Of a DNA stretch of 64,000 bases, positions 1-64,000 are shown piece after piece. Under the pieces are notes generated by a model that worked only from the letters and a program-made list of their open reading frames with translations, had not been told where the DNA came from and searched no databases. The DNA is from Flavobacterium hungaricum (GTDB lineage Bacteria; Bacteroidota; Bacteroidia; Flavobacteriales; Flavobacteriaceae). Numbering within the stretch: the first letter of the stretch is position 1; every line of letters starts with the position of its first letter. The DNA lies in contig NZ_PRDM01000001.1 in the NCBI RefSeq assembly GCF_015182285.1, positions 868,001 through 932,000 of the forward strand, read 5' to 3'. A program made the translations under genes and the position numbers.

Positions 1-431
1 GTAATGGTTTTATGCGATATTTTAAGCCCTTTGGTAATACTGATTGCAGCTACTGCATCTGTAGCAGATAGAATTGATCCCAGTACAAAGGCTAGAGGCC
101 AGGTCATTTCTGGAATGAGATAATATGCTGTTACTGCAATGGCAACGGTGGTAAGAAAAACCAGCCAAATGGCTAATGTCGTTATGGTATGAATATTGGT
201 TTTAAAATCTTTCGGAGAAATATTAAAAGAGGCATCGTACAATAATGGCGGCAGAAAGAGTAAGAAAATAATATCCGGATTAATTTCTATTTCTGCCATG
301 GTCGGAATAAAACCAATTTCGACTCCAACGATAACCAATAGAATAGGGTAGGGAATTTTTAATTTATCAGCGAAGGCCGAAAGACCTATTACAATCGCGA
401 GAATAAAAATTATTATGCTGTAGTTTTCCAT
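1..431 (-). CDS. Na+/H+ antiporter of the CPA1/NhaP type, partial (N-terminal part)
   Basis: The gene is cut by the window edge. About 143 N-terminal residues are visible, starting at an ATG at 431 (MENYSIIIFILAIVIGL). They form alternating hydrophobic helices typical of a cation:proton antiporter in the inner membrane. The stretch GSILSATDAVAAI near residue 120 matches the conserved ATD segment of the CPA1 family that holds the ion-binding aspartate, and the FLLFLPPLLYDA segment near residue 57 is another family hallmark. The expected role is exchange of Na+ (or K+) for H+ in pH and salt homeostasis. The C-terminal part, including any cytoplasmic regulatory domain, lies outside the window, so the subfamily is undecided. 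Confidence 0.85.
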   Translation of the reverse strand, partial: MENYSIIIFILAIVIGLSAFADKLKIPYPILLVIVGVEIGFIPTMAEIEINPDIIFLLFLPPLLYDASFNISPKDFKTNIHTITTLAIWLVFLTTVAIAVTAYYLIPEMTWPLAFVLGSILSATDAVAAISITKGLKISHKTI

Positions 432-499
432 TTATCAGGCTTTTAGAAAATAAATAATTTGTGCTTGATTAAAGTTTTGTAATTTTTGCAAGGGTGAAT

Positions 500-1063
500 T
501 TATTTAAGTTTGGCTCTAACTCTCGATTTTTTTATTGATTTAAGATTTAAAAAGTAACTTATTCTTCCGATAAGAAAGAGTAGAAATAACCCCGAAAAAA
601 AGCTGATAATGGCATAGAGAAAGTAATCATTTGTTGAATAATGTAAGCTTTTTAATAAATTGAGTATACCTAAAGTGAAAAAGAAGAGACCGAAAATTAA
701 TATAAGATATTTCATTAAAAAGTCTTTTTTGGGTAAATAATACTCTTCTCCAGGATTTTTAGGATTGTAATATACAGGCGTTATTTCTCCAATTTTAGCA
801 GAAGAATTCGTTTTACCTTTGACTCTGTAACTTTTAGTGCCATATTCATTTTTATGAGAAAATGTAAAAACAGGTACTTTTACAGAAGGCGAGTCATCGC
901 CACTGTTTTCAATAGAAATATCGATCATTTTTGCTTCAGTAAGGAGTCCATTTTTCTTTAGCTTTGACTGTTCTTTATGAACAGAATACGAAATATAAAT
1001 GGCTATGGAGCTAATTAAAATCAGAAAAGCATTCCAAAAATAGGTTCCGATAAATTCTAACAT
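500..1063 (-). CDS. DUF3592-type membrane protein
   Basis: This is a 187-residue protein with one N-terminal membrane helix (about residues 8-26), a soluble middle part, and two helices near the C-terminus (about 115-135 and 145-165). The middle part, with PVFTFSHKNEYGTKSYRVKG followed by GEITPVYYNPKNPGEEYYLP, follows the DUF3592 pattern of a small beta-domain with a YNPxNP turn. No enzymatic residues are evident. DUF3592 proteins have no established function. It lies 68 bp upstream of the antiporter on the same strand, so the two may be co-transcribed. The basic C-terminus (KKSRVRAKLK) suggests a cytoplasmic end. Confidence 0.7.
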   Translation of the reverse strand: MLEFIGTYFWNAFLILISSIAIYISYSVHKEQSKLKKNGLLTEAKMIDISIENSGDDSPSVKVPVFTFSHKNEYGTKSYRVKGKTNSSAKIGEITPVYYNPKNPGEEYYLPKKDFLMKYLILIFGLFFFTLGILNLLKSLHYSTNDYFLYAIISFFSGLFLLFLIGRISYFLNLKSIKKSRVRAKLK

Positions 1064-1094
1064 AGTTATCTTGATAATTGTAATTTAATTGTAT

Positions 1095-1664
1095 TTAATC
1101 GAAATCAAACCATCTCGGAAGCTCTTCATTTTCATCAAGATGAGCGTACTCTTCAGGAAACATTTTGCTGAGTCTATAAATCATTTCTACTTTTACAACT
1201 GGATCTTCTGAGTTTTCGGCTAAATTTCTAATAGCAGCTATTGCTTCTTCGGTTCCAATGCTGCGTAATGCATGTCCACATTGATTGATAAATTGTCCAG
1301 TGCCAGTACTGTAAGATTCTAAGTAATCAAATTTCTGCTGCATTGCAATTTTGATAAAAGAAACGCTGGATGGATGCTGTCTCCATTGCAAATCTTTAAT
1401 AATAGCGTGATATTTTTCATGCCAGGGTTCTAATAACATTTCGTGAAGCAAATCTATACAGTCGTCATCTTCGTCTATTACCCAGTGAAATAACAGACAA
1501 AAGTCCATATCAGCACTATTTTTAGAAGTTATGATGTCTTTAATGATTTTCCTGCCTATTTCGTATTTAGATTCTATCGAGAAAGGAAGTTGTGCTTCTA
1601 TTTCGGGTTTTGAGTAGCGGCCACTTTTATTTTCGTTAAAGATCTGTTTTATTTTTTCTATCAT
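1095..1664 (-). CDS. Small HEAT-repeat-like cytoplasmic protein, function unknown
   Basis: The protein has 189 residues, no signal peptide and no membrane helix. It is almost all helical, rich in acidic residues (for example VIDEDDDCIDLL), and has HEAT-like helical pairs in the C-terminal half around residues 100-175 (HALRSIGTEEAIAAIRNLAE, then DPVVKVEMIYRLSKMF). I do not recognise a named family. HEAT-type proteins of this size occur as scaffold or immunity proteins in Bacteroidota, but nothing here proves that role. It lies 31 bp upstream of the DUF3592 gene on the same strand, which suggests one transcription unit. Confidence 0.55.
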   Translation of the reverse strand: MIEKIKQIFNENKSGRYSKPEIEAQLPFSIESKYEIGRKIIKDIITSKNSADMDFCLLFHWVIDEDDDCIDLLHEMLLEPWHEKYHAIIKDLQWRQHPSSVSFIKIAMQQKFDYLESYSTGTGQFINQCGHALRSIGTEEAIAAIRNLAENSEDPVVKVEMIYRLSKMFPEEYAHLDENEELPRWFDFD

Positions 1665-1953
1665 TGGTTGTTGCTGTAGAATTTCTCTGTAGTTATTTTT
1701 TACGAATGTAATTATTTTTACTATTGTTTGCAGAGATTATTATTCAGGATGGCTAATCTTCTTGTTACTCTATTTGTTATAAAGTACGATTGTATTTGTC
1801 GTATAGTAATTTTTCTCGATCATAATTGGTGTTCGGTTTCGAATATTGCTCCGTTTTTGTATAGTTACCTATGTAGTTCTTTTTCCCATATAATTTTATT
1901 ATGCAATTTTTATTTCATTGACAGCTAAAGAGAAACGAATTGTATTTAATTTT
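1665..1953. other. Gene-poor spacer of 289 bp
   Basis: This A+T-rich spacer lies between two minus-strand genes. A 66-codon plus-strand reading frame (1728-1928) crosses it, but it has hydrophobic low-complexity composition, no relatives I recognise, and an orientation opposed to its neighbours. I do not accept it as a gene. I see no terminator or repeat here. Confidence 0.5.
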
Positions 1954-2712
1954 TTAAGGCGGTCCATCAATTGTTGGGTTGGGATTTACTTTAAATTTTC
2001 TTTTTACAGGCAAATACTTAACAGTCAGATAACCGCCCATTCTGCCAACATTATTCCATATAATAAAATCTTTAGATTTTGAGTTTCCAGTTTCGACATT
2101 TTGATAAATGATTGTTATTACATTTCCTGTTTCGGTCTCTATATTTGAAAAATCTAAAATTTGAAAAATAGAATTATCGTTTTTTCTGATAATTTTCAGA
2201 TGATCCATTTGTGCACTATCTTGATCATTTTGTTTAGAATAAACACCAACAAAATAGTAATCGGCTAATGAATTTAACTGTAGGATTTCGATATCATGAA
2301 ATGCATTGTTTTTTGCAGTGTCGATGAGTTTGGAAGTGAAGTTTAAACTTAAAGACAATACCTTTTTGGTATTAAGGTCTGTCCATGTTCCGTTGCATTC
2401 TTTCTCTGAAAAGTTAAATTCGAAGACAGCAGCATTTTTATTATTCTGAATTTCATAAATGTAGGCGCGATTGGTTTTAAAATTTATTTTTCCTTCAAGC
2501 TTTATAGGGTTGTTGTGTTTGTCGTATTTATATACTCCATTGATATTAAAATCTTTCTTTTGCTTTTCGCCAAAATAGCCATCGGTAATTTGAATGGAAA
2601 ATGAGATTGGATACTTATCAATAGTACCTTTATAATTATAGCATTTGTACCATCCGGCATAAGTGTTGGTAAAACTGAAAATAATGATTAAATTCAATAA
2701 TATGTTTTTCAT
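1954..2712 (-). CDS. Secreted protein of unknown function
   Basis: This 252-residue protein starts with a clear signal peptide (MKNILLNLIIIFSFTNTYAG, cleavage near residue 19), so it is exported to the periplasm or beyond. The mature part is beta-rich and begins WYKCYNYKGTIDKYPISFSI, a layout often seen in small flavobacterial proteins that describe how much a compound or cell product changes, but I cannot assign a family. The C-terminus (VNPNPTIDGPP) has no T9SS sorting domain. The gene belongs to a run of poorly conserved minus-strand genes between an antiporter and dnaK. Confidence 0.55.
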   Translation of the reverse strand: MKNILLNLIIIFSFTNTYAGWYKCYNYKGTIDKYPISFSIQITDGYFGEKQKKDFNINGVYKYDKHNNPIKLEGKINFKTNRAYIYEIQNNKNAAVFEFNFSEKECNGTWTDLNTKKVLSLSLNFTSKLIDTAKNNAFHDIEILQLNSLADYYFVGVYSKQNDQDSAQMDHLKIIRKNDNSIFQILDFSNIETETGNVITIIYQNVETGNSKSKDFIIWNNVGRMGGYLTVKYLPVKRKFKVNPNPTIDGPP

Positions 2713-2814
2713 AGTTCTAAAGGGCTTTTAAGTTGCAGTATGTAAAGGCTTTATTAATTTTATTTAAGGCTTGTAATTCTTTCATTTTGGTACTGAATTG
2801 TGGTGGGAATTTTA

Positions 2815-3069
2815 TTATTTGCGATATGTTTTTATTATTTGTCCTTTTTTGTTTAGCAAATGATGGGTTTTATCTTTTGTCCATGCTTCTCTTTTGTTAT
2901 TTTTTAGTTCGGTTACAATTTCAAATTCTTGACCATATTTATTTAAGTAGCCGCTTTCTATAATATTTCCACCCTAAGTCCAATGGTTATCGATCAAACC
3001 TTCATATCCATTTTCTTTAATGATTTGCTTTCTAGTTTTTTTTCCATTTTCATAAATTTCTTCTCCAAT
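2815..3069 (-). pseudogene. Remnant of a small unrecognised protein, interrupted by TAG
   Basis: Reading the minus strand from 3069 to 2815 gives 85 codons with protein-like composition. They are broken once by an in-frame TAG at 2974-2976: ENGYEGLIDNHWT, stop, GGNIIESGYLNKYGQEFEIV, and on to a natural TAA at 2815-2817. The upstream end runs into a TAA at 3070-3072 with no start codon, so the 5' part is also lost or frame-shifted. The repeated ENG/GG/KNNK turns resemble MORN/YwqK-like repeat proteins, but that is only a resemblance. No plus-strand gene in this interval is convincing. I read it as a decaying gene or a gene with a sequencing error. Confidence 0.5.
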
Positions 3070-3174
3070 TTAAAGTTATAGGACAATAGAAAAAAACTTT
3101 TTAAAGCTGGAAATCCTCTGATTTTAGTATCGAAACAGAATTACCTTTGTTTATATACAATTCTATTCTGGCTT

Positions 3175-3876
3175 TTATTCTACTGCTTCTCCATACCAAA
3201 AGATTTTATCACGTAAAAATGGAAAATCCCAATTTTCTGCATATATGTTTTGAAGTTCTGCTGACCAACCATCTACAGAATCAGTTTTTTCATTACTTTT
3301 TCGTGTGGCTATATATTTTCCTGTAATAAAATTGAAAGACTTTTTAATAAATTTGGAGTTTTTATTATAGGTTAATTCATATCCTATAACTTGAATTTTC
3401 TGGTTTTGATTATTAAATCGTAGTTTTATTTTTTCAATCAAATCTTTCTTTTCTCCCGATATATTTGGGACAGATTCTTGGTCATTATAGCCGATTCTTA
3501 TAATGCATACTTTTTTTTCTGTTATTGTGAAAGATGTAGAGTAGTAGGATTCTATATTATTATAGAGAACGCTATTATTAATTAAATTAAATTTAATTTT
3601 TTTGTTTTGTGAAGACAGAAATACCGAAAGAAAACTTTGTACTAATTCATCTTCATTTTTTTCGATATTAAAATCATCATCTAGATTATCGTTATCAAAT
3701 TTTGCATATAAACTTCCTGCAACTTCTCTGTCTTTTTCTTTAGTCCATTCTTCTTCTTTTTCATTCTTTTGATAAGAATCATCACTATTTTTAGATTTGT
3801 TTTCACAAGATTGGAGTGAAAGAATAAATAGAAACAACGTAAATAACTTATTCATTAAATTTTGATTTAATTTCAA
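3175..3876 (-). CDS. Lipoprotein of unknown function
   Basis: This 233-residue protein has a lipoprotein signal (LFTLFLFILSLQSCENKSKN, lipobox LQSC with Cys at about residue 24). A Lys/Glu/Asp-rich linker of about 50 residues follows, then a beta-rich domain ending DKIFWYGEAVE. The first methionine at 3876 gives MKLNQNLMNKL; an in-frame Met at residue 8 is an equally good start and leaves a more ordinary signal sequence. No family is recognised. It lies just upstream of the broken ORF at 2815-3069 on the same strand. A further 23-codon open stretch in another frame directly after its stop hints that the original gene end may have been altered. Confidence 0.55.
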   Translation of the reverse strand: MKLNQNLMNKLFTLFLFILSLQSCENKSKNSDDSYQKNEKEEEWTKEKDREVAGSLYAKFDNDNLDDDFNIEKNEDELVQSFLSVFLSSQNKKIKFNLINNSVLYNNIESYYSTSFTITEKKVCIIRIGYNDQESVPNISGEKKDLIEKIKLRFNNQNQKIQVIGYELTYNKNSKFIKKSFNFITGKYIATRKSNEKTDSVDGWSAELQNIYAENWDFPFLRDKIFWYGEAVE

Positions 3877-4001
3877 TTTTTACCGCAAATGTAATCGAAT
3901 TCCTTATAAAACTGTAGAAAGATTAAAATTGTTTAAAATTGGTAAACTGCAGATTATTCAATTAGCATGTGTAGTTTTAATTTTTTTTTTTGAAAAAGAC
4001 T

Positions 4002-4088
4002 GCCCTAGCCCTGATGGAAGCGGCATCCTTTTTACTGCTTCTTTAGCAGGGAAAAGATAGAGCGGACAGCAGGTTTATGCTTCTAAAA
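4002..4088 (+). repeat. Dispersed structured repeat element, copy 1
   Basis: The 5' block GCCCTAGCCCTGATGGAAGC, then GGCATCCTTTTT, is separated from the 3' block AAAAGATAGAGCGGACAGCA (then GG and TTTATGCTTC) by a small hairpin (CTGCT-TCTTT-AGCAG). The same two blocks occur at 40825-40975 on the minus strand around a different, longer hairpin. The two blocks are partly complementary, so the whole can fold into a long imperfect stem with a variable tip. Confidence 0.6.
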
Positions 4089-4200
4089 TGACAGCTAAAG
4101 CACTGATATGCCATAGTTGTCAGGTGTTGAAAATGTCATGTTGGCAGATTTTTTTTGGCATGCCAAGGGCAAACTGACAAATTATATTGGTTTTTTATAT

Positions 4201-4216
4201 TGGCACAAAGATTGAC
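4201..4216 (+). promoter_or_regulatory. Sigma-54-like promoter of dnaK
   Basis: TGGCAC at 4201-4206 and TTGAC at 4212-4216 match the -24/-12 sigma-54 consensus (TGGCAC-N5-TTGC) in every fixed position but one (A for C), with exact spacing. Transcription would start near 4227, giving a leader of about 40 nt to the ATG at 4266. No TAnnTTTG box is visible. Upstream, TTGTCAG (about 4116-4122) and CTGACAA (about 4174-4180) form a perfect inverted pair that could be an activator or repressor site. Confidence 0.45.
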
Positions 4217-4265
4217 TTATGCCACCTGAGTTATAAAATTAAATCAAAAATTAAATATATAAAAA

Positions 4266-6149
4266 ATGGGTAAAATAATCGGAATTGACTTAGGTACGAC
4301 GAACTCTTGTGTTTCTGTAATGGAAGGTAACGAAGCAGTTGTTATCCCTAATGCAGAAGGAAAAAGAACTACTCCTTCTATTATCGCTTTTGTTGAAGGT
4401 GGAGAAATTAAAGTAGGGGATCCTGCAAAAAGACAAGCAGTAACGAATCCTACAAAAACGATTGCTTCTATTAAACGTTTTATGGGACACACTTTTGCTG
4501 AAACTCAAGATGAGGCAAAAAGAGTTCCTTACAGTGTTGTAAAAGGTGACAACAATACACCTCGTGTGGATATTGATGGTCGTTTATACACTGCTCAAGA
4601 ATTGTCTGCTATGACACTTCAAAAAATGAAAAAAACTGCTGAAGACTATTTAGGTCAAACTGTAACTGAAGCGGTTATTACTGTTCCTGCTTACTTTAAC
4701 GATGCACAACGTCAAGCTACTAAAGAAGCTGGTGAAATTGCTGGTCTTAAAGTGATGCGTATCATCAACGAGCCAACTGCAGCTGCACTTGCTTACGGAT
4801 TAGATAAAAAAGGAACTGATCAAAAAATTGCTGTTTACGATTTAGGTGGAGGTACTTTTGATATCTCTGTTCTTGAATTAGGAGATGGTGTATTTGAAGT
4901 ATTATCTACAAATGGTGATACTCACTTAGGTGGTGATGATTTTGACCAAGTTATTATTGATTGGTTAGCTGACGAATTCAAATCTGAAGAAGGTATTGAC
5001 TTACGTTTAGACCCAATGTCATTACAGCGTTTGAAAGAAGCTGCTGAGAAAGCTAAGATTGAATTATCTTCTTCTGCAGAAACTGAAATCAACTTACCAT
5101 ACGTAACTGCTACTGCTTCTGGACCAAAACACTTAGTGAAAAAATTATCTAGAGCTAAATTTGAGCAATTATCTGATACTTTAGTAAAACGTTCTATGGA
5201 GCCAGTTGCTAAAGCATTAAAAGATGCAGGTTTATCTACATCTGATATCGACGAAGTAATCCTTGTAGGAGGTTCTACTCGTATGCCAAGAATCGCTGAC
5301 GAAGTGGAGAAATTCTTCGGTAAAAAAGCATCTAAAGGTGTTAACCCTGATGAGGTTGTTGCTATTGGAGCTGCTATTCAAGGTGGAGTTTTATCTGGAG
5401 ACGTAAAAGATGTATTGTTACTTGACGTAACGCCTCTTTCTTTAGGTATCGAAACTATGGGTGGTGTGTTGACTAAATTAATCGAGTCTAACACAACTAT
5501 CCCAACCAAAAAATCTCAAGTATTCTCTACTGCTGCTGATTCTCAACCATCTGTTGAAATCCACGTATTACAAGGAGAAAGAGCAATGGCTGCTGATAAC
5601 AAAACTATCGGTCGTTTCCACTTAGACGGTATCCCACCAGCACCAAGAGGAGTTCCTCAAATCGAAGTAACTTTCGATATCGATGCTAACGGTATTATCA
5701 AAGTTTCTGCAACTGATAAAGGAACTGGAAAATCTCACGATATCCGTATCGAAGCTTCTTCTGGTTTAACAGCTGAAGAAATCGAAAAAATGAAAAAAGA
5801 TGCTGAAGCTAACGCTGACGCAGATAGAATCGCTAAAGAAAGAGCTGAGAAATTGAACGAAGCTGACAGTACTATTTTCCAAACTGAATCTCAATTGAAA
5901 GAGTTAGGAGATAAATTGACAGACGATCAAAAAACAGCTATCGAATACGCTTTAACTGAATTGAGAATGGCTCACCAATCTCAAGATCTTGACGCAATCC
6001 AAAAAGGATTAGACAATGTAAATGCAGCTTGGAAAACAGCTACAGAAGCAATGTACGCTCAAGGCGGTGAAGGACAACAAGCTGCTCCACAACAAGAGCA
6101 GTCTTCTGGAGACAATGTTGAAGACGTTGAATTCGAAGAAGTTAAATAA
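4266..6149 (+). CDS. dnaK: Chaperone DnaK (Hsp70)
   Basis: DnaK is the ATP-driven Hsp70 chaperone of the cytoplasm, working with DnaJ and GrpE in folding and stress repair. The 627-residue length is normal. All Hsp70 signatures are present: [12 protein letters not shown] at residues 5-16, [18 protein letters not shown] near residue 193, and [20 protein letters not shown] near residue 333. The substrate-binding domain has the usual [14 protein letters not shown] start, and the C-terminus ends DVEFEEVK, the bacterial tail. Codon use is strongly biased toward a few preferred codons, as expected for a highly expressed gene. dnaJ and grpE are not adjacent. Two hairpins follow the stop. Confidence 0.99.
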
Positions 6150-6157
6150 TTTACTCG

Positions 6158-6183
6158 TAAAGACGCACTGCAGTGCGTCTTTA
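6158..6183. terminator. Perfect 26-bp palindrome after dnaK
   Basis: A perfect palindrome with two 13-nt halves (TAAAGACGCACTG and its complement) lies 8 bp after the dnaK stop. It has no long T-run of its own, so it may be an mRNA-stabilising hairpin or the first of two tandem terminators. Confidence 0.6.
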
Positions 6184-6196
6184 CCATTTGAATATG

Positions 6197-6226
6197 AAAA
6201 CCGAGTCAGAAATGACTCGGTTTTTT
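6197..6226 (+). terminator. Rho-independent terminator of dnaK
   Basis: The stem AAAACCGAGTCA pairs with TGACTCGGTTTT around a GAAA loop and runs into T6. The A-rich 5' side lets it also serve the converging minus-strand gene that ends at 6231. Confidence 0.85.
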
Positions 6227-6230
6227 GTTT

Positions 6231-6920
6231 TTAATTTTTATGAAAAAGGCGGTATAAAAAGCTTCTTTTTGTTATTACATAAGCACCGCCAAGAGTATAA
6301 GTCTCACACTTACTTTCTTGAAATAATTCTATAGAAGCAAATTTAGATAACTTATATGCGAAGGTATTATAAGGCTCAAAACCTGTTTTAGTAAATAGAA
6401 GTGAATCCTTTTTATTTGCAGTAAAACAAAATTTACCATCAGTAGAAGGATGAACTATTTTATTCTTGCTGACAACGAGAATTTCAACATCTTCAAAATT
6501 TGGATTATTATCATCAATGATAATTTGTCCGTTAATTTCTATTTCTTCATTGTCACAATCTACAGGAAGATTTTTTTCAGTTGTTTTTTGGTCCGTTTGT
6601 ACTATTGTAGGTTTTCCTTGTGCTATTGCAGTATGATTTCCGAGACCTAAAAATGCAATTAAAGATGCAGTTGCAATTACCCATATTGAGTTTTTTTCTT
6701 TTGGAATATTTATTTCCCTTTCCAATTGTGAAGTTTTAAATCTTCCACATAAATTTTCATCTTCTTTATAAGCTAAAAAAATCTCCCTGTCAGATGATTT
6801 CGTAAAGTCATTTACGTTTTTTTGGCAGCTTGCGCAAAATCTCCCTTTTTTAGATGGAGACATTTTAGACCAGTTTTCATGACAAGGTTCTGGAATCTAG
6901 ATAGTTATTTTTTGAGCCAT
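6231..6920 (-). pseudogene. Carboxypeptidase-regulatory-like membrane protein with a premature TAG near the N-terminus
   Basis: The natural start appears to be the ATG at 6918-6920 (MAQKITI), but codon 8 is TAG (6897-6899). After it, IPEPCHENWSKMSPSKKGRF continues in frame through the conserved Cys-rich motif PCHENW...GRFCASCQKNVNDFT. An internal ATG at 6861-6863 would restart a 210-residue product, losing the PCHENW half of a likely four-ligand metal or redox motif. The rest is intact: one membrane helix (about residues 59-80), a linker, and a beta-sandwich of the carboxypeptidase-D regulatory type (INGQIIIDDN... FKTGFEPYN-like ending). Related proteins are common in flavobacteria with unknown role. 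It may be a recent pseudogene, a reinitiated short form, or a sequencing error. Confidence 0.6.
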
Positions 6921-7011
6921 TTTTAGTCTGATATAATAAATTTTGCAAAATTTAATATTAAATAAAAGTAATTATTATTTTGAATTATAAAACATAACTT
7001 TCTCATCAAAC

Positions 7012-7060
7012 TGACAATTGTCATTTCTTGTTCGAATTCTTTTTCGTAATATTACTATTG
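7012..7060 (+). promoter_or_regulatory. Palindrome and candidate promoter of corA
   Basis: TGACAATTGTCA (7012-7023) is a perfect 12-bp palindrome. It sits just before a TTG (7028-7030) and, 22 bp further, TACTATTG (7053-7060), one mismatch from the TAnnTTTG -7 box. Transcription would begin only a few bases before the start codon. The position suggests an operator controlling corA. Confidence 0.4.
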
Positions 7061-7073
7061 TAAATTTTCATGA

Positions 7074-8147
7074 ATGAGAAAGATCAAGTACAAGAAAGGG
7101 CGTAAGCTGCAACACATTACATTAGAGTATACTGGCTCGCATAAAGAGCTGAAAACAGAGATGCAGCTTTTTGTATATGATGATGCTGATGTTGTAGAAT
7201 ACGAAAAGTTTACCGTTCAGGCTCTCAATTCTTGCTTTGATTACACTAAAAATAATTGGCTGAATGTTCATGGTTTAAATGATATCAATCTCATTAAAAC
7301 AATCGGTACGCATTTTAAACTAGATGATTTTCTGCTTGCAGATATCTTAAATACGACTAAAAGAACCAAATTAGAAGAACAGAAAGATGTTTTATTTTTT
7401 AATATAAAATCGTTGCTGCCTTCTGAATATTCAGACAACATCAGTGTAGAACAAATCAGTTTTATCTTAAAAGATGGAATTTTGATCTCATTTCAGGAAA
7501 AGCGAAGTGATTTCTTTACGCATATCAGAGAGCGTCTTCGCACGCATGCAGGAATTGTTCGAACCAAAAAAGTAGATTATCTTTTGTACCTGCTTTTAGA
7601 CGCGGTTATGGAAAACTTTTATATTACACTAGAAGATGAAGAGGATAAAGTAGAAGAATTGATCAATTTGACTAAAAAAGATGCTAAACCAGTCATTTTA
7701 GAAAAAATTGAAAACCACCGTGATAACTTGAATTTTTTAAAACGTTCTATTGTGCCGTTGAGAGATTCGTTATACTATCTAAAAACCAAGAAAGATGACG
7801 ACGATAAAAATGATTTAATTCAGAAAGACACATTCAATTTTTTTATCAGACTGCATCAAAAAAGTTTAGAACTTTTAGAGCAGATAGAATCTGATATGAG
7901 TTCTTTAGAAAGTGCTTCTAACTTTTATTTTTCGGAACAAAGCCGCAAAATGAATGAGATTATGAAAACCCTGACGATTATTTCAGCCATATTTATTCCG
8001 CTTACATTTATAGTTGGAGTGTATGGAATGAATTTTGAAAACATGCCCGAACTGAAAATGGAAAATGGTTATTATATCGTAATGATCAGCATGTTTTTTC
8101 TGGTAATCGCATTGATTATTTATTTCAAGAAAAGACGCTGGTTTTAA
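7074..8147 (+). CDS. corA: CorA-family Mg2+/Co2+ transporter
   Basis: CorA forms a pentameric channel in the inner membrane for Mg2+ (and Co2+/Ni2+) uptake. The 357-residue length fits. The large soluble N-terminal domain contains long charged helices (about residues 170-290). It is followed by two membrane helices at about 298-317 and 330-350, and the signature YGMN lies at 317-320, followed by FENMPEL in the periplasmic loop. The C-terminus is basic (KKRRW), as usual. Two ATGs overlap at 7070 and 7074; only 7074 is in frame. The gene stands alone with its own candidate operator. Confidence 0.95.
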   Translation: MRKIKYKKGRKLQHITLEYTGSHKELKTEMQLFVYDDADVVEYEKFTVQALNSCFDYTKNNWLNVHGLNDINLIKTIGTHFKLDDFLLADILNTTKRTKLEEQKDVLFFNIKSLLPSEYSDNISVEQISFILKDGILISFQEKRSDFFTHIRERLRTHAGIVRTKKVDYLLYLLLDAVMENFYITLEDEEDKVEELINLTKKDAKPVILEKIENHRDNLNFLKRSIVPLRDSLYYLKTKKDDDDKNDLIQKDTFNFFIRLHQKSLELLEQIESDMSSLESASNFYFSEQSRKMNEIMKTLTIISAIFIPLTFIVGVYGMNFENMPELKMENGYYIVMISMFFLVIALIIYFKKRRWF

Positions 8148-8159
8148 CGTTTGTTTCTG

Positions 8160-8189
8160 TTGAAAAAGAAAATGATTTCTATAAATTTG
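8160..8189 (+). promoter_or_regulatory. Bacteroidota-type promoter of pta
   Basis: A -33 TTG (8160-8162) is followed after 19 bp by TAAATTTG (8182-8189), a perfect TAnnTTTG -7 box. The predicted start near 8196 leaves a leader of about 20 nt before the ATG at 8215. This is the cleanest housekeeping promoter in the window. Confidence 0.7.
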
Positions 8190-8214
8190 TTATTTAGAAT
8201 AAATATAAATAATT

Positions 8215-10305
8215 ATGAGTAAAGCAATATATATAGCCACAAGCGATCATAACAGCGGAAAGTCGATTATTACCCTCGGCCTAATGAGTATCTTGATTGG
8301 TAAAACGGCTAAAGTAGGTTATTTTAGACCTATAATTGAAGATTTTGTCGATGGGGTAGATAATCATATTGAGACAGTTTTGTCTCATTACAACCTCGAT
8401 ATTAAAATTGAGGATGCTTATGCTATTACAAAAAGCAAACTCATTAAAAAGAAGAATAAAGGCAAGATAGGAGAGGTTCTAGACTTGATTATTGAAAAAT
8501 ATAAAAAGCTGGAAGAACGTTATGATTTTGTTTTGGTAGAAGGTACAAGCTTCACCGGCGAAGGAACTTCAATTGAATTAGACACGAATGTTTTAATCGC
8601 GAAAAACCTCGGAATTCCGACTATAATCATTGGTTCTGGAGTTGGTAAGACCTTAGACGAATTGGTAGACAGCCTTTCTTTAGTTTATAATTCATTTAAA
8701 ATAAAAGAGGTCGAAGTATTATCTGTTTTTGCGAATAAAGTACAGCCAGAAAATATAGAATTAGTTCGAAAAGGACTTGAAAAAAGCTTACCGCAAGACG
8801 TTTTAATCAATGTCATTCCGTTGATTTCAAGTTTGAATAATCCAACAATGCAGGAAATTGTCAATCAATTACATGCAAAAGTATTATTTGGCGATGCTTA
8901 CTTAAATAATGAGATTGGACATTTCAGCGTGGGAGCCATGCAATTGCACAATTATTTAGTGCATTTAGATAACAATGCATTGGTAATTACGCCGGGCGAC
9001 CGCTCTGATATTATTTTAGGAGCCTTGCAAGCCAACGAATCGGCTAATTATCCGACTATATCCGGAATTATCTTAACAGGGAACATTATTCCAGAAGAAA
9101 GTATTTTAAAGCTTATAGAAGGACTTTCTGCTATTGTGCCTATCATTGCAGTTGATGGCGGAACTTATCATATTACAAACAAAATTGGGGCTATCAAATC
9201 TGAAATTTATGCTAATAACACGCATAAAATTGAAACCTCAATTACGACATTTGAAAAATATGTCGATGTCGAACCATTGTCTGAGCGTTTAATCACGTTT
9301 GTACCAGAAGGTATGACGCCAAAAATGTTCCAGTACAACATGGTGCAGAGAGCCAAACAGCATCGCAAACATATTGTACTTCCAGAAGGAAATGACGATC
9401 GAATTATCATTGCCGCGTCTCGATTATTAGATATGGATGTAGTCGACATTTCGATTATTGGAGATAAAAAACAAATCGAGAATAAAGTAGCAGAACTAGG
9501 TTTGACTTTCGATTTTTCTAAAATTAACATCATTATACCAAGTGAGTCTAAGATGTACGAAGATTATGCAAATACCTATTATGAGCTTCGTAAAAATAAA
9601 AATGTGAGTATTACAATGGCACGCGATTTAATGGAGGACGTTTCTTATTTCGGGACCATGATGGTTTACAAAGGTCATGCAGACGGAATGGTTTCTGGTG
9701 CAGCTCACACAACACAGCACACTATTTTACCAGCGTTGCAATTTATTAAAACCAAACCAAATTCATCTGTGGTTTCTTCGGTGTTTTTTATGTGTTTAGA
9801 AGACAGAGTTTCCGTTTTTGGAGATTGTGCTATTAATCCAAACCCAACGGCTGAACAATTGGCAGAAATAGCGATTTCATCTGCAGAATCCAGCTCTGCT
9901 TTCGGAATTGAACCAAAAATTGCCATGCTTTCCTATTCTTCTGGATCTTCTGGAAAAGGGGATGAAGTAGACAAAGTAAGAACAGCTACTGAAATAGTAA
10001 AACAAAAGCGTCCAGATTTAAAAATTGAAGGGCCGATACAATACGACGCCGCTGTAGATCGTGCAGTGGGAAAAAGCAAAATGCCCGATTCTGAAGTTGC
10101 AGGACAAGCAAGCGTCTTAATATTCCCAGATTTAAATACCGGAAACAACACTTATAAAGCCGTACAAAGAGAAACCGGAGCGCTAGCCATCGGACCAATG
10201 TTACAAGGTTTAAATAAGCCTGTAAACGATTTAAGCCGAGGCTGTACAGTAGATGATATCATAAATACTGTTGTAATTACAGCAATCCAAGCGCAAGGGC
10301 TGTAA
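8215..10305 (+). CDS. pta: Phosphate acetyltransferase (long form)
   Basis: Pta converts acetyl-CoA and phosphate to acetyl-phosphate and CoA in the cytoplasm; with AckA it makes acetate and ATP, or activates acetate. This is the long form of 696 residues with three parts: an N-terminal P-loop domain resembling dethiobiotin synthetase (ATSDHNSGKSIITLG near residues 8-22), a DRTGG domain (about 215-330), and the catalytic PTA/PTB domain (about 375-690; KHIVLPEGNDDRII, AMLSYSSGSSGKGDEVDKVR, and DRAVGKSKMPDSEVAGQASV). The regulatory N-terminal parts usually allow control by metabolites. ackA follows 102 bp downstream. Confidence 0.97.
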   Translation: MSKAIYIATSDHNSGKSIITLGLMSILIGKTAKVGYFRPIIEDFVDGVDNHIETVLSHYNLDIKIEDAYAITKSKLIKKKNKGKIGEVLDLIIEKYKKLEERYDFVLVEGTSFTGEGTSIELDTNVLIAKNLGIPTIIIGSGVGKTLDELVDSLSLVYNSFKIKEVEVLSVFANKVQPENIELVRKGLEKSLPQDVLINVIPLISSLNNPTMQEIVNQLHAKVLFGDAYLNNEIGHFSVGAMQLHNYLVHLDNNALVITPGDRSDIILGALQANESANYPTISGIILTGNIIPEESILKLIEGLSAIVPIIAVDGGTYHITNKIGAIKSEIYANNTHKIETSITTFEKYVDVEPLSERLITFVPEGMTPKMFQYNMVQRAKQHRKHIVLPEGNDDRIIIAASRLLDMDVVDISIIGDKKQIENKVAELGLTFDFSKINIIIPSESKMYEDYANTYYELRKNKNVSITMARDLMEDVSYFGTMMVYKGHADGMVSGAAHTTQHTILPALQFIKTKPNSSVVSSVFFMCLEDRVSVFGDCAINPNPTAEQLAEIAISSAESSSAFGIEPKIAMLSYSSGSSGKGDEVDKVRTATEIVKQKRPDLKIEGPIQYDAAVDRAVGKSKMPDSEVAGQASVLIFPDLNTGNNTYKAVQRETGALAIGPMLQGLNKPVNDLSRGCTVDDIINTVVITAIQAQGL

Positions 10306-10350
10306 ATCAATTAAAAAGTTAGAATTAAAAAATAAAAATATTGCGCCTAA

Positions 10351-10402
10351 TCTTGTAAGAACCTCAGGAGCTTAGAACCTTAGTCGCTTAGTAACTTAAA
10401 AT
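10351..10402. repeat. Degenerate 8-mer tandem repeat between pta and ackA
   Basis: Four successive 8-bp units are visible (CTTAGAAC, CTTAGTCG, CTTAGTAA, CTTAAAAT, 10371-10402), preceded by the similar phrase AACCTCAGGAG. It fills the pta-ackA spacer and looks like one of the low-complexity intergenic repeats of flavobacteria. Confidence 0.45.
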
Positions 10403-10407
10403 ATCCA

Positions 10408-11592
10408 ATGAAAATATTAATTATAAACTCAGGAAGTTCATCAATAAAATATCAATTAATGGTCATGCCGGAAAATGAAGTAATTTGTTCCGGTATGATC
10501 GATAGAATTGGATTAGAAACGTCAAATGTGACCTTCAAGACAGCAACCAATTCTCATGAAGAGATCATTCCGATTCTGACACATAAAATTGGTTTGCAGA
10601 AAGTAGCCGATATGCTTTTACATCCAGAAAAAGGCGTAATAAAATCTACATCAGAAATTACGGCAGTTGGGCATCGTGTTGTTCACGGCGGCAGTTATTT
10701 TTCTGATACAACCATCATTACAAACGAAGTAAAAGAAAAAATAAAAGAACTTTCAGAACTAGCTCCGCTGCATAATCCGGCGCATTTAGTGGGAATCAAT
10801 GTGGCCGAAGAAATTTTTGCATCTGCAAAACAAGTTGCTGTTTTTGATACCGCTTTTCATCAGACAATTCCCGTTGAAGCACATAAATATGCGATTCCAA
10901 ATTTCCTTTTAACAGAACATAAAGTTCGTGTTTACGGTTTTCACGGAACAAGCCATAAATATGTTTCAGAAAAAGCGATTAGTCATTTAGAGAAGAATTC
11001 TAAGATAATAACCATTCACTTAGGAAATGGCTGCAGTATGTCGGCAGTAAAAGATGGAAAAAGTATTGATACGACAATGGGATTTTCACCTGCAAATGGT
11101 TTGATTATGGGAACCCGTGCCGGTGATATTGATCAGTCTGTAATTTTCTATATGATCAAAAGTCTTGGTTATACGCCAGATGAGGTAAATTCGATCTTAT
11201 TAAAACAAAGCGGTATGCTGGGACTAACTGGTTACAGTGATTTGCGTGATATCGAGGCCAAAGCTCAGGAAGGAAACAAAGACTGCGAATTGGCTTTGTT
11301 AATGAATGCGTACCGAATTAGAAAAACAATTGGTGCTTATGCAGCAGCATTAAACGGATTGGACGCCATTGTATTTACAGCTGGAATAGGTGAAAATTCT
11401 TCATTTATGCGAAATTTAATCTGTACTGATATGAGTTATTTCGGAATTGAAATAGACAAAGAAAAAAATCAAATCCGTTCAAAAGAATTACGAGAAATCA
11501 ATTCTTCAGAATCGATTGTTAAAATTTTGGTTGTACCAACAGACGAAGAATTTGAAATTGCAAATCAAGTTTATCACTTGCTTGAAAATTAA
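10408..11592 (+). CDS. ackA: Acetate kinase
   Basis: AckA transfers the phosphate of acetyl-phosphate to ADP, giving acetate and ATP. The 394-residue length is normal for the ASKHA-fold family. Motifs are intact: INSGSSSIKYQL at residues 5-16, VGHRVVHGG near 87, YGFHGTSHKYV near 175, IHLGNGCSMSAV, and DTTMGFSPANGLIMGTRAGD, with the FTAGIGENSS nucleotide segment near 325. It is probably co-transcribed with pta; no terminator separates them. A strong terminator follows. Confidence 0.98.
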   Translation: MKILIINSGSSSIKYQLMVMPENEVICSGMIDRIGLETSNVTFKTATNSHEEIIPILTHKIGLQKVADMLLHPEKGVIKSTSEITAVGHRVVHGGSYFSDTTIITNEVKEKIKELSELAPLHNPAHLVGINVAEEIFASAKQVAVFDTAFHQTIPVEAHKYAIPNFLLTEHKVRVYGFHGTSHKYVSEKAISHLEKNSKIITIHLGNGCSMSAVKDGKSIDTTMGFSPANGLIMGTRAGDIDQSVIFYMIKSLGYTPDEVNSILLKQSGMLGLTGYSDLRDIEAKAQEGNKDCELALLMNAYRIRKTIGAYAAALNGLDAIVFTAGIGENSSFMRNLICTDMSYFGIEIDKEKNQIRSKELREINSSESIVKILVVPTDEEFEIANQVYHLLEN

Positions 11593-11615
11593 TAGAAAAA
11601 AAGGCATTTTGTATC

Positions 11616-11644
11616 AAAAGCTTCTCAATTGAGAAGCTTTTTTT
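11616..11644 (+). terminator. Terminator of the pta-ackA unit
   Basis: A perfect 26-bp palindrome (AAAAGCTTCTCAA and its complement) is followed by T residues, 24 bp after the ackA stop. Confidence 0.85.
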
Positions 11645-11670
11645 ACGCCGTCAAATTAAATTTTTGTCAG

Positions 11671-11678
11671 TATCTTTG
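11671..11678 (+). promoter_or_regulatory. -7 box of the PUL regulator gene
   Basis: TATCTTTG is a perfect TAnnTTTG box. The initiation point about 7 bp downstream leaves roughly 12 nt before the GTG at 11697. A reading frame extending to a TTG at 11664 overlaps this box and is therefore not the real start. Confidence 0.55.
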
Positions 11679-11696
11679 AATATAAATCCGAATATT

Positions 11697-14444
11697 GTGA
11701 AATCGATCCTTTATAAATTCATTTTCTTCTTTTTCATCACTTCTTTACAAATTCAGGCACAAGAATTACTCCCTTTCGTAGAAAATTACAGTAAGTCTGA
11801 TTATCAAGGAGATAACCAAGTGTGGAATGTCGCTCAAGGTAATGACGATGCGATGTACTTTGCTAATAATCATTATTTACTGAGATACGACGGTGTAAAA
11901 TGGGAAAAATACACGCTTCCTAATAAAACGATTATTCGCTCTATTTTGATCGAAGGTGATAAAATCTATTCTGGATCTTATAAAGAATTTGGTTATTGGT
12001 ATCGAAAAGACGGGAAAATGCATTATTTTTCTATTACTAAAAATCTTAGATTATTTGACGAAAGAGACAATGAAGAAATCTGGAAAATTTTTAGATTCAA
12101 CGGTTCATTGTATTTTCAGTCATTTAATGATGTTTTTATTTATAACGGAAAATCAATTCGAAAAATAAAATTTCCGTTTCTTATTTCCTATTGCTTTGCT
12201 GTAGATCAAAATCTTTACGTTGCATCTGTTCAGGATGGAATTTTTAAAATGAACGGTAAATATATTGCAAACCCAAAAGGATGGAATGTTTTAAAGCATA
12301 CTGTTGTTCATGCTATAGAGAAGTACAAAGGCAAGACTTATATATTTACGCAGAAAAAAGGAGTTTTTGTTTTTGATGGTGTAAGTTTAAAAAACTGGGA
12401 CAATCCGATAAATGAAGTTTTAAAATCGGCTACCATAAACGTTGCAAAATTTATTAAAGGTGAAAAACTTATAATAGGCACTGGAAATCGAGGTATTGTA
12501 ATTTTAGATTTAAAAACAAATCAATACAAAAATATTGAACGCGATAATGTCCTAATGAATAACTCAATTCTAAGTTTAGGATTTGATAAAGAAAATGATT
12601 TATGGATTGGATTAGATAATGGATTAGCGCATGTAGAGGTCAATTCTCCAATTTCTTTTTTTTATGATAATTCAGGAATATTAGGATCGGTTTATTCTGT
12701 TGCAACTGTTGATAAAGGGTATCTAATCGCTTCTAATCACGGGATTTTTGAATATAGCGCTGGAAAATTTAATATGATCCCTAATACTCAAGGACAGGGA
12801 TGGAATATTTCTTTGATAAACGGAAAATATATAATAGGACACAATGACGGTACATTTTCGTATGAAAATAATACGCTTAGTAAAATTAATGGCATAAGCG
12901 GGGGCTGGAATATGTCTAAAAGCAGTATTAATAATACCTATTTTCAATCAACTTACAGCGGTATTTTGGTTTACGATGATCCGTCAAATTTATCTCATTA
13001 TAAAATTATAAAAGATCTTGCAAAACCAATCAAATATGTAGCCCAGAATAAAAAAAATGAAATTTGGGCAGCCGATAATTATCGAGGATTGTACAGGGTT
13101 TTGCTAGATGATAATTACAATACTTTAAAAGTTGAAAATGTCACGCAGCAGAGCAAAATACAAAACGATTTTGGAATCAAGATTTTTGAATTTAGAAAAG
13201 AGATACTTTTTCTAATCAACAATTCCTGGTACACCTATAATTCGATTTCGAATAAATTAGAAGAAAATGATTTATTCAATCAAAACTTCAAAAATGTTAC
13301 CGACGTCATTTCTATTGACGAAGATCATTTTATGGTATTGCAAAATGGAATTCTATATCATATATATGCAGAAGGAAATAAATTTATCTGGAATATTATT
13401 CAGGAGAAGTATTATAAAGGAAAACTAATAAACGAAAATCTTAGAGTTTTTAAGAAAGACAAAGATTATCTTTTTAATCTCGACGATGGATTTATTTCTC
13501 TTAAGCTGGAATATGAAAACAGACAAAATTCTAAAGTTGAAATTGAAGCTTTTAGTGACAATCAACTAATACCAAACGATAGTAAAATAAAATTCAATAC
13601 CGAATTGCGTATAAATGTAATTTCGGGAATCTATGGAGCCAGCAAACCTAATTTGTTTTATAAAATAAATAAAGAAAAAGATTTTATTCCGATCTCTGAT
13701 GGATTAATTATTTTAAATAATTTAGGCAGTGGTTATCATTCCATAGAGATTTTTAAACATGATGGGGCTACGTATGATAAAGTTTCAGAATATAAATTTC
13801 GAGTAACCGAACCTTGGTATTTTTCATTCTGGATGGTCTCTCTTTATCTCCTTATTATAGGAGCTGTCTTGTTTTTTTATTACAAATGGAATAAGCTGCG
13901 ATACATGCAAAAATTAAAACTACAGGCAGAAGAATTAAAGCATCAAAGAGAAATTCTGGAAATGGAATTGAAAAAAGAAAATGAACTTAACATTCAGGAA
14001 TACGAAAAACACATTTTAGAATTAGAATTACAGACAAAATCCTCAGAGGTTGCCGGAAAATCGCTGTCCATAGCCAAGCAAAGTGAAATGATCGAAAAAA
14101 TTCAAGGTATTTTGGAGAGTGAAAAAGATTTCAGCAGACTTAAAAGCGAAATTAAGAAAGCAATCAAAATAAATGAAGTAAATAAGCACGAATGGGAAAC
14201 TTTTGAAACCAATTTGAATCAAATTCATAACGAGTTTATTATTAATCTCTCTAAAAAATATCCTCATCTTACGCCAAAAGATCTAAAATTGTGTGTTTAT
14301 CTCAAAATGAACCTTTCTTCTAAAGAAATTGCACCTTTAATGAATATTTCATTTAGAGGTGTAGAATTACATCGATATCGTCTAAGAAAGAAATTAAATC
14401 TAACTCAAGAAGAAAACCTGTCCAAGTTTTTATTAACTCTGTAA
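11697..14444 (+). CDS. Membrane-tethered PUL regulator: sensor propeller, membrane helix, LuxR-type HTH
   Basis: I place the start at GTG 11697, which gives a good signal peptide (VKSILYKFIFFFFITSLQIQAQ) and about 915 residues. The exported part is a two-component-regulator-type beta-propeller of repeated blades (for example NNHYLLRYDGVKWEKY, GIFKMNGKY, GLDNGLAHVEVNSPISFFYD), followed by a Y_Y_Y-like beta-sandwich. One membrane helix (FSFWMVSLYLLIIGAVLFFY) leads into a coiled coil and a C-terminal HTH (LTPKDLKLCVYLKMNLSSKE...RGVELHRYRLRKKLNL). There is no histidine kinase or receiver domain, so signal and DNA binding sit on one membrane protein. It precedes susC/susD and most likely senses the oligosaccharide in the periplasm and activates the locus. 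Confidence 0.85.
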   Translation: MKSILYKFIFFFFITSLQIQAQELLPFVENYSKSDYQGDNQVWNVAQGNDDAMYFANNHYLLRYDGVKWEKYTLPNKTIIRSILIEGDKIYSGSYKEFGYWYRKDGKMHYFSITKNLRLFDERDNEEIWKIFRFNGSLYFQSFNDVFIYNGKSIRKIKFPFLISYCFAVDQNLYVASVQDGIFKMNGKYIANPKGWNVLKHTVVHAIEKYKGKTYIFTQKKGVFVFDGVSLKNWDNPINEVLKSATINVAKFIKGEKLIIGTGNRGIVILDLKTNQYKNIERDNVLMNNSILSLGFDKENDLWIGLDNGLAHVEVNSPISFFYDNSGILGSVYSVATVDKGYLIASNHGIFEYSAGKFNMIPNTQGQGWNISLINGKYIIGHNDGTFSYENNTLSKINGISGGWNMSKSSINNTYFQSTYSGILVYDDPSNLSHYKIIKDLAKPIKYVAQNKKNEIWAADNYRGLYRVLLDDNYNTLKVENVTQQSKIQNDFGIKIFEFRKEILFLINNSWYTYNSISNKLEENDLFNQNFKNVTDVISIDEDHFMVLQNGILYHIYAEGNKFIWNIIQEKYYKGKLINENLRVFKKDKDYLFNLDDGFISLKLEYENRQNSKVEIEAFSDNQLIPNDSKIKFNTELRINVISGIYGASKPNLFYKINKEKDFIPISDGLIILNNLGSGYHSIEIFKHDGATYDKVSEYKFRVTEPWYFSFWMVSLYLLIIGAVLFFYYKWNKLRYMQKLKLQAEELKHQREILEMELKKENELNIQEYEKHILELELQTKSSEVAGKSLSIAKQSEMIEKIQGILESEKDFSRLKSEIKKAIKINEVNKHEWETFETNLNQIHNEFIINLSKKYPHLTPKDLKLCVYLKMNLSSKEIAPLMNISFRGVELHRYRLRKKLNLTQEENLSKFLLTL

Positions 14445-14514
14445 GATTTGCATTTGTTTTTTAAATATTTAATATTTTTAGATGTCTAATTTTATATTAT
14501 TCAAACACATCATT

Positions 14515-14633
14515 ACTACATCATAATATACTGTTAATGAAATTTATTTAACATTTATTGTGTTGAAAATCAAATTCATACATATAAAATTTAACACAAT
14601 GATGTAGCTATGCTGTAGTGGTAAATGATGTAC
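14515..14633 (+). promoter_or_regulatory. Candidate operator cluster upstream of susC
   Basis: The 244-bp spacer between regulator and susC carries the word ATGATGTAG several times: ACTACATCAT (inverted, 14515-14524), ATGATGTAG (14599-14607), the variant TGCTGTAGT (14611-14619) and ATGATGTAC (14625-14633). Direct copies are 11 and 15 bp apart. They probably bind the HTH domain of the adjacent regulator. No clean TAnnTTTG box is visible; TTAATTTG (14651-14658) is the nearest. Confidence 0.45.
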
Positions 14634-14688
14634 TACAACGTTGTAATTGCTTAATTTGGCTGTACTAACTTAAACGATTACATACTGT

Positions 14689-17600
14689 ATGAAAAATTTT
14701 ATTTTTAGCTTTTTAGCGCTCTTGCTGCTGCCAGCTTATATGTCTGGGCAAGCAATCAAAGGAAAAGTAGTAGACAGTAGTGGAATGGGAGTTCCAGGTG
14801 CAATAGTTTCTGCACCAGAATCCAGGGCCACGGCTGATGCTGATTTCGACGGAAATTTTACAATCAATGCCAAAGTGGGCGAAATGATCAAAATCTCTAT
14901 GTTAGGTTTTGACTCAGTTACAGTTCCTGCAACCGCTGCACCAATGACCATAACTTTAAAAGAATCAGAAGATACTGCTTTAAAAGAGGTAGTAGTTATT
15001 GGGTATGGTACCAGAAAGAAAATTGATAATACTTCGGCTGTAAGCTCAATCAAGTCGGAAGAAATTACTAAAATGAAGGTTGTAAATGCTTCTCAAGCCA
15101 TTCAAGGTAAAGCGGCTGGTGTTCAAGTTGCTACATCTGATGCACCTGGCAGTACGCCTTCTATTGTAATTAGAGGGGTTGGTACCGCTTTAGGAGGTAG
15201 AAATCCTTTATATGTAGTTGACGGAATGCCAACTGATAACATTAATAATATCAATACAAATGATATTACATCATATGAAGTTTTAAAAGATGCCTCAGCA
15301 CTTGCTATTTATGGTACTAGAGGAGCAAATGGTGTTATCATGATTACTACTAAAACAGGTAAAGGAAAACTTGTTGTTGATATTGATAGCTACGCTGGAT
15401 TTAGATCGCCTTTAAAGAAAGTTAGAATGGCGAATGCTGATCAATATATTCAATATAATAATGCAGCATTTATTAGTCAATTTCCAGCTGGAAGATTTTC
15501 TGCAAACCAGCAATACAATACCAATTGGTTTGATGAAATAACAAGAACAGGAGTGTATACTCAAAATAATGTATCTCTTTCTGGATCGTCTGAAAATATT
15601 AAATATTTTTTTAGTGTAGGTAATTACGAAGAAGAAGGTATTTTGAAAGGTACAGAATATGGACGTACTACTTTTAGAAGTAATAACGAATATAAAATTT
15701 CAGACAAACTTAAAATTAGTCAAAATTTTAGTGTTAGTTCTATAAAAAATACACCGCAGCCAATGTCTGCATTCACATCAGCTTACAGACAATCTCCTTT
15801 AGTTTCTGTACGTTATCCTGACGGAAAATATGGTGTGCCGTTTATTGCAAATGGAGTTGTAGGTGAAACTGGTGACTCTTTTAACTCAGTTGGTAACCCT
15901 GTTGTTGCTTTAGATTATAATAATGAAGAGCAAAAAACGGTCATGATTCAAGGAGGATTAAGACTAGATTGGGATATCATGAAATCATTGAAATTTACTT
16001 CACAATTTAACGGAGAATATTTCACATACAAACAATACAATTTCGTTGATAATTTAGGTCTTTGGCTGGCTGCTGATCCAACTAGAGTAGAATCAGGCTA
16101 TGATAAAAAGAGTTTGAATACAAATACATTGACTAGAAATACAGATGATTATTTCAACTGGAATTTATCTAACTACTTTACATATAATAAAGTTTTTGGA
16201 GAGATTCATGATGTTGAAGTTACTGCTGGTATTGAAGCTAACGTGATAGGTGTTAGATCAAAAACTACTGCAGATGTAAAGAATGTAAATCCAAATAGTA
16301 ATTATTGGGCACTTGATGGAGTAGCTTATGCACAAAACGGAGGTGTAACCAATTACAAAGCTGTAAATGAAAACGAAGCTACATTAGCATCGTATTTTGC
16401 TCGTTTTCAATACAAATTAAAGGATAGATATTTAGTAACAGGAACTGTAAGACGTGACGGATCTTCGAACTATTCAAGCGATTACCGTTGGGGAACATTC
16501 CCATCATTTGGTATTGGATGGATTGTAACCAAAGAAAGTTTCTTATCAGATGTAAAAGGTTTAGATTTATTAAAACTTAGAGGTTCTTGGGGTAAATTAG
16601 GAAACCAAAAAGTACCACTAAACATTCAATCATTTACATCTGGAGTAGATTATAATGGTGGTTCAGGAACTACAATTAATTCTCAGATTGACCCAAGTTT
16701 ATCATGGGAAATTGTAGAAGAAGCATCAGCAGGTTTAGATGTTGAGTTGTTTAACAGCAGATTAAAAGGATCATTTGATGTTTATAGCAAAAACACTAAC
16801 AATGCAATTTTAAATGTTACACCTTACTCAACTTCAGGGATTACTTTAGAATCTCCAACACATGTAGGAGAAGTATCTAATAAAGGTTACGAAATTGCTT
16901 TACGTTGGGACGATAAAATTACAGATAACTTAAGTTACTGGGTTGGGGGGAACTTCTCTCATAACAAAAATGAATTAGCTAGTTTAAAAAATGTTAGACT
17001 TGCAACTATAAATGGAGGTTCATTAGGTAATGGCCAGGTTACAAAAATACTGGATAATACATCAGTAGGACAGCCTTTAGGTAGTTTCTATATGTATGAA
17101 TATGCAGGTGTTGATCCAGCAAATGGACAGATGTTGTACTACACAGCAGACGGAAATAGAGTTGCTCAAGGTGCTTTAGATCAAACTAAAGATAGAAAAT
17201 ACGTAGGTTCGGTTTTACCAACTTCTACTTATGGAGTTACTTTAGGATTAAATTACAAGAACATTGACTTCTCTGTAGATGGATACGGCACAGGAGGAGC
17301 GAAAGTATATAATGGAAAAAAAGCACAGCGTTTTTATGGAGAAAATGTAGAAACTTCTTTATTAAATGATATGTGGACAACACCAGGCCAGGCAGCGTCA
17401 AACCCAGCACCATTTAATCAGGTTCCAGTAGCATCAACCTACTATTTAGAATCGGGAGATTTCTTCAGAATCAATAACATCACTTTAGGATATAAACTTC
17501 CTTTAAGAGAAGAAGGCTTTATTAACTATTGCAGAATTTATGTAAATGCTATGAACCCTTTCATTAGTCAAAAATTTTCAGGATTCTCACCTGAGGTTTT

Positions 17601-17697
17601 AGGAGATGGAGAATTAGTTAAAGGTACTCAAGGAGTTGAGTTAGATGCTTATCCAGCGTTAAAAACATTTGTAGTGGGTGCAAACTTAAAATTTTAA
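14689..17697 (+). CDS. SusC/RagA-type TonB-dependent outer-membrane transporter
   Basis: This 1002-residue outer-membrane importer takes up oligosaccharides together with its SusD lid, powered by TonB-ExbBD. It has a signal peptide (MKNFIFSFLALLLLPAYMSGQ), a carboxypeptidase-regulatory-like N-terminal extension (residues 22-95, GKVVDSSGMGVPGAIV), the SusC hallmark TonB-box region LKEVVVIGYGTRKKIDNTSA near 97-116, a plug domain (IVIRGVGTALGGRNPLYVVD, DASALAIYGTRGANGVIMIT) and a long beta-barrel ending TFVVGANLKF. The start is the ATG at 14689. susD follows after 4 bp, so they are co-translated partners. The neighbouring glucanase suggests beta-1,2-gluco-oligosaccharides as cargo. Confidence 0.96.
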   Translation: MKNFIFSFLALLLLPAYMSGQAIKGKVVDSSGMGVPGAIVSAPESRATADADFDGNFTINAKVGEMIKISMLGFDSVTVPATAAPMTITLKESEDTALKEVVVIGYGTRKKIDNTSAVSSIKSEEITKMKVVNASQAIQGKAAGVQVATSDAPGSTPSIVIRGVGTALGGRNPLYVVDGMPTDNINNINTNDITSYEVLKDASALAIYGTRGANGVIMITTKTGKGKLVVDIDSYAGFRSPLKKVRMANADQYIQYNNAAFISQFPAGRFSANQQYNTNWFDEITRTGVYTQNNVSLSGSSENIKYFFSVGNYEEEGILKGTEYGRTTFRSNNEYKISDKLKISQNFSVSSIKNTPQPMSAFTSAYRQSPLVSVRYPDGKYGVPFIANGVVGETGDSFNSVGNPVVALDYNNEEQKTVMIQGGLRLDWDIMKSLKFTSQFNGEYFTYKQYNFVDNLGLWLAADPTRVESGYDKKSLNTNTLTRNTDDYFNWNLSNYFTYNKVFGEIHDVEVTAGIEANVIGVRSKTTADVKNVNPNSNYWALDGVAYAQNGGVTNYKAVNENEATLASYFARFQYKLKDRYLVTGTVRRDGSSNYSSDYRWGTFPSFGIGWIVTKESFLSDVKGLDLLKLRGSWGKLGNQKVPLNIQSFTSGVDYNGGSGTTINSQIDPSLSWEIVEEASAGLDVELFNSRLKGSFDVYSKNTNNAILNVTPYSTSGITLESPTHVGEVSNKGYEIALRWDDKITDNLSYWVGGNFSHNKNELASLKNVRLATINGGSLGNGQVTKILDNTSVGQPLGSFYMYEYAGVDPANGQMLYYTADGNRVAQGALDQTKDRKYVGSVLPTSTYGVTLGLNYKNIDFSVDGYGTGGAKVYNGKKAQRFYGENVETSLLNDMWTTPGQAASNPAPFNQVPVASTYYLESGDFFRINNITLGYKLPLREEGFINYCRIYVNAMNPFISQKFSGFSPEVLGDGELVKGTQGVELDAYPALKTFVVGANLKF

Positions 17698-17701
17698 TAT
17701 T

Positions 17702-19180
17702 ATGAAAAAGTTATATATATCACTTTTTGTACTTTCTGGATTGTTTGTGTCAGGATGTTCAGAGGATTTTTTAGAAGTAGATCAAACAAAAAACATACCG
17801 GCAGATCCTGCATTGGTTAATAGCGATGCAGGTGCAACCTCAATGGTTGATGCAATTTATAATATATTTTTATCTTGGGATATGTCTTCTTTTGCATGGA
17901 ACGGAGTTACCAGTATTATGACTGACGATGCAGACAAAGGATCAGATCCAGGAGATACAGGTACAGATAAAGATGTTCTGGATGCTTTAACTTTTAATTC
18001 TTCTACGCCATCATTCAGCAGTATTTGGAATTATAATTATGCAGGAATCAATAGAGCAAATCAGGCTTTAGCAATGTTACCAAAGCTTGATCAAGTAAGT
18101 CCATCTTTAAAAACAAGATTAGAAGGAGAAGCAAAATTTTTAAGAGCTTTTATGTATTTTACTTTGTTGAAAGGATATGGAGGAGTTCCAATTGTAGATC
18201 ATTTACCAATTCCTGGAAATCAAAATGACATAAACATGCAGTTGATCCGTAAAACTCCAGCGGAAGTTTATGCTTTTATCGAACAAGACTTAAATGACGC
18301 CGTGCAGGCATTACCATTAAAATCTTCATATAGTGGTTCTGATGTTGTACGTGCATCTCAAGGTTCAGCCTATGCTTTATTAGCGAAAGTTAATTTATAC
18401 CAGAAAAAATGGCAAAACGTGATTGACAATTGTGATAAAGTAACGGGTTACTCTTTGGTTTCAGATTACTCTTTACAGTATAAAAAAGAAGGAGAATTTG
18501 GTCCAGAATCTATCTTTGAAATTAATGGAATTGGAGGAACTTCTTCTCCAGGATACGGAATCGGAAATTATACAGTTTCTCAAGCGCCTAGAGGTGCTGG
18601 AGGATGGGGCTGGGGTTTCAACACACCTAGTCAAGGTTTAGCAGATGCATACGAAGCAGGAGATGTTAGAAGAGCGGCTACTATTATTTTTAGAGGTTCT
18701 ACTTTATATGACGGAACAGTTGTGGCAGCTACAGTTTCTAACCCAATGTACAATTATAAAGCGTATTCATCAGCTTTTTACAATCAAGAGTTTACAGATA
18801 CAAACCTGAGATATTTGCGTTATGCTGAAGTATTATTAATGAAAGCGGAAGCGTTAAATGAATTAGGACAAACTGCCGCTGCGATTCCTTTGATCAATCA
18901 GATTAGACACAGAGCTAATCTTGGCGACACTCCAGCAGTATCTCAAACAGATGTTAGAAAAGCAATCTATAAAGAAAGAAGATTAGAAATGGCTTTTGAG
19001 CATGACAGATGGTTTGATCTTGTAAGAACTGGTCAGGCTGAAGCAGCTATGAAAGCAGATGTAAGTCCAACTTTCCCTAACGGAAAAACTTTTATAGTTG
19101 GTAAACATGAGTTATACCCAATTCCAGCTACAGTTGTGCAGCAATCAGGAGGGATAACAGCTCAGAACCCTGGTTATTAA
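17702..19180 (+). CDS. SusD/RagB-type surface glycan-binding lipoprotein
   Basis: This 492-residue lipoprotein (LFVSGCSEDFLEVDQT; Cys at residue 19, followed by the acidic SED surface-export signal) is the lid of the SusC transporter and binds the oligosaccharide at the cell surface. The alpha-helical TPR-type scaffold is visible (NRANQALAMLPKL, GEAKFLRAFMYFTLLKGYGG, LAKVNLYQKKWQNVIDNCDK), and the C-terminal SusD signature is LRYAEVLLMKAEALNELGQT...INQIRHRANL, then YKERRLEMAFEHDRWFDLVR. It follows susC by 4 bp. A terminator-like hairpin after the stop may lower expression of the downstream enzymes relative to susCD. Confidence 0.96.
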   Translation: MKKLYISLFVLSGLFVSGCSEDFLEVDQTKNIPADPALVNSDAGATSMVDAIYNIFLSWDMSSFAWNGVTSIMTDDADKGSDPGDTGTDKDVLDALTFNSSTPSFSSIWNYNYAGINRANQALAMLPKLDQVSPSLKTRLEGEAKFLRAFMYFTLLKGYGGVPIVDHLPIPGNQNDINMQLIRKTPAEVYAFIEQDLNDAVQALPLKSSYSGSDVVRASQGSAYALLAKVNLYQKKWQNVIDNCDKVTGYSLVSDYSLQYKKEGEFGPESIFEINGIGGTSSPGYGIGNYTVSQAPRGAGGWGWGFNTPSQGLADAYEAGDVRRAATIIFRGSTLYDGTVVAATVSNPMYNYKAYSSAFYNQEFTDTNLRYLRYAEVLLMKAEALNELGQTAAAIPLINQIRHRANLGDTPAVSQTDVRKAIYKERRLEMAFEHDRWFDLVRTGQAEAAMKADVSPTFPNGKTFIVGKHELYPIPATVVQQSGGITAQNPGY

Positions 19181-19195
19181 TTAAAATCTTTTAAA

Positions 19196-19234
19196 AAAAT
19201 CACTTCCTTCAATCTGGAGGAAGTGATTTTAATT
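19196..19234 (+). terminator. Hairpin between susD and the GH144 gene
   Basis: AAAATCACTTCCT pairs with AGGAAGTGATTTT around a 9-nt loop, followed by T-rich sequence. It lies inside the PUL, 16 bp after susD, and could act as an attenuating (partial) terminator or a processing/stability hairpin that sets the susCD-to-enzyme ratio. Confidence 0.7.
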
Positions 19235-19256
19235 TCAATATAATAAAAACAAAGAC

Positions 19257-20624
19257 ATGATTAGATTTTCACTTTTAGTACTTTCATTTGCTTTTTTAAG
19301 CTGTGGTTCTAAGGAACAAAATCAAAATGAAGAGGATAATACAAAACCTTCTATAGAGAAATTAACAGATGAACAGCTTTTAGATGTTGTTCAAAAACAA
19401 ACTTTCAAATATTTCTGGGATTATGCTGAACCTAATTCAGGATTGGCAAGAGAACGTTACCATCCAGACGGAAATTATCCTGAAAATGATGCCAATATTG
19501 TAACAACAGGAGGTTCAGGATTTGGACTTATGGCTTTAGTTGCAGGAATAGACAGAGGTTATGTTTCTAAGGAAGAAGGTGTAAAAAGATTGGATAAAAT
19601 TGCAGATTTCCTTGCAAAAGCAGATCGCTTTCACGGAGCGTGGTCACACTGGATTGATGGAAATACCGGAAAGGTAAAACCTTTTGGGACTAAAGATAAT
19701 GGAGGAGATTTAGTCGAAACATCATTTTTAGTTTCAGGATTTATTACGGTTCGAGAATATCTTAAAACAGGTAATGAAAATGAGAAAGCCGTAGCGGCAA
19801 AATACGATGCACTTTGGAAAGGTGTTGATTGGCAATGGTATACCAATAACAAAAATGTACTGTATTGGCACTGGTCTCCAAGTTATGCATGGCAGATGAA
19901 TTTTCCTTTAGAAGGTTATAATGAATGTTTAATAACTTATGTCTTAGCAGCATCTTCGCCAACACATACAATTGATGCAAAAGCATATCACGAGGGATGG
20001 GCGAGAAGCGGTGCTATTGTTTCTTCAAAAACAAAATACAATTTACCTCTGATTTTAAAACATAATGGGGCTGAAGAATTTGGCGGGCCATTATTCTGGG
20101 CGCACTATTCTTATGTAGGTTTAGATCCAAATCAGTTGAGCGATAAATATGCTGACTATTGGAATTTAAATGTTAATCAGACGAAAATCAACTATCAGTA
20201 TTGTGTAGAAAATCCAAAAAATGGTTACAGTGCCGATTATTGGGGCTTAACCGCATCTTATTCTAGAAATCCTGACGGATCGATCGGTTACAATGCACAC
20301 ATGCCGAGTAATGATCAGGGAGTGATGTCTCCAACGGCTGCAATAAGCTCGATTGTTTATACACCAAAAGAATCTATGGCTGTAATTCGCAATTTATATG
20401 ATAATCACAAACAAGAAACGTGGGGTAACGCAGGTTTTTATGATGCTTTGAGTTTACAAAATAAATGGGTTGCAAAACGTTATTTAGCAATCGATCAGGG
20501 ACCAGAAGTAGTGATGATTGAAAATTACCGTTCAGGCTTATTATGGAAATTGTTCATGAATGCTCCTGAAGTAAAAGAAGGTTTAACAAAACTTGGATTT
20601 AAATCGGGTAAATACGGAATCTAA
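19257..20624 (+). CDS. GH144-type endo-beta-1,2-glucanase (glucoamylase-like lipoprotein)
   Basis: This 455-residue lipoprotein (LLVLSFAFLSCGSKEQNQ) belongs to the Glycoamylase-like family (PF10091, GH144). Characterised Bacteroidota members, such as the Chitinophaga enzyme, are endo-beta-1,2-glucanases that cut beta-1,2-glucan to sophoro-oligosaccharides. The (alpha/alpha)6 barrel signatures are clear: QTFKYFWDYAEPNSGLARER (about residues 44-63), TTGGSGFGLMALVAGIDRGY, DLVETSFLVSGFITVREYL, YGGPLFWAHYSYVGLDP-like EFGGPLFWAHYSYVGLDPN, NGYSADYWGLTASYSR, and the C-terminal IENYRSGLLWKLFM. The lipid anchor suggests it works at the surface or in the periplasm. The substrate is inferred from the family. 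The next gene begins 9 bp downstream. Confidence 0.85.
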   Translation: MIRFSLLVLSFAFLSCGSKEQNQNEEDNTKPSIEKLTDEQLLDVVQKQTFKYFWDYAEPNSGLARERYHPDGNYPENDANIVTTGGSGFGLMALVAGIDRGYVSKEEGVKRLDKIADFLAKADRFHGAWSHWIDGNTGKVKPFGTKDNGGDLVETSFLVSGFITVREYLKTGNENEKAVAAKYDALWKGVDWQWYTNNKNVLYWHWSPSYAWQMNFPLEGYNECLITYVLAASSPTHTIDAKAYHEGWARSGAIVSSKTKYNLPLILKHNGAEEFGGPLFWAHYSYVGLDPNQLSDKYADYWNLNVNQTKINYQYCVENPKNGYSADYWGLTASYSRNPDGSIGYNAHMPSNDQGVMSPTAAISSIVYTPKESMAVIRNLYDNHKQETWGNAGFYDALSLQNKWVAKRYLAIDQGPEVVMIENYRSGLLWKLFMNAPEVKEGLTKLGFKSGKYGI

Positions 20625-20632
20625 ATTTTAAA

Positions 20633-21346
20633 ATGAAAAAGAAACTATTCTTCTTAATGTTGCTTTTTTCTGGTTTTGGTTTTGCTCAGACTGAGACAAC
20701 AGGAAAAATAAAAACAGTTGTGATGAGCAATTTTGAATTAGGTTATGTCTTGCACAAACCTATGAATACAAAAGAAAAAAAGCCATTAATTGTTTTTATT
20801 TCTGGAGACGGAGAAAAAGGAACCGATTTAGAGAAAGTCAAAATTAACGGTCCTTTAAAATACTTAAAAACTCATGCATTAGACGCATATGTTTTGGCTC
20901 CTCAATGTAAAGAAGATGAAAATTGGGATATAGAATCGATTTATCAATTGATTTTAAAAATCCAAAAAGAAAATAAAATAGATGCTGACAGAATTTACGT
21001 TACAGGCTTAAGTTCTGGAGGCTGGGCAGCTTGGAATTTGGCTTTTTCACATCCTGATCTATTTGCCGCAAACGTACCTGTTGCTGGTTTTGTAGATTTA
21101 ATTGAATTAGAAAAAACTTGTGAAATAGCCAATATTCCAACGCGAATTTTTCATGGACTGCTCGACGATGTAGTAAATGTTAAATATGCAATAACGATTT
21201 ACAAAGAATTAAAAAAATGCAATGCCAAAGATGTGCAGTTAACCATTTTTGATGATGCAAATCATGACAGCTGGACGAGAGTGTATGACAACGCAGCAAT
21301 CTATGACTGGATGTTACAGCAGAGAAAAACAAAAACAAATCAATAA
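20633..21346 (+). CDS. Secreted alpha/beta-hydrolase (esterase/prolyl-oligopeptidase-like)
   Basis: This 237-residue exported protein (signal peptide MKKKLFFLMLLFSGFGFAQ) has an alpha/beta-hydrolase fold: strand PLIVFISGDG, nucleophile elbow YVTGLSSGGWAAWNLAF with Ser127 in GLSSG, the acid in HGLLDDVVNV, and the histidine in FDDANHDSW. It resembles the dienelactone-hydrolase/feruloyl-esterase-like phospholipase group often found in polysaccharide loci. It lies between the GH144 and GH3 genes. An attractive role is removal of acyl (succinyl or acetyl) groups from the glucan, but the substrate cannot be read from sequence. Confidence 0.75.
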   Translation: MKKKLFFLMLLFSGFGFAQTETTGKIKTVVMSNFELGYVLHKPMNTKEKKPLIVFISGDGEKGTDLEKVKINGPLKYLKTHALDAYVLAPQCKEDENWDIESIYQLILKIQKENKIDADRIYVTGLSSGGWAAWNLAFSHPDLFAANVPVAGFVDLIELEKTCEIANIPTRIFHGLLDDVVNVKYAITIYKELKKCNAKDVQLTIFDDANHDSWTRVYDNAAIYDWMLQQRKTKTNQ

Positions 21347-21356
21347 ATTATAATGA

Positions 21357-21400
21357 AATCGCTTTGATTCCAAATTAAAGTAAAATCAAGAAAAGCGATT
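21357..21400 (+). other. Intercistronic hairpin within the PUL
   Basis: AATCGCTT (21357-21364) pairs with AAGCGATT (21393-21400), helped by a GATT/AATC extension with bulges. No T-run follows, so it is more likely an mRNA processing or stability element than a terminator. It separates the esterase and GH3 genes. Confidence 0.45.
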
Positions 21401-21429
21401 CCTGTTACATTAAAACAAACACTAAAAAC

Positions 21430-23730
21430 ATGAAAAACAAATTAGTCTTACTTTTTTTAGGATGTGCTGTTTTGGGTTATGCTCAGAAGAAAACGACTAA
21501 AAATACAGTGAAAATTAAACCAAAGTCTGAATTTGTGGCGGAATTAATGTCAAAAATGACTTTAGACGAGAAATTGGGTCAGTTAAACCTGCCGACATCT
21601 GGTGATATTACCACAGGGCAGGCAAACAGCTCAAATGTGGCAAAAAATATTGCTGAAGGTAAAGTGGGAGGTTTGTTCAACATTAAATCTGTTCAAAAGA
21701 TTAAGGAAGTACAAAAAATTGCAGTTGAACAAAGCCGATTAAAAATTCCATTACTGTTTGGTATGGACGTTATTCACGGTTACGAAACTACATTCCCAAT
21801 TCCATTAGGATTATCTTGTACGTGGGACATGGGCTTAATTGAAAGAAGTGCGCAGATTGCAGCCCAGGAAGCAAGTGCAGACGGAATCAACTGGACTTTC
21901 TCTCCAATGGTTGATATCTCTCGTGATCCAAGATGGGGAAGAGTTTCTGAAGGTTCAGGTGAAGATCCTTATTTAGGAAGCCAGATTGCAAAAGCAATGG
22001 TTAATGGATACCAGCAGCGTGATCTTTCTAAAAACAATTCGATTTTAGCTTGTGTAAAACACTTTGCATTATACGGAGCACCAGAAGGCGGACGTGATTA
22101 CAATACAGTTGATATGAGTCATATTAGAATGTTCAACGATTATTTTCCTCCTTACAAAGCAGCTGTTGATGCTGGTGTAGGTTCTGTAATGGCTTCGTTC
22201 AACGAAGTTGACGGAATTCCTGCAACAGGAAACAAATGGTTGATGACTGATGTTTTAAGAAAACAATGGGGCTTTAAAGGTTTTGTAGTAACCGATTTTA
22301 CTGGAATTCCAGAAATGATCGAACACGGAATGGGTAATCTTCAAGATGTTTCGGCTTTAGCATTAAATGCAGGAGTTGAAATGGATATGGTTGGAGAAGG
22401 TTTCTTAGGTACTTTAAAAAAATCTTTGGATGAAAAAAGAGTAACTATGGCAACAATTGATAATGCTGTTAAACTTATTTTGGAAGCAAAATACGATTTA
22501 GGTTTATTTCAGGATCCATACAAATATTGCGACGAAAAAAGAGCGAAAACAGAAATCTTTACTGCAGCAAGCAGAAAAGAGGCACGTCAGATTGCAGCAC
22601 AATCACTGGTTTTATTAAAAAATCAAAACCAGCTTTTACCTCTTAAAAAATCGGGTACAATTGCACTTATCGGACCATTAGCAGATGCTAAAGAAAACAT
22701 GCCGGGAACTTGGTCTGTAGCGACTAAAATGGAAAATGCAGTTTCATTATTGGCTGGGATCAAAGAAGTTGCAGGAAAAGGAACTAAAGTTTTGTATGCA
22801 AAAGGAAGCAACTTAGATTATGATGAAACTTTTGAAACTAATGCAACCATGTTTGGTAAAACGTTACACCGTGATGCACGTTCAAAAGAAGAATTATTAG
22901 CAGAAGCTTTAAAAGTGGCGAATCAGTCTGATGTTATTGTGGCAGCTCTTGGAGAATCTGCAGAAATGAGCGGAGAATCTAGCAGCCGTACAAATCTTGA
23001 AATTCCACAAGCACAAAAAGATTTATTAAATGCTTTATTAAAAACAGGAAAACCTGTTGTTTTAGTATTGTTTGACGGACGTCCTTTGGTAATTACGGAC
23101 GAAGAAAAAACAGTTCCTGCAATTTTAAATGCTTGGTTCGCTGGTACAGAAGCAGGTTACGCAATTGCTGATGTTTTATTTGGAGATGTAAACCCTTCTG
23201 GGAAATTAACATCAACTTTCCCAAGAAGCGTTGGTCAGCTGCCAATTTATTACGCACACAAAAATACAGGAAGACCACTTTCTAATACAGAAGGAAAATT
23301 CGAAAAATTCAGATCAAACTATATTGACGAAAGAAACGAGCCATTATTTCCATTCGGTTTTGGATTAAGTTACACAACTTTTGATTATTCAAACTTGAAA
23401 ATTTCTGCTGATAAAATGAATTTCTCAGGAAAATTAAAAGTAACAGTTGATGTAACCAACACAGGAAATTTTGACGGAAAAGAAACCGTTCAATTATACA
23501 TTAGAGACTTAGTTGGATCTGTAACAAGACCAGTTAGAGAATTAAAAGGTTTCCAAAAAATAACACTTAAAAAAGGTGAAAAACAAACCGTAAGTTTTGA
23601 CATTACGGTTGAAGATTTAAAATTTTATAACTCTGACTTACAATTTATTGCAGAGCCTGGACAGTTTGATATTTTCGTTGGAGGAAATTCAGCTGCCGAC
23701 AAGAAAGTTAGTTTTGAATTAACTAAATAG
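21430..23730 (+). CDS. GH3 beta-glucosidase (BglX-like)
   Basis: This 766-residue exported enzyme (signal peptide MKNKLVLLFLGCAVLGYAQ) is a three-domain GH3: a TIM barrel (about residues 40-350; IPLLFGMDVIHGYETTFPIP, WTFSPMVDISRDPRWGRVSE), an (alpha/beta)6 sandwich (about 385-600) and a C-terminal fibronectin-III-like domain (about 660-766; VTVDVTNTGNFDGKETVQLY). The nucleophile is Asp289 in GFVVTDFTG. GH3 exo-enzymes release glucose from the non-reducing ends; in beta-1,2-glucan loci of Bacteroides a GH3 enzyme acts on sophoro-oligosaccharides. That specificity is inferred from the GH144 neighbour. Confidence 0.93.
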   Translation: MKNKLVLLFLGCAVLGYAQKKTTKNTVKIKPKSEFVAELMSKMTLDEKLGQLNLPTSGDITTGQANSSNVAKNIAEGKVGGLFNIKSVQKIKEVQKIAVEQSRLKIPLLFGMDVIHGYETTFPIPLGLSCTWDMGLIERSAQIAAQEASADGINWTFSPMVDISRDPRWGRVSEGSGEDPYLGSQIAKAMVNGYQQRDLSKNNSILACVKHFALYGAPEGGRDYNTVDMSHIRMFNDYFPPYKAAVDAGVGSVMASFNEVDGIPATGNKWLMTDVLRKQWGFKGFVVTDFTGIPEMIEHGMGNLQDVSALALNAGVEMDMVGEGFLGTLKKSLDEKRVTMATIDNAVKLILEAKYDLGLFQDPYKYCDEKRAKTEIFTAASRKEARQIAAQSLVLLKNQNQLLPLKKSGTIALIGPLADAKENMPGTWSVATKMENAVSLLAGIKEVAGKGTKVLYAKGSNLDYDETFETNATMFGKTLHRDARSKEELLAEALKVANQSDVIVAALGESAEMSGESSSRTNLEIPQAQKDLLNALLKTGKPVVLVLFDGRPLVITDEEKTVPAILNAWFAGTEAGYAIADVLFGDVNPSGKLTSTFPRSVGQLPIYYAHKNTGRPLSNTEGKFEKFRSNYIDERNEPLFPFGFGLSYTTFDYSNLKISADKMNFSGKLKVTVDVTNTGNFDGKETVQLYIRDLVGSVTRPVRELKGFQKITLKKGEKQTVSFDITVEDLKFYNSDLQFIAEPGQFDIFVGGNSAADKKVSFELTK

Positions 23731-23751
23731 TTGGTTTATTGGTTAGTAATT

Positions 23752-23784
23752 AGCCCTTCGTTCTGGTTGACGAAGGGCTTTTTT
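23752..23784 (+). terminator. Terminator after the GH3 gene
   Basis: AGCCCTTCGT pairs with ACGAAGGGCT around TCTGGTTG, followed by T6. It closes the susC-to-GH3 unit, so the phosphodiesterase and GH43-like genes may have a separate promoter or depend on read-through. Confidence 0.85.
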
Positions 23785-23840
23785 ACTAAAATTAAAACCG
23801 TAATATATTATTCTGCAATAATTATCAAACCAAATGTATT

Positions 23841-24620
23841 ATGAATACTTTTAAAATAGTTCGTTTTGGCTCCTTTTTACTAACTGCAGTTTTGTTTTCA
23901 TCTTGTTGTACACAAAATGGAATAGTAGCTCACAGAGGTGCGTGGAAAAAAAACAATCTTCCCGAAAATTCTATTGCAGCGCTTAGACATGCAATTGATT
24001 TAAAACTTCCAGGTTCAGAATTTGATGTTTGGCGTACCGCAGATGATTCTCTTGTAATCAATCATGACGCACATTATAACAAACTGCTGATTGAGCATAC
24101 AAATTATGCAGATCTGATAAAGTTTAAACTATCGAATGGCGAAAAACTGCCTACTTTACACGAATACATCTCAGAAGGAATTAAAAATAACAAACATACT
24201 TTGTTGGTCTGCGAAATTAAGCCTTCGGAAGTCAGTAAAGAAAGAGGAAAAGAAACAGCCGTAAAAGCGGTTGCAGTTATTAAAAAACTGAAAGCCGATA
24301 AAAATACTTGTTACATTAGTTTTGATTATGACATCTTAAAACAAATTAGAGCTATAGACGCCAAAACTTCACTGCAATATCTAGAAGGAAATAAAACTCC
24401 AAAAGAAGTAAAAACAGATAATATTAATGGCGTTGACTATCATTATTCTGTCTTTAAAAAACATCCAGAATGGATTAAAGAAGCAAAAGAAAACAAAGTA
24501 ATTCTAAATGCTTGGACAGTAAATGAAGCAGCAGATATGGATTGGATTATTGAACAGAAATTCAATTATATCACAACAAATGAACCTGAACTTTTAAAAG
24601 AACGATTACAGAAGAAATAA
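23841..24620 (+). CDS. Glycerophosphodiester phosphodiesterase, exported
   Basis: This 259-residue GDPD-family TIM barrel hydrolyses glycerophosphodiesters to sn-glycerol-3-phosphate (or glycerol) and an alcohol. The catalytic and metal residues are in place: His31-Arg32 in VAHRGAW, Glu60 and Asp62 in SEFDVW, His75 in VINHDAHYN. The C-terminal barrel repeats are AWTVNEAADMDWIIEQKFNY and ITTNEPELL. The N-terminus (LLTAVLFSSCCTQNG) is a signal with a lipobox-like cysteine at 22 or 23. Its place in a beta-1,2-glucan locus is notable because osmoregulated periplasmic glucans of Proteobacteria carry phosphoglycerol; this enzyme could strip it. The alternative is general phospholipid head-group scavenging. 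Confidence 0.92.
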   Translation: MNTFKIVRFGSFLLTAVLFSSCCTQNGIVAHRGAWKKNNLPENSIAALRHAIDLKLPGSEFDVWRTADDSLVINHDAHYNKLLIEHTNYADLIKFKLSNGEKLPTLHEYISEGIKNNKHTLLVCEIKPSEVSKERGKETAVKAVAVIKKLKADKNTCYISFDYDILKQIRAIDAKTSLQYLEGNKTPKEVKTDNINGVDYHYSVFKKHPEWIKEAKENKVILNAWTVNEAADMDWIIEQKFNYITTNEPELLKERLQKK

Positions 24621-24651
24621 TTCTTTTAAATCTTCCAAACAAAATCAAATC

Positions 24652-26574
24652 ATGAAAAAAATATATACACATCTGACTGTTCCAGTTTTGTTATTGATCC
24701 TTTTCAGTAACTCTATTCTGGCTCAAAATGCAATTGGCAAAACAGAGTGGTTTGACCCCGGTAAACCAGCCAGAACTTATTGTAATCCGATTAATATCGG
24801 TTATAATTATACCACTCACAATCACAACAGAATTCCCGAATCTCGCCGTTCCAGCGCAGATCCTGTTATCATTACCTACAAAGGCGAATATTATTTGTTT
24901 GCAACCAATCAAGCAGGTTTCTTTTGGAGTAAAGACATGTCAGACTGGAACTTTGTTTACGGAAGTTTTCAGAGAGAACCTGGTGACGACGATCAATGTG
25001 CTCCAGCGGCTTGGGTTGTAAATGATACTTTGTTTTATGTGGGCTCAACTTGGAAGAGAGACCATCCTATCTGGAAAACAGCCGATCCAAAATCAGGAAG
25101 ATGGACAAGACACGTAGACAAAGCAATGCTGCCAACTTGGGATCCTGCCATTTTTCAGGACGATGATAAAAAAGTTTACATGTACTACGGATCAAGCGGC
25201 AAATTACCGCTCGTTGGTGTTGAGGTAGATTACAATACATGGCTTCCAAAAGGAAATCAAGCTGATTATGCGCAATTGTACAGAGCCACAGAAGTTGAAG
25301 ACATTCAGCGTCCGTACGGGCAGATTAAAGAAGTTGCTGTTTTAGAACCTTCAGAGCATGGCTGGGAACGTTTTGGACCAAATAATGATATGGAACCTGC
25401 GCCTTGGGGAAATTTTATCGAGGGAGCCTGGATGACCAAACACAACGGAAAATATTACATGCAGTATGGCGCGCCTGCGACCGAATTTAAAGGATATGCC
25501 AATGGTGTTCATGTAGGAGACAATCCGTTAGGGCCGTTTACCTACCAAAAACACAACCCAATGTCTTATAAACCGGGCGGATTTGTAATTGGAGCTGGGC
25601 ACGGAAATACTTTTGCAGATAACTATGGTAATTATTGGAATACTGGAACTTGTAAAATATCTATTAAAGACCGTTTTGAGCGTCGTATCGATATGTTTCC
25701 GGCAGGATTTGACAAAGACGATGTTATGTATTCTATAACCTCTTATGGAGATTTCCCGATCGTATTGCCGACTGCAGCAAGAAATCAGGAAAATGGCGCT
25801 TCATCAGGATGGATGTTACTTTCTTATAAAAAAACAGTAACCGTTTCTTCTTCAGAAGAATGTATGGAAGTAGAAACCCATAGAATGGATAACGGAGGTA
25901 AAAAAGTATATGAGAAATTCTGTTATGGAGCCGAAAATTTGACAGATGAAAATATTCAAACCTATTGGTCAGCTAAAACTGCAAATCCGGGAGAATGGCT
26001 TCAAATGGATTTAGGACGAAAAATGCAGATTAATGCTTTACAGATTAATTATGCAGATCATAAAGCTACACAGTATAATAAAGCGATGGATATATATTAT
26101 CAATATAAAATATTCATGTCTGACGATGCTGTAAATTGGAAATTGGTAGTAGATAAATCTCGAAACGATAAAGATGCTCCTCACGATTATGTGGAGCTTT
26201 CAAAACCAATTGAAGCCAGATACATCAAAATGGAAAACATTCACAATGCTTCGGGCTTATTTGCTATTTCAGATTTTAGAGTATTTGGAAATGGACTACA
26301 GGCAAAACCAAAAGCAGTTGCGGCTTTTAAAGTGGATCGCAGCAAAACAGATTCTCGTAACGCCATGATTTCTTGGAAGAAACAAACTGATGCTGTAGGT
26401 TATCATATTTATTACGGAATTGCGCCTGATAAATTATACAACAGTATTATGGTTTATGGAGACACTGCATACGATTTTAGAGGTTTGGATAAAGGAACAA
26501 AATACTTCTTTACCATTGAAGCTTTTAATGAAAATGGCATTGGAACAAAAAATAAGATTATTGAAGTAAAATAG
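24652..26574 (+). CDS. GH43-like glycoside hydrolase with discoidin and fibronectin-III domains
   Basis: This 640-residue exported protein (signal peptide ending ILAQN) has an N-terminal five-bladed propeller of the GH43/GH117 clan. The likely catalytic triad is Asp70 (SSADPVI), Asp164 (TWDPAIFQDDD) and Glu257 (NFIEGAWMTKHNGKYYMQYG). It is followed by a discoidin (F5/8 type C) carbohydrate-binding-like domain (about residues 425-550; GAENLTDENIQTYWSAK, EARYIKMENIHN) and a fibronectin-III domain (about 560-640; YHIYYGIAPDKLYN). The subfamily and substrate are not determinable by eye. Adjacency (31 bp after the phosphodiesterase) suggests it removes a further sugar substituent from the same glycan. 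Confidence 0.8.
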   Translation: MKKIYTHLTVPVLLLILFSNSILAQNAIGKTEWFDPGKPARTYCNPINIGYNYTTHNHNRIPESRRSSADPVIITYKGEYYLFATNQAGFFWSKDMSDWNFVYGSFQREPGDDDQCAPAAWVVNDTLFYVGSTWKRDHPIWKTADPKSGRWTRHVDKAMLPTWDPAIFQDDDKKVYMYYGSSGKLPLVGVEVDYNTWLPKGNQADYAQLYRATEVEDIQRPYGQIKEVAVLEPSEHGWERFGPNNDMEPAPWGNFIEGAWMTKHNGKYYMQYGAPATEFKGYANGVHVGDNPLGPFTYQKHNPMSYKPGGFVIGAGHGNTFADNYGNYWNTGTCKISIKDRFERRIDMFPAGFDKDDVMYSITSYGDFPIVLPTAARNQENGASSGWMLLSYKKTVTVSSSEECMEVETHRMDNGGKKVYEKFCYGAENLTDENIQTYWSAKTANPGEWLQMDLGRKMQINALQINYADHKATQYNKAMDIYYQYKIFMSDDAVNWKLVVDKSRNDKDAPHDYVELSKPIEARYIKMENIHNASGLFAISDFRVFGNGLQAKPKAVAAFKVDRSKTDSRNAMISWKKQTDAVGYHIYYGIAPDKLYNSIMVYGDTAYDFRGLDKGTKYFFTIEAFNENGIGTKNKIIEVK

Positions 26575-26596
26575 TTTTATTTTAATGAAATCATAA

Positions 26597-26642
26597 AAAC
26601 TCTAATTATAAACTAACAGGTTTGTAATTAGAGTTTTTTTTT
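26597..26642 (+). terminator. Terminator at the end of the PUL
   Basis: AAACTCTAATTA pairs with TAATTAGAGTTT around a 16-nt loop, followed by a run of T. It marks the downstream limit of the carbohydrate locus. Confidence 0.8.
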
Positions 26643-26740
26643 GAGAAAGGATATGCAAAAACGCTGACAATTCTGTAGAATTTTTGTTTCTTTGTGAAAT
26701 AAGCCAAGAAATTGGAAAAACCCAAAATGCTAAAAAAACT

Positions 26741-28132
26741 ATGAAAAAAACGATTCTTTTAACTGCTTTAGTTTTAAACGGATTGACATCATCTTTTGCA
26801 CAGTCAAACGATGAAAAAAACATTAAACTATTTTACAAAAAAGCTTTGACCGAAGCAAAATGTTACACTTGGCTGGAGTATTTATCTAATGATATCGGAA
26901 GCCGTTTATCGGGTTCTAAAGGAGCTGCAGAAGCTGTAGAATATACCAAAAGACAATTAGAAAGTCTAGGTTTAGACAAGGTATATCTGCAGGAAGTAAT
27001 GGTGCCTCATTGGGTTAGAGGAGAAAAAGAAACTGCTTTTATTCTGGACGGAAAAGTTAAAACTGTTGTGCCAATCTGCGCTCTTGGCGGATCTGTTGCA
27101 ACACCAAAAACGGGAATCACTGCAGAAGTAATAGAGGTTAAAGGTATTGACGAGTTAAAAGCATTAGGAGATAAAGTAAAGGGAAAAATTGTTTTTTATA
27201 ACAGACCGATGAATCCTGAAAATATCGAAACCTTTACATCCTACGGAGCCTGCGTTGACCAAAGATATGCTGGTGCAAAAGAAGCGGCAAAATTAGGAGC
27301 TGTCGGAACAATTGTCCGTTCTATGAACTTACGTTTAGACGATTTTCCTCATACAGGAGCGCAAAGTTATGGTGATCTGCCAAAAGAACAATATATCCCA
27401 ACTGCAGCGATTAGTACAAATGGAGCGGAATTGTTGAGTAAAACGTTAAAAGCAAATCCTGCTGTAAAATTTTACTTTAAACAATCGTGCGAAACCCTTC
27501 CAGATGCCTTGTCTTATAATGTAATTGGTGAATTAACAGGAACTGTAACACCTCAAAATATCATGATAGTAGGCGGTCACTTAGATTCTTGGGATTTAGC
27601 TGATGGTTCTCATGATGATGGAGCAGGAGTGGTACAGAGTATGGAAGTAATTCGTATTCTTAAAAACTTGAATTATAAACCGAAAAATACAATTCGTGTA
27701 GTCTTGTTTATGAATGAAGAAAATGGAGGAAAAGGCGGTGCGAAATACGAAGAAATTTCAAAACAAAATAAAGAAAACCACATTTTTGCTTTAGAAAGTG
27801 ATTCAGGAGGATTTTCACCAAGAGGATTTTCAATTGAAGCTGATGATACGAATTTGAAAAAAATACAAGGATACAAAGATCTTTTTGAGCCTTATTTAGT
27901 GCACAGTTTTACAATCGGACACGCAGGTTCAGACATCAGTCATTTAACATCTCCAGCTATTGTAAAAGCAGGTTTAAAACCAGATTCTCAGCGTTATTTT
28001 GATTACCACCACGCAGCAAATGATAAATTTGATGCCATCAATAAACGTGAACTTGAACTTGGAGCTGCAACAATGACAACATTGATGTATTTACTTGATC
28101 AAAACGGAATCACGCTCCCAGCAGCGAATTAA
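26741..28132 (+). CDS. Secreted M28-family zinc aminopeptidase/carboxypeptidase Q-like
   Basis: I start at ATG 26741 (MKKTILLTALVLNGLTSSFA), which gives a normal signal peptide; a longer frame from 26684 adds 19 residues without it. The 463-residue product has an M28 catalytic domain interrupted by a PA (protease-associated) domain (about residues 120-250; GKIVFYNRPM, AAKLGAVGTIVRSMN). Zinc ligands are visible in MIVGGHLDSWDLADG (His280), DDGAGVV, FMNEENGGKG and DYHHAANDKFD. It resembles carboxypeptidase Q, which removes residues from peptides outside the cytoplasm. It follows the PUL but behind a terminator, so it is probably an independent unit for peptide scavenging. Confidence 0.9.
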   Translation: MKKTILLTALVLNGLTSSFAQSNDEKNIKLFYKKALTEAKCYTWLEYLSNDIGSRLSGSKGAAEAVEYTKRQLESLGLDKVYLQEVMVPHWVRGEKETAFILDGKVKTVVPICALGGSVATPKTGITAEVIEVKGIDELKALGDKVKGKIVFYNRPMNPENIETFTSYGACVDQRYAGAKEAAKLGAVGTIVRSMNLRLDDFPHTGAQSYGDLPKEQYIPTAAISTNGAELLSKTLKANPAVKFYFKQSCETLPDALSYNVIGELTGTVTPQNIMIVGGHLDSWDLADGSHDDGAGVVQSMEVIRILKNLNYKPKNTIRVVLFMNEENGGKGGAKYEEISKQNKENHIFALESDSGGFSPRGFSIEADDTNLKKIQGYKDLFEPYLVHSFTIGHAGSDISHLTSPAIVKAGLKPDSQRYFDYHHAANDKFDAINKRELELGAATMTTLMYLLDQNGITLPAAN

Positions 28133-28156
28133 TTCCTTTTTTAATAATTACAAAAC

Positions 28157-28191
28157 AGCCGTCTTAAAGTACATTTGAGACGGCTTTTTTT
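28157..28191 (+). terminator. Terminator of the M28 peptidase gene
   Basis: AGCCGTCT pairs with AGACGGCT around a 13-nt loop, followed by T7, about 25 bp after the stop codon. Confidence 0.85.
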
Positions 28192-28461
28192 ATGTATAGA
28201 GGTTGTAAAGTATAATAAAACTGTTTATTTTTTTACCGCAAATTTGTTAGTAGAACTTTGTGTAATCAGGCGTTTTTTTTCTTAGATTCCTAGTTGGTTT
28301 AGAAATTTAAAAGACAATTTCACTTTACTTAAATAAAATCCGTATTGAATTTTTATGCATTACTGCCAACGGATTATAATAATAATTGTTTAAAATAGTT
28401 TATGCTTTCTATACTGTACAAATCAAAAGGTACATGTCGTATTAATCCTATTCTTTTTGTT

Positions 28462-28469
28462 TAAATTTG
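28462..28469 (+). promoter_or_regulatory. -7 box of the TPR-HTH regulator gene
   Basis: TAAATTTG is a perfect TAnnTTTG box. It overlaps a TTG at 28467 that would otherwise be read as a start codon, which argues for initiation at the ATG pair 28494/28497. The 275 bp upstream contain no gene. Confidence 0.55.
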
Positions 28470-28493
28470 AAACTTTACTTTTTAGTTTTACGT

Positions 28494-30107
28494 ATGATGG
28501 CACGATTATTTTCTATAGTATCTCTTTTTCTATCCGTTACAATTCATTCTCAATCTTCTACAAAAGAAATGATCGATAGTTTAAATACGATTAGCGATCA
28601 TGGAAAGAAAACAGAATTGTACCGCAAGATTGCATTAGATTTGCAAAAAACAGACTGGGACAGAGCTATAAAATACATCGAACTAGCCGAGACTGAAGCC
28701 AAAAATACAAAAGACTCTGAACTTACTTTGGCAGCTGTATATGTTACCGCGGGTAAAATGTATGCAGCAAAAGAAGTGTTCGATGTTGCTTTAAAATATT
28801 ATTTTAAAGCCCATGACATTTACAAAAAGAAGCATAATAGTGAAGAAGTTTCTAAATTAGAAAACAATGTAGCAATCATCTATTCATTGGGCAAAAACAA
28901 AGAAAAAGCGCTGCAATTTTTCCTAAACGTATATCATTACCAAAAAACGAAAAACGATCCGGCAAAGCTGGTAAAAATCTTAAATAATATAGGAACCCTA
29001 TATTTAGAAAAAAATGCAGATTCTTCCTTATTCTACTACCAAAAAGCGCATAAGATCAATGAGACAATAAAAGATGATGCTTTAAAAATTTACATCGCTA
29101 CAAATTTAGCCCGAGCCTACACCTTAAAAAATGACCTTAAAAATGCAGATTATTATTTTGAGCAGGCTTTTTCTTTAACAGATAAACCTGTTGATAATCT
29201 GGTAAAAGCTTTTGTATACGAATCTTTCTCTCAATATCAGTTTAAACAGAAAAACGATGAGGCAGCAATTGTAAATGCAAAAAAAGCATTAGAACTGTTG
29301 AAAGAAAACAGCTTTAGCTTTTCGGGTTTAAACCTAAACAAAATGCTTTACGAAGTTTACATCCGAAAAGAAGATTATAAAAATGCAGTTTACTATTTTC
29401 AGCAGTATAACACTATCAATGACAGCATCCATGTAGAAGAAAAAGCAGTTAATCTCGAAAGAATAAAGCTGGAACAGGATTACAAAGTTCGAACCCAGAT
29501 AAAAACACTGACAGAGCAAAAGAAACTTTTTAAATATTCTGTCGTAGGATTGATCTTAATTGTAGGCATCCTGATTTTGATAATTTTACTGATAAAATAC
29601 AGAAACAGGAATATTAAAAATCAACTCGAAAAAGAGAAATTAAATACCAAAATGCAAGGTTTAAAAGAAAACCTGAAAGCAAAAAATATGGTTTTGGTAG
29701 GAAAAGCAATGTCAGAAATACATCGTACCGACAGCATTAATGAAATCCTCACAGATCTTAAACAAATTAAACTCAAAACAGTAAACAAAGAAATGCAGCA
29801 GGCTATAGACATAGTCTTAAAGCGTTTAGAAAAGAATTTGAATACCGATATCTGGAAAGAATTCGAAATAAGTTTTGAGCAGGTACATCAGACTTTTTTT
29901 GATAAACTCAAAAATGATTATCCTTCACTCACTCCAAAAGACCGCAGATTATGTGCCCTTTTATACCTCGATTTAACTACAAAAGAAATCTCTCAAATTA
30001 CGGGACAATCCTTTAAAGCCATCGAAAATTCCAGAACAAGACTCCGCGCAAAGTTTGATTTAACTAACGAAAAAGTGAATCTCTCCACGTATCTCAATTC
30101 ATTTTAA
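28494..30107 (+). CDS. TPR sensor with membrane helix and C-terminal HTH (membrane-tethered regulator)
   Basis: From ATG 28494 (MMARLFSIVSLFLSVTIHSQ, a signal peptide or anchor) the protein has about 537 residues. About eight TPR-like helical pairs fill residues 30-330 (for example YYFKAHDIYKKKHNSEEVSK, YYFEQAFSLTDKPVDNLVKA). Then come one membrane helix (VVGLILIVGILILIILLIKY), a coiled coil, and a LuxR-like HTH (LTPKDRRLCALLYLDLTTKE, then FKAIENSRTRLRAKFDL). The HTH closely parallels that of the PUL regulator at 11697-14444, so they share an output domain with different sensors. No kinase or receiver domain is present. Its target is unknown; the M4 protease downstream is one candidate. Confidence 0.8.
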   Translation: MMARLFSIVSLFLSVTIHSQSSTKEMIDSLNTISDHGKKTELYRKIALDLQKTDWDRAIKYIELAETEAKNTKDSELTLAAVYVTAGKMYAAKEVFDVALKYYFKAHDIYKKKHNSEEVSKLENNVAIIYSLGKNKEKALQFFLNVYHYQKTKNDPAKLVKILNNIGTLYLEKNADSSLFYYQKAHKINETIKDDALKIYIATNLARAYTLKNDLKNADYYFEQAFSLTDKPVDNLVKAFVYESFSQYQFKQKNDEAAIVNAKKALELLKENSFSFSGLNLNKMLYEVYIRKEDYKNAVYYFQQYNTINDSIHVEEKAVNLERIKLEQDYKVRTQIKTLTEQKKLFKYSVVGLILIVGILILIILLIKYRNRNIKNQLEKEKLNTKMQGLKENLKAKNMVLVGKAMSEIHRTDSINEILTDLKQIKLKTVNKEMQQAIDIVLKRLEKNLNTDIWKEFEISFEQVHQTFFDKLKNDYPSLTPKDRRLCALLYLDLTTKEISQITGQSFKAIENSRTRLRAKFDLTNEKVNLSTYLNSF

Positions 30108-30120
30108 ACTTTAAAAACAC

Positions 30121-30171
30121 AAAAAAATAAACCAAACTAATCAATTGATTTAGTTTGGTTTATTTTTTTTT
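30121..30171. terminator. Terminator after the TPR-HTH regulator
   Basis: A long A/T-rich stem (AAATAAACCAAACTAA against its complement around TCAATTGA) runs into T9. The symmetric A and T tracts mean it could work in both directions. Confidence 0.85.
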
Positions 30172-30285
30172 GAGTGTTTTTTGGGTACTGCTTTTTTACC
30201 TATGAGTGTTTTTGTAATAGTCTTTTTTTCTTCAAAATCTAGAGCACCATTCTACATTTACCCAGTCGATGTAAAATAATAAAAA

Positions 30286-30423
30286 ATGACGGGGAGAAAA
30301 AAGAAACAGCCTCCTAAAAGTTTAGAAGAGCTTTTAGAAGAAGCAAAAACAAAAAAGAAAATACTCTTAAAGATTCTGCAAAAAATAACAAAAGAAGATC
30401 CCGAAAATCCAACACCAAATTGA
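30286..30423 (+). CDS. Small basic/acidic helical protein of 45 residues
   Basis: An ORF too short for ordinary gene finders begins at ATG 30286 and ends at TGA 30421-30423: MTGRKKKQPPKSLEELLEEA followed by KTKKKILLKILQKITKEDPE and a short Asn/Pro tail. The basic N-terminus followed by an amphipathic helix with regular Leu/Ile spacing is unlike random A+T-rich translation, and the start has an AATAATAAAAA leader typical of the phylum. It has no signal peptide. Nucleic-acid binding or partner-binding is plausible, but I recognise no family. It stands between the regulator terminator and the M4 protease gene. Confidence 0.5.
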   Translation: MTGRKKKQPPKSLEELLEEAKTKKKILLKILQKITKEDPENPTPN

Positions 30424-30511
30424 TTTTCACAGTCGGCTTTTATGACTTTGTCATGCAGTAGTACAGCTTAATAACCTAGAAAACCATAATAGTAATTTAA
30501 ATTTTAAAAAG

Positions 30512-33500
30512 ATGAACCAGATTTACTTCAAGATGAGGTATTTATTTGTTTTGTTAAGTTTCTTGGCCTGTTCCGGAGGAATGGCTCAGTCACCTTTTCC
30601 AAACGTAAAAAATACCGGCGCAAAAATGGCAATCAGTGCGCCCGATGCACCAAAAGAGCAAGTTTCAAAAAAAAATGATTCCAACTCGAATGCAGGAAAC
30701 AATGCCGTCAATCTCTCTGTACAAGAAGAAAAACAACAAGAAGAGATAAAAGGCATAAAACTTTCAGAACAAGAAAGTCAAGCTATTAAAAAGCAAGCAC
30801 AGGAAAGCCAAAAAATAGTAGTACAAAAAATAAGCGATGCTGAAAAAACAAGTGCGCAGGATTCTGTTAAAACCAATGTAAAGTCCTTTGCTAAATCGGC
30901 AAGTTTGACTGCAAAAAACATATTCGAAGTTAAAAAAGGAGATTTTGATTTATCAAAGTCAGATAAAATGCAGTTAAAATCAATTTCTGATAATCATGGC
31001 AGAACTCTCGCTACATATCAGCAAATGCATAACGCAGTTCCTATTGAAGGCGCAATCTACAAGATTAGAGAAAATAAAACCAAAATTGATGCTTTTGGTA
31101 CTACAGCCAAAAAACTGCCTGAAAGCAGCAATTATAAAATAAGCGCTGCTGCAGGTTTAGAGATAGCTCTTAAAACCGTAAATGCAAAACAATATGTATG
31201 GGAAAGTAAAAAGTTAGGCACCGTGCTCAATAAAGAAATCAGCACAAAACCACAGGGGGAATTAGTATACGTGGGGCCTAACTTTTCTTCTCAGTTAACG
31301 GCTTACTATCTGACTTGGAAATATGATATCTACGCGATTAGTCCGCAATCAAGCCAGACCATTTATGTTGATGCAAACTCAGGAAAAGTAGTTCTTACTA
31401 TTGATCTAAGCCACGATTCTGGTCTTGCAGCTCAAAGTTTAGGTAAAGGTAAATCGAGATATTCTGGAGAAGTTACCTTTAACACCACACAATATCCAGA
31501 AGGATTTAAACTAGAAGGTTCACAAGGAAAATACAATGTACCGATGTATACCTGGAACATGAATCATGCTGAAGAAGCTTCAGATGAGGTTATTACAGAA
31601 TATATTGATCAGGATAATATCTGGAACGAATTACATAATAAAGATCACGATGAGGTAGCTCTTGATATTCATTGGGGAATGCAAAAAACGATTGAATATT
31701 ATGGCGAAAAATTCAATAGAAACAGTATCGACAACAAAGGAATGACCATTATTGGTCTTGCACATTTAGGCACCAATGTAGAAAACGCTTCGTGGACAGG
31801 AGGCTGGGCGCAGTTTGGAGACGGAATCAATACGCCTTATACAGGTTTAGGAATCACAGCTCATGAATTAACACATGGTGTAACACGTTTTACAGCCGGA
31901 TTAATTTATCAGGGAGAATCGGGTGCTTTAAACGAAGCATTTAGTGATATTTTTGGAGTTTCTGTTGAATTTTATGTAGGCAGAGAATCTAAAGATGCGA
32001 TCTGGCTGCTTGGAGATGAATTGTACAGCTATGGAAGTATGCGAAATATGGGCAACCCAAAAGCACAGGGACAGCCAAGTACTTATGGAGGAGTAAACTG
32101 GATTGCGCCAACAAATTTGAGCTATGATAATGGCGGAGTTCACATAAACAGCGGGGTTGCTAATTACTGGTATTATTTGATAGCTGAAGGAGGTCAGGGT
32201 GTAAACGACCTTAATAATAGTTATGATGTTAAAGGAATTGGCTTGGCAAAAGCTGAGAAAATTGCTTACATCACACTTACAGAGTATTTGTCGCCTTCAT
32301 CCAACTTCAGCGATATGCGTCAGGCAACTTTAATGGTTGCAGAAGATTTGTACGGGTTAGGTTCTGATGAATACAAACAAATTACAAATGCTTGGTATGC
32401 AGTAGGAGTAGGAGTAGCGTATGCCAATAAACAGATTTCTATTGTTTCGATCGAAAAACCAACTGCCGCTTGTGGAACTTTGAAAGGGAATGAACCTTTT
32501 TACATCAAAATAAAAAATACAGGTTCTAGTGTAATCAAGTCAGATGAAGGTCTTAATTACAAAATCAGATTAATGGTTCCAGGATTTGGCGGCAGATTAT
32601 CAACGACGTATACTAACGATGCTGTTGTTAAACTTGCAAAAGACTTACAGTCAGGAGAAGAAACAGTAATAAAAATTCAGGAGCAGATTCCGTTTAGAAT
32701 AGGTGCAACGGTCACCAATTATGTAGAAGTTAAATTTGATTTTAAACCTATTGCAGAATTTGGTGCCAAAGACGGAATTTCTTTTGTTTCGACTTTTGTG
32801 ATTCCTCCTGGCGAAAAAGATTTTGATCTTAAAGTTACAGGCTTAAATCTGCCGGAATATACAGGACAGATTTTAACTGCAAACCATCCATTGGCTGTAT
32901 CGCTCTATAATCTGGGCTGTCAGGATATACCAGCAGGGTCTGCGTTGAGAGTAGGGTATAGAAACAAATTGGACGGAAATGAAGTGATATGGAAAGACAT
33001 CACATTGGAAACAGCTTTCAGTAAGAATTCAGAAATGTCGATTCCGTTAGGCAGCGTAGATTTATCTGCTGCAGGATTACATGCCTACGAAGTTTTTGTA
33101 GAATACAGTAATGACCCTGTAACAACCAATAATAGCGCTGTAAATGCGGTATATAATGGCATTGTAAACCAATTTCCGTATTTTCAGGATTTTGAAAATA
33201 CACCAGGAGGCTGGTATTCAAAATCAATACTTACCAGCCAAAAATTTGTATGGCAGCAAACACCTCAGATTTCATTTAGAGACACCAATTCAAAATATTT
33301 ATGGGGAACTGTAAAATATGGTAATAATGAAAAGATTCCTGCAAATGCTGATTTTACATTGCAATCCCCAATATTTGATTTTACTAATGTAGTTTCACCT
33401 TATGTGGAATTTGATATGGTTTACTTTTTTACCAGAGGAGCTGACGGATTAATTATTGAATATTCTGAGGACAATCAAAACTGGAAAAAAGTCGAAGATG

Positions 33501-36500
33501 TTAAATATAATGAAACGGTACATTATAATGATTTAGTTGAAGGACCTTGGTTTACTGCAGTGAATAATATTACCGATAAAAAACCTATGGGAATGTACTT
33601 GAACGACCTTGCAGGAAAAAAAGCCGCTATTCGTTTCCGCGTAGTGACTTCTGATGCTGTTAGTAGTTTTATGGGAGCCTTTATAGATAATGTTCGTGTA
33701 GACAATGCCACTTACGATCTAGAAGTTATAACAGCAAAAGGAGATGCTGGTTCCTGTGATATTAATAATGATAAATTGGCTATTAATACCACAATCGTTA
33801 ATAATTTCTCCACCACAAGTGAGCAGGTTACTGTTGCGGTTAAAATTTTGGATAGTGCTCAAAATGAAGTTTTTTCAAAAACTGAAAAAGCCTCTTTAGT
33901 ATTTACCAAATTTAAAGACACGATAAATTATTCTATACCAAACATTAATTTGAAAACCATAGGAAGACATACCATTGTAGTTTCTGTTTTTCCCGAAGAT
34001 ATGGCTCAGGATCAGAAGCCAGAAAACAACACGATCACATTTACCTATGACAATTGGAATAATGACGATATGAAAGTAACCACACTTCCATATACAATGG
34101 ATTTTGAAGGCGAAAACAAATATAAAGGATGGAGAAGTTTTCAAAACAAAACCAGTGCAGGATGGATATACGGTACAAGCCAAGAGTTAGGCTCTCCGGG
34201 ATGGTTCTTAGAAGGCCACGATCATTTTATGGCAAGTAATGACGATAAATGCAATTGTGATGCCTCAAACGATATGCTGCTCTCGCCGGTATTTGATTTA
34301 AGTAATTACAAAGAAGCTCATTTAACATTTGACGGTTTTGCAGATGGGCAGAGGTTTTCTGATGGATATGTAAAAGTAAGTACAGACGGAGGTAAAACAT
34401 GGGAACAGGTGTTTAAAGCATCTTACATTACCAATTGGATAGAATATCGTGTAGACTTAACACCTTATGCAGGAAAACCTTGTGTTATCATAGCATTTGT
34501 ACATGATGATAACGGATTGTTTGCGAATGGTTTTGCAATAGATAATATTAAAATCGAAGAAAAACAAGATTTTCTACAATTGTCTAATTTAAGTATTGCT
34601 GCAACTGTTTACGAAGATGCGCCTTCACACGAGTTTTATATCAGTGCAAAAAATTTAACATACAGCACAATTAATAAAATTATCGTAGAATATCAAATTT
34701 CTCAAAACGGTAACGCTATTGGTAAACCTGTTGTATTAGAAAGAAATACAGAGTTGTTTGAATATCAAACCAGTGCTTATAAAATAGACGGTATTCCACA
34801 GCTGCCGGCAGGAAATTACGAAATAGCTGTAAAAGTATATACAGACGGACAGCCAAAAGATAAAATAACAAGTCTTACAGGAAGATTTGAGGTAATGGCA
34901 AAAGCGCTGGTATTGAATACACAAACGTTTTCAGACGTGCCTCTGGGGGCATTATTGGGAACAAAAGGATTTGTATCCAGCCAGAGTGACCAAAATTATC
35001 CTTGGAGCGCAATAACTACGCCTGAGAATACAAACTTGGGAATTCCTAAAAAAGACCACACAGGAGATGGAGCTGCCACAATGCTTTACAACCCATTGGA
35101 ATATTCTGCTGTTTATGGAGAATTAATTTCGCCAATGTATCATTTAGCTGAAAATGCCGGCGCTTTAGAGTTTTATTATGCAATGAATAGTAATTACAAC
35201 AACGCTTTTATTGTCGATATTAAAACAGCGGGAAGCGATTGGAAAGAAGAATTTAGAAATTCAAGAAGCGGAGCCTATGCAGACAGTGAATGGCTGAAAG
35301 GAATAATAAACCTAAGCAAATATGCTGGAAAATCGGTAATGTTCAGATTTAGACATGCAAAAGCAGGCGGTTATTCGTATATGATTTTAGACGATTTAAA
35401 AATAACCACAGATCCTATTCAGGACGTATCTGTAACATTGCTTTCGCCAAAAGACATCTGCGGTACATCTGAAGTTAAGGTTAAGCTGACCAACGAAGGC
35501 AAAGTTGCAATTCAAAAAAATGCTATTGAATTAGTGGTAAACTATGCCAACACAAACGAAACTATTTCAGAAATTATTGAAACAGAAATTCCTGTTGGTC
35601 AAAGTGTAGAGTATGCTTTTAAAAAACAGCCAAAACTAAATGAAAAAGGAATATCGCACGTATTTAATATAAATGCAAAACTGGAAAACGATGCTGTTTT
35701 GCAAAACAATGAAATAAAAGAGTTTGTTTATCAGGAAACTGCCAGCGATTTTAAAATATTCGATAATCCGACAATTCATGGCTACACAGGCAAAACCCTG
35801 TATGTTGATGCGGCCACTAATTTTAGTTTTAATAAACTAGAAGTTGCTTCATACAAATGGAATACAGGAGAAAGTACTAATGATATTGAAATAAACAAAG
35901 CAGGAGATTATACCGTAACAGCCACATTGAAAAACGGCTGTATACTTACAGAAACTTTAAAAGTAACATTTGATACTTTTGAATCTGACTTAGTTAGTGG
36001 AGACGTTTGCGGTCCCGAAGTTGTTTTATCTCCTGGAGATTACCAAGCTTATGAATGGTTTGACGGCTCAACAGACGCCACTTATCCGGCAACAGAAAGC
36101 GGTACTTATTTTGTAACGGTTTACAATGAAAACGGACTGGGCCAGACATTCAGCACAACGATTTCAATACTTGAAAACAACGTAGTACCAGAAATTAGAG
36201 TGGCAGGCGATAAAAAACTGACCGCTTCAATTGATGCAGCTTCTTATCAATGGTACTTAAACGACAGACCTATACCAAATGCAACCGAAAAATCTATCGT
36301 TGCTTTCTGGGAAGGAAATTACAGTCTTCAGGTAACCAATAATAATGGCTGTAACAATATTTCGGCACCGTTTGATTCAAAAGGAATGCTTTTAGGAAAA
36401 ATAACAAATGCCTTTAGAGTATTCCCAAATCCGGCCATTGATACCGTCAATATCTTTTTGGCAGACAAAGCAGAAGGCGAAACACAAATCAAAATTTATG

Positions 36501-36643
36501 CAGCAGATGGAAAAGAAGTGTGGAAAAAAAGCTATGCTGCTATGCCGTCAAGCATCAATGTAAGTGCATTAAATAGTGGAATGTATGTTTTAGACTGTCA
36601 GGTACAGGGTAAAAGATATACGGCAAAAATTATTAAAAACTAA
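30512..36643 (+). CDS. Very large M4 (thermolysin-like) metalloprotease with T9SS type A sorting signal
   Basis: This 2043-residue secreted protein could start at 30512 or at an internal ATG at 30533 (MRYLFVLLSFLACSGGMAQ, a signal peptide). Order: Gln/Lys-rich linker (about 30-130), FTP propeptide (about 130-290), M4 catalytic domain with HELTH at 451-455 and third zinc ligand Glu475 (GALNEAFSD), exactly the 20-residue spacing of thermolysin. Then follow several beta-domains: CARDB-like modules and at least three choice-of-anchor J-type blocks (PYFQDFENTPGGWYS, PYTMDFEGENKYKGWRSF, and one near residue 1480), Ig/PKD-like repeats, and a C-terminal T9SS domain (FRVFPNPAIDTVNIFL...SGMYVLDCQVQGKRYTAKII). 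It is exported across the outer membrane and probably degrades extracellular protein. Confidence 0.93.
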   Translation: MNQIYFKMRYLFVLLSFLACSGGMAQSPFPNVKNTGAKMAISAPDAPKEQVSKKNDSNSNAGNNAVNLSVQEEKQQEEIKGIKLSEQESQAIKKQAQESQKIVVQKISDAEKTSAQDSVKTNVKSFAKSASLTAKNIFEVKKGDFDLSKSDKMQLKSISDNHGRTLATYQQMHNAVPIEGAIYKIRENKTKIDAFGTTAKKLPESSNYKISAAAGLEIALKTVNAKQYVWESKKLGTVLNKEISTKPQGELVYVGPNFSSQLTAYYLTWKYDIYAISPQSSQTIYVDANSGKVVLTIDLSHDSGLAAQSLGKGKSRYSGEVTFNTTQYPEGFKLEGSQGKYNVPMYTWNMNHAEEASDEVITEYIDQDNIWNELHNKDHDEVALDIHWGMQKTIEYYGEKFNRNSIDNKGMTIIGLAHLGTNVENASWTGGWAQFGDGINTPYTGLGITAHELTHGVTRFTAGLIYQGESGALNEAFSDIFGVSVEFYVGRESKDAIWLLGDELYSYGSMRNMGNPKAQGQPSTYGGVNWIAPTNLSYDNGGVHINSGVANYWYYLIAEGGQGVNDLNNSYDVKGIGLAKAEKIAYITLTEYLSPSSNFSDMRQATLMVAEDLYGLGSDEYKQITNAWYAVGVGVAYANKQISIVSIEKPTAACGTLKGNEPFYIKIKNTGSSVIKSDEGLNYKIRLMVPGFGGRLSTTYTNDAVVKLAKDLQSGEETVIKIQEQIPFRIGATVTNYVEVKFDFKPIAEFGAKDGISFVSTFVIPPGEKDFDLKVTGLNLPEYTGQILTANHPLAVSLYNLGCQDIPAGSALRVGYRNKLDGNEVIWKDITLETAFSKNSEMSIPLGSVDLSAAGLHAYEVFVEYSNDPVTTNNSAVNAVYNGIVNQFPYFQDFENTPGGWYSKSILTSQKFVWQQTPQISFRDTNSKYLWGTVKYGNNEKIPANADFTLQSPIFDFTNVVSPYVEFDMVYFFTRGADGLIIEYSEDNQNWKKVEDVKYNETVHYNDLVEGPWFTAVNNITDKKPMGMYLNDLAGKKAAIRFRVVTSDAVSSFMGAFIDNVRVDNATYDLEVITAKGDAGSCDINNDKLAINTTIVNNFSTTSEQVTVAVKILDSAQNEVFSKTEKASLVFTKFKDTINYSIPNINLKTIGRHTIVVSVFPEDMAQDQKPENNTITFTYDNWNNDDMKVTTLPYTMDFEGENKYKGWRSFQNKTSAGWIYGTSQELGSPGWFLEGHDHFMASNDDKCNCDASNDMLLSPVFDLSNYKEAHLTFDGFADGQRFSDGYVKVSTDGGKTWEQVFKASYITNWIEYRVDLTPYAGKPCVIIAFVHDDNGLFANGFAIDNIKIEEKQDFLQLSNLSIAATVYEDAPSHEFYISAKNLTYSTINKIIVEYQISQNGNAIGKPVVLERNTELFEYQTSAYKIDGIPQLPAGNYEIAVKVYTDGQPKDKITSLTGRFEVMAKALVLNTQTFSDVPLGALLGTKGFVSSQSDQNYPWSAITTPENTNLGIPKKDHTGDGAATMLYNPLEYSAVYGELISPMYHLAENAGALEFYYAMNSNYNNAFIVDIKTAGSDWKEEFRNSRSGAYADSEWLKGIINLSKYAGKSVMFRFRHAKAGGYSYMILDDLKITTDPIQDVSVTLLSPKDICGTSEVKVKLTNEGKVAIQKNAIELVVNYANTNETISEIIETEIPVGQSVEYAFKKQPKLNEKGISHVFNINAKLENDAVLQNNEIKEFVYQETASDFKIFDNPTIHGYTGKTLYVDAATNFSFNKLEVASYKWNTGESTNDIEINKAGDYTVTATLKNGCILTETLKVTFDTFESDLVSGDVCGPEVVLSPGDYQAYEWFDGSTDATYPATESGTYFVTVYNENGLGQTFSTTISILENNVVPEIRVAGDKKLTASIDAASYQWYLNDRPIPNATEKSIVAFWEGNYSLQVTNNNGCNNISAPFDSKGMLLGKITNAFRVFPNPAIDTVNIFLADKAEGETQIKIYAADGKEVWKKSYAAMPSSINVSALNSGMYVLDCQVQGKRYTAKIIKN

Positions 36644-36660
36644 CAATTATATAAAGAAAG

Positions 36661-36682
36661 CAGCTCTCGGTTTGGAGAGCTG
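36661..36682 (+). terminator. Hairpin after the M4 protease gene
   Basis: CAGCTCTC pairs with GAGAGCTG around a 6-nt loop, 18 bp after the stop. It lacks a clear T-run, so it may be a weak terminator that lets transcription reach the barrel gene 25 bp further on. Confidence 0.5.
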
Positions 36683-36706
36683 TAATTCTTAAAACAAATA
36701 ATTACG

Positions 36707-37348
36707 ATGAAAAAATATATAATTATTTTAGGCACACTGTTTTTGAGTGCTGCGGCAGCTGCCCAAACTGAAAAAGTGAAAATGGGTATCAAAGCAGGAT
36801 TAAATCTTTCGACACTTACGTACGATGAAAACGAATTAAACTCCTCTGAAAAAACAGGATTTACAGCAGGAATTATGGTCGAAATTCCTGTAGTGAAAAA
36901 CTTTTCGCTTCAGCCAGAATTATTATACAGCCAGCAGGGAACAAAAACTTCCTTTTCTGATCCTGATGTAACAAATTCAAATTATAATGGCACACTCAAA
37001 CTGAACTATTTAAACATTCCGGTAATGCTGAAATATTATCTAATACAGGGTTTAAGTGTTCAGGCCGGTCCACAAATAGGAATACTTTTAAAAGCGAATA
37101 ATAAATATCAGGATAATTTTTTAGGTTATGAAAATAAGGAAAGCCTCAATCTAAAAGAGTATTCAAGTGGCATAGATACCTCGGTAAATTTTGGTTTAGG
37201 GTATCAATTCAAAGAAAAGTTTTATGCAGATTTAAGATATAATATTTCCTATTCCAATGTTTTTAAAAAAGGAGATGTAAATCATTTTATCAGCAATGAC
37301 ATGAAAAACAGAGTTTTTCAAATAACTATTGGTTATTTTTTCAAATAA
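36707..37348 (+). CDS. Outer-membrane beta-barrel protein (PorT-like/porin family)
   Basis: This 213-residue exported protein (signal peptide MKKYIIILGTLFLSAAAAAQ) has the eight-strand barrel layout of the outer-membrane protein beta-barrel domain family: KMGIKAGLNLSTLTYDENEL at the start, GFTAGIMVEIPVVKNFSLQP, LLYSQQGTKTSF, LNYLNIPVMLKYYLIQGLSV, AGPQIGILLKA, and a final strand RVFQITIGYFFK ending in Phe-Lys. Members are common and mostly of unknown role; PorT is part of the T9SS. It is downstream of the T9SS-exported protease, but that is not enough to call it a T9SS component. Confidence 0.8.
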   Translation: MKKYIIILGTLFLSAAAAAQTEKVKMGIKAGLNLSTLTYDENELNSSEKTGFTAGIMVEIPVVKNFSLQPELLYSQQGTKTSFSDPDVTNSNYNGTLKLNYLNIPVMLKYYLIQGLSVQAGPQIGILLKANNKYQDNFLGYENKESLNLKEYSSGIDTSVNFGLGYQFKEKFYADLRYNISYSNVFKKGDVNHFISNDMKNRVFQITIGYFFK

Positions 37349-37376
37349 TTAATAGCAGCCAACTTCCAAACCCAAA

Positions 37377-37409
37377 GAAGCAGTCTCTATTTGAGGCTGC
37401 TTCTTTTTT
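37377..37409. terminator. Bidirectional terminator between converging genes
   Basis: GAAGCAGTCTC pairs with GAGGCTGCTTC (one mismatch) and is followed by T6. It sits between the plus-strand barrel gene and the minus-strand gene ending at 37408. Confidence 0.75.
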
Positions 37410-37710
37410 ATGCTTTCATTATAATCGTATAATACAAAAACGTAATAGGAATATTAGACAATAAAAGCAAAATCTTAACCGCTATATCTTTTCGATATTC
37501 TGGAAGATGAATAAATCGATCAGTCAAATGAATGAACATAATTAAGTTAACAATAATGCACGCCAAAGCAAAAGGCCATGCAATAACCAAAACGATTGCA
37601 TTTTCTTTTGATACAATGTACAGCATAAACAAAAGCGTGCAAATTGTAAAAGTGCCAATAGCCAGTTCAAGAGATTGTTTTTCTTCAAAGTGTTGCGGTA
37701 TAGTTTTCAT
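37408..37710 (-). CDS. Small membrane protein, function unknown
   Basis: This 100-residue protein has three predicted membrane helices (about residues 16-34, 39-60 and 77-96) and short charged loops (TDRFIHLPEYRKD). No family is recognised. It begins 4 bp after the stop of the Coq4-like gene on the same strand, so the two are very probably translated from one mRNA and may act together. Confidence 0.6.
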   Translation of the reverse strand: MKTIPQHFEEKQSLELAIGTFTICTLLFMLYIVSKENAIVLVIAWPFALACIIVNLIMFIHLTDRFIHLPEYRKDIAVKILLLLSNIPITFLYYTIIMKA

Positions 37711-37714
37711 AGTT

Positions 37715-38167
37715 TTAAATTTTAAAAGTTTGTTGAATAGATTGAACAGGAATAAGCAGCATTTTTGAAAAATCCAAATAATGATACGGAAGTGCTTGTT
37801 TTCCTTTTTGAAATTGTTGCATAAAATACTTTATGCGTTTTGGGTAAAAAATAGTCCCCGTCAGCATTACCATAAAGAGATACAAGCTTCTTTTACCATT
37901 TCCAAAAAGGTAATACTGCATTCCGATTTCTTCATAAACAGAAATTCCTGTATTGGTCAAGACATGTATTATATCGTGATCTTCTAGTTTTTCCTGAATA
38001 TCAAAATGATTTTTATGTAAAAAACTCCCCAAACCAAAACCCAGACTTTCTTTGGGATAATCCATTAATGAAGTTTTATCTATATTCCAAGGCTCATTTT
38101 TCTTAAAATATTTCTGATACGGTTTTTTAGAACATTCGTACAGTCTTTCTATTAAATAATCTCTCAT
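37715..38167 (-). CDS. Coq4-like protein
   Basis: With the ATG at 38167 (MRDYLIERLYECSKKPYQKY) the protein has 150 residues; a longer frame begins at a TTG (38200) that overlaps a palindromic control site, so I reject it. The motif HDIIHVLTNTGISVYEE (His64, Asp65, His68, Glu80) fits HDxxH-x11-E, the metal-site signature of the Coq4 family. In eukaryotes and some bacteria Coq4 acts in ubiquinone biosynthesis. Flavobacteria use menaquinone, so the role here must differ or extend to another prenylated or hydrophobic substrate. The gene forms a pair with the small membrane protein 4 bp downstream. Confidence 0.75.
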   Translation of the reverse strand: MRDYLIERLYECSKKPYQKYFKKNEPWNIDKTSLMDYPKESLGFGLGSFLHKNHFDIQEKLEDHDIIHVLTNTGISVYEEIGMQYYLFGNGKRSLYLFMVMLTGTIFYPKRIKYFMQQFQKGKQALPYHYLDFSKMLLIPVQSIQQTFKI

Positions 38168-38185
38168 AAAGTTAAATTTATAAAG

Positions 38186-38204
38186 TTCTTTGAATTTCAA
38201 AGTA
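38186..38204 (-). promoter_or_regulatory. Palindromic operator of the Coq4-like gene
   Basis: TTCTTTG-AATTT-CAAAGTA is a near-perfect inverted repeat 19 bp upstream of the ATG at 38167. A copy with three differences in 25 bp stands 18 bp upstream of the YiiX-like gene. Confidence 0.55.
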
Positions 38205-38216
38205 AAACGATAAATA

Positions 38217-38246
38217 AAAAGCCGGATTGGGTATTACCGGCTTATT
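38217..38246 (-). terminator. Terminator of the YiiX-like gene
   Basis: On the minus strand AAGCCGG pairs with CCGGCTT and runs into a T-rich tail. It separates the YiiX-like and Coq4-like transcription units. Confidence 0.75.
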
Positions 38247-38252
38247 ATAAAA

Positions 38253-38924
38253 TTAATAAGTATCTGTAATTGTTTTAAGTAAGTTAGAATCAGCAAGGTC
38301 AGAAGGAGCAACCACTTTTTCGTCAAGCGGAATTTCGTTTCCATATCTCTCCTGTAAAATGGGTTGAATCCTCGGATCTGTCAAATTAAAATCTTTCAAT
38401 AATTTCGTTTGGCACAATTCTATTCCAGCGCCATTTTTGTATACTTTCCAGATTAATTCAGAGCAATAAATACGATTGTCCGTCCATTCAAAATAAGCAT
38501 CGTATTCTTTTCCTACAAGCGATTTTCCGTAATTTTTCATCTTCAGCAGTGCATCAGTAGTTAGTGCGCTCGTATCTTTAAGCCTTTTGATCACATATTT
38601 AGAATCTCTGCCGTGTTGAATCCATTGTTCCAGGGGAGTAGTTTTTACAGGCTGAACAGCTTCAAAAACCATCCAGCGGCCATTTTCTTTAAAGATAATA
38701 CCACAATGCGAAAATTTAGAATTCGTAGCAATTCGTACCGCCTCACATTGTTTCGATTCTGAAGTTTGAAAGATCAGATCTCCCTCTTTGATATTAGACG
38801 CAGCATTTGCCTCTACCTTATTTCCGGTAAACGGATTATTAGGGAATACCTTTATGGCAACAAAAAGAGCACATCCAAAACTCAGGATAAACGTAGTAAT
38901 TGGAAATAGATATTTAGTCTTCAT
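38253..38924 (-). CDS. YiiX/YebB-like NlpC/P60-superfamily cysteine peptidase
   Basis: This 223-residue protein has an N-terminal signal or anchor helix (YLFPITTFILSFGCALFVAI) and a permuted papain-like domain of the YiiX type. It opens with KEGDLIFQTS, has the conserved histidine block KFSHCGIIFKENGRWMVFEA, and near residue 147 the cysteine block IYCSELIWKVYKNGAGIEL; this permuted order (His before Cys) is diagnostic. Such enzymes cleave or transfer amide/thioester bonds in lipids or peptidoglycan peptides, but the substrate is unknown. It shares a palindromic control site with the Coq4-like gene. Confidence 0.85.
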   Translation of the reverse strand: MKTKYLFPITTFILSFGCALFVAIKVFPNNPFTGNKVEANAASNIKEGDLIFQTSESKQCEAVRIATNSKFSHCGIIFKENGRWMVFEAVQPVKTTPLEQWIQHGRDSKYVIKRLKDTSALTTDALLKMKNYGKSLVGKEYDAYFEWTDNRIYCSELIWKVYKNGAGIELCQTKLLKDFNLTDPRIQPILQERYGNEIPLDEKVVAPSDLADSNLLKTITDTY

Positions 38925-38941
38925 TAATTATGTTTTTAAAG

Positions 38942-38960
38942 TACTTTGAAGTACAAAGTA
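38942..38960 (-). promoter_or_regulatory. Palindromic operator of the YiiX-like gene
   Basis: TACTTTG-AAGTA-CAAAGTA is a perfect inverted repeat with a 5-bp spacer, 18 bp upstream of the ATG at 38924. See the near-identical site at 38186-38204. Confidence 0.6.
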
Positions 38961-38971
38961 AATAATAAAAA

Positions 38972-39003
38972 AAATAGCTGCCAAATAAAATGACAGCTAT
39001 TTT
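38972..39003 (-). terminator. Terminator of the barrel gene at 39026
   Basis: AAATAGCTGCC pairs with the complementary GACAGCTATTT with one mismatch. On the minus strand a run of T follows. Confidence 0.75.
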
Positions 39004-39025
39004 TAAATATATTTTAAAGCCTGGA

Positions 39026-39919
39026 TTAGATTCTAAAAATCCCTCCCACAGCAATAATTTTCTGAAAGAAAAAGAAATCCTGAGAAGCTTTATCATCACT
39101 GCTTAAAGTAGTTCTAATGTCCTGCATGTTGATGTAACCGCCTTTTAACTCTCCTTGAATGTAGAAGTGTTTAAAAAAAGTAACGTTTAAACCTGCTTTT
39201 GCAGAAACTCCGTAACCCGAGATATGAAAATCATCATGACGATCTTTACCCAAAAGCGTTGTATTTGTTTTAGGGTATAAAACTCCAGCGCCTAAACCTT
39301 CTGTTAAGTTAATCTGAACCTTATCAATATTTGGCAGACTAAACAATTTCGAAATATCGTCAAATCTAGAAACCTCTGTATTAATGTAATTCAAACCATC
39401 TGTATGCTCATAAATTAAAAAAGGAGTACCGCCTGTAGAAGAACCGCCGCCTTCCATAGCACCACCTTGAGACATGTCTACAGGTCTGTTATTATACACT
39501 CCATTGTAAATAGAACCAGCCTGATCTGCAGGTAAATTGATGTTTCCTGTAACATTTGCTGTCTGATTTTGTGTCATTACATATTTCATATGGTCCACAC
39601 CAATTGTTACACTGTAATGATCGCTAAAGAAATAACCCAATCTCAAATTGGTCTGAGGAATGGTCATATTAGCCGGATTAATATAATCAACATGCCAGCC
39701 TTTTGGTTTGTCATGAGCTTTCATATTATCAACAGTAAAGTTGTAATCCTTACCTCTAAAATTCACATCAGAATCCGAGTAAGTTTCTCTATTCCCGCCC
39801 CACATTACAAAGAATTTACCTTTATTATGTGCAGCATATTTTTGTACTGGTATTTCTTCCTGAGCAAAAGTGTTTAATGAAACACAAGTCAGAAAGAAAA
39901 ATAAAATTTTTGTTTTCAA
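39026..39919 (-). CDS. Outer-membrane beta-barrel-like protein with TTG start
   Basis: This 297-residue protein has a signal peptide (residues 1-19, KTKILFFFLTCVSLNTFAQ after the initiator). The initiator codon is TTG (39917-39919); no in-frame ATG would preserve the signal. The mature part alternates aromatic/hydrophobic and polar residues as in a barrel (KFFVMWGGNRETYS, TNLRLGYFFSDHYSVTIGVD, GYGVSAKAGLNVTFFKHFYI) and ends with the strand IIAVGGIFRI. Glycine-rich loops (GGAMEGGGSSTGG) are surface-like. No specific family is recognised. It begins 19 bp after kdsA on the same strand and may be co-transcribed with it. Confidence 0.65.
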   Translation of the reverse strand: MKTKILFFFLTCVSLNTFAQEEIPVQKYAAHNKGKFFVMWGGNRETYSDSDVNFRGKDYNFTVDNMKAHDKPKGWHVDYINPANMTIPQTNLRLGYFFSDHYSVTIGVDHMKYVMTQNQTANVTGNINLPADQAGSIYNGVYNNRPVDMSQGGAMEGGGSSTGGTPFLIYEHTDGLNYINTEVSRFDDISKLFSLPNIDKVQINLTEGLGAGVLYPKTNTTLLGKDRHDDFHISGYGVSAKAGLNVTFFKHFYIQGELKGGYINMQDIRTTLSSDDKASQDFFFFQKIIAVGGIFRI

Positions 39920-39938
39920 AGAACTTAAGTATTATAAA

Positions 39939-40757
39939 TTAAAAGGCGTTTACTGTTTTTCTAATAGCAACTAACTTATTCATTAAACCTTCAAAATAGT
40001 CTAAATGAAGCATATTAGCGCCATCACTTTTTGCATTAGCAGGATCAAAATGCGTTTCGATAAAAATACCGTCTACACCAACTGCAATCCCTGCTTTTGC
40101 AACTGTTTCGATCATATCTGGTCTACCGCCGGTTACACCCGCAGTTTGGTTTGGTTGTTGTAAAGAATGCGTTACGTCTAGTACTGTCGAAGCATATTGC
40201 TGCATAGTAGGAATTCCTCTAAAGTCAACAATCATATCTTGGTAGCCAAACATAGTACCGCGATCTGTAACCATAACATTCTCGTTATGACAGTCTAATA
40301 CTTTTTGAACAGCATGTTTCATGCTTTCAGGACTCATAAATTGTCCTTTTTTCAAGTTTACTACTTTTCCAGTATTTGCAGCAGCAACAACCAAATCGGT
40401 CTGGCGTACTAAGAAAGCCGGAATTTGTAAAACATCAACATATTGCGCTGCCATGGCAACATCTTCGTTAGTATGAATATCCGTAACAGTCGGAACGTGA
40501 AAAGTTTCTGAAACTTTTCTTAAGATTTTTAATGCTTTTTCGTCACCAATTCCAGAAAAACTATCGATTCTAGAACGGTTCGCTTTTTTAAAAGATCCTT
40601 TAAAAACATAAGGAATCTGAAGATTGTCGGTAATACCAACTAATTTTTCAGCAATTCTAAGTGCCATTTCTTCTCCTTCGATAGCGCAAGGCCCCGCCAA
40701 TAAAAAGAAATTTCCGCTTTCAGTATGCTTGATTTGTGGAATATTGTGTATGTTCAT
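39939..40757 (-). CDS. kdsA: 3-deoxy-8-phosphooctulonate synthase
   Basis: KdsA condenses phosphoenolpyruvate with arabinose-5-phosphate to Kdo-8-phosphate, the committed step of Kdo synthesis for lipopolysaccharide. The 272-residue length and motifs fit: FFLLAGPCAIEGEEMALRIA near residue 18, FKGSFKKANRSRIDSFSGIG near 53, PTVTDIHT near 91, VLQIPAFLVRQTDLV, NLKKGQFMSP, VTDRGTMFGYQDMIVDFRGI, and DVTHSLQQPN...GGRPD. It acts in the cytoplasm. Confidence 0.98.
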   Translation of the reverse strand: MNIHNIPQIKHTESGNFFLLAGPCAIEGEEMALRIAEKLVGITDNLQIPYVFKGSFKKANRSRIDSFSGIGDEKALKILRKVSETFHVPTVTDIHTNEDVAMAAQYVDVLQIPAFLVRQTDLVVAAANTGKVVNLKKGQFMSPESMKHAVQKVLDCHNENVMVTDRGTMFGYQDMIVDFRGIPTMQQYASTVLDVTHSLQQPNQTAGVTGGRPDMIETVAKAGIAVGVDGIFIETHFDPANAKSDGANMLHLDYFEGLMNKLVAIRKTVNAF

Positions 40758-40777
40758 TGTATGAAATTTTGGTAGTG

Positions 40778-40785
40778 CAAAGGTA
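40778..40785 (-). promoter_or_regulatory. -7 box of kdsA
   Basis: On the minus strand this reads TACCTTTG, a perfect TAnnTTTG box 20 bp before the ATG. No clear -33 TTG was found. Confidence 0.45.
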
Positions 40786-40824
40786 GTTATGATTTATGAA
40801 TACCAGATGAAGATTTAAGAATTA

Positions 40825-40975
40825 TTTATGAAGCTATTCCTGCTATTCGCTTCAATCTTTTTCTCTAAAACCCTTTTTTCTTGATCCTTGCAGGAGCTTC
40901 CGCTGGTCGCTCTGCAACGACCAGAAAAAACAGGTTTTCTCAAAAAAGGATTTCCGCTCCTATCAGGGCTAGGGC
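40825..40975 (-). repeat. Dispersed structured repeat element, copy 2
   Basis: Read on the minus strand this carries GCCCTAGCCCTGATAGGAGC then GGAAATCCTTTTTT, a variable central hairpin (CTGGTCG-TTGCAGAG-CGACCAG and flanks), then AAAAAGATTGAAGCGAATAG and CAGGAATAGCTTC. Both end blocks match the copy at 4002-4088. It lies in the 238-bp space between a membrane-protein gene and kdsA, about 20 bp after the former's stop. Confidence 0.65.
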
Positions 40976-40995
40976 TGAGGTGGAATTAAGAAAAA

Positions 40996-41430
40996 TTAAG
41001 TTAACTTTTTATAAAAAATAAGGAACCAGATAAAACCGCTAAAAAATAAAATATTAGCAGAAGAATTTATCCAAATTATAAGTTGAATTTGTTTTATAAA
41101 ACTATCAGGAGCAGCAGAATGAAAGTTGAGCAGATTGTACAGATTTATTTTGCTTAATAAAACAGCCGGCAGTATAATAGAACAATGAATTACAAAATTT
41201 TTAAGCTCAATTTCTTTTTTAATTTTGGAAAGTTTCCAATAGCGAAAAGTAGTGATCGCTAAGAATAAAAACTTTAGAAGATCTAAAATTAGTTTTCCTC
41301 CTTCAAGGTCAGTGTGCCATCCAGGAACTATTGATGATAAAAAATCAGATTGTAAGTAAACAATATAATACGGGAATAGAAGCAGTAAAAATGCTGCAAA
41401 TACAACCAGAATAGAATTTACTTTAATCAT
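40996..41430 (-). CDS. Membrane protein of unknown function
   Basis: This 144-residue protein has four predicted membrane helices (about residues 7-25, 47-62, 82-100 and 117-138). The loops are short, with a lysine-rich stretch LSKIKKEIELKN. No family is recognised. It begins 3 bp after the preceding membrane-protein gene, so the two are translationally linked and at the end of the operon that starts with the AGMO-like gene. Confidence 0.6.
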   Translation of the reverse strand: MIKVNSILVVFAAFLLLLFPYYIVYLQSDFLSSIVPGWHTDLEGGKLILDLLKFLFLAITTFRYWKLSKIKKEIELKNFVIHCSIILPAVLLSKINLYNLLNFHSAAPDSFIKQIQLIIWINSSANILFFSGFIWFLIFYKKLT

Positions 41431-41433
41431 AAT

Positions 41434-41760
41434 TTATTTTAACGCGGCTTTCTTATCGCGGTATCTTTTAATAAAAAACTGTACCGTAATAGTAATCAAA
41501 AGTAAAACTGCAAATAGAAAATTTAAAGCCACAATTCCTAACATTATTAAACCGCATTTGTTTCCATATTCTGAATTCGCATTTACATTCTCAGAAGCGA
41601 TATAAACCGAAAGGATCGATAAAGGAATTTGTAAAATAATTGTAAGCAGGGAAACATATCCAAACTTTAAATTTGTAGTTTCTCTGATCGCTTTATTTCC
41701 CCAAATAATCTGAATCAAAAATGGAATTACAAGTAATACAAAAGGCGATGTTCCGTACAT
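41434..41760 (-). CDS. Small membrane protein of unknown function
   Basis: This 108-residue protein has three predicted membrane helices (about residues 4-17, 33-52 and 70-94) and a basic C-terminus (RYRDKKAALK), which points to a cytoplasmic end. No family is recognised. It lies 25 bp after the lipoprotein gene and 3 bp before the next membrane-protein gene, in the same direction. Confidence 0.6.
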   Translation of the reverse strand: MYGTSPFVLLVIPFLIQIIWGNKAIRETTNLKFGYVSLLTIILQIPLSILSVYIASENVNANSEYGNKCGLIMLGIVALNFLFAVLLLITITVQFFIKRYRDKKAALK

Positions 41761-41785
41761 TTTTATTAGTTCTTTTATTGTAGTA

Positions 41786-42235
41786 CTATTGTTTCAGTCT
41801 CAATCCCATCGGAACCATCAAAACTCCTTTTTCATAAACATTTAAATACAAGATAACCGGCTTTTTCTGACCTTCCCATTTTAGTTCGTACACATTAAGA
41901 AATCCGGCGCCCATATTGCTTCTTTTGGTCGGGAACGGACAGCAGGTTTCTAATCTTGTAAACGTAATTTTTTCGCCGTTTGGTCCTGCCAGAGCATTTA
42001 AGAAACGGGTTTCATTTAAAGCCTCGTTGTTTGTGTTTTGAAAAAATATATTAATCGGATAATCAGGATCGTAACCGTACTTTTTATCCTTAGAAAATTG
42101 TGTAATGGCAAAAGTGTTGTCTTTTTTTAATATTAAATCAGGTGCATTATCGTCCACATTTTTTAAAGTTGATTTGGTGCTGACACAAGAAGCTGCGGTT
42201 AATGCTAAAAAAAGAACTAAGATTATTTTTTTCAT
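41786..42235 (-). CDS. Lipoprotein of unknown function
   Basis: This 149-residue lipoprotein (LALTAASCVSTKSTLK, Cys at about residue 17) has a single beta-rich domain with the conserved-looking block PINIFFQNTNNEALNETRFL and a paired cysteine ETCCPFPT. It has no TIM barrel and cannot be a Kdo-8-phosphate aldolase, a label that relatives near kdsA may carry in databases. The gene is 9 bp downstream of the lysoplasmalogenase gene. A role in the envelope is likely, but the function is unknown. Confidence 0.65.
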   Translation of the reverse strand: MKKIILVLFLALTAASCVSTKSTLKNVDDNAPDLILKKDNTFAITQFSKDKKYGYDPDYPINIFFQNTNNEALNETRFLNALAGPNGEKITFTRLETCCPFPTKRSNMGAGFLNVYELKWEGQKKPVILYLNVYEKGVLMVPMGLRLKQ

Positions 42236-42244
42236 GATTTCTGG

Positions 42245-42940
42245 TTATTGGTATTCGACTACTTGCTGTATTTTTTTTGGATTCAGTTTTAAAATACCAA
42301 CTACAATCAGATATTGTGCCAGAAGATACGTTGTCATAATAAAAAACGAGCTTTTTGGTATTGGAGTATGAAATTTATTCACCGCCAGAATACTATCTGA
42401 AATGACAAAAAATAAAGCACCCAAAAAGACCCATTTACTGCCCGGCCTTTCCCAAAGCAAGAATCCATTAAAAGCAAACAGAAGCATTATCGAAATAACG
42501 GTGGCATATACCGCAACTGGTATTTCAAGATTTCCTAAGTAAGGCATTAAAACAGTCACCATTCCGATTAAATAAACTGCAATTAAGATACTTCCGATAA
42601 CAAAAAAAGTTTTATTTCTTTTTTTGCTAATGCGGTTTTGTCTGTTGAAAAGGATACAATAGATAAGATGTGCCGTTAAAAAAGAAATCAGACCTAAAAT
42701 AAAGTAAATTTCTCCTAAATCTGTAAATAACAAAATAACATCTCCAATCCAAGAAAATAGAAGCGCCGCCAACAGCGTGTTTTGTGAGGGAAACTTTCTG
42801 TAAAAATAAGCTCCAAATCCAAGAACAGGAATCAGAATTGGTTTTAAAAACAAATCCAAATTCTCATCAGCTGTAAGCAGCACGATGAGATATACAATGC
42901 AGCAAACTGCATAAATTTTAAAAAAGGAAGAATTTCTCAT
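42245..42940 (-). CDS. Lysoplasmalogenase (YhhN/TMEM86 family)
   Basis: This 231-residue inner-membrane protein has about eight helices and the family's conserved acidic segments: LLFSWIGDVILLFTD near residue 62 and GALFFVISDSILAVNKF near residue 173. YhhN-family enzymes hydrolyse the vinyl-ether bond of lysoplasmalogens, giving an aldehyde and glycerophospho-compound; the animal homologue is TMEM86B. It starts 8 bp after the AGMO-like gene, which codes for another ether-lipid enzyme. Activity on a native flavobacterial lipid is inferred. Confidence 0.85.
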   Translation of the reverse strand: MRNSSFFKIYAVCCIVYLIVLLTADENLDLFLKPILIPVLGFGAYFYRKFPSQNTLLAALLFSWIGDVILLFTDLGEIYFILGLISFLTAHLIYCILFNRQNRISKKRNKTFFVIGSILIAVYLIGMVTVLMPYLGNLEIPVAVYATVISIMLLFAFNGFLLWERPGSKWVFLGALFFVISDSILAVNKFHTPIPKSSFFIMTTYLLAQYLIVVGILKLNPKKIQQVVEYQ

Positions 42941-42948
42941 AATAGGGG

Positions 42949-44220
42949 TTATGAAGTTATATATTGGGTTTGGTTGGTTTTAAAATCGATTGCAGCAAAA
43001 TAAACTGCCGCTAAAAATGATAAGCAGGCATAAGCTAAAACAATATAATTGCTTAGAAAAAAAACTTTATTTAAGCCAAACCAATCACCATAAAAAATGA
43101 TAATTGAAATAGCAGATACCAAACGAATTCCTTCCCATAGAACAGCAAACCTGCTTTTGTCCATTAACTCTGCACAGCTATATACAGTTGCAAAAATATA
43201 AAAACCGTAAATAAAAATAGCAGGAAGGCCGATTTTAGCAATATTGTCAAACAAATAACTCACAAACAGCAGTGTAATCAAGACCTGCAATACGGACCAA
43301 TAAACTAATTTTGGAGAATTCTGAATGCCGTATTTTTCAAAATCGTAAACATTTTCGATTTTATGTACCGGATATTTCTCTTCAAAGTTCTCTGGACGCC
43401 AGCCAGTTGGTCTAAACCAAATAGTGAGTTTATCGCTCCATTTTGGTGCCCGCCAAGCATCTTTGATCAATAAACTTAAATGCTGAAAATTGATTTTTAT
43501 CGGATTCCAGGTATGGGCAGGTCTCGTAATGCCAAAAACAGGCGGAACGGCATCTAATTCTTCCTGAAAAGTGCCGAAAAGTTTGTCCCAAAAAATAAAA
43601 ATCTGCGAATGATTTTTGTCTAAATATTCGGGGTTAATAGCGTGATGCACACGATGGTGCGATGGAGTAACCAAAATATGCTCTACAAAACCCATTTTTT
43701 TAATATGCTTGGTATGGTACCAAAACTGTAAAAACAAATGAAGCGGAAGTGTTATTGCAATTACAGAAGCAGGAACGCCCAGCAAAGCAGCGGGAATTAA
43801 TAAAAAGGTAAATAAATTAACCAAACTCGCGATAGGCTGACGTAGGGCACAGGCCAGATTAAACTCTTCGCTGCTGTGATGAATGGCATGTTTATTCCAT
43901 AAAAAATTAATTTGATGTGCCAATCGATGGCTCCAATATCCGTAGAAATCAATTACAAAAAAGGCAATGAAATAGGAGAGCACACTTGGCTCTAGGTGCT
44001 GAAAAGCGATTTTAGAAACCAGCCATTCGTAGGAAATAAAAGTAATGCTCAGTCCCAAAACATCCTTAACAGAATTGGTAATCCCAGAACTGATACTGGA
44101 AACGCTGTCGATTAATGGTGCGGTATCATTCTTTTTATAGATGCCGTAAAGTTTCTCGATTATGATCAAAACCAGAAAAACAGGCATTGCGATAATTAAT
44201 ATTTTTCCATACTCTTCCAT
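42949..44220 (-). CDS. Alkylglycerol-monooxygenase-like di-iron membrane hydroxylase
   Basis: This 423-residue protein of the sterol desaturase/fatty acid hydroxylase superfamily has all His clusters for a di-iron site: SHRLAH (His98, His102), KHAIHHSSEEFNLACALRQ (His111, His114, His115) and TPSHHRVHHAIN (His188, His189, His192, His193). The block from the second cluster through IFIFWDKLFGTFQEEL and the extra C-terminal helices follow animal alkylglycerol monooxygenase (TMEM195) more closely than short bacterial sterol desaturases. AGMO cleaves the ether bond of alkylglycerols using tetrahydropterin; whether this protein uses a pterin is unknown. It leads an operon with a lysoplasmalogenase. 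Confidence 0.82.
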   Translation of the reverse strand: MEEYGKILIIAMPVFLVLIIIEKLYGIYKKNDTAPLIDSVSSISSGITNSVKDVLGLSITFISYEWLVSKIAFQHLEPSVLSYFIAFFVIDFYGYWSHRLAHQINFLWNKHAIHHSSEEFNLACALRQPIASLVNLFTFLLIPAALLGVPASVIAITLPLHLFLQFWYHTKHIKKMGFVEHILVTPSHHRVHHAINPEYLDKNHSQIFIFWDKLFGTFQEELDAVPPVFGITRPAHTWNPIKINFQHLSLLIKDAWRAPKWSDKLTIWFRPTGWRPENFEEKYPVHKIENVYDFEKYGIQNSPKLVYWSVLQVLITLLFVSYLFDNIAKIGLPAIFIYGFYIFATVYSCAELMDKSRFAVLWEGIRLVSAISIIIFYGDWFGLNKVFFLSNYIVLAYACLSFLAAVYFAAIDFKTNQTQYITS

Positions 44221-44227
44221 AAAAAAA

Positions 44228-44265
44228 CATTCTATTTGATGTCAAATATAAAATAAAATAGAATG
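44228..44265 (-). repeat. Second copy of a duplicated terminator-like hairpin
   Basis: CATTCTATTT (44228-44237) pairs with AAATAGAATG (44256-44265). It repeats the layout and flanks (GCC, TTGAATTATTTGCAATTAA-like sequence) of the hairpin at 44341-44379, about 113 bp away, with compensating changes in both arms. Confidence 0.55.
44243..44250 (-). promoter_or_regulatory. -7 box of the AGMO-like operon
   Basis: On the minus strand this reads TATATTTG, a perfect TAnnTTTG box about 23 bp before the ATG. It lies in the loop of the hairpin 44228-44265, so the transcript would start inside the 3' arm. Confidence 0.45.
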
Positions 44266-44340
44266 CCTCTTGAATTATTTGCAATTAAGCCGTTTAGAAT
44301 ATGTTATTTATATAAATTTAAAATTGGTAGAAATTAAAAA

Positions 44341-44379
44341 GCATTCAATTTCATTCCAATAAAGAATAAAATTGAATGC
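44341..44379 (-). terminator. Terminator of clpS
   Basis: GCATTCAATTT pairs with AAATTGAATGC. On the minus strand it is followed by a T-run and lies about 18 bp after the clpS stop. Confidence 0.75.
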
Positions 44380-44396
44380 CTTTACATTATTTTCAA

Positions 44397-44672
44397 TTAA
44401 ACGATCTCTGCGCTAAGTCCAGCTTCTAAAAGTTGTGTACATTGAGGTTTTAATTTGTCAATCGGACCTGTTTTTACAGTGCATTTTCCGTTGTAGTGAA
44501 CAATTAAAGAACATTGCTCAGCTTGTTCGGCTGTGTGGCTGCACACTCGCATAAGAGTATCAATTACATGATCAAAAGTATTTACATCATCATTGTAGAC
44601 GATAATCTCGTTATTAAAAGCGACAGCTTCTTTCTCGCGAACTTTTTCTCTTACTTTTTCTTTAGTACTCAT
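44397..44672 (-). CDS. clpS: ATP-dependent Clp protease adaptor ClpS
   Basis: ClpS delivers N-degron substrates to ClpA/ClpC-ClpP and has about 90 residues. Here NEIIVYNDDVNTFDHVIDTL matches the family's conserved binding block (with the substrate-pocket Asn-Asp), and VCSHTAEQAEQCSLIVHYNG the second helix region. The N-terminus is charged (STKEKVREKVREKEAV). It is cytoplasmic, 34 bp downstream of prmA on the same strand, a common arrangement in this phylum. Confidence 0.93.
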   Translation of the reverse strand: MSTKEKVREKVREKEAVAFNNEIIVYNDDVNTFDHVIDTLMRVCSHTAEQAEQCSLIVHYNGKCTVKTGPIDKLKPQCTQLLEAGLSAEIV

Positions 44673-44706
44673 ATCTTTATAAGTTTTTGTACTGAATAAT
44701 CAGTAT

Positions 44707-45540
44707 CTAATTTACGTATTTTAGTGATACCCAGTTATTTCTTTGAAGTTTTTTAACATAAGTTAATCCTTTTTCAACGCAGGAAGCGTCAATAAACGGA
44801 ATATCTTCTTCATAAAAACCGCTAAAAAGAATAATCCCTTTTGGATTTAAAGAATCAACATAAGCCTGCATGTCATTCAATAAAATATTTCTGTTGATAT
44901 TGGCAATAATCAAATCGTATTTTTTACCCGCTAATAAAGCTGCATCGCCCTCATAAACGCTGATTTGTTTGCAATTATTGCGTTCTGCATTTTCGATAGA
45001 GTTGAGGTAGCACCAATTGTCAATATCAATAGCATCAATAGGAGCAGCGCCTTTCATTTCGGCTAAAATAGCTAGAATAGCAGTACCGCAGCCCATGTCA
45101 AGAGTTTTTAAACCGTTAACATCCATTTCAAGCAAATGCTGAATCATCATATGTGTAGTTTCATGATGCCCTGTTCCAAAACTCATTTTCGGTTCGATTA
45201 CAATATCAAACTCAGCGTCTGTTTTTGGATGAAAAGGAGCACGAACGTGACATTTTCCGTCCACATCAATCGGTTCAAAATTCTTTTCCCATTCCTCATT
45301 CCAATTAACTTGATCGATTTCTTCAATTGTATAGCTAATTTTAAACTCTTCAGATTGTAAAATATAAATATCGTCCAGAATATTTTCGTCCCATAAATCC
45401 TTCTTCACAAAAGCAGAAATTCCGTTCTCTGATTCTGTAAAACTTTCAAATGCTTTTTCGCCTAGTTCTGCAACTAAAATTTCAGAACCCAGATCTTTTG
45501 GTTCAATTGTAAAATGATATCCTAAATATATATTCGACAT
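44707..45540 (-). CDS. prmA: Ribosomal protein L11 methyltransferase
   Basis: PrmA trimethylates ribosomal protein L11 using S-adenosylmethionine. The 277-residue protein has an N-terminal substrate-recognition domain and a Rossmann methyltransferase domain: MSFGTGHHETTHMMIQHLLE (near residue 133), LDMGCGTAILAILAEMKGA (SAM-binding) and the N-[ILV]-[NR] active-site block IIANINRNILL. The start ATG lies 14 bp after a clean -7 box. It leads a prmA-clpS unit. Confidence 0.96.
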   Translation of the reverse strand: MSNIYLGYHFTIEPKDLGSEILVAELGEKAFESFTESENGISAFVKKDLWDENILDDIYILQSEEFKISYTIEEIDQVNWNEEWEKNFEPIDVDGKCHVRAPFHPKTDAEFDIVIEPKMSFGTGHHETTHMMIQHLLEMDVNGLKTLDMGCGTAILAILAEMKGAAPIDAIDIDNWCYLNSIENAERNNCKQISVYEGDAALLAGKKYDLIIANINRNILLNDMQAYVDSLNPKGIILFSGFYEEDIPFIDASCVEKGLTYVKKLQRNNWVSLKYVN

Positions 45541-45554
45541 AAATAATTTTTTTG

Positions 45555-45562
45555 CAAAGGTA
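45555..45562 (-). promoter_or_regulatory. -7 box of prmA
   Basis: On the minus strand this reads TACCTTTG, a perfect TAnnTTTG box 14 bp before the ATG. Confidence 0.5.
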
Positions 45563-45673
45563 TGAATAGAAAGTAAAAGTTTTTAATTTTTTAAACCATA
45601 TAAGTGATATAAGTAAATATAAATTTGAGCAGCAGTAATTACTGTAATAATTGACAGCACATATAAAAAAAGA

Positions 45674-45710
45674 CCATAAAAAAAGCGTTCAAAGAACGCT
45701 TTTTTTATGG
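45674..45710. terminator. Strong terminator after tpiA
   Basis: A perfect inverted repeat (CCATAAAAAAAGCGTTC and its complement, 17-nt arms) encloses a 3-nt AAA loop. T7 on both sides makes it bidirectional, but its neighbours make tpiA the likely client. Confidence 0.85.
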
Positions 45711-45766
45711 TAAAATCTAAAATCTATCCCGTCCCGAGGTTTCGGGATCGGGACTAAAATCTAAAA
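45711..45766. repeat. CCCGA/TCGGG intergenic repeat, copy A
   Basis: The phrase CTAAAATCTATCCCG, a CCCGA-GGTT-TCGGG hairpin, and then ACTAAAATCTAAAAT form a short symmetrical element between tpiA and its terminator. Near-identical flanking words occur at 60573-60616, and the core hairpin also at 50286-50303. Confidence 0.55.
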
Positions 45767-46519
45767 TTAGATAGCAGTTACAATTGCTAAGAAATCATCA
45801 GCTTTTAAAGCTGCACCTCCAATTAAACCTCCGTCTACGTCTGGTTTACCAAAAATTTCTTTAGCATTTTCTGGTTTTACAGAACCACCGTATAAGATAG
45901 AAACTTCGTCTGCGATTTCTGCTCCAAAAGCTTTACGAATTGTTTCTCTGATAAATTCGTGCATTTCCTGAGCTTGTTCCGGCGAAGCAGTTTCTCCAGT
46001 TCCAATAGCCCATACAGGTTCGTAAGCCAATACAATTTTTGACCAAGATTCTTTTGCAATATGGAAAACTCCGTCGCGCAATTGGTTTTCTACAATATTG
46101 AAATGGTTGTCAGATTGACGGTCTTTTAATTCTTCTCCAAAACAAAAGATAACAGTCATATCATGTTTTAAAGCAGTATCAACTTTGTTTGCGATTAAAG
46201 CATCTGTTTCGTGAAAAATAGCTCTGCGCTCAGAGTGACCTAGAATTACAGTGTTTACACCAATGCTTGTTAACATATCTGCAGAAATTTCTCCTGTAAA
46301 AGCACCGCCTTCAGCTTGGTGAACATTTTGAGCAGCAACACCAATTGTTGTGTTTTTTACTTTTGCAACAGCAGCTTGTAAGTTTACAAATGTTGGAGCC
46401 ACAATAACTTGTGCATTTGTTTGAGCAGGTATTTTTGTAATTAATTCACTTAATAATTCTTCTGTCTGTGCAGCATTTTTATGCATTTTCCAGTTTCCTG
46501 CAACAATCTTTTTTCTCAT
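45767..46519 (-). CDS. tpiA: Triose-phosphate isomerase
   Basis: TpiA interconverts dihydroxyacetone phosphate and glyceraldehyde-3-phosphate in glycolysis. The 250-residue TIM barrel has the N-terminal AGNWKMHKN (catalytic Lys13), the catalytic His in VILGHSERRAIF (about residue 95), the catalytic Glu in LAYEPVWAIGTG (about 167), and the flexible loop and phosphate site in SILYGGSVKPENAKE and GLIGGAAL. It stands alone 81 bp after the thioredoxin-like gene. Confidence 0.98.
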   Translation of the reverse strand: MRKKIVAGNWKMHKNAAQTEELLSELITKIPAQTNAQVIVAPTFVNLQAAVAKVKNTTIGVAAQNVHQAEGGAFTGEISADMLTSIGVNTVILGHSERRAIFHETDALIANKVDTALKHDMTVIFCFGEELKDRQSDNHFNIVENQLRDGVFHIAKESWSKIVLAYEPVWAIGTGETASPEQAQEMHEFIRETIRKAFGAEIADEVSILYGGSVKPENAKEIFGKPDVDGGLIGGAALKADDFLAIVTAI

Positions 46520-46600
46520 TTTGGTAGTTTTTTATTTTTTATTTTTATTGAAGTAAAGTCAAAAATGAATTCTTTTTTGACATTGCTATTTTATCAAAAA

Positions 46601-47095
46601 TTATTTTAAACCTTGTAAAGTTTCATTGATTTTATCAAAATCAGTTTCTATCGCACGGTATAAAACAATTTTTCCTGTTTTGTCTACAATAATGTATCTC
46701 GGAATCCAGTCTAAGTCAATTGCTTTTCCAAAAAGTCCTTTCATTCCGTCATTCATCATAAAATGATCGCCTTTTAATTCGTGTTTTTCGATTCCTGCTT
46801 TCCATTTATCAGCTGTTTTATCAGCCGAAATAAATAAGTAAGATACACTTGGATTGTTAGCCTGAAGTTCTTTTAATTTTGGCATTGCTTTTACACAATC
46901 CCCGCACCAAGAAGCCCAAACCTCGATTACCAAAGTTTTTCCCTTATATTTTTTTAAAATGTTTTTAAAAGTTGTCTGACTATCGTCAGTTCCTAAAAGT
47001 TTTTCAGACAAAGCTTCTTTAGAGAAAGTGGTTTTCTGAGCCTGAGAACATGAAAATGTAATAAATGCAATTACAATTAAAGCAATTTGTTTCAT
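46601..47095 (-). CDS. TlpA-like thioredoxin-fold lipoprotein
   Basis: This 164-residue protein carries a lipoprotein signal (LIVIAFITFSCSQAQ, Cys at about residue 16) and a thioredoxin fold with VIEVWASWCGDCVKAMPKL (redox WCGDC near residues 63-67), then FISADKTADKW and WIPRYIIVDKTGKIVLYRA (cis-Pro in the IPR segment). Such anchored TlpA/ResA-like proteins act as disulfide reductants or oxidants in the periplasm. It lies upstream of tpiA, but their functions are unrelated. Confidence 0.88.
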   Translation of the reverse strand: MKQIALIVIAFITFSCSQAQKTTFSKEALSEKLLGTDDSQTTFKNILKKYKGKTLVIEVWASWCGDCVKAMPKLKELQANNPSVSYLFISADKTADKWKAGIEKHELKGDHFMMNDGMKGLFGKAIDLDWIPRYIIVDKTGKIVLYRAIETDFDKINETLQGLK

Positions 47096-47145
47096 ATAGT
47101 AAATTATAATAAGTTTTTGGTAAGTACCGAATTCACAAAGTTAAG

Positions 47146-47153
47146 CAAACAAA
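47146..47153 (-). promoter_or_regulatory. -7 box of the TlpA-like gene
   Basis: On the minus strand this reads TAACTTTG, a perfect TAnnTTTG box about 50 bp before the ATG. Confidence 0.4.
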
Positions 47154-47562
47154 TTGAATGCTAAATGGAGATTAACAAAATTTGAAGAGTCTTCTATTTT
47201 GTAACAAAACGAAGATTTTGGGTTAAAAAATGACGAATGAAATCGTAATAGTAGGTTGAAAATCCTTCGATTTTTAAAATGAATCTTTTTCAGAGGATAA
47301 AAAAAGGTCAAAATTTTAGTTTTTTGATATTTTTTTTGATGAAAAAAACGTCTGATGAAATGCTAATTCAGCTCAAATTTCCACTTGCCCATTTCTTACT
47401 TGGAGCAATCCAATTATCTGCGGATTAATTAAAAAAAACCGTGTTTTAAAACCGCATTTAATTCGATTTTATTGAAATGATTTATTTTGAGTTTTACTGG
47501 ATTTGCTGATTAAATCGAAACAAACTGCGTAATGTAACCGTCTTTTAAAGTCCCGATTACGT
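47154..47562. other. Gene-free A+T-rich spacer
   Basis: About 410 bp between the unrecognised 488-residue protein and the promoter of the thioredoxin-like gene contain no ORF of usable size on either strand. Apart from short A and T tracts and a weak hairpin around AAAACCGTG/TTTTAAAACCGC (near 47440), I see nothing. Confidence 0.5.
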
Positions 47563-49029
47563 TTAGTCTACAACCAATGGTTGCGGCTCATTGTTATAAA
47601 AGCTTAAAACTTCCTGCGCATCCTTTTTAGAAAGATATTGTAAATCGGAGTTTTTAATAGCTTCTTCAGAACTCATCATCGAACGGGATAAAATCAGTTT
47701 AAAAACTTCTTTCTTTTCTTCTAAGTTTATTTTGTTTTTTCTAAGATAACCTTTGTAAGCATTTGCCATCTGCATCCATATTTCAATTTCAACATCAGGA
47801 TGCAAGTCTCTTTTAAAATTGGTTATAGTTTGTTCTAAAGTGCTTTTGTCCACTTCTTCAAAAGTTTTGTGAATCTTTTTTATTTTTTTAATTTGTTCCG
47901 AAGTCAGATCCGAAACAACTTCATTTATTCGGATATTATCAGGATCAATTTTATCAGTTTTCTGATTGCAGGATATAAATAGAAAAATAAATAGGATATA
48001 AGCGTAATATTTCTTTCCTGTAAGATGATTGAAAAGCATTATTATAAAAGGAAAGGATACAAAAGCCATCCAGATTAAAAATTGTTTGGGAACAATTTGG
48101 TAGTAATAATTTAAAAAGAAAATTGTGCCAATAAAGATAATACAAAATAAAGAATGCAATGGAGATACCTGCTGATCTGAATAGCGATAAATATGATCAT
48201 CTTTGAGTTCTCTCACTTTTTTGAAATATTTTGAATTAAAAAATTTCCCCGGACGCGGTAAAAAGCGAAATAACATGATGAAGTTTTGTATAATATAAAT
48301 ACTTGAAATCCCTAATAGGAAATATTGCAGACCAAGGTAAAGTATTTGCAGTAAGTTTTCGATACTTTCAACTGGTTCAGCCTGATCAATAAAATGAAGA
48401 TTATCCAAAGCAAAAAGGAACATAATTATAGAACTCCAGATGCTTAGAGTAAGCTTGTGGGTATCAGATAAATGAGTTTTGGTAAAGGCATGAAAAATCG
48501 AATATAACGAAAATAGTAAGCCAATTACCAATAATATCTGAATGAAAATATTGTCAGTACTAATAAGTCCAGAATCTACCACCCAATAAATTACAGCTAT
48601 AGATTGAAGCAGCGTTATTCCTTCGGTTAATTTTGGGATTATTCTATACTTGTAAAATAGAAGCGAAAAAATGAAATATAGTACAAGAAAAATAGGAGGC
48701 CAAATTTGAATACTATAATTAAAAACGACAGTAATGCCTTGTCTGTTGTGTGTATCTGCATTATTCACAAAGTTTAAAAATGCAAAGGCAATAAAAAAAG
48801 ACACAAAACCGATAATTACTACGAGAATCCATCTACTGGTAATTCTTTTACTTTCAAAAATTACTCCAGCCATCAGTGCTATAATGTTAACTGGAATTAA
48901 ATGACTGCCAGAAGTTGCTTTGATATAAGTGTCATAAACGACGTAAGTAAGCAATGCAAATACAAATAAAAAGAGTAGTGGGTTTGAAAAAAATTGTCTG
49001 CTTAATGCTCTCGATATCTTTGAAATCAT
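47563..49029 (-). CDS. Multi-pass membrane protein with embedded lipoprotein-like segment
   Basis: This 488-residue protein is not recognised. About ten hydrophobic helices fill residues 15-365. The last one (KKYYAYILFIFLFISCNQKT, about 348-367) looks just like a lipoprotein signal with lipobox FISC-N and is followed by a soluble helical domain of about 120 residues (DPDNIRINEVVSDLTSEQIK, YLRKNKINLEEKKEVFKLIL). So a membrane protein and a lipoprotein-like domain appear fused in one frame. The gene sits between members of a cluster usually seen together (DoxX-type, TlpA-like, tpiA) and next to a long empty spacer, which suggests later insertion. Confidence 0.6.
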   Translation of the reverse strand: MISKISRALSRQFFSNPLLFLFVFALLTYVVYDTYIKATSGSHLIPVNIIALMAGVIFESKRITSRWILVVIIGFVSFFIAFAFLNFVNNADTHNRQGITVVFNYSIQIWPPIFLVLYFIFSLLFYKYRIIPKLTEGITLLQSIAVIYWVVDSGLISTDNIFIQILLVIGLLFSLYSIFHAFTKTHLSDTHKLTLSIWSSIIMFLFALDNLHFIDQAEPVESIENLLQILYLGLQYFLLGISSIYIIQNFIMLFRFLPRPGKFFNSKYFKKVRELKDDHIYRYSDQQVSPLHSLFCIIFIGTIFFLNYYYQIVPKQFLIWMAFVSFPFIIMLFNHLTGKKYYAYILFIFLFISCNQKTDKIDPDNIRINEVVSDLTSEQIKKIKKIHKTFEEVDKSTLEQTITNFKRDLHPDVEIEIWMQMANAYKGYLRKNKINLEEKKEVFKLILSRSMMSSEEAIKNSDLQYLSKKDAQEVLSFYNNEPQPLVVD

Positions 49030-49078
49030 GGTTATAGCGTTTGCTTTGGATGTGGTATTTATTTTGCTGCTAAAAAAA

Positions 49079-49115
49079 GCGCCAATATATCTAAAAAAAT
49101 TAGAAATATTGGCGC
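49079..49115 (-). terminator. Terminator of the DoxX-type gene
   Basis: GCGCCAATATATCTAA pairs with TTAGAAATATTGGCGC (one mismatch). On the minus strand T7 follows. It lies about 25 bp after the stop at 49139. Confidence 0.85.
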
Positions 49116-49138
49116 CCTATATTTAATCTCAATTATTT

Positions 49139-50260
49139 TTAAAGACCATAAGCAACATCAGACAATTTTAAATCGTCAGTATCGTTATAATGTACTTTTT
49201 GAACTACAGTTCCTTTATGCAGTACTACAATACTTGGATTTGCTCTTTCGATTGTTTTTAGAGTGGTAGCATCGCAGAAATAAAAATCAGCATCTAAGTT
49301 GTATTGTTTTTTTGCTTTTGCAATTTCATCTGCTCCAGATGCTGTCATTGCAATTACTTTGTAACCTTTTGCTTTAGCATCCTGACTTACTTTTGCTAAT
49401 TTTTGCATTCCTTCTGGATTTGATTTAGTTAAATCATAAGTTACAAAAACAACTAATTTTGGTTCTTGAAGCAATTCTTCCTTATAATCAGAATCGTCTT
49501 TTGTCATGGTAAAATCGTGAATAGGAGGAACGTAACCTTCTGTGATCACTTTGTCTTTACGATCAACAAAAACAGCACCTTCTGGAATATTCATTAAGTC
49601 CTTTTCTGTAAATTCTTTATCCACTCCGTTTACTTTGTAGATAAAAATCATTTCTACAACCGATTTTGGTGCACCTTCTGGAATTTCCATTCCTTTTTCG
49701 ATATTATTTCCAACTTTAAAAGGACGGAAATCTTTGATCGGATTATGGTTTAAAACCCAAACAGCCATAAAAACGCACAATGCAATGCTGATAAAAGTAA
49801 TGATATTGGTTACCGCCTTTGAAAATAAAGGTTTAACTAACTTTTTATTAATAAATAAAATCAAAATAAAGAAGAGTAAAACAATATCTTTTGTAAATGA
49901 CTGCCAAGGTGTTAAGTGTAAGGCATCTCCAAAGCATCCGCAATCTTTTACTACATCAAAATAAGCAGAGTAGAAGGTAAGGAATGTGAAGAAAACGATT
50001 AATAGTAATAAAGCCCATATTGTCAGTTTTGATTTGTAACCAACCAAAAGCATTACACCTAATACAACTTCTAAAATCACTAAAAAGATTGCTAAGCCCA
50101 AAGCCAAAGGCTCTAAGAACGGCATATTAAAAACAGGTTCGCTAAAATATTCAGCGAGTTTATAAGAGAAACCAACAGGATCATTCAGTTTAATTAATCC
50201 AGAAATGATAAAAAGTACACCGACAAATAATCGGGAAAATTGAGTAATGATGTTTTTCAT
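49139..50260 (-). CDS. DoxX/MauE-like membrane protein with thioredoxin-like C-terminal domain (BT_3928 type)
   Basis: I start at ATG 50260 (MKNIITQFSRLFVGVLFIIS), giving 373 residues. A longer frame from 50314 adds 18 residues (MEFGPDSCREEF...), which are a translation of a TCCCGA/TCGGGA repeat and not protein. Residues 1-180 form four or more DoxX/MauE-type helices (VEVVLGVMLLVGYKSKLTIW-like), including the redox-like pair DCGCFGD near residue 108. Residues 230-373 form a thioredoxin-like domain (LVVFVTYDLTKSN, FYFCDATTLKTI, PSIVVLHKGTVVQK) without a CxxC. The likely job is quinone-linked redox or thiol chemistry at the membrane. It follows the DUF1599 gene. Confidence 0.8.
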   Translation of the reverse strand: MKNIITQFSRLFVGVLFIISGLIKLNDPVGFSYKLAEYFSEPVFNMPFLEPLALGLAIFLVILEVVLGVMLLVGYKSKLTIWALLLLIVFFTFLTFYSAYFDVVKDCGCFGDALHLTPWQSFTKDIVLLFFILILFINKKLVKPLFSKAVTNIITFISIALCVFMAVWVLNHNPIKDFRPFKVGNNIEKGMEIPEGAPKSVVEMIFIYKVNGVDKEFTEKDLMNIPEGAVFVDRKDKVITEGYVPPIHDFTMTKDDSDYKEELLQEPKLVVFVTYDLTKSNPEGMQKLAKVSQDAKAKGYKVIAMTASGADEIAKAKKQYNLDADFYFCDATTLKTIERANPSIVVLHKGTVVQKVHYNDTDDLKLSDVAYGL

Positions 50261-50285
50261 GAGGAAATGTTTAAAATTAAATTCC

Positions 50286-50303
50286 TCCCGACAGCTATCG
50301 GGA
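50286..50303. repeat. CCCGA/TCGGG intergenic repeat, copy B
   Basis: TCCCGA-CAGCTA-TCGGGA forms a hairpin, followed by three variants of the word TTGGAATTT (to about 50352). It fills the 93-bp spacer between DUF1599 and the DoxX-type gene. Confidence 0.5.
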
Positions 50304-50353
50304 CCAAATTCCAAAGTTTAATATTGGAATTTGGAATTTATTTTTTGGAATTT

Positions 50354-50896
50354 CTATTTATTGATGGGGTTTAAAATTAAAGCAAAAACAGAATAATTAA
50401 TCATATCCTGATAATTGGCATCAATGCCTTCAGAAACGATTGTTTTCCCTTTGTTGTCTTCAATTTGTTTGACGCGAAGGATTTTCTGAAGGATCAGATC
50501 AGTTAAAGAACTTACACGCATATCGCGCCAAGCCTCGCCATAATCATGGTTTTTAGCCTCCATTAATTCTTTCGTAAGTTTTACTTTAGCATCATACAAT
50601 TCCGTTGCTTTTTCGACGTCAAGATCGGGTTGTTCTACCACTCCTAATTCTAACTGAATCAAAGCCATGATCGAATAATTGATAATTCCGATAAATTCTC
50701 CTTTTTCATCTTCATCAACCTTACGGATTTCATTTTCCTGTAAACTTCTGATTCTTTGTGCTTTTATGAAAATCTGATCTGTCAAAGAAGGCAGGCGTAA
50801 AATTCTCCATGCACTGCCGTAATCCGTCATTTTATTGATAAACAAGGTGCGGCAAACCGTAATTACATTATCAAATTCTAAGGAAGTATTCTTCAT
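50354..50896 (-). CDS. DUF1599 protein (duplicated nucleotide-modification-associated domain)
   Basis: This 180-residue cytoplasmic protein contains the same motif twice: KMTDYGSAWRILRLPSLTDQ (about residues 22-41) and KNHDYGEAWRDMRVSSLTDL (about 116-135). Each is followed by Arg/Lys-rich helices and an Asn-Tyr-Ser stretch (GIINYSIMAL, DMINYSVFAL). This duplication is the DUF1599 signature. Function is unknown; the family is linked by sequence to nucleotide modification domains. It precedes the DoxX-type gene and is divergent from folP. Confidence 0.85.
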   Translation of the reverse strand: MKNTSLEFDNVITVCRTLFINKMTDYGSAWRILRLPSLTDQIFIKAQRIRSLQENEIRKVDEDEKGEFIGIINYSIMALIQLELGVVEQPDLDVEKATELYDAKVKLTKELMEAKNHDYGEAWRDMRVSSLTDLILQKILRVKQIEDNKGKTIVSEGIDANYQDMINYSVFALILNPINK

Positions 50897-50951
50897 TTAT
50901 ATGCTGTATATTTGCTAAAATTTCTTCAAAAATAGGGATTATATTAAATAG

Positions 50952-51290
50952 TTTCAAGTTTAAGGTTTTCTTTGTTTCAAGTTTTTTCTAAACAAAGTGT
51001 TAACGGTGATTACCTGAAACTATCAAAAGGTTTCAAGTTTCAGGTTTTTTTAGTTTCAAGTTGAAGAGCTTGCGTAATCTGCATTAAACTAAAACTATTC
51101 AAAGGGTTTCAAGTTTCAGGTTATCATAGTTTCAAGTTGAAGAGCTGTTGTAAACTGCATTAACCTGAAATGATTAAATAAAAAGTTTCACGTTTCAAGT
51201 TATCTTAGTTTCAAGTTCAGGAGCTTGCGTAACGAATATTAACCTGAAACCTGAAACCTGAAACTTGAAACCTGAAAAAAAATAAAAATA
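50952..51290. repeat. About four tandem 76-79 bp units upstream of folP
   Basis: TTTCAAG/TTTCACG words begin at 50952, 51031, 51107 and 51186, that is, with periods of 79, 76 and 79. Each unit begins TTTCAAGTTTCAGG-like, has a second TTTCAAGTT about 22 bp on, a middle GAGCTTGCGTAA-like part, and ends CCTGAAA-like, which is complementary to its start. Each unit could fold on itself. The array ends in dense CCTGAAAC copies next to the folP start. It is not a CRISPR array: no constant repeat with unique spacers. Confidence 0.65.
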
Positions 51291-51297
51291 AAAACAT

Positions 51298-52128
51298 ATG
51301 TTGATTAACTGCAAAGGCGAACTTATAGATTTATCGATTCCTAAAGTAATGGGAATTCTGAATGTTACTCCCAATTCTTTTTTTGACGGAGGAAAATATA
51401 AAAACGAATCAGAAATTATTTCTCAGGTTGATAAAATGCTTTCTGAAGGAGCTGCTTTTATTGATATCGGAGCTTATTCGAGTAAACCAAGTGCCGAATT
51501 CGTGTCTGAACAAGAAGAAATTGACCGAATTGTTCCTGCAATCGAATTGATTTTAAAACATTTTCCAGAAACTTTATTATCAATCGATACCTTTAGAGCT
51601 GAAGTGGCGAAAGCAAGCATTGAAAGCGGTGCCGCGATTATTAATGATATTGCTGCAGGAGAGTTAGACGACAAAATGTTTGAGGTTATTGCAAAATACA
51701 ATGTACCGTACATTATGATGCACATGCGTGGTAATCCGCAGACGATGCAGAGTCTGACGCAGTATGAAGATATAGTAAAAGAAATGCTTTTTTATTTTTC
51801 TGAAAAAGTTAAAAAAGCAAGAGCTTTAGGAATTAACGATTTGATTCTAGATCCAGGTTTTGGATTCGCTAAAACAACTGAGCAAAATTTTGAAGTGATG
51901 CAGAAAATGGAACTTTTTAATGTTTTAGAATTACCTGTTTTGGTGGGGATTTCGAGAAAATCAATGATTTATAAAACATTAAATACTACGCCGCAAGAAG
52001 CTTTAAACGGAACAACATTTCTAAATACAATTGCGTTAACAAAAGGAGCAAAGATCCTTCGAGTTCACGATGTGAAAGAAGCGGTGGAATGTGTGGCTTT
52101 GTTTAATAAAATGAGTTTTACTAATTAA
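51298..52128 (+). CDS. folP: Dihydropteroate synthase
   Basis: FolP joins 6-hydroxymethyl-dihydropterin diphosphate with p-aminobenzoate to form dihydropteroate in folate synthesis, and is the target of sulfonamides. The 276-residue TIM barrel has both family signatures: VMGILNVTPNSFFDGGKYKN near residues 17-36 and AAFIDIGAYSSKPSAEFVSE near 50-70, plus IINDIAAGELD, IMMHMRGNPQTMQ, DLILDPGFGFAKT and the C-terminal LRVHDVKEAVE. The ATG follows the repeat array directly. Two unrelated genes follow on the same strand. Confidence 0.97.
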   Translation: MLINCKGELIDLSIPKVMGILNVTPNSFFDGGKYKNESEIISQVDKMLSEGAAFIDIGAYSSKPSAEFVSEQEEIDRIVPAIELILKHFPETLLSIDTFRAEVAKASIESGAAIINDIAAGELDDKMFEVIAKYNVPYIMMHMRGNPQTMQSLTQYEDIVKEMLFYFSEKVKKARALGINDLILDPGFGFAKTTEQNFEVMQKMELFNVLELPVLVGISRKSMIYKTLNTTPQEALNGTTFLNTIALTKGAKILRVHDVKEAVECVALFNKMSFTN

Positions 52129-52130
52129 CT

Positions 52131-52964
52131 ATGAGAATGAAGAAAAAATACTATTTTTTAGCAGTCCTATATTTTTTATTTAATTTTAGTTTTGGACAAG
52201 TTCCGCCACCTCCGCCACCTAAAAAAATAAATAAATCAGATAAAATTTACGGAGATTATTCTCAAAAGAAAGACAAGAAGCAGAAAACTAAAAATACAGT
52301 TAGTAAAATTGAAATTGTAGAAGTTACTAATGATAATTTTAATGATGAGGTAACAAAAAAAAGTATTCCGGAATTTAAAATTTCCATAGACGAATCAACA
52401 GATATAAAATCAATTTATTACTTCAAAAATGTTGAATCATTATTAAGTAAATTAGATACGCTTGTGTCTGCTGAACAAATAATAAGTTTGACAAAATATA
52501 AAATACATTCTAAAACCATAAATCCAACGTATTTAGATAATTTGGCTAGTAAAGCATACAAGTTAAATGAAGCCAAAAAATATATTGAAGCCATCGATGT
52601 GTGTAAAGAGATTCTTAAACAAAGTCCGAATAACATAACCGGACATAAAGAAAGTGCATACGCATACAAGCGTCTTGAAAATATGGATATGGCTAACCAA
52701 CATTTTTTAATGATGGTTAAAATAATACAATCAGTATTTAAATATGGAGATGGAAGCCGTAATAAACCTTTTATTTTGAATAATTTTTATGAAGGATTGT
52801 CGATTTATGAAGCAAAATTCGGCTGTTTTCCAAGTAAAACGAGATTAATTCTAACTTCAGAAAAAATGCTTTTAGGAGGTTATGACTGTTTTCATATAAT
52901 GCGTTTTTCAAATTTGACACATTGGTTTCCAATGCTGAAAGATGGAGATTATAAAGTGGAATAG
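52131..52964 (+). CDS. Exported protein with DUF4919-like domain
   Basis: This 277-residue protein has a signal peptide (YYFLAVLYFLFNFSFGQ) and a poly-proline linker (VPPPPPPKK), then a Lys-rich part, TPR-like helices (YLDNLASKAYKLNEAKKYIE, GHKESAYAYKRLENMDMANQ), and a C-terminal beta-part with KYGDGSRNKPFILN and GGYDCFHI, which resembles DUF4919. Function is unknown. It starts 2 bp after folP, so translation is probably coupled, although no pathway link is apparent. Confidence 0.6.
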   Translation: MRMKKKYYFLAVLYFLFNFSFGQVPPPPPPKKINKSDKIYGDYSQKKDKKQKTKNTVSKIEIVEVTNDNFNDEVTKKSIPEFKISIDESTDIKSIYYFKNVESLLSKLDTLVSAEQIISLTKYKIHSKTINPTYLDNLASKAYKLNEAKKYIEAIDVCKEILKQSPNNITGHKESAYAYKRLENMDMANQHFLMMVKIIQSVFKYGDGSRNKPFILNNFYEGLSIYEAKFGCFPSKTRLILTSEKMLLGGYDCFHIMRFSNLTHWFPMLKDGDYKVE

Positions 52965-52987
52965 AATTTACTATAAAAATTGTTTTT

Positions 52988-53620
52988 ATGAAATACTTAA
53001 TTATACTTTTAACTCTTTTGTTTTTCTCCTGCGGAAAAAAAGAAGACGTTTTACTTCCAAAATCAAATGTTTCTATTGTAAAAGATGTACAGGATCTTTC
53101 GCCTATTTATATTTTCTTTAAAACCGAAGGAAAAGATACTATTGCCGATTTAAATCGAAAAAACAGCATAATATCAACCAATTGGATTTTGAATATTGAC
53201 AAACGACTGCCCTTAAAATTGGTTATTCCAGAAGTGATTAAACTGCAGGAAAAGAAACGCGGAGACAGCGCTCATAAAAACGAAAATGCCGAAAATTACT
53301 ATTCTTATGCAGATTCTGTTGGAAAGAATTTAGCTTTTGTTCCTTTCACGAAAGTGTATTATAAATTGGAAAGACCTGACAAAGGGAATTTCGTGGTTTA
53401 TTTTGCGAAAGGAAAGCAGCAGGTTTTTATGGGGAATAAGGAAATTAAAATATCAGAAATACTAAAATATTTTTATAGTATAAAATTTGAAAAAGTACCA
53501 AATTTAGTATTTGTATTTGATAAAAACATGAGTTATGAAGAATACATTCAGTACAAAATTCTACTGCAAAAAGAGGTGACTTATAATCTAGACAGGCTTC
53601 CAGTAGAATTTATCTTGTAA
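52988..53620 (+). CDS. Lipoprotein of unknown function
   Basis: This 210-residue lipoprotein (LLTLLFFSCGKKEDVL, Cys at about residue 15) has a mixed alpha/beta domain; a strand PIYIFFKTEGKDTIADL near residue 44 and a C-terminal helix-strand pair (YEEYIQYKILLQKEVTYN, RLPVEFIL). No family is recognised. It is third in the folP strand group, 23 bp after the previous gene. CCTGAAACTTGAAAC repeats begin directly after its stop. Confidence 0.6.
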   Translation: MKYLIILLTLLFFSCGKKEDVLLPKSNVSIVKDVQDLSPIYIFFKTEGKDTIADLNRKNSIISTNWILNIDKRLPLKLVIPEVIKLQEKKRGDSAHKNENAENYYSYADSVGKNLAFVPFTKVYYKLERPDKGNFVVYFAKGKQQVFMGNKEIKISEILKYFYSIKFEKVPNLVFVFDKNMSYEEYIQYKILLQKEVTYNLDRLPVEFIL

Positions 53621-53697
53621 ACTTGAAACCTGAAACTTGAAACCTGAAACTTGAAACTTGAACTTTGAAACAAACAAAACCTGAAACAAAAGAAAAG
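53621..53697. repeat. CCTGAAAC/CTTGAAAC tandem tract
   Basis: About eight copies of the 7-8 bp words CCTGAAA and CTTGAAA in the space between two converging genes. The same words end the array upstream of folP, so the folP group is flanked by the same repeat on both sides in the same orientation. Confidence 0.6.
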
Positions 53698-53698
53698 A

Positions 53699-54172
53699 CT
53701 ATTGATGATGATAAGGTTCGTTTCGTAAAATCGTAAAACCGCGGTACAATTGTTCGATAAAAAACAAACGAACCATTTGGTGTGAAAACGTCATTAGCGA
53801 AAGCGAAACTTTTCCCTGTGCTTTTTTGTAAACCGTTTCAGAAAATCCGTAAGGACCGCCGATTACGAAAACCAAAGTTTTAACACCTGAATTCATTTTC
53901 TTTTGCAGTTCTTCTGAGAAACCGACGCTTGAGAAGTTTTTTCCGTTTTCGTCTAATAAAATTAATTGGTCTGTTGCAGAAAGTTTAGATAGGATGAGTT
54001 CGCCTTCTTTTTCCTTTTGCTGACTTTCAGATAAGTTTTTTACGTTTTTGATGTCTGGAATAATTTCCAAATCAAATTTGATGTAAAACGACAAACGTTT
54101 GGTATAATCGTCAATCAAAGTCTGCAATGACTTGTTATCTGTTTTGCCTATGGCGATGAGTTTGATATTCAT
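53699..54172 (-). CDS. rlmH: 23S rRNA pseudouridine-1915 N3-methyltransferase RlmH
   Basis: RlmH methylates pseudouridine 1915 of 23S rRNA on 70S ribosomes. The ATG at 54172 gives MNIKLIAIGKTDNKSLQTLI and 157 residues, the family's normal length. A longer frame from a GTG at 54211 overlaps a -7 box and is rejected. SPOUT-fold signatures are VFVIGGPYGFSETVYKKAQG near 103-122 and the C-terminal block FSHQMVRLFFIEQLYRGFTI, then LRNEPYHHQ. It converges with the folP group. Confidence 0.97.
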   Translation of the reverse strand: MNIKLIAIGKTDNKSLQTLIDDYTKRLSFYIKFDLEIIPDIKNVKNLSESQQKEKEGELILSKLSATDQLILLDENGKNFSSVGFSEELQKKMNSGVKTLVFVIGGPYGFSETVYKKAQGKVSLSLMTFSHQMVRLFFIEQLYRGFTILRNEPYHHQ

Positions 54173-54210
54173 TGGTTTAGTTTTTTTGCCACCAATTGCT
54201 CGAATTAGCA

Positions 54211-54218
54211 CAAATTTA
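54211..54218 (-). promoter_or_regulatory. -7 box of rlmH
   Basis: On the minus strand this reads TAAATTTG, a perfect TAnnTTTG box about 38 bp before the ATG. It shows that the longer GTG start at 54211 is not used. Confidence 0.55.
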
Positions 54219-54225
54219 TTTTAAA

Positions 54226-54340
54226 TAATAGAGACATAGTTTCTCTTTGTCTTTAAAGGCGTTCGCTTATTGTAATACACATAGCTATGTTTTTAAAGCT
54301 TTATACCTGTGTTTCTATGTGTTTAATTGTTTATACAAAG
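54226..54340. repeat. CATAG-rich intergenic repeat tract
   Basis: The spacer between rlmH and the next gene has the words GACATAGTTTC, ACACATAGCTATGTTTTTAA and GTTTCTATGTG, forming short imperfect inverted repeats around AGCTTTATACC. No gene is present. Confidence 0.4.
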
Positions 54341-54344
54341 AAAT

Positions 54345-54650
54345 TTACTTTTTTTTATTTTCAAAAACCGTTTCAAAATGTTCTACAACAGGAAACGGTT
54401 CGTAATAATGATGTAAAATCTTTTTCCATTCCAAATAAGCTTCAGAAGTTCTAAAACCCACTGTGTGATCTTCCAACGTATTCCAATTAACCAATAAAAG
54501 ATATTTGTTTTCGACTTCCAGACATTTTTCTAAACGATGTCCCAAATAACCTTCAATAGATGAAATGTACTGGCTTGCTTTTGCAAAATCAGCTTCAAAT
54601 TGAGGAGCTGATTCTGGCTTTACGAAAAGAAATACTGCTTCTAGAATCAT
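54345..54650 (-). CDS. Antibiotic biosynthesis monooxygenase (ABM)-like protein
   Basis: This 101-residue protein has the ABM dimeric ferredoxin-like fold: ILEAVFLFVKPESAPQFEAD (strand 1 and helix 1), YISSIEGYLGHRLEKCLEVE, YLLLVNWNTLEDHTVGFRTS and AYLEWKKILHHYYEPFPVVE (strand ending EHFETV). These residues match the usual pattern with the conserved W and H of small ABM proteins. Function is unassigned; relatives include haem-degrading and quinol monooxygenases, but nothing here proves any. It stands alone. Confidence 0.85.
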   Translation of the reverse strand: MILEAVFLFVKPESAPQFEADFAKASQYISSIEGYLGHRLEKCLEVENKYLLLVNWNTLEDHTVGFRTSEAYLEWKKILHHYYEPFPVVEHFETVFENKKK

Positions 54651-54666
54651 ATTGTAAACGGTTTTT

Positions 54667-54758
54667 CGCGCAGATTTGGTAGATTTAAGCAGATTTGTTT
54701 TTGCTATTTCTAATGAAAATCTCTTTTAATCAGCTTAAATCTTTTTAAAATCTGCGTG
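54667..54758. repeat. Imperfect inverted repeat of about 30-bp arms
   Basis: CGCGCAGATTTGGTAGATTT (from 54667) and the arm ending TTTTAAAATCTGCGTG (to 54758) are inverted copies, with the shared core AGATTTAAGC/GCTTAAATCT. The repeat fills the spacer between the ABM gene and the adenosine deaminase gene. Confidence 0.55.
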
Positions 54759-54778
54759 AAATATTTCTTATAGATTAT

Positions 54779-56194
54779 TTAATTTTTAGAAAACTTCGCT
54801 TCAAAGGTCTTAAATCTATTATCCAGATCTTTAATTAATTGTTTTTTAACTCCTGCATCTTGAATAAAACTATAATTTATACTGTTGTAAACGTATTGTT
54901 TTATAGTCGCATACGAAACATCAGGATATCTTTTGGCTAACAAAACATATTGTTCGGTCATATTGCTTCTTAAAATACCCGCGTCGTCTGTACTGATTAC
55001 AATTGGAACATTAAATTCTTTATAAAGTGTAAACGGATGACGGTTTTCTTTTACCTTCAAAATGAATTCGTTACTCACTAAATTAATCTCAATCGGAATA
55101 TTATTTTTAGCCATGTATTTTAATAAATCATAAGAATTAGCTTCGTAAGCAATATCTACTCCATGACCAATTCTGTTTGCGCCAGCGACATAAATGGCGT
55201 CATTAATGTGCCAGGTCAATTCTTCGGGCTGTACCAAACCTAATGTCAATTCGCCCGCGTGAAGCGTGTATTTTACATCAGGAAACTTAGAATGGCAGTA
55301 TTTGAACATCACCATGTGAAGCCAGTAATCTTTCATCGAATTTTCGCCGTGTTCTGGAGAAACGATATTTACGCCCGCTGTCAGTTTACTTTCGCTTGAC
55401 GAAATAAAAGCGATAGTCAAATTTTTAAATAAATCAACCGGCTCCATAAAACGAAGCACAAAGTTTTGATAACGCATGGTAAAACGTTCATCGTCTATTT
55501 TTAAGTCCTTGTGAAGTTTTGCTAAGAAATTGGTATTGAAATCTTCTGCATATTTTTTAGCGTCTTTTTTCTGAAGCGCTTTATACAATTCGTCTAATAA
55601 TTTTAAAACCGTTTTTTCGTCTTTTTGAATAGAAGCCTGACGAAGTTTTGTGTTGAAATCATTCAAATCTGAAACACTCATATCGCATGGAATTGTTGAT
55701 AATTGTGTTTCGATATACGATACATTTTCGGCAAGGGCACGTTTTTTTAATTCCAGCATTCCTTCTGCGAAATGACCTGCAATTGTAGATTCAAATTTCA
55801 TAAAAGAATCAAAAAACAAATCATCAGAAGGGACAGAACCGTTATAATCTTTTGCAGACCAGGTTTGTATAATCTGCTGTTGGTAAAAATCTAATTTACC
55901 GTCTTTTTTTAGAGAAGAAAAAGTCTGCCAATTGCCATTTGCGGGTTTGGTTTTGGAGACTGCCATAGTTTCAATATTCAGATAAAAGTCTTGTGCAATT
56001 GCTCTTTCTAAAAGCGGTTCGGCATAAACAGATCCTGAAAAATGGTGGTGTAAATCGCCTCCTTTTGGCATTTGTTGAAAAAAAGCGGTTAAGAGAGCTT
56101 CATTATTTCTGATTTTTTCTAAATAACTTTCAGCCGATTGAGTAAAGCCGATTTGTGTTATTAAAAAACAGAAAATTGTAATTATTCTTGTCAT
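54779..56194 (-). CDS. Exported adenosine deaminase (ADGF/CECR1-like)
   Basis: This 471-residue enzyme has a signal peptide (ITIFCFLITQIGFTQS) and an ADA-type TIM barrel. The zinc-binding HxH is in GGDLHHHFSGS (His49, His51), the third zinc His in YTLHAGELTLG, the catalytic His and Asp in NRIGHGVDIAY and STDDAGILRSN. Long inserts compared with cytoplasmic ADA resemble growth-factor-like secreted forms. It deaminates adenosine (or deoxyadenosine) to inosine outside the cytoplasm, likely for purine scavenging. A clean -7 box precedes it. Confidence 0.92.
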   Translation of the reverse strand: MTRIITIFCFLITQIGFTQSAESYLEKIRNNEALLTAFFQQMPKGGDLHHHFSGSVYAEPLLERAIAQDFYLNIETMAVSKTKPANGNWQTFSSLKKDGKLDFYQQQIIQTWSAKDYNGSVPSDDLFFDSFMKFESTIAGHFAEGMLELKKRALAENVSYIETQLSTIPCDMSVSDLNDFNTKLRQASIQKDEKTVLKLLDELYKALQKKDAKKYAEDFNTNFLAKLHKDLKIDDERFTMRYQNFVLRFMEPVDLFKNLTIAFISSSESKLTAGVNIVSPEHGENSMKDYWLHMVMFKYCHSKFPDVKYTLHAGELTLGLVQPEELTWHINDAIYVAGANRIGHGVDIAYEANSYDLLKYMAKNNIPIEINLVSNEFILKVKENRHPFTLYKEFNVPIVISTDDAGILRSNMTEQYVLLAKRYPDVSYATIKQYVYNSINYSFIQDAGVKKQLIKDLDNRFKTFEAKFSKN

Positions 56195-56215
56195 ACTCTA
56201 AGATTAAATTACGCG

Positions 56216-56223
56216 CAAATATA
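56216..56223 (-). promoter_or_regulatory. -7 box of the adenosine deaminase gene
   Basis: On the minus strand this reads TATATTTG, a perfect TAnnTTTG box 21 bp before the ATG. Confidence 0.5.
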
Positions 56224-56258
56224 CGAGTTTCTGCGGAAATTTGAAAATTTGTTTTTAA

Positions 56259-56414
56259 AGAGGCAGAGGTTCAAAGGAGCAAAGGGACAAAGTTTAATAG
56301 ACGTGAATGAGATTGTAAAAAAGAAAAGACGAACAAAAGTCCGTCTCAGTATTATAAATTATAAGGTATTTCGAGAAACCTCTGAACCTTTGTAACTTTG
56401 TTTCTTTGCCTCTT
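56259..56414. repeat. CAAAG-type inverted repeat between adenosine deaminase and GNAT genes
   Basis: AGAGGCAGAGGTTCAAAGGA and onward (56259-56292) is mirrored by CCTCTGAACCTTTGTAACTT and onward (56379-56414). Each arm is itself a run of CAAAG/CTTTG heptads. The middle carries a small hairpin (AGACG/CGTCT, 56327-56346) with a T-run on the minus strand, a likely terminator for the pirin-OsmC-GNAT unit. Confidence 0.55.
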
Positions 56415-56415
56415 A

Positions 56416-56697
56416 TTAAGAAAGCACATCACGTATTTCCTCTACTTTATCAAAAACACTTTTTGCAAAAGGACAAAGCGGAATAATTTTTACATTGTTT
56501 TTTCGGGCAAATTCTACAGTGGCCATAAGTAATTTTTTGCCGACACCTTTTCCCGCAAAATCCTCGCTGACTTCAGTATGATCGATGATGAATTGAGAAT
56601 CTCCTGCCCAGGTGTAGGTCATTTGTCCGGCTTGTTTTCCGTCTTCTACGGCTTCAAAATACCCTTTTTTAGTGTCGTTTATTTGTTGGATTTCCAT
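56416..56697 (-). CDS. Small GNAT-family N-acetyltransferase (YjdJ-like)
   Basis: This 93-residue protein is a minimal GNAT fold of the kind that acetylates an unknown acceptor with acetyl-CoA. The acetyl-CoA site is VSEDFAGKGVGKKLLMATVE near residues 43-62 (motif Q/RxxGxG/A), and GKQAGQMTYTWAGDSQFIID and PLCPFAKSVFDKVEEI match the family's conserved ends. Function is unknown. It is the last gene of a tight three-gene unit, 10 bp after the OsmC gene. Confidence 0.9.
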   Translation of the reverse strand: MEIQQINDTKKGYFEAVEDGKQAGQMTYTWAGDSQFIIDHTEVSEDFAGKGVGKKLLMATVEFARKNNVKIIPLCPFAKSVFDKVEEIRDVLS

Positions 56698-56707
56698 TAT
56701 GTTTTTT

Positions 56708-57103
56708 TTAGATTAAAGTGGTTTTAATTTCGATTGAATGGGTTAAGGTTTTGTGAATCGGACAGCTGTTTGCAATGGTTTCTAATCTTTGTCGCTGCGT
56801 CTCATCAACTTCGCCGATTACTTCAATTTTTCTGGTAAAAACGGATACATTTCGATCAGAATCCCTTTCAAAATCTATTTTTACATTTATTTCTGATACT
56901 TCCCATTGTTTTCGGTTAATGTACATGCGTAAAGTAATTACGGTACACGAAGCCAATGATGCTGCCAGAAGCTCTGTCGGATTTAAACCTAAATTTTTAC
57001 CGCCTAATTCCTGCGGTTCATCAGAAATTAAGATATTTTCAGATGCTGATTGTATTTCGGTGCGATACAAACGGGTATCTATTTTTGCTGAAACGGTATC
57101 CAT
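56708..57103 (-). CDS. OsmC/Ohr-family peroxide-reducing protein
   Basis: This 131-residue protein of the OsmC family reduces organic hydroperoxides with an active-site thiol pair. The first cysteine is in LLAASLASCTVITLRMYINR (near residue 53), the second in ANSCPIHKTLTHSIE (near 115). Both are present, so it should be redox active. The GGKNLGLNPTELLA block is also typical. It is co-directional with pirin, which starts 2 bp upstream, suggesting a shared oxidative-stress role. Confidence 0.92.
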   Translation of the reverse strand: MDTVSAKIDTRLYRTEIQSASENILISDEPQELGGKNLGLNPTELLAASLASCTVITLRMYINRKQWEVSEINVKIDFERDSDRNVSVFTRKIEVIGEVDETQRQRLETIANSCPIHKTLTHSIEIKTTLI

Positions 57104-57105
57104 AA

Positions 57106-57987
57106 TTATTTGATTCTTGGTTCTGGTAAAGGAACAAATTCAGTTTCGCCTGGAACTTTAGGAAAAGTCTGCGCGGTCCAGTCTTGTTTTGCTTTTTCGA
57201 TTAATTCTTTGTCAGATGAAACAAAATTCCAAAAAATAAAATGCTCTTCAGGAAAAGGTTGTCCTCCAAAAATATAAACAGTAGAATTTGCTTCAATTTC
57301 AAATTCGCATAATGTACTGTCGTTTGTAATCAAGATTTGTTTAGGATCGTAAACATGTTCACCGCTTTTGATGCTTCCTTCTAAGATGTACAAACCGCTT
57401 TCGCCAAATAAATGGTTTCCAATATTGATTTTTTGCGTCGTCGGACTTTTAATTTCAATAAAATACAACGGACTATAAACGGGAACGGGAGATTTTTTTC
57501 CAAAAGCTTCTCCGGCAATCAACTTATATGAAACACCATTTTCTTCCCACTGCGGAATGTCCTGTGCTTCTACATGCGTAAAGTTCGGATCCATTTGTTC
57601 CAATTCTTTTGGCAATGCCACCCAAATCTGCAGACCGTGAAGCATTTTGTCTGAATGTCTTAAATATTCTGGCGTTCTTTCAGAATGAACGATTCCTTTT
57701 CCGGCTGTCATCCAGTTGACAGCGCCAGGTTTTATTTCTAATTCTGTTCCCAAACTATCGCGGTGCATGATGCTTCCTTCAAATAAAAAAGTCAAAGTCG
57801 AAAGTCCGATATGCGGGTGCGGCGGTACATCCATATTTTGATACTCATTTAAATGTGCAGGACCCATATGATCGATAAATACAAAGGGACCAACGGCTCT
57901 TTTTTCGCGGAAAGGCAATAAACGGCCTACCATAAAATTGCCAATGTTGGCAGCGCGTTCTTCGATAATTAAACTGATGTTTGACAT
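57106..57987 (-). CDS. Pirin family protein
   Basis: This 293-residue cupin (bicupin) protein has the iron-site block PPHPHIGLSTLTFLFEGSIM (near residue 56), then HRDSLGTELEIKPGAVNWMT, GKGIVHSERTPEY and the second domain with FPEEHFIFWNFVSS. The N-terminal GPFVFIDHMGPAHL segment fits. Pirins bind iron and some have quercetinase activity; others act as redox-sensing regulators. The gene is followed by an OsmC gene at 2 bp and a GNAT gene, and has its own -7 box. Function in this organism is inferred only as stress-related. Confidence 0.93.
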   Translation of the reverse strand: MSNISLIIEERAANIGNFMVGRLLPFREKRAVGPFVFIDHMGPAHLNEYQNMDVPPHPHIGLSTLTFLFEGSIMHRDSLGTELEIKPGAVNWMTAGKGIVHSERTPEYLRHSDKMLHGLQIWVALPKELEQMDPNFTHVEAQDIPQWEENGVSYKLIAGEAFGKKSPVPVYSPLYFIEIKSPTTQKINIGNHLFGESGLYILEGSIKSGEHVYDPKQILITNDSTLCEFEIEANSTVYIFGGQPFPEEHFIFWNFVSSDKELIEKAKQDWTAQTFPKVPGETEFVPLPEPRIK

Positions 57988-58007
57988 GTGGTATTTTTTA
58001 GTTGAAA

Positions 58008-58015
58008 CAAAATTA
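58008..58015 (-). promoter_or_regulatory. -7 box of the pirin operon
   Basis: On the minus strand this reads TAATTTTG, a perfect TAnnTTTG box 20 bp before the ATG. Confidence 0.5.
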
Positions 58016-58139
58016 TAGCAGTTGTGTTTTACTGTTGCTTAATTTAGATTAAGAAAGTTGTTTTTGGTATTATTTATAAAAGTAATGAAAATGTATGTTT
58101 TTTCAAATACACCTATTTTATTTAGAATTCTCCTCCTAT

Positions 58140-58258
58140 TTTGTCATTTCGACGAAGGAGAAATCTTCGTGAGAAACTCGACAAAGATTGAAGATTTAGA
58201 TTGAAGATTTAGATTGCGGAGCTGCTTGCGAAGATTTCTCCTTCGTCGAAATGACAAA
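58140..58258. repeat. Perfect 30-bp inverted repeat with internal tandem repeat
   Basis: TTTGTCATTTCGACGAAGGA and onward (58140-58169) is exactly complementary to CGAAGATTTCTCCTTCGTCG and onward (58229-58258). The 59-nt interior holds two tandem copies of ATTGAAGATTTAG. It lies between the pirin and AlkC-like genes and resembles a common flavobacterial mobile-looking element; no transposase is near. Confidence 0.75.
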
Positions 58259-58298
58259 CAGGGTGATTGAATCATATGTATTATTAAAAATCATATAT

Positions 58299-59399
58299 TT
58301 AATCAATCAATTCAAACTCTAAAACCTCACTTTCAGTTCCATTTATGATAATCGATAATTGATGCATTCCAGTATGAAAAACACGAGTGGTAATTAATTT
58401 AAAAGACTGGTTTCTTTCAATCTTTGTTAATTGATTTGGCTGGTATGTTTTTTCACTGATTTTAAATACTTTTTTTGCCAAATGCCCTTTTGCTTTTTTG
58501 TAATGAACAGCGTATTCTAGACGAATCGTTTTAGGCTCTTCGTTTTTGTTATTTAAATGAAAATGAAACTGCAGATAATCTCCAATCTTTACTTTTTGGG
58601 TTTTAATTTCGAATGAGGAAAGTTCAATATTGGTGCTTTCTAAACCATAATGACTTAAAATTTCCGGATGTCCTTGTTTTAATAAAGTGCGGCAGCCATG
58701 TTTGATAATTCCGTCCGTTTCTTTAGTACGACCTTTCCATCTTTTTGCAATTTCCAAAACAATTTCCGGATTGTCTTTGGAAATATCATTTAGATTATTG
58801 GCTACACTTCTGCGAACATATTCTGAAGGATCATTTTTTAGGTTTTCTAAAATCGGAAGTATAGAAGAGGGATCTTTTTTAAGAAACGGAATCGCCATTG
58901 CCCACGGTAGTCTCGGGCGCGAACCTTCGCTGGCTAAACGTCGGACATGATGATTTTCATGTAACGACCATTTGCTCATTTCGGAGATCATTTTTTCTTT
59001 GTATTTTAGAATAAAAGGACGAACCGCAAACTCACAGCTTATAAATTGTGTTATAGAAACAAAAGCTTTCGCCGAAGTTTCAAAATCGTCTAAACCGTAG
59101 ACTTCAACATAATCAGCAAAGAAAATGAAAGCTAGATTGCTGTCTGCAAAATTGTTTTTTCTGAGGTTTTTAATGATTTTATCAATTAAAGCGGCGGCTT
59201 CGGGAAAATTTTGAGGCATAAATTGATGCAAAACCACCGTGGTGTGTTTCATTCGCTCTTTCCATTCTTTTTGAGCAAAATCGCCTTCGTAAATAGTTTC
59301 GATAAATTTTTGTTTGTCGAATGCTGGGTAAACTTCGGCGACAGCCTGACCAAATTTTTCGTAAAAGGAAACCGAATAAATATCTTTAATTAATCCCAT
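58299..59399 (-). CDS. AlkC-like DNA alkylation repair protein with C-terminal Ig-like domain
   Basis: This 366-residue protein has HEAT-type helical repeats (residues 1-240) of the AlkC/AlkD superfamily, which remove alkylated bases such as 3-methyladenine by a non-flipping mechanism. The block SITQFISCEFAVRPFILKYK, then HENHHVRRLASEGSRPRLPW (about 150-170) is the AlkC signature, and DPSEYVRRSVANNLNDISKD a HEAT motif. The C-terminal part (about 265-366; KIGDYLQFHFHLNNKNEEPK) is the beta-sandwich found in the longer AlkC group. It stands alone with a clean -7 box. Confidence 0.88.
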   Translation of the reverse strand: MGLIKDIYSVSFYEKFGQAVAEVYPAFDKQKFIETIYEGDFAQKEWKERMKHTTVVLHQFMPQNFPEAAALIDKIIKNLRKNNFADSNLAFIFFADYVEVYGLDDFETSAKAFVSITQFISCEFAVRPFILKYKEKMISEMSKWSLHENHHVRRLASEGSRPRLPWAMAIPFLKKDPSSILPILENLKNDPSEYVRRSVANNLNDISKDNPEIVLEIAKRWKGRTKETDGIIKHGCRTLLKQGHPEILSHYGLESTNIELSSFEIKTQKVKIGDYLQFHFHLNNKNEEPKTIRLEYAVHYKKAKGHLAKKVFKISEKTYQPNQLTKIERNQSFKLITTRVFHTGMHQLSIIINGTESEVLEFELID

Positions 59400-59419
59400 G
59401 ATTTTGTTTGAATGAACCT

Positions 59420-59427
59420 CAAAGATA
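59420..59427 (-). promoter_or_regulatory. -7 box of the AlkC-like gene
   Basis: On the minus strand this reads TATCTTTG, a perfect TAnnTTTG box 20 bp before the ATG. Confidence 0.5.
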
Positions 59428-59670
59428 TTTAATGTTTTTATTTTTTTTAATCATTGAGGCATTAAGTTTAGTAAGATTTTGAGCTTGTTTTTTTTTGGAT
59501 GGTCATTCTGGAAGTATATTGAGTTTACTAATAAAATGAAAGCCTGATTTTTCTTAATATCTTAATAGTAGAAAAAATAGTATTAACTGTTTTAAATGAT
59601 TTTTCATGTTAATTGAATTTTCAAATCCCCAAAATATGTTCTAATTTAGCAATTCATAAAATTTATAAAG

Positions 59671-60528
59671 ATGATAAGCGAAGCACAATTTCAAGCCGAA
59701 TTACAACTGATGATTTCCAATGCTATACGCGAAGATGTGGGAGCAGGCGATTACAGTTCGCTGGCATGTATTCCAGATACAGCACACGGACAAGCAAAAT
59801 TATTGGTAAAAGATCAGGGAATTATTGCAGGTGTTGCTTTGGCTCGTATGATTTTTGAATATGTTGATCCAAAACTAAAAGTGAAAACGTATATAGAAGA
59901 TGGAACTCATGTAGAATATGGAGAAGTTGTTTTTGAAGTTTCTGGAAGTTCGCAGTCTATCTTAAAGGCAGAAAGAGTGGTTTTGAATACCATGCAGAGA
60001 ATGTCTGCTATTGCAACAAAAACAAATCAATACACGGTTTTATTAGAAGGAACGGGGGCTAAAATATTGGATACTCGTAAAACAACCCCAAATTTTAGAG
60101 CTGCAGAAAAATGGGCCGTAAAAATTGGAGGCGGCGAGAATCATCGTTTTGCACTTTATGATATGGTGATGCTAAAGGATAATCATATTGATTTTGCAGG
60201 TGGTATTACTTTGGCAATTAAAAAAACAAAAGAGTTTTTAAAAGAAAATAATCTTGATTTGAAGATTATTGTAGAAGCCAGAAACTTAGACGAAATACGC
60301 GAAATTCTTTTAAGCGACGGGGTTCACAGAATTTTGATCGATAATTTTAATTACGAAGATACCAAAACGGCAGTTCAGTTAATCGGAACAAAATGCCAGA
60401 CAGAATCTTCGGGTAATATCAACGAAAAAACCATTCGCGAATATGCTCTTTGCGGTGTAAATTATATTTCATCTGGCGCTTTGACTCATTCGGTATATAA
60501 TATGGATTTGAGTTTGAAAGCCTTTTAG
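59671..60528 (+). CDS. nadC: Nicotinate-nucleotide pyrophosphorylase (carboxylating)
   Basis: NadC (quinolinate phosphoribosyltransferase) converts quinolinate and PRPP to nicotinate mononucleotide in de novo NAD synthesis. The 285-residue length fits. Signatures: NAIREDVGAGDYSSLACIP near 17-35, LNTMQRMSAIATKTNQY, ILDTRKTTPNFRAAEKWAVK near 131-150 (PRPP/quinolinate Arg/Lys), GGGENHRFALYDMVMLKDNH, and SGNINEKTIREYALCGVNYISSGALTHS at the end. It is cytoplasmic. The 271 bp upstream contain no gene. BrkB/YihY follows after a repeat. Confidence 0.97.
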   Translation: MISEAQFQAELQLMISNAIREDVGAGDYSSLACIPDTAHGQAKLLVKDQGIIAGVALARMIFEYVDPKLKVKTYIEDGTHVEYGEVVFEVSGSSQSILKAERVVLNTMQRMSAIATKTNQYTVLLEGTGAKILDTRKTTPNFRAAEKWAVKIGGGENHRFALYDMVMLKDNHIDFAGGITLAIKKTKEFLKENNLDLKIIVEARNLDEIREILLSDGVHRILIDNFNYEDTKTAVQLIGTKCQTESSGNINEKTIREYALCGVNYISSGALTHSVYNMDLSLKAF

Positions 60529-60572
60529 TGAAGTTAGGAGTTTTGAGTTATAAGCTATGAGTTAGGTTTACA

Positions 60573-60616
60573 ATCTAAAATCTATCCCGATGACTATCGG
60601 GACAACAATCTAAAAT
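60573..60616. repeat. CCCGA/TCGGG intergenic repeat, copy C
   Basis: CTAAAATCTA, TCCCGATGACTATCGGGA (60585-60602), and CAATCTAAAATC form a symmetrical element with the same flanking words as the copy at 45711-45766. It lies just before the BrkB/YihY start. Confidence 0.6.
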
Positions 60617-60624
60617 CAAAAAAT

Positions 60625-61554
60625 ATGTCTAAAGAGATAGAAGATCGGATTGAAAAACTGCCTTTGGTTCGTTCTTTAGCCCGATTCTTTAAAAGCATAA
60701 AACTGCCTTGGCTCGAAGGTTTTTCGCTGTATGATTTGTTAGAAATGTATACTTTAGGAATTCTTGAAGGTGCTTTTTCGTATCATGCCAGCGCAGTTTC
60801 GTTTAGCTTTTTTATGGCATTATTCCCTTTTGCATTGTTTATTTTAAACTTAATTCCGTTTATTCCAATAGACAATTTCCAGGCTGATTTTCTGTTGTTT
60901 GTCCAGCAGAGTGTCCCGCCAAACACCTACGATGCGATTAGTAAAATTATCAGCGATATCTTGAATAATAGTCATTCTGGCTTGTTGTCCTCAGGGTTTT
61001 TGCTTTCTATTTTTTTGATGGCAAATGGTGTGAACGGAATTTTAAGCGGTTTTGAATCTTCAAAACACGTTTTTGATAAACGCGGCTTTTTCAGTCAGTA
61101 TTTGGTAGCTCTTGCTATTTCTTTAGTAATGACCATTATACTGTTTGTAACCGTTGCGACAATTGTTGTCTTTGAGGTCTTTATTCAAAAAACAATTATT
61201 CAGGATGTTTTAAGCGATCGTATTCCGCTTATTATTTTAGGAAGATATCTGTTCGTTTTGTTGATGATTTTGGTAACGTCTTCCATATTATTACGTTACG
61301 GAACCAAGCAGTATAATAAAGTACCTTTTATAAGCATCGGATCGGTTTTTACGACCATCTTAATTGTTATATCTTCGTTCTTTTTTGGGATTTGGGTTAT
61401 AAAATTCTCAAAATATAACGAACTTTATGGTTCTATTGGGACATTATTAATTCTAATGTTTTATATTTGGATAAACTGTATGATATTGCTTTTGGGGTTC
61501 GAACTGAATGCATCTATCAGAAAATTAAAACAAAAAAAAAATAAAGACGTATGA
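60625..61554 (+). CDS. YihY/BrkB family inner-membrane protein
   Basis: This 309-residue membrane protein has six predicted helices with the family's opening GILEGAFSYHASAVSFSFFM near residue 48, the FALFILNLIPFIP block, and SGLLSSGFLLSIFLMANGVN, SSKHVFDKRGFFSQYLVALA, plus the later YGTKQYNKVPFISIGSVFTT and YGSIGTLLILMFYIWINCMI. The family was once named ribonuclease BN by mistake; it has no nuclease fold and no proven function. It overlaps the next gene by 4 bp, so the two are translationally coupled. Confidence 0.9.
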   Translation: MSKEIEDRIEKLPLVRSLARFFKSIKLPWLEGFSLYDLLEMYTLGILEGAFSYHASAVSFSFFMALFPFALFILNLIPFIPIDNFQADFLLFVQQSVPPNTYDAISKIISDILNNSHSGLLSSGFLLSIFLMANGVNGILSGFESSKHVFDKRGFFSQYLVALAISLVMTIILFVTVATIVVFEVFIQKTIIQDVLSDRIPLIILGRYLFVLLMILVTSSILLRYGTKQYNKVPFISIGSVFTTILIVISSFFFGIWVIKFSKYNELYGSIGTLLILMFYIWINCMILLLGFELNASIRKLKQKKNKDV

Positions 61555-61985
61555 AAAATTGGATGCTGACTATCGGAGTGTTTTTCTTTGCGCTGACCAT
61601 GCAAAGTCAAAGTCAAGGTGTAATTGGAAAATGGAAAACCATTGACGATGAAACTGGAGAAGCAAAATCTATTGTTGAAATTTATGAGAAATCTGGAAAA
61701 ATTTACGGTAAAGTAGTAGATATACTTCGCGACAGCCATAAAAAAGATGTTTGTGCGAAATGTGAAGGAACAGAAAAAAATAAACCTATTTTAGGAATGG
61801 TTATTATTAATGGACTAAAAAAAGACGGTTCAGAATATAACGGAGGTACCATTTTAGACCCTACAAGCGGTAAAAAATACAAATGTTATATTACCTTAGA
61901 TTCTGCAGATAAATTGAAATTACGCGGCTATGTTGGTGTTTCGATTATGGGAAGAACTCAATATTGGACCAGAGTAAAGAATTAA
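61551..61985 (+). CDS. DUF2147 exported protein
   Basis: This 144-residue protein has a signal peptide (MKNWMLTIGVFFFALTMQSQ) and a DUF2147 domain: GVIGKWKTIDDETGEAKSIV at the start, YEKSGKIYGKVVDI, a CAKC pair (residues near 64-67), GMVIINGLKKDGSEYNGGTI, LDPTSGKKYKCYITLDSADK, and the end LRGYVGVSIMGRTQYWTRVK. Members are found in many Bacteroidota and Proteobacteria with unknown role; the beta-rich fold resembles small ligand-binding barrels. The start overlaps the BrkB/YihY stop. The metallo-beta-lactamase gene follows after 14 bp. Confidence 0.9.
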   Translation: MKNWMLTIGVFFFALTMQSQSQGVIGKWKTIDDETGEAKSIVEIYEKSGKIYGKVVDILRDSHKKDVCAKCEGTEKNKPILGMVIINGLKKDGSEYNGGTILDPTSGKKYKCYITLDSADKLKLRGYVGVSIMGRTQYWTRVKN

Positions 61986-61999
61986 CTTTTTAATTACTA

Positions 62000-62752
62000 A
62001 TGCAAAAATTAGCATCGATAATTTTATTCTTAGCCGTACTATGCAATAGTTTCGGACAATCTAAGGGTTCGCCATTACAAATAAGTCATCTTACAGGTGA
62101 CTTTTATGTTTATAAAACCTTTCATGATTATAAAGGAACTCTGATTGCTGCCAATGCTATGTATCTTGTTACAGATGATGGTGTTGTGCTGTTTGATGCT
62201 CCTTGGGATAAAACGCAGTTTCAGCCTTTATTAGACAGTATAAAAGCAAAACACAACAAAAATGTTATAATGCATTTTGCCACACATTCTCATGAAGACA
62301 GGGCAGGAGGTTTGGATTTTTACAGACAAAAAAAAATCAAAACGTATACTATAAAATTAACCGATGTTATTCTTCAGAAAAACAATGAAAAAAGGGCTCA
62401 ATTTATAATTCCAAATGATACTGTATTTACAGTAGGACAGCATACTTTTGAGGTTTATTATCCAGGAAAAGGGCATGCTCCAGATAATGTTGTGGTTTGG
62501 TTTGATAAAGAAAAAGTACTTTACGGAGGTTGTTTTGTAAAAAGTACCGAGGCTGTTGATTTAGGATATTTAGGAGATGCTGCTGTCAAAGATTGGGAAA
62601 AATCGATTAAAAAAGTGCAGGCAAAATTTAAAAACCCTAATTATATTATTACCGGCCATGACGATTGGAAAGATCTGAATTCTTTGAGCCATACTTTAAA
62701 ACTGGTTAAGGAATATAACGCAGTAAAAACCAAGTCCTCTGGTAAAATATAA
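62000..62752 (+). CDS. bla: Subclass B1 metallo-beta-lactamase (BlaB/JOHN-like)
   Basis: This 250-residue zinc beta-lactamase hydrolyses penicillins, cephalosporins and probably carbapenems in the periplasm (signal peptide LASIILFLAVLCNSFGQ). All six B1 zinc ligands are present: ATHSHEDRAGGLDFY (His96, His98, Asp100), YPGKGHAPDNVVVW (His159), YGGCFVKS (Cys178) and IITGHDDWKDLNS (His220). Sequence pattern (GTLIAANAMYLVTDDGVVLF, LGYLGDAAVKDWEKSIKKVQ) closely follows BlaB and the chromosomal JOHN-1 enzyme of flavobacteria. There is no mobile element near, so it is likely native and vertically inherited. It lies 14 bp after the DUF2147 gene, with priA 25 bp further on. Confidence 0.93.
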   Translation: MQKLASIILFLAVLCNSFGQSKGSPLQISHLTGDFYVYKTFHDYKGTLIAANAMYLVTDDGVVLFDAPWDKTQFQPLLDSIKAKHNKNVIMHFATHSHEDRAGGLDFYRQKKIKTYTIKLTDVILQKNNEKRAQFIIPNDTVFTVGQHTFEVYYPGKGHAPDNVVVWFDKEKVLYGGCFVKSTEAVDLGYLGDAAVKDWEKSIKKVQAKFKNPNYIITGHDDWKDLNSLSHTLKLVKEYNAVKTKSSGKI

Positions 62753-62777
62753 TCTCTCAATCTTATAAAATTATTAC

Positions 62778-64000
62778 ATGTTTTTTGTCGAAGTTGTTTT
62801 ACCTCTTTCATTAGCCAAAACATTTACTTATCGTGTTTCTGAAGCCGAATTTCATTTTATTAAAAAAGGAATGCGTGTGGTGGTGCCTTTTGGTAAGAGT
62901 AAAATGTATACAGCTTTGGTTTTGGATCTGCATCAAAATGAGCCTAATTTGTATGAGGCAAAGGAAATTGATCAGATTTTGGACGAAAGGCCTATTGCAA
63001 CCGAAATTCAGATCAAACACTGGCTTTGGATTGCGGATTATTATATGTGCAGTATCGGCGATGTTTATCGCGGTGCTTTTCCCAGCGGTTTATTGTTAGA
63101 AAGTGAAACCGTAATCTCCAATAAACCAGAAACAATAGTAAATGACTCAGAGCTTTCTGATGATGAATTTTTGGTTTATGAAGCACTGCATCATCAGAGC
63201 TCTTTGAGGGTTCAGGATATTACTTCGATTTTAAACAAGAAAAATATTTTTCCGGTTCTTCAAAAAATGATAGCAAAAGACATTATTGTTTTAGAAGAAG
63301 AAATTAAAGAAACTTATAAGCCAAAATTGATTCGTTATGTGAAACTGCATTCAAAATACGAATCGGATAATGGTTTAAACGAGCTTTTGGAAGAACTAAA
63401 AAGCGCCAAAAAACAGAAAGAGATTGTTTTGGCTTTTTTTCAATTAAAAGCTTCAGAAAAAAAGCCTGTAACGGTAAAAAAGCTCACAGAATTTTCTAAT
63501 GTATCTGCGGCTGTTGTAAAAGCATTGGTTGAAAAAGAAATTTTTGAAGAATATTTGCTGCAGCAAGATCGCATTGTGTATTCTGGTGAGAAAACAGACA
63601 AACAACTTCAATTAAGTCAGCCTCAAGAAAAAGCTTTTTTGGAAATAAAAGAATGTTTTGCTGCAAAAGAAGTTTGTTTGCTGCATGGTGTAACTTCAAG
63701 TGGAAAAACGGAGATTTACATCAAATTAATTGAAGAATACTTAATCACAGGAAAGCAAGTTTTGTACCTGCTTCCAGAAATTGCTCTTACTACGCAATTG
63801 GTTTCCCGACTTCGTCTTCATTTTGGAGACAAAGTGGCTGTTTTTCATTCAAAATACAGTAATAATGAACGAGTAGAAGTCTGGAAACAGACGCTTGAAA
63901 ATTCTTCAAAAGCACAAATTATAATTGGGGCTAGATCAGCATTGTTTCTTCCTTTTTCTAATTTAGGGCTTCTTATTGTAGACGAAGAACACGAACAGAC
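62778..64000 (+). CDS. priA: Primosomal protein N' (replication restart helicase PriA), partial
   Basis: PriA is the DEXH-family helicase that restarts stalled replication forks. About 407 N-terminal codons are visible from ATG 62778 (MFFVEVVLPLSLAKTFTYRV, the family's DNA-binding domain opening), then VVPFGKSKMYTALVLDLHQN, the WH linker, and helicase motifs near the edge: Walker A GVTSSGKTEIYIKLIEEYL (near residue 306), LLPEIALTTQLVSRLRLHFG, FHSKYSNNERVEVW, GARSALFLPFSNLGLLIVDE then EHEQ (DEEH box). The zinc-binding and C-terminal parts lie outside the window. Confidence 0.96.
   Translation, partial: MFFVEVVLPLSLAKTFTYRVSEAEFHFIKKGMRVVVPFGKSKMYTALVLDLHQNEPNLYEAKEIDQILDERPIATEIQIKHWLWIADYYMCSIGDVYRGAFPSGLLLESETVISNKPETIVNDSELSDDEFLVYEALHHQSSLRVQDITSILNKKNIFPVLQKMIAKDIIVLEEEIKETYKPKLIRYVKLHSKYESDNGLNELLEELKSAKKQKEIVLAFFQLKASEKKPVTVKKLTEFSNVSAAVVKALVEKEIFEEYLLQQDRIVYSGEKTDKQLQLSQPQEKAFLEIKECFAAKEVCLLHGVTSSGKTEIYIKLIEEYLITGKQVLYLLPEIALTTQLVSRLRLHFGDKVAVFHSKYSNNERVEVWKQTLENSSKAQIIIGARSALFLPFSNLGLLIVDEEHEQ

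Follow-up and report, generated by a model that had tools for sequence, protein, structure and literature searches.

A putative beta-1,2-glucan utilization locus of Flavobacterium hungaricum with a linked glycerophosphodiester phosphodiesterase

The window considered here is a stretch of 64,000 nucleotides from Flavobacterium hungaricum (contig NZ_PRDM01000001.1, positions 868,001 to 932,000), and all coordinates are given within it. Genes of a polysaccharide utilization locus (PUL) occupy positions 14689-26574, all on the + strand, with open reading frames and coordinates that match an earlier note on this DNA. The gene content read in that note was borne out by profile matches and is thus directly established. 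It comprises, in order, a SusC-type TonB-dependent transporter (14689..17697; TIGR04056, 726 bits; Plug, PF07715), a SusD-type glycan-binding lipoprotein (17702..19180; PF07980, PF14322), a GH144-like endo-beta-1,2-glucanase, a lipoprotein with a lipobox-like cysteine (19257..20624; PF10091, 1.4e-76), an exported alpha/beta-hydrolase esterase with the sequence GLSSG (20633..21346; PF00326, PF02230), a BglX-like GH3 beta-glucosidase (21430..23730; PF00933/PF01915; NF011678 BglX, 969 bits), an exported PUL-type glycerophosphodiester phosphodiesterase (GDPD) with a lipobox-like C22 (23841..24620; PF03009, 3.5e-23) and a GH43-like enzyme, also exported, which bears F5/8 (discoidin) and fn3 domains (24652..26574; PF04616, 5.2e-17; PF00754; PF00041). 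A SusC/SusD pair thus stands with linked CAZymes on one strand, as the definition of a PUL has it. Catalytic residues are intact in the alignments of all four enzymes checked (GH144, esterase, GDPD and GH43). The gene set is not a chance one, since SusC, SusD, GH144, GH3, GDPD and GH43 occur together in 79 of the 80 loci from a scan for the GDPD; the esterase is also found, in 71 of these 79 when open frames are considered and in 62 of 78 by gene picks.

To this picture we add a LuxR-type regulator (11664..14444, + strand; profile match to the C-terminal HTH, PF00196), which belongs to the locus and likely controls it. It was present in all of the Flavobacterium loci examined, 20/20 without and 20/20 with the GDPD; these were hand-picked, mostly on long contigs, from 86 GDPD-lacking and 50 GDPD-bearing genomes respectively. 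An M28 peptidase (26684-28132) was considered as a further member and rejected: it occurs in 74 of the 79 loci from the GDPD scan, yet in none of 80 loci outside the genus, and it is also cut off from the PUL by a hairpin with a 14 bp stem and T8 lying 3' of the GH43 gene (26600..26633, + strand). Two further hairpins lie on the + strand within the PUL, one between SusD and GH144 with a short T-rich tail (19197..19229), a possible attenuator, and a terminator-like one with an 11 bp stem and T5 between GH3 and GDPD (23752..23779). Such a terminator-like hairpin was found in 71 of 100 GH3-GDPD gaps, as against 14 of 500 mononucleotide shuffles. The GDPD and GH43 genes probably form a short transcription unit of their own after the main operon, the T8 hairpin being its likely end. 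Overall, neither sigma-70-like sites (41 found, 51.9 expected) nor terminator-like sites (8 found, 8.3 expected) exceeded the shuffles, and a scan of seven gaps turned up no exact copy of the Flavobacterium promoter motif TTG-N17-23-TANNTTTG.

The sole PF10091 match in the genome is the GH144 protein of this locus. It matches the Chitinophaga enzyme CpSGL (PDB 5gzh/5gzk; E 4e-185/1.5e-185) end to end, over residues 13-450 (14-450 for 5gzh), and its D147, D151, E154 and E223, present in 112/112 sequences, align with D135, D139, E142 and E211 of CpSGL. The GH3 enzyme has its PDB matches in 3u48 (1185 bits) and 5xxl (1102 bits), the latter of which we take to be BT_3567. The four CpSGL residues are catalytic, and the glucanases assayed in its clan share specificity for beta-1,2-glucan, as described in an extract of PMC12102758; the beta-glucosidase of the Bacteroides thetaiotaomicron beta-1,2-glucanase cluster acts on longer beta-1,2-glucooligosaccharides (PMC8861115, in part). 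The end-to-end match to CpSGL and the closeness of the GH3 to 5xxl support the proposal, made in the earlier note, that this is a PUL for beta-1,2-glucan. It is improbable that the locus is directed instead at a plant or algal polymer such as hemicellulose or cellulose. This would suit the beta-glucosidases, xylosidases and arabinofuranosidases in families GH3 and GH43, and a putative PUL of Flavobacterium IR1 (PAM95095-90), which by its description resembles the present locus in having a glycoamylase, a GH3, a GDPD and a GH43 enzyme and is upregulated in a moeA mutant, has been read as serving cellulose/hemicellulose degradation, in a text where the term GH144 is absent (PMC12758843). Against it stand the whole-length match to CpSGL, catalytic residues included, and the common specificity of the assayed clan members. 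Metabolism of the cell's own osmoregulated periplasmic glucan (OPG) was also set aside as a function; the genome has no match to OpgG (PF04349), the only OPG marker searched, so that one marker of OPG synthesis is absent.

The catalytic positions of the GDPD, GH43 and esterase were presumed from family knowledge. Those of the GDPD (H31, E60, D62, H75, E125 and K127) are each found in 108 or 109 of 109 aligned sequences, the single miss being a gap, and the intact catalytic set that had been noted earlier for this GDPD is confirmed by this invariance. The protein scores 83.4 bits against PF03009 (cut-off 23.6), and has the fold, the two histidines and the metal-ligand set of the family; in fold and catalytic residues it is like GDPDs of the GlpQ/UgpQ type. 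Its PDB matches are 7ww4/7wwc (E 1.7e-70) and 3no3 (E 5e-47), and the same three entries are the best Foldseek matches of the predicted model (pLDDT 78.8). The closest solved domain, 50% identical, is that of a Pedobacter terrae GDPD-GH16-type fusion (7ww4/7wwc), which differs in that the GDPD lies inside a multidomain beta-1,3(4)-glucanase; the structures have no accompanying publication according to the part of PMC12448869 consulted. Export was judged by eye and with a simple lipobox pattern, without a signal-peptide program. The pattern fits 54 of 98 GDPDs and is weak because it also fits 96 of 99 GH3 proteins. Lipoprotein export depends on acidic residues after the lipobox cysteine; there is none at positions +2 to +7 in 47 of the 54 matching GDPDs, while relatives of SusD have 2.8 on average after the cysteine. 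The scarcity behind the GDPD cysteine is fitting for an enzyme that would face the periplasm.

We infer from these genes a substrate, an order of steps, a localisation and a role for the GDPD, as follows. The locus would serve the use of other bacteria's beta-1,2-glucan, cyclic or linear OPG, with the GDPD stripping phosphoglycerol, a reading to which we give a probability of about 0.55. GH144 would cleave the glucan at the cell surface and the oligosaccharides would enter via SusC/SusD; a periplasmic GDPD would then take glycerophosphate off glucose C6, using, as GDPDs in general do, the glycerol hydroxyl adjoining the phosphate. This would keep the exo-acting GH3 unblocked, so that it could release glucose as the last step; the removal of other groups would fall to the esterase and GH43. 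The phosphoglycerol on OPG has sn-1 stereochemistry, which may be unsuited to some GDPDs. The chemistry needed for the substituent role exists, because the cyclic beta-1,2-glucan of Sinorhizobium meliloti carries phosphoglycerol or succinyl at C6 (PMC7569799, in part), and removal of phosphoglycerol is the best reading of what the GDPD does. To speak of a complete route, as had been proposed, is nevertheless too strong, as it leaves out of account what GH43 does, where the released glycerol phosphate goes and how cyclic or branched glucans are handled. Periplasmic beta-1,2-glucans matter in symbiosis and virulence, and we know of no described recycler of their substituted forms in soil. A GDPD dedicated to a glycan, if this is what it is, would add a new type to the tailoring enzymes and could be used to prepare glucans of defined structure.

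The GDPD might alternatively, within a beta-1,2-glucan PUL, act on a different phosphodiester, carried by the glucan itself or by a polymer that occurs with it, for example a glycan with glycerol-phosphate or phosphodiester bridges, as opposed to OPG phosphoglycerol. The GDPD subfamily does occur in loci without a beta-1,2-glucanase, and its substrate is to that extent untied from this glucan: one member (L262) is fused to GH16 and adjoins GH16, GH30 and a PF03372 protein, another (L265) adjoins GH2 in a locus that also holds GH20, and two (L269, L270) stand, as judged by eye, among glycosyltransferase-like genes. Both GH43 and the esterase also hint at a substrate of higher complexity than plain OPG. 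On the other hand, the sections of PMC7569799 and PMC10514313 consulted report phosphoglycerol as the phosphodiester group on bacterial beta-1,2-glucans, with phosphoethanolamine in addition in E. coli, and we consider this alternative unlikely, though a serious one.

The esterase triad (S127, D178, H211) is found in 33/33 aligned sequences; the nearest PDB entries are 3doh and 4q82, and the best match (E 5e-23) is an esterase. The family is a generic alpha/beta-hydrolase one, with matches in 47 of 54 GH144-positive and 49 of 145 GH144-negative genomes of the bacterial family. Outside the genus the esterase slot is filled in 30 of 40 family loci by open frames (25 of 40 by gene picks), mostly by distant proteins of about 40-70 bits. 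With a generic family, mostly distant extra-genus esterases and nothing that points to succinate, the succinyl-removing role proposed in the earlier note is weakly indicated. In GH43, D70, D164 and E257 are present in 61/61 aligned sequences; its predicted model (pLDDT 48.6) was too poor to show the five-bladed propeller of the family and was left unused.

Linkage of both the GDPD and GH43 to GH144 is observed directly. A GDPD orthologue at least 74% identical occurs in 50 of 136 GH144-positive but in only 1 of 163 GH144-negative Flavobacterium genomes, and lies 2.5-3.3 kb from GH144 in all 50; Fisher values for contrasts of this sort take no account of how closely the genomes are related. The order GH3-GDPD-GH43 is found in 95 of 98 loci, a set that overlaps the 50 genomes (the locus sets L082-L101 and L182-L261 share 12 GH3 sequences). 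The association is thus supported as real and conserved within Flavobacterium. Other loci were searched with phmmer (window protein as query, E 1e-4) over about 10 kb either side of GH144, in some less, such that more distant GDPDs or other genes could escape. Outside the genus, 40 of the 50 family genomes with a GH144 match over the cut-off were covered, and a GDPD was found in 0/40 loci; beyond the family, among hand-picked loci from 28 of 34 order/class and 12 of 48 phylum genomes with a match, it was missing from 27/28 and 12/12, or 39 of 40. The expectation that other GH144 loci would also hold a GDPD was borne out within Flavobacterium (50/136 against 1/163) and for the most part failed outside it (0/40 in the family, 1/40 beyond). 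The GDPD is a clade-specific addition, mostly of one inheritance, rather than a component of some general route, because it is missing from these loci, because a close one was not found in 86 of the 136 genus genomes, and because its presence changes few times, four on each of two gene trees. The exception (L158), from another family, reads SusC-SusD-LamG-GH144-GDPD-GH27 on one strand, with the GDPD frame opening at most 4 bp downstream of that of GH144. It falls outside the Flavobacterium GH144 clade on a long and unsure branch; starred branches in the trees that include it force at least two label changes, which may be one gain and one loss.

Mostly single inheritance would also suit a commonplace GDPD, one that scavenges phosphorus or the head groups of phospholipids and whose gene was fixed beside the PUL and handed down by descent. 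GDPDs are common, ours lie mostly in a single clade, the terminator-like hairpin may give the gene its own unit, and one close orthologue can stand alone, since it is flanked by unrelated genes on a 6.6 kb contig (L281, the reverse complement of L256). Yet the GDPD shares its unit with GH43, which is GH144-associated across the family (27/54 GH144-positive genomes against 2/145 GH144-negative), it is kept at the locus though the SusC, SusD and GH144 alleles differ widely, a second GDPD nearer the Pfam model exists elsewhere in the genome, and L158 is a further GH144-GDPD case. We therefore hold a scavenger to be quite unlikely. In a tree without GlpQ, the clade of glycan-locus GDPDs excludes most of the Flavobacterium GDPDs that are encoded elsewhere.

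Relative to the GH144 PULs of B. thetaiotaomicron and Chitinophaga (CpSGL), with which it shares a SusC/SusD-GH144-GH3 arrangement and the GH144 catalytic residues, the present locus adds the esterase, GH43-discoidin and GDPD. Marine GH144 PULs likewise have the GH144 core and a decoration enzyme, there a sulfatase and here the GDPD (PMC6499787, in part). In Bacteroides xylanisolvens, SusC/SusD and GH144 are accompanied by another locus-specific glycosidase, a GH35 beta-1,2-galactosidase in place of the GDPD, which according to the portion of PMC11739564 consulted did not attack beta-1,2-glucooligosaccharides; this cautions against assuming that whatever is encoded beside GH144 has the glucan as its substrate. 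A comparable pattern, new in this analysis, was found in loci without the GDPD. A GH97 alpha-glucosidase is often carried at the locus, in 44 of 80 GDPD-lacking Flavobacterium genomes (of 86, six being dropped whose completeness was low or whose GH144 was weak or a fragment), and in 1 of 97 GDPD loci. Open frames with a sulfatase motif were counted in 19 of 40 family loci of other genera, in none of 39 genus loci and in a single one of 78 loci from the GDPD scan; all five checked by Pfam (four from family loci, one from L237) matched PF00884. Strict exclusion between GDPD and GH97 was rejected: L245 has both, and with 3-4 independent tree contrasts a sign test is not significant. These accessory genes look like an exchangeable module for removing decorations. 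As a tentative and rather doubtful generalization, the GH144 loci of Bacteroidota could combine a shared core with a module mirroring the glucan eaten (GDPD for phosphoglycerol, GH97 for alpha-linked glucose, sulfatase where a marine glucan is sulfated), and the GDPDs could form a distinct glycan-tailoring subfamily spread over PULs of several kinds. If this holds, the genes present would indicate on whose periplasmic glucans, among its neighbours, a given Flavobacterium lives. Setting the GDPD loci beside those with GH97 or a sulfatase makes conjecture about a single PUL into a rule that can be tested. The target of GH97 is perhaps the alpha-1,6 link in the cyclised glucans of Xanthomonas, Ralstonia and Rhodobacter.

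The locus at 14689–26574 had been read in the earlier note as a polysaccharide-utilisation locus (PUL) for the phosphoglycerol- and acyl-decorated beta-1,2-glucan of another bacterium's periplasm, and our own reading of the open frames, all on the forward strand, bears out its coordinates. It comprises SusC (14689–17697), SusD (17702–19180), a GH144-like protein (19257–20624), an esterase (20633–21346), GH3 (21430–23730), a glycerophosphodiester phosphodiesterase (GDPD; 23841–24620) and a GH43-discoidin protein (24652–26574), each with the expected Pfam or NCBIfam domains. SusC is preceded by a LuxR-type regulator (11664–14444), which is present in 40/40 genus loci examined. The catalytic residues tested in GH144, the esterase, GDPD and GH43 are all there and are essentially invariant across the relatives compared. 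The locus is genuine and conserved, a variation on an established type of PUL, and its putative phosphoglycerol-removing step is plausible.

Residues 13–450 of the GH144 protein, the sole PF10091 match in its own genome, align to CpSGL, the Chitinophaga endo-beta-1,2-glucanase (E 4e-185 and 1.5e-185 for PDB 5gzh and 5gzk), and its E223, D147, D151 and E154 are the counterparts of E211, D135, D139 and E142, named for CpSGL in PMC12102758. The GH3 protein is BglX-like (969 bits). Among the solved structures nearest to it is 5xxl (1102 bits), which we take to be BT_3567, encoded in a beta-1,2-glucanase cluster; 3u48 and 5tf0 score as high or higher, so the substrate could not be settled by GH3 on its own. 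A cluster of this kind is mentioned in PMC8861115.

The association of GDPD with GH144 is real, but few events lie behind it: in the regulator and GH3 trees, with 41 rows apiece, four changes of GDPD state are required. Among 299 genomes of the genus (own genome counted in both totals), PF10091 is matched in 136 and a GDPD sharing 74% identity or more with that of the window occurs in 51; the latter is found in 50/136 GH144-positive versus 1/163 GH144-negative genomes (Fisher p 6e-19, kinship ignored), and in those 50 it shares a contig with GH144, 2489–3345 bp apart. The remaining GDPD, in a genome that is 62% complete (G494), is truly apart from the GH3 and GH43 there, as it lies between unrelated genes on a 6.6 kb contig. 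That contig is also the exception among 80 loci from a GDPD scan of named genomes, labelled Flavobacterium, Flavobacteriaceae or [Flexibacter], of which 79 contain SusC, SusD, GH144, GH3, GDPD and GH43. The order GH3-GDPD-GH43 is kept in 20/20 and 75/78 loci. The expectation that GDPD would recur in other GH144 loci held within the genus and largely failed beyond it, with GDPD in 0/40 loci from other genera of the family, 1/28 at order or class level and 0/12 in the phylum. The 6.6 kb contig with this lone orthologue outside a PUL is L281 (the reverse complement of L256), from a metagenome-assembled Flavobacterium; the genes flanking the GDPD there are unrelated to the PUL. The overlapping GDPD-bearing sets (L082–L101 and L182–L261) carry distinct SusC, SusD and GH144 alleles at one locus (near 600 or 900 bits for GH144, roughly 490–2120 bits for SusC), while GH3, GDPD and GH43 remain close; the upstream half appears to have been swapped.

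The single order/class case with GDPD, L158, comes from another family of the class and reads SusC-SusD-LamG-GH144-GDPD-GH27 on one strand, the GDPD frame opening at most 4 bp downstream of that of GH144. In the GDPD tree, it falls outside the Flavobacterium GH144 clade, on a long branch of unsure placement. Given the starred branches, the GH144 label must change at least twice, whether by gains or by one gain followed by one loss. GDPDs from glycan loci gather in one clade (support 100/98), comprising the GH144-linked proteins, GH16 fusions (L262 by Pfam, L263 alike) and two other long fusions (L267, L268); GH16, GH30 and a PF03372 protein adjoin the fusion in L262. In these four, the GDPD domain lies within proteins of 516–532 residues inside SusC/SusD loci. 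A PF03372 phosphatase-family protein accompanies the fusion in both L262 and L267, possibly a second phospho-decorated glucan system. In L264–L266, also of this clade, GDPD adjoins an exo-glucosaminidase-like GH2, and the SusC/SusD locus includes a GH20 gene as well (by Pfam for L265, by gene starts for L264 and L266). Two further clade members (L269, L270) stand among glycosyltransferase-like and polysaccharide-synthesis-like genes, as read by eye, and perhaps act on the cell's own glycans. The solved structure nearest to the window GDPD, by sequence and by fold, is a Pedobacter GDPD-glucanase (7ww4/7wwc), for which PMC12448869 found no publication.

A phosphoglycerol at C6 would halt an exo-acting GH3, so that its removal in the periplasm would be a sensible step. 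Acidic residues after the lipobox cysteine direct Bacteroidota lipoproteins to the outside; they average 2.8 in SusD (94/94 matching the lipobox pattern), 0.94 in GH144 (84/97) and 0.13 in GDPD (54/98). By this rule, SusD and perhaps GH144 would be outside and GDPD inside, a weak reading because the pattern also fits 96/99 GH3 proteins. Sinorhizobium meliloti glucans carry phosphoglycerol or succinyl groups on separate molecules (PMC7569799), and E. coli periplasmic glucans can bear phosphoglycerol, succinate and phosphoethanolamine (PMC10514313).

The esterase is at the locus in 30/40 family and 71/79 GDPD-scan loci (by open frames), and is matched in 47/54 GH144-positive versus 49/145 GH144-negative family genomes; a succinyl role, for which position is the sole support, is possible. 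The GH43-discoidin protein (E ≤ 1e-60) is matched in 27/54 versus 2/145. Proximity to GH144 does not imply action on the glucan: a Bacteroides xylanisolvens GH35 adjoining GH144 is described in PMC11739564 as a beta-1,2-galactosidase inactive on beta-1,2-glucooligosaccharides.

Flavobacterium loci that lack GDPD frequently encode a GH97 protein (assigned to PF10566 in the three checked) whose near relatives are alpha-glucosidases, SusB among them. It stands near GH3 or GH43 in L062, L066, L069, L070, L074, L075, L078, L080 and others. An orthologue (at least 1017 bits) occurs in 53/80 GDPD-lacking, GH144-positive genomes, within 7.5 kb of GH144 in 44/80; lower-scoring matches were linked to GH144 in 0/56, and GH97 occurs in 1/97 GDPD loci (overlapping sets). 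Mutual exclusion is taken as suggestive, because descent explains much of the pattern. Beta-1,2-glucans cyclised by an alpha-1,6 link are reported from Xanthomonas, Ralstonia and Rhodobacter (PMC11228985). A sulfatase-motif frame is present in 19/40 loci from other genera of the family, and in 0/39 genus, 1/78 GDPD-scan, 1/28 order/class and 1/12 phylum loci. For marine GH144 PULs with sulfatase, a sulfated form has already been proposed as target (PMC6499787), and a Maribacter cluster holds GH3, two GH144, SusCD and sulfatase genes (PMC8072126).

In the open-licence literature, so far as its text was accessible, we found no paper tying a GDPD to the use of beta-1,2-glucan. A glycoamylase-GH3-GDPD-GH43 PUL of Flavobacterium IR1 was upregulated and interpreted as degrading cellulose/hemicellulose (PMC12758843); from gene content alone, we infer that it corresponds to the window locus. 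Another IR1 PUL region also has a GDPD (PMC9131120).

A hairpin with a T-run lies in the GH3-GDPD gap of the window, and comparable hairpins occur in 71/100 such gaps versus 14/500 mononucleotide shuffles; across the whole stretch, terminator-like sites show no excess (8 found, 8.3 by chance). Further hairpins lie in the SusD-GH144 gap and downstream of GH43, and the GDPD-GH43 gap (31 bp) is without one. The transcription units are likely to be SusCD, GH144-esterase-GH3 and GDPD-GH43, with read-through between them possible. The long hairpin in the SusD-GH144 gap (19197–19229) possibly damps expression of the enzymes below SusCD.
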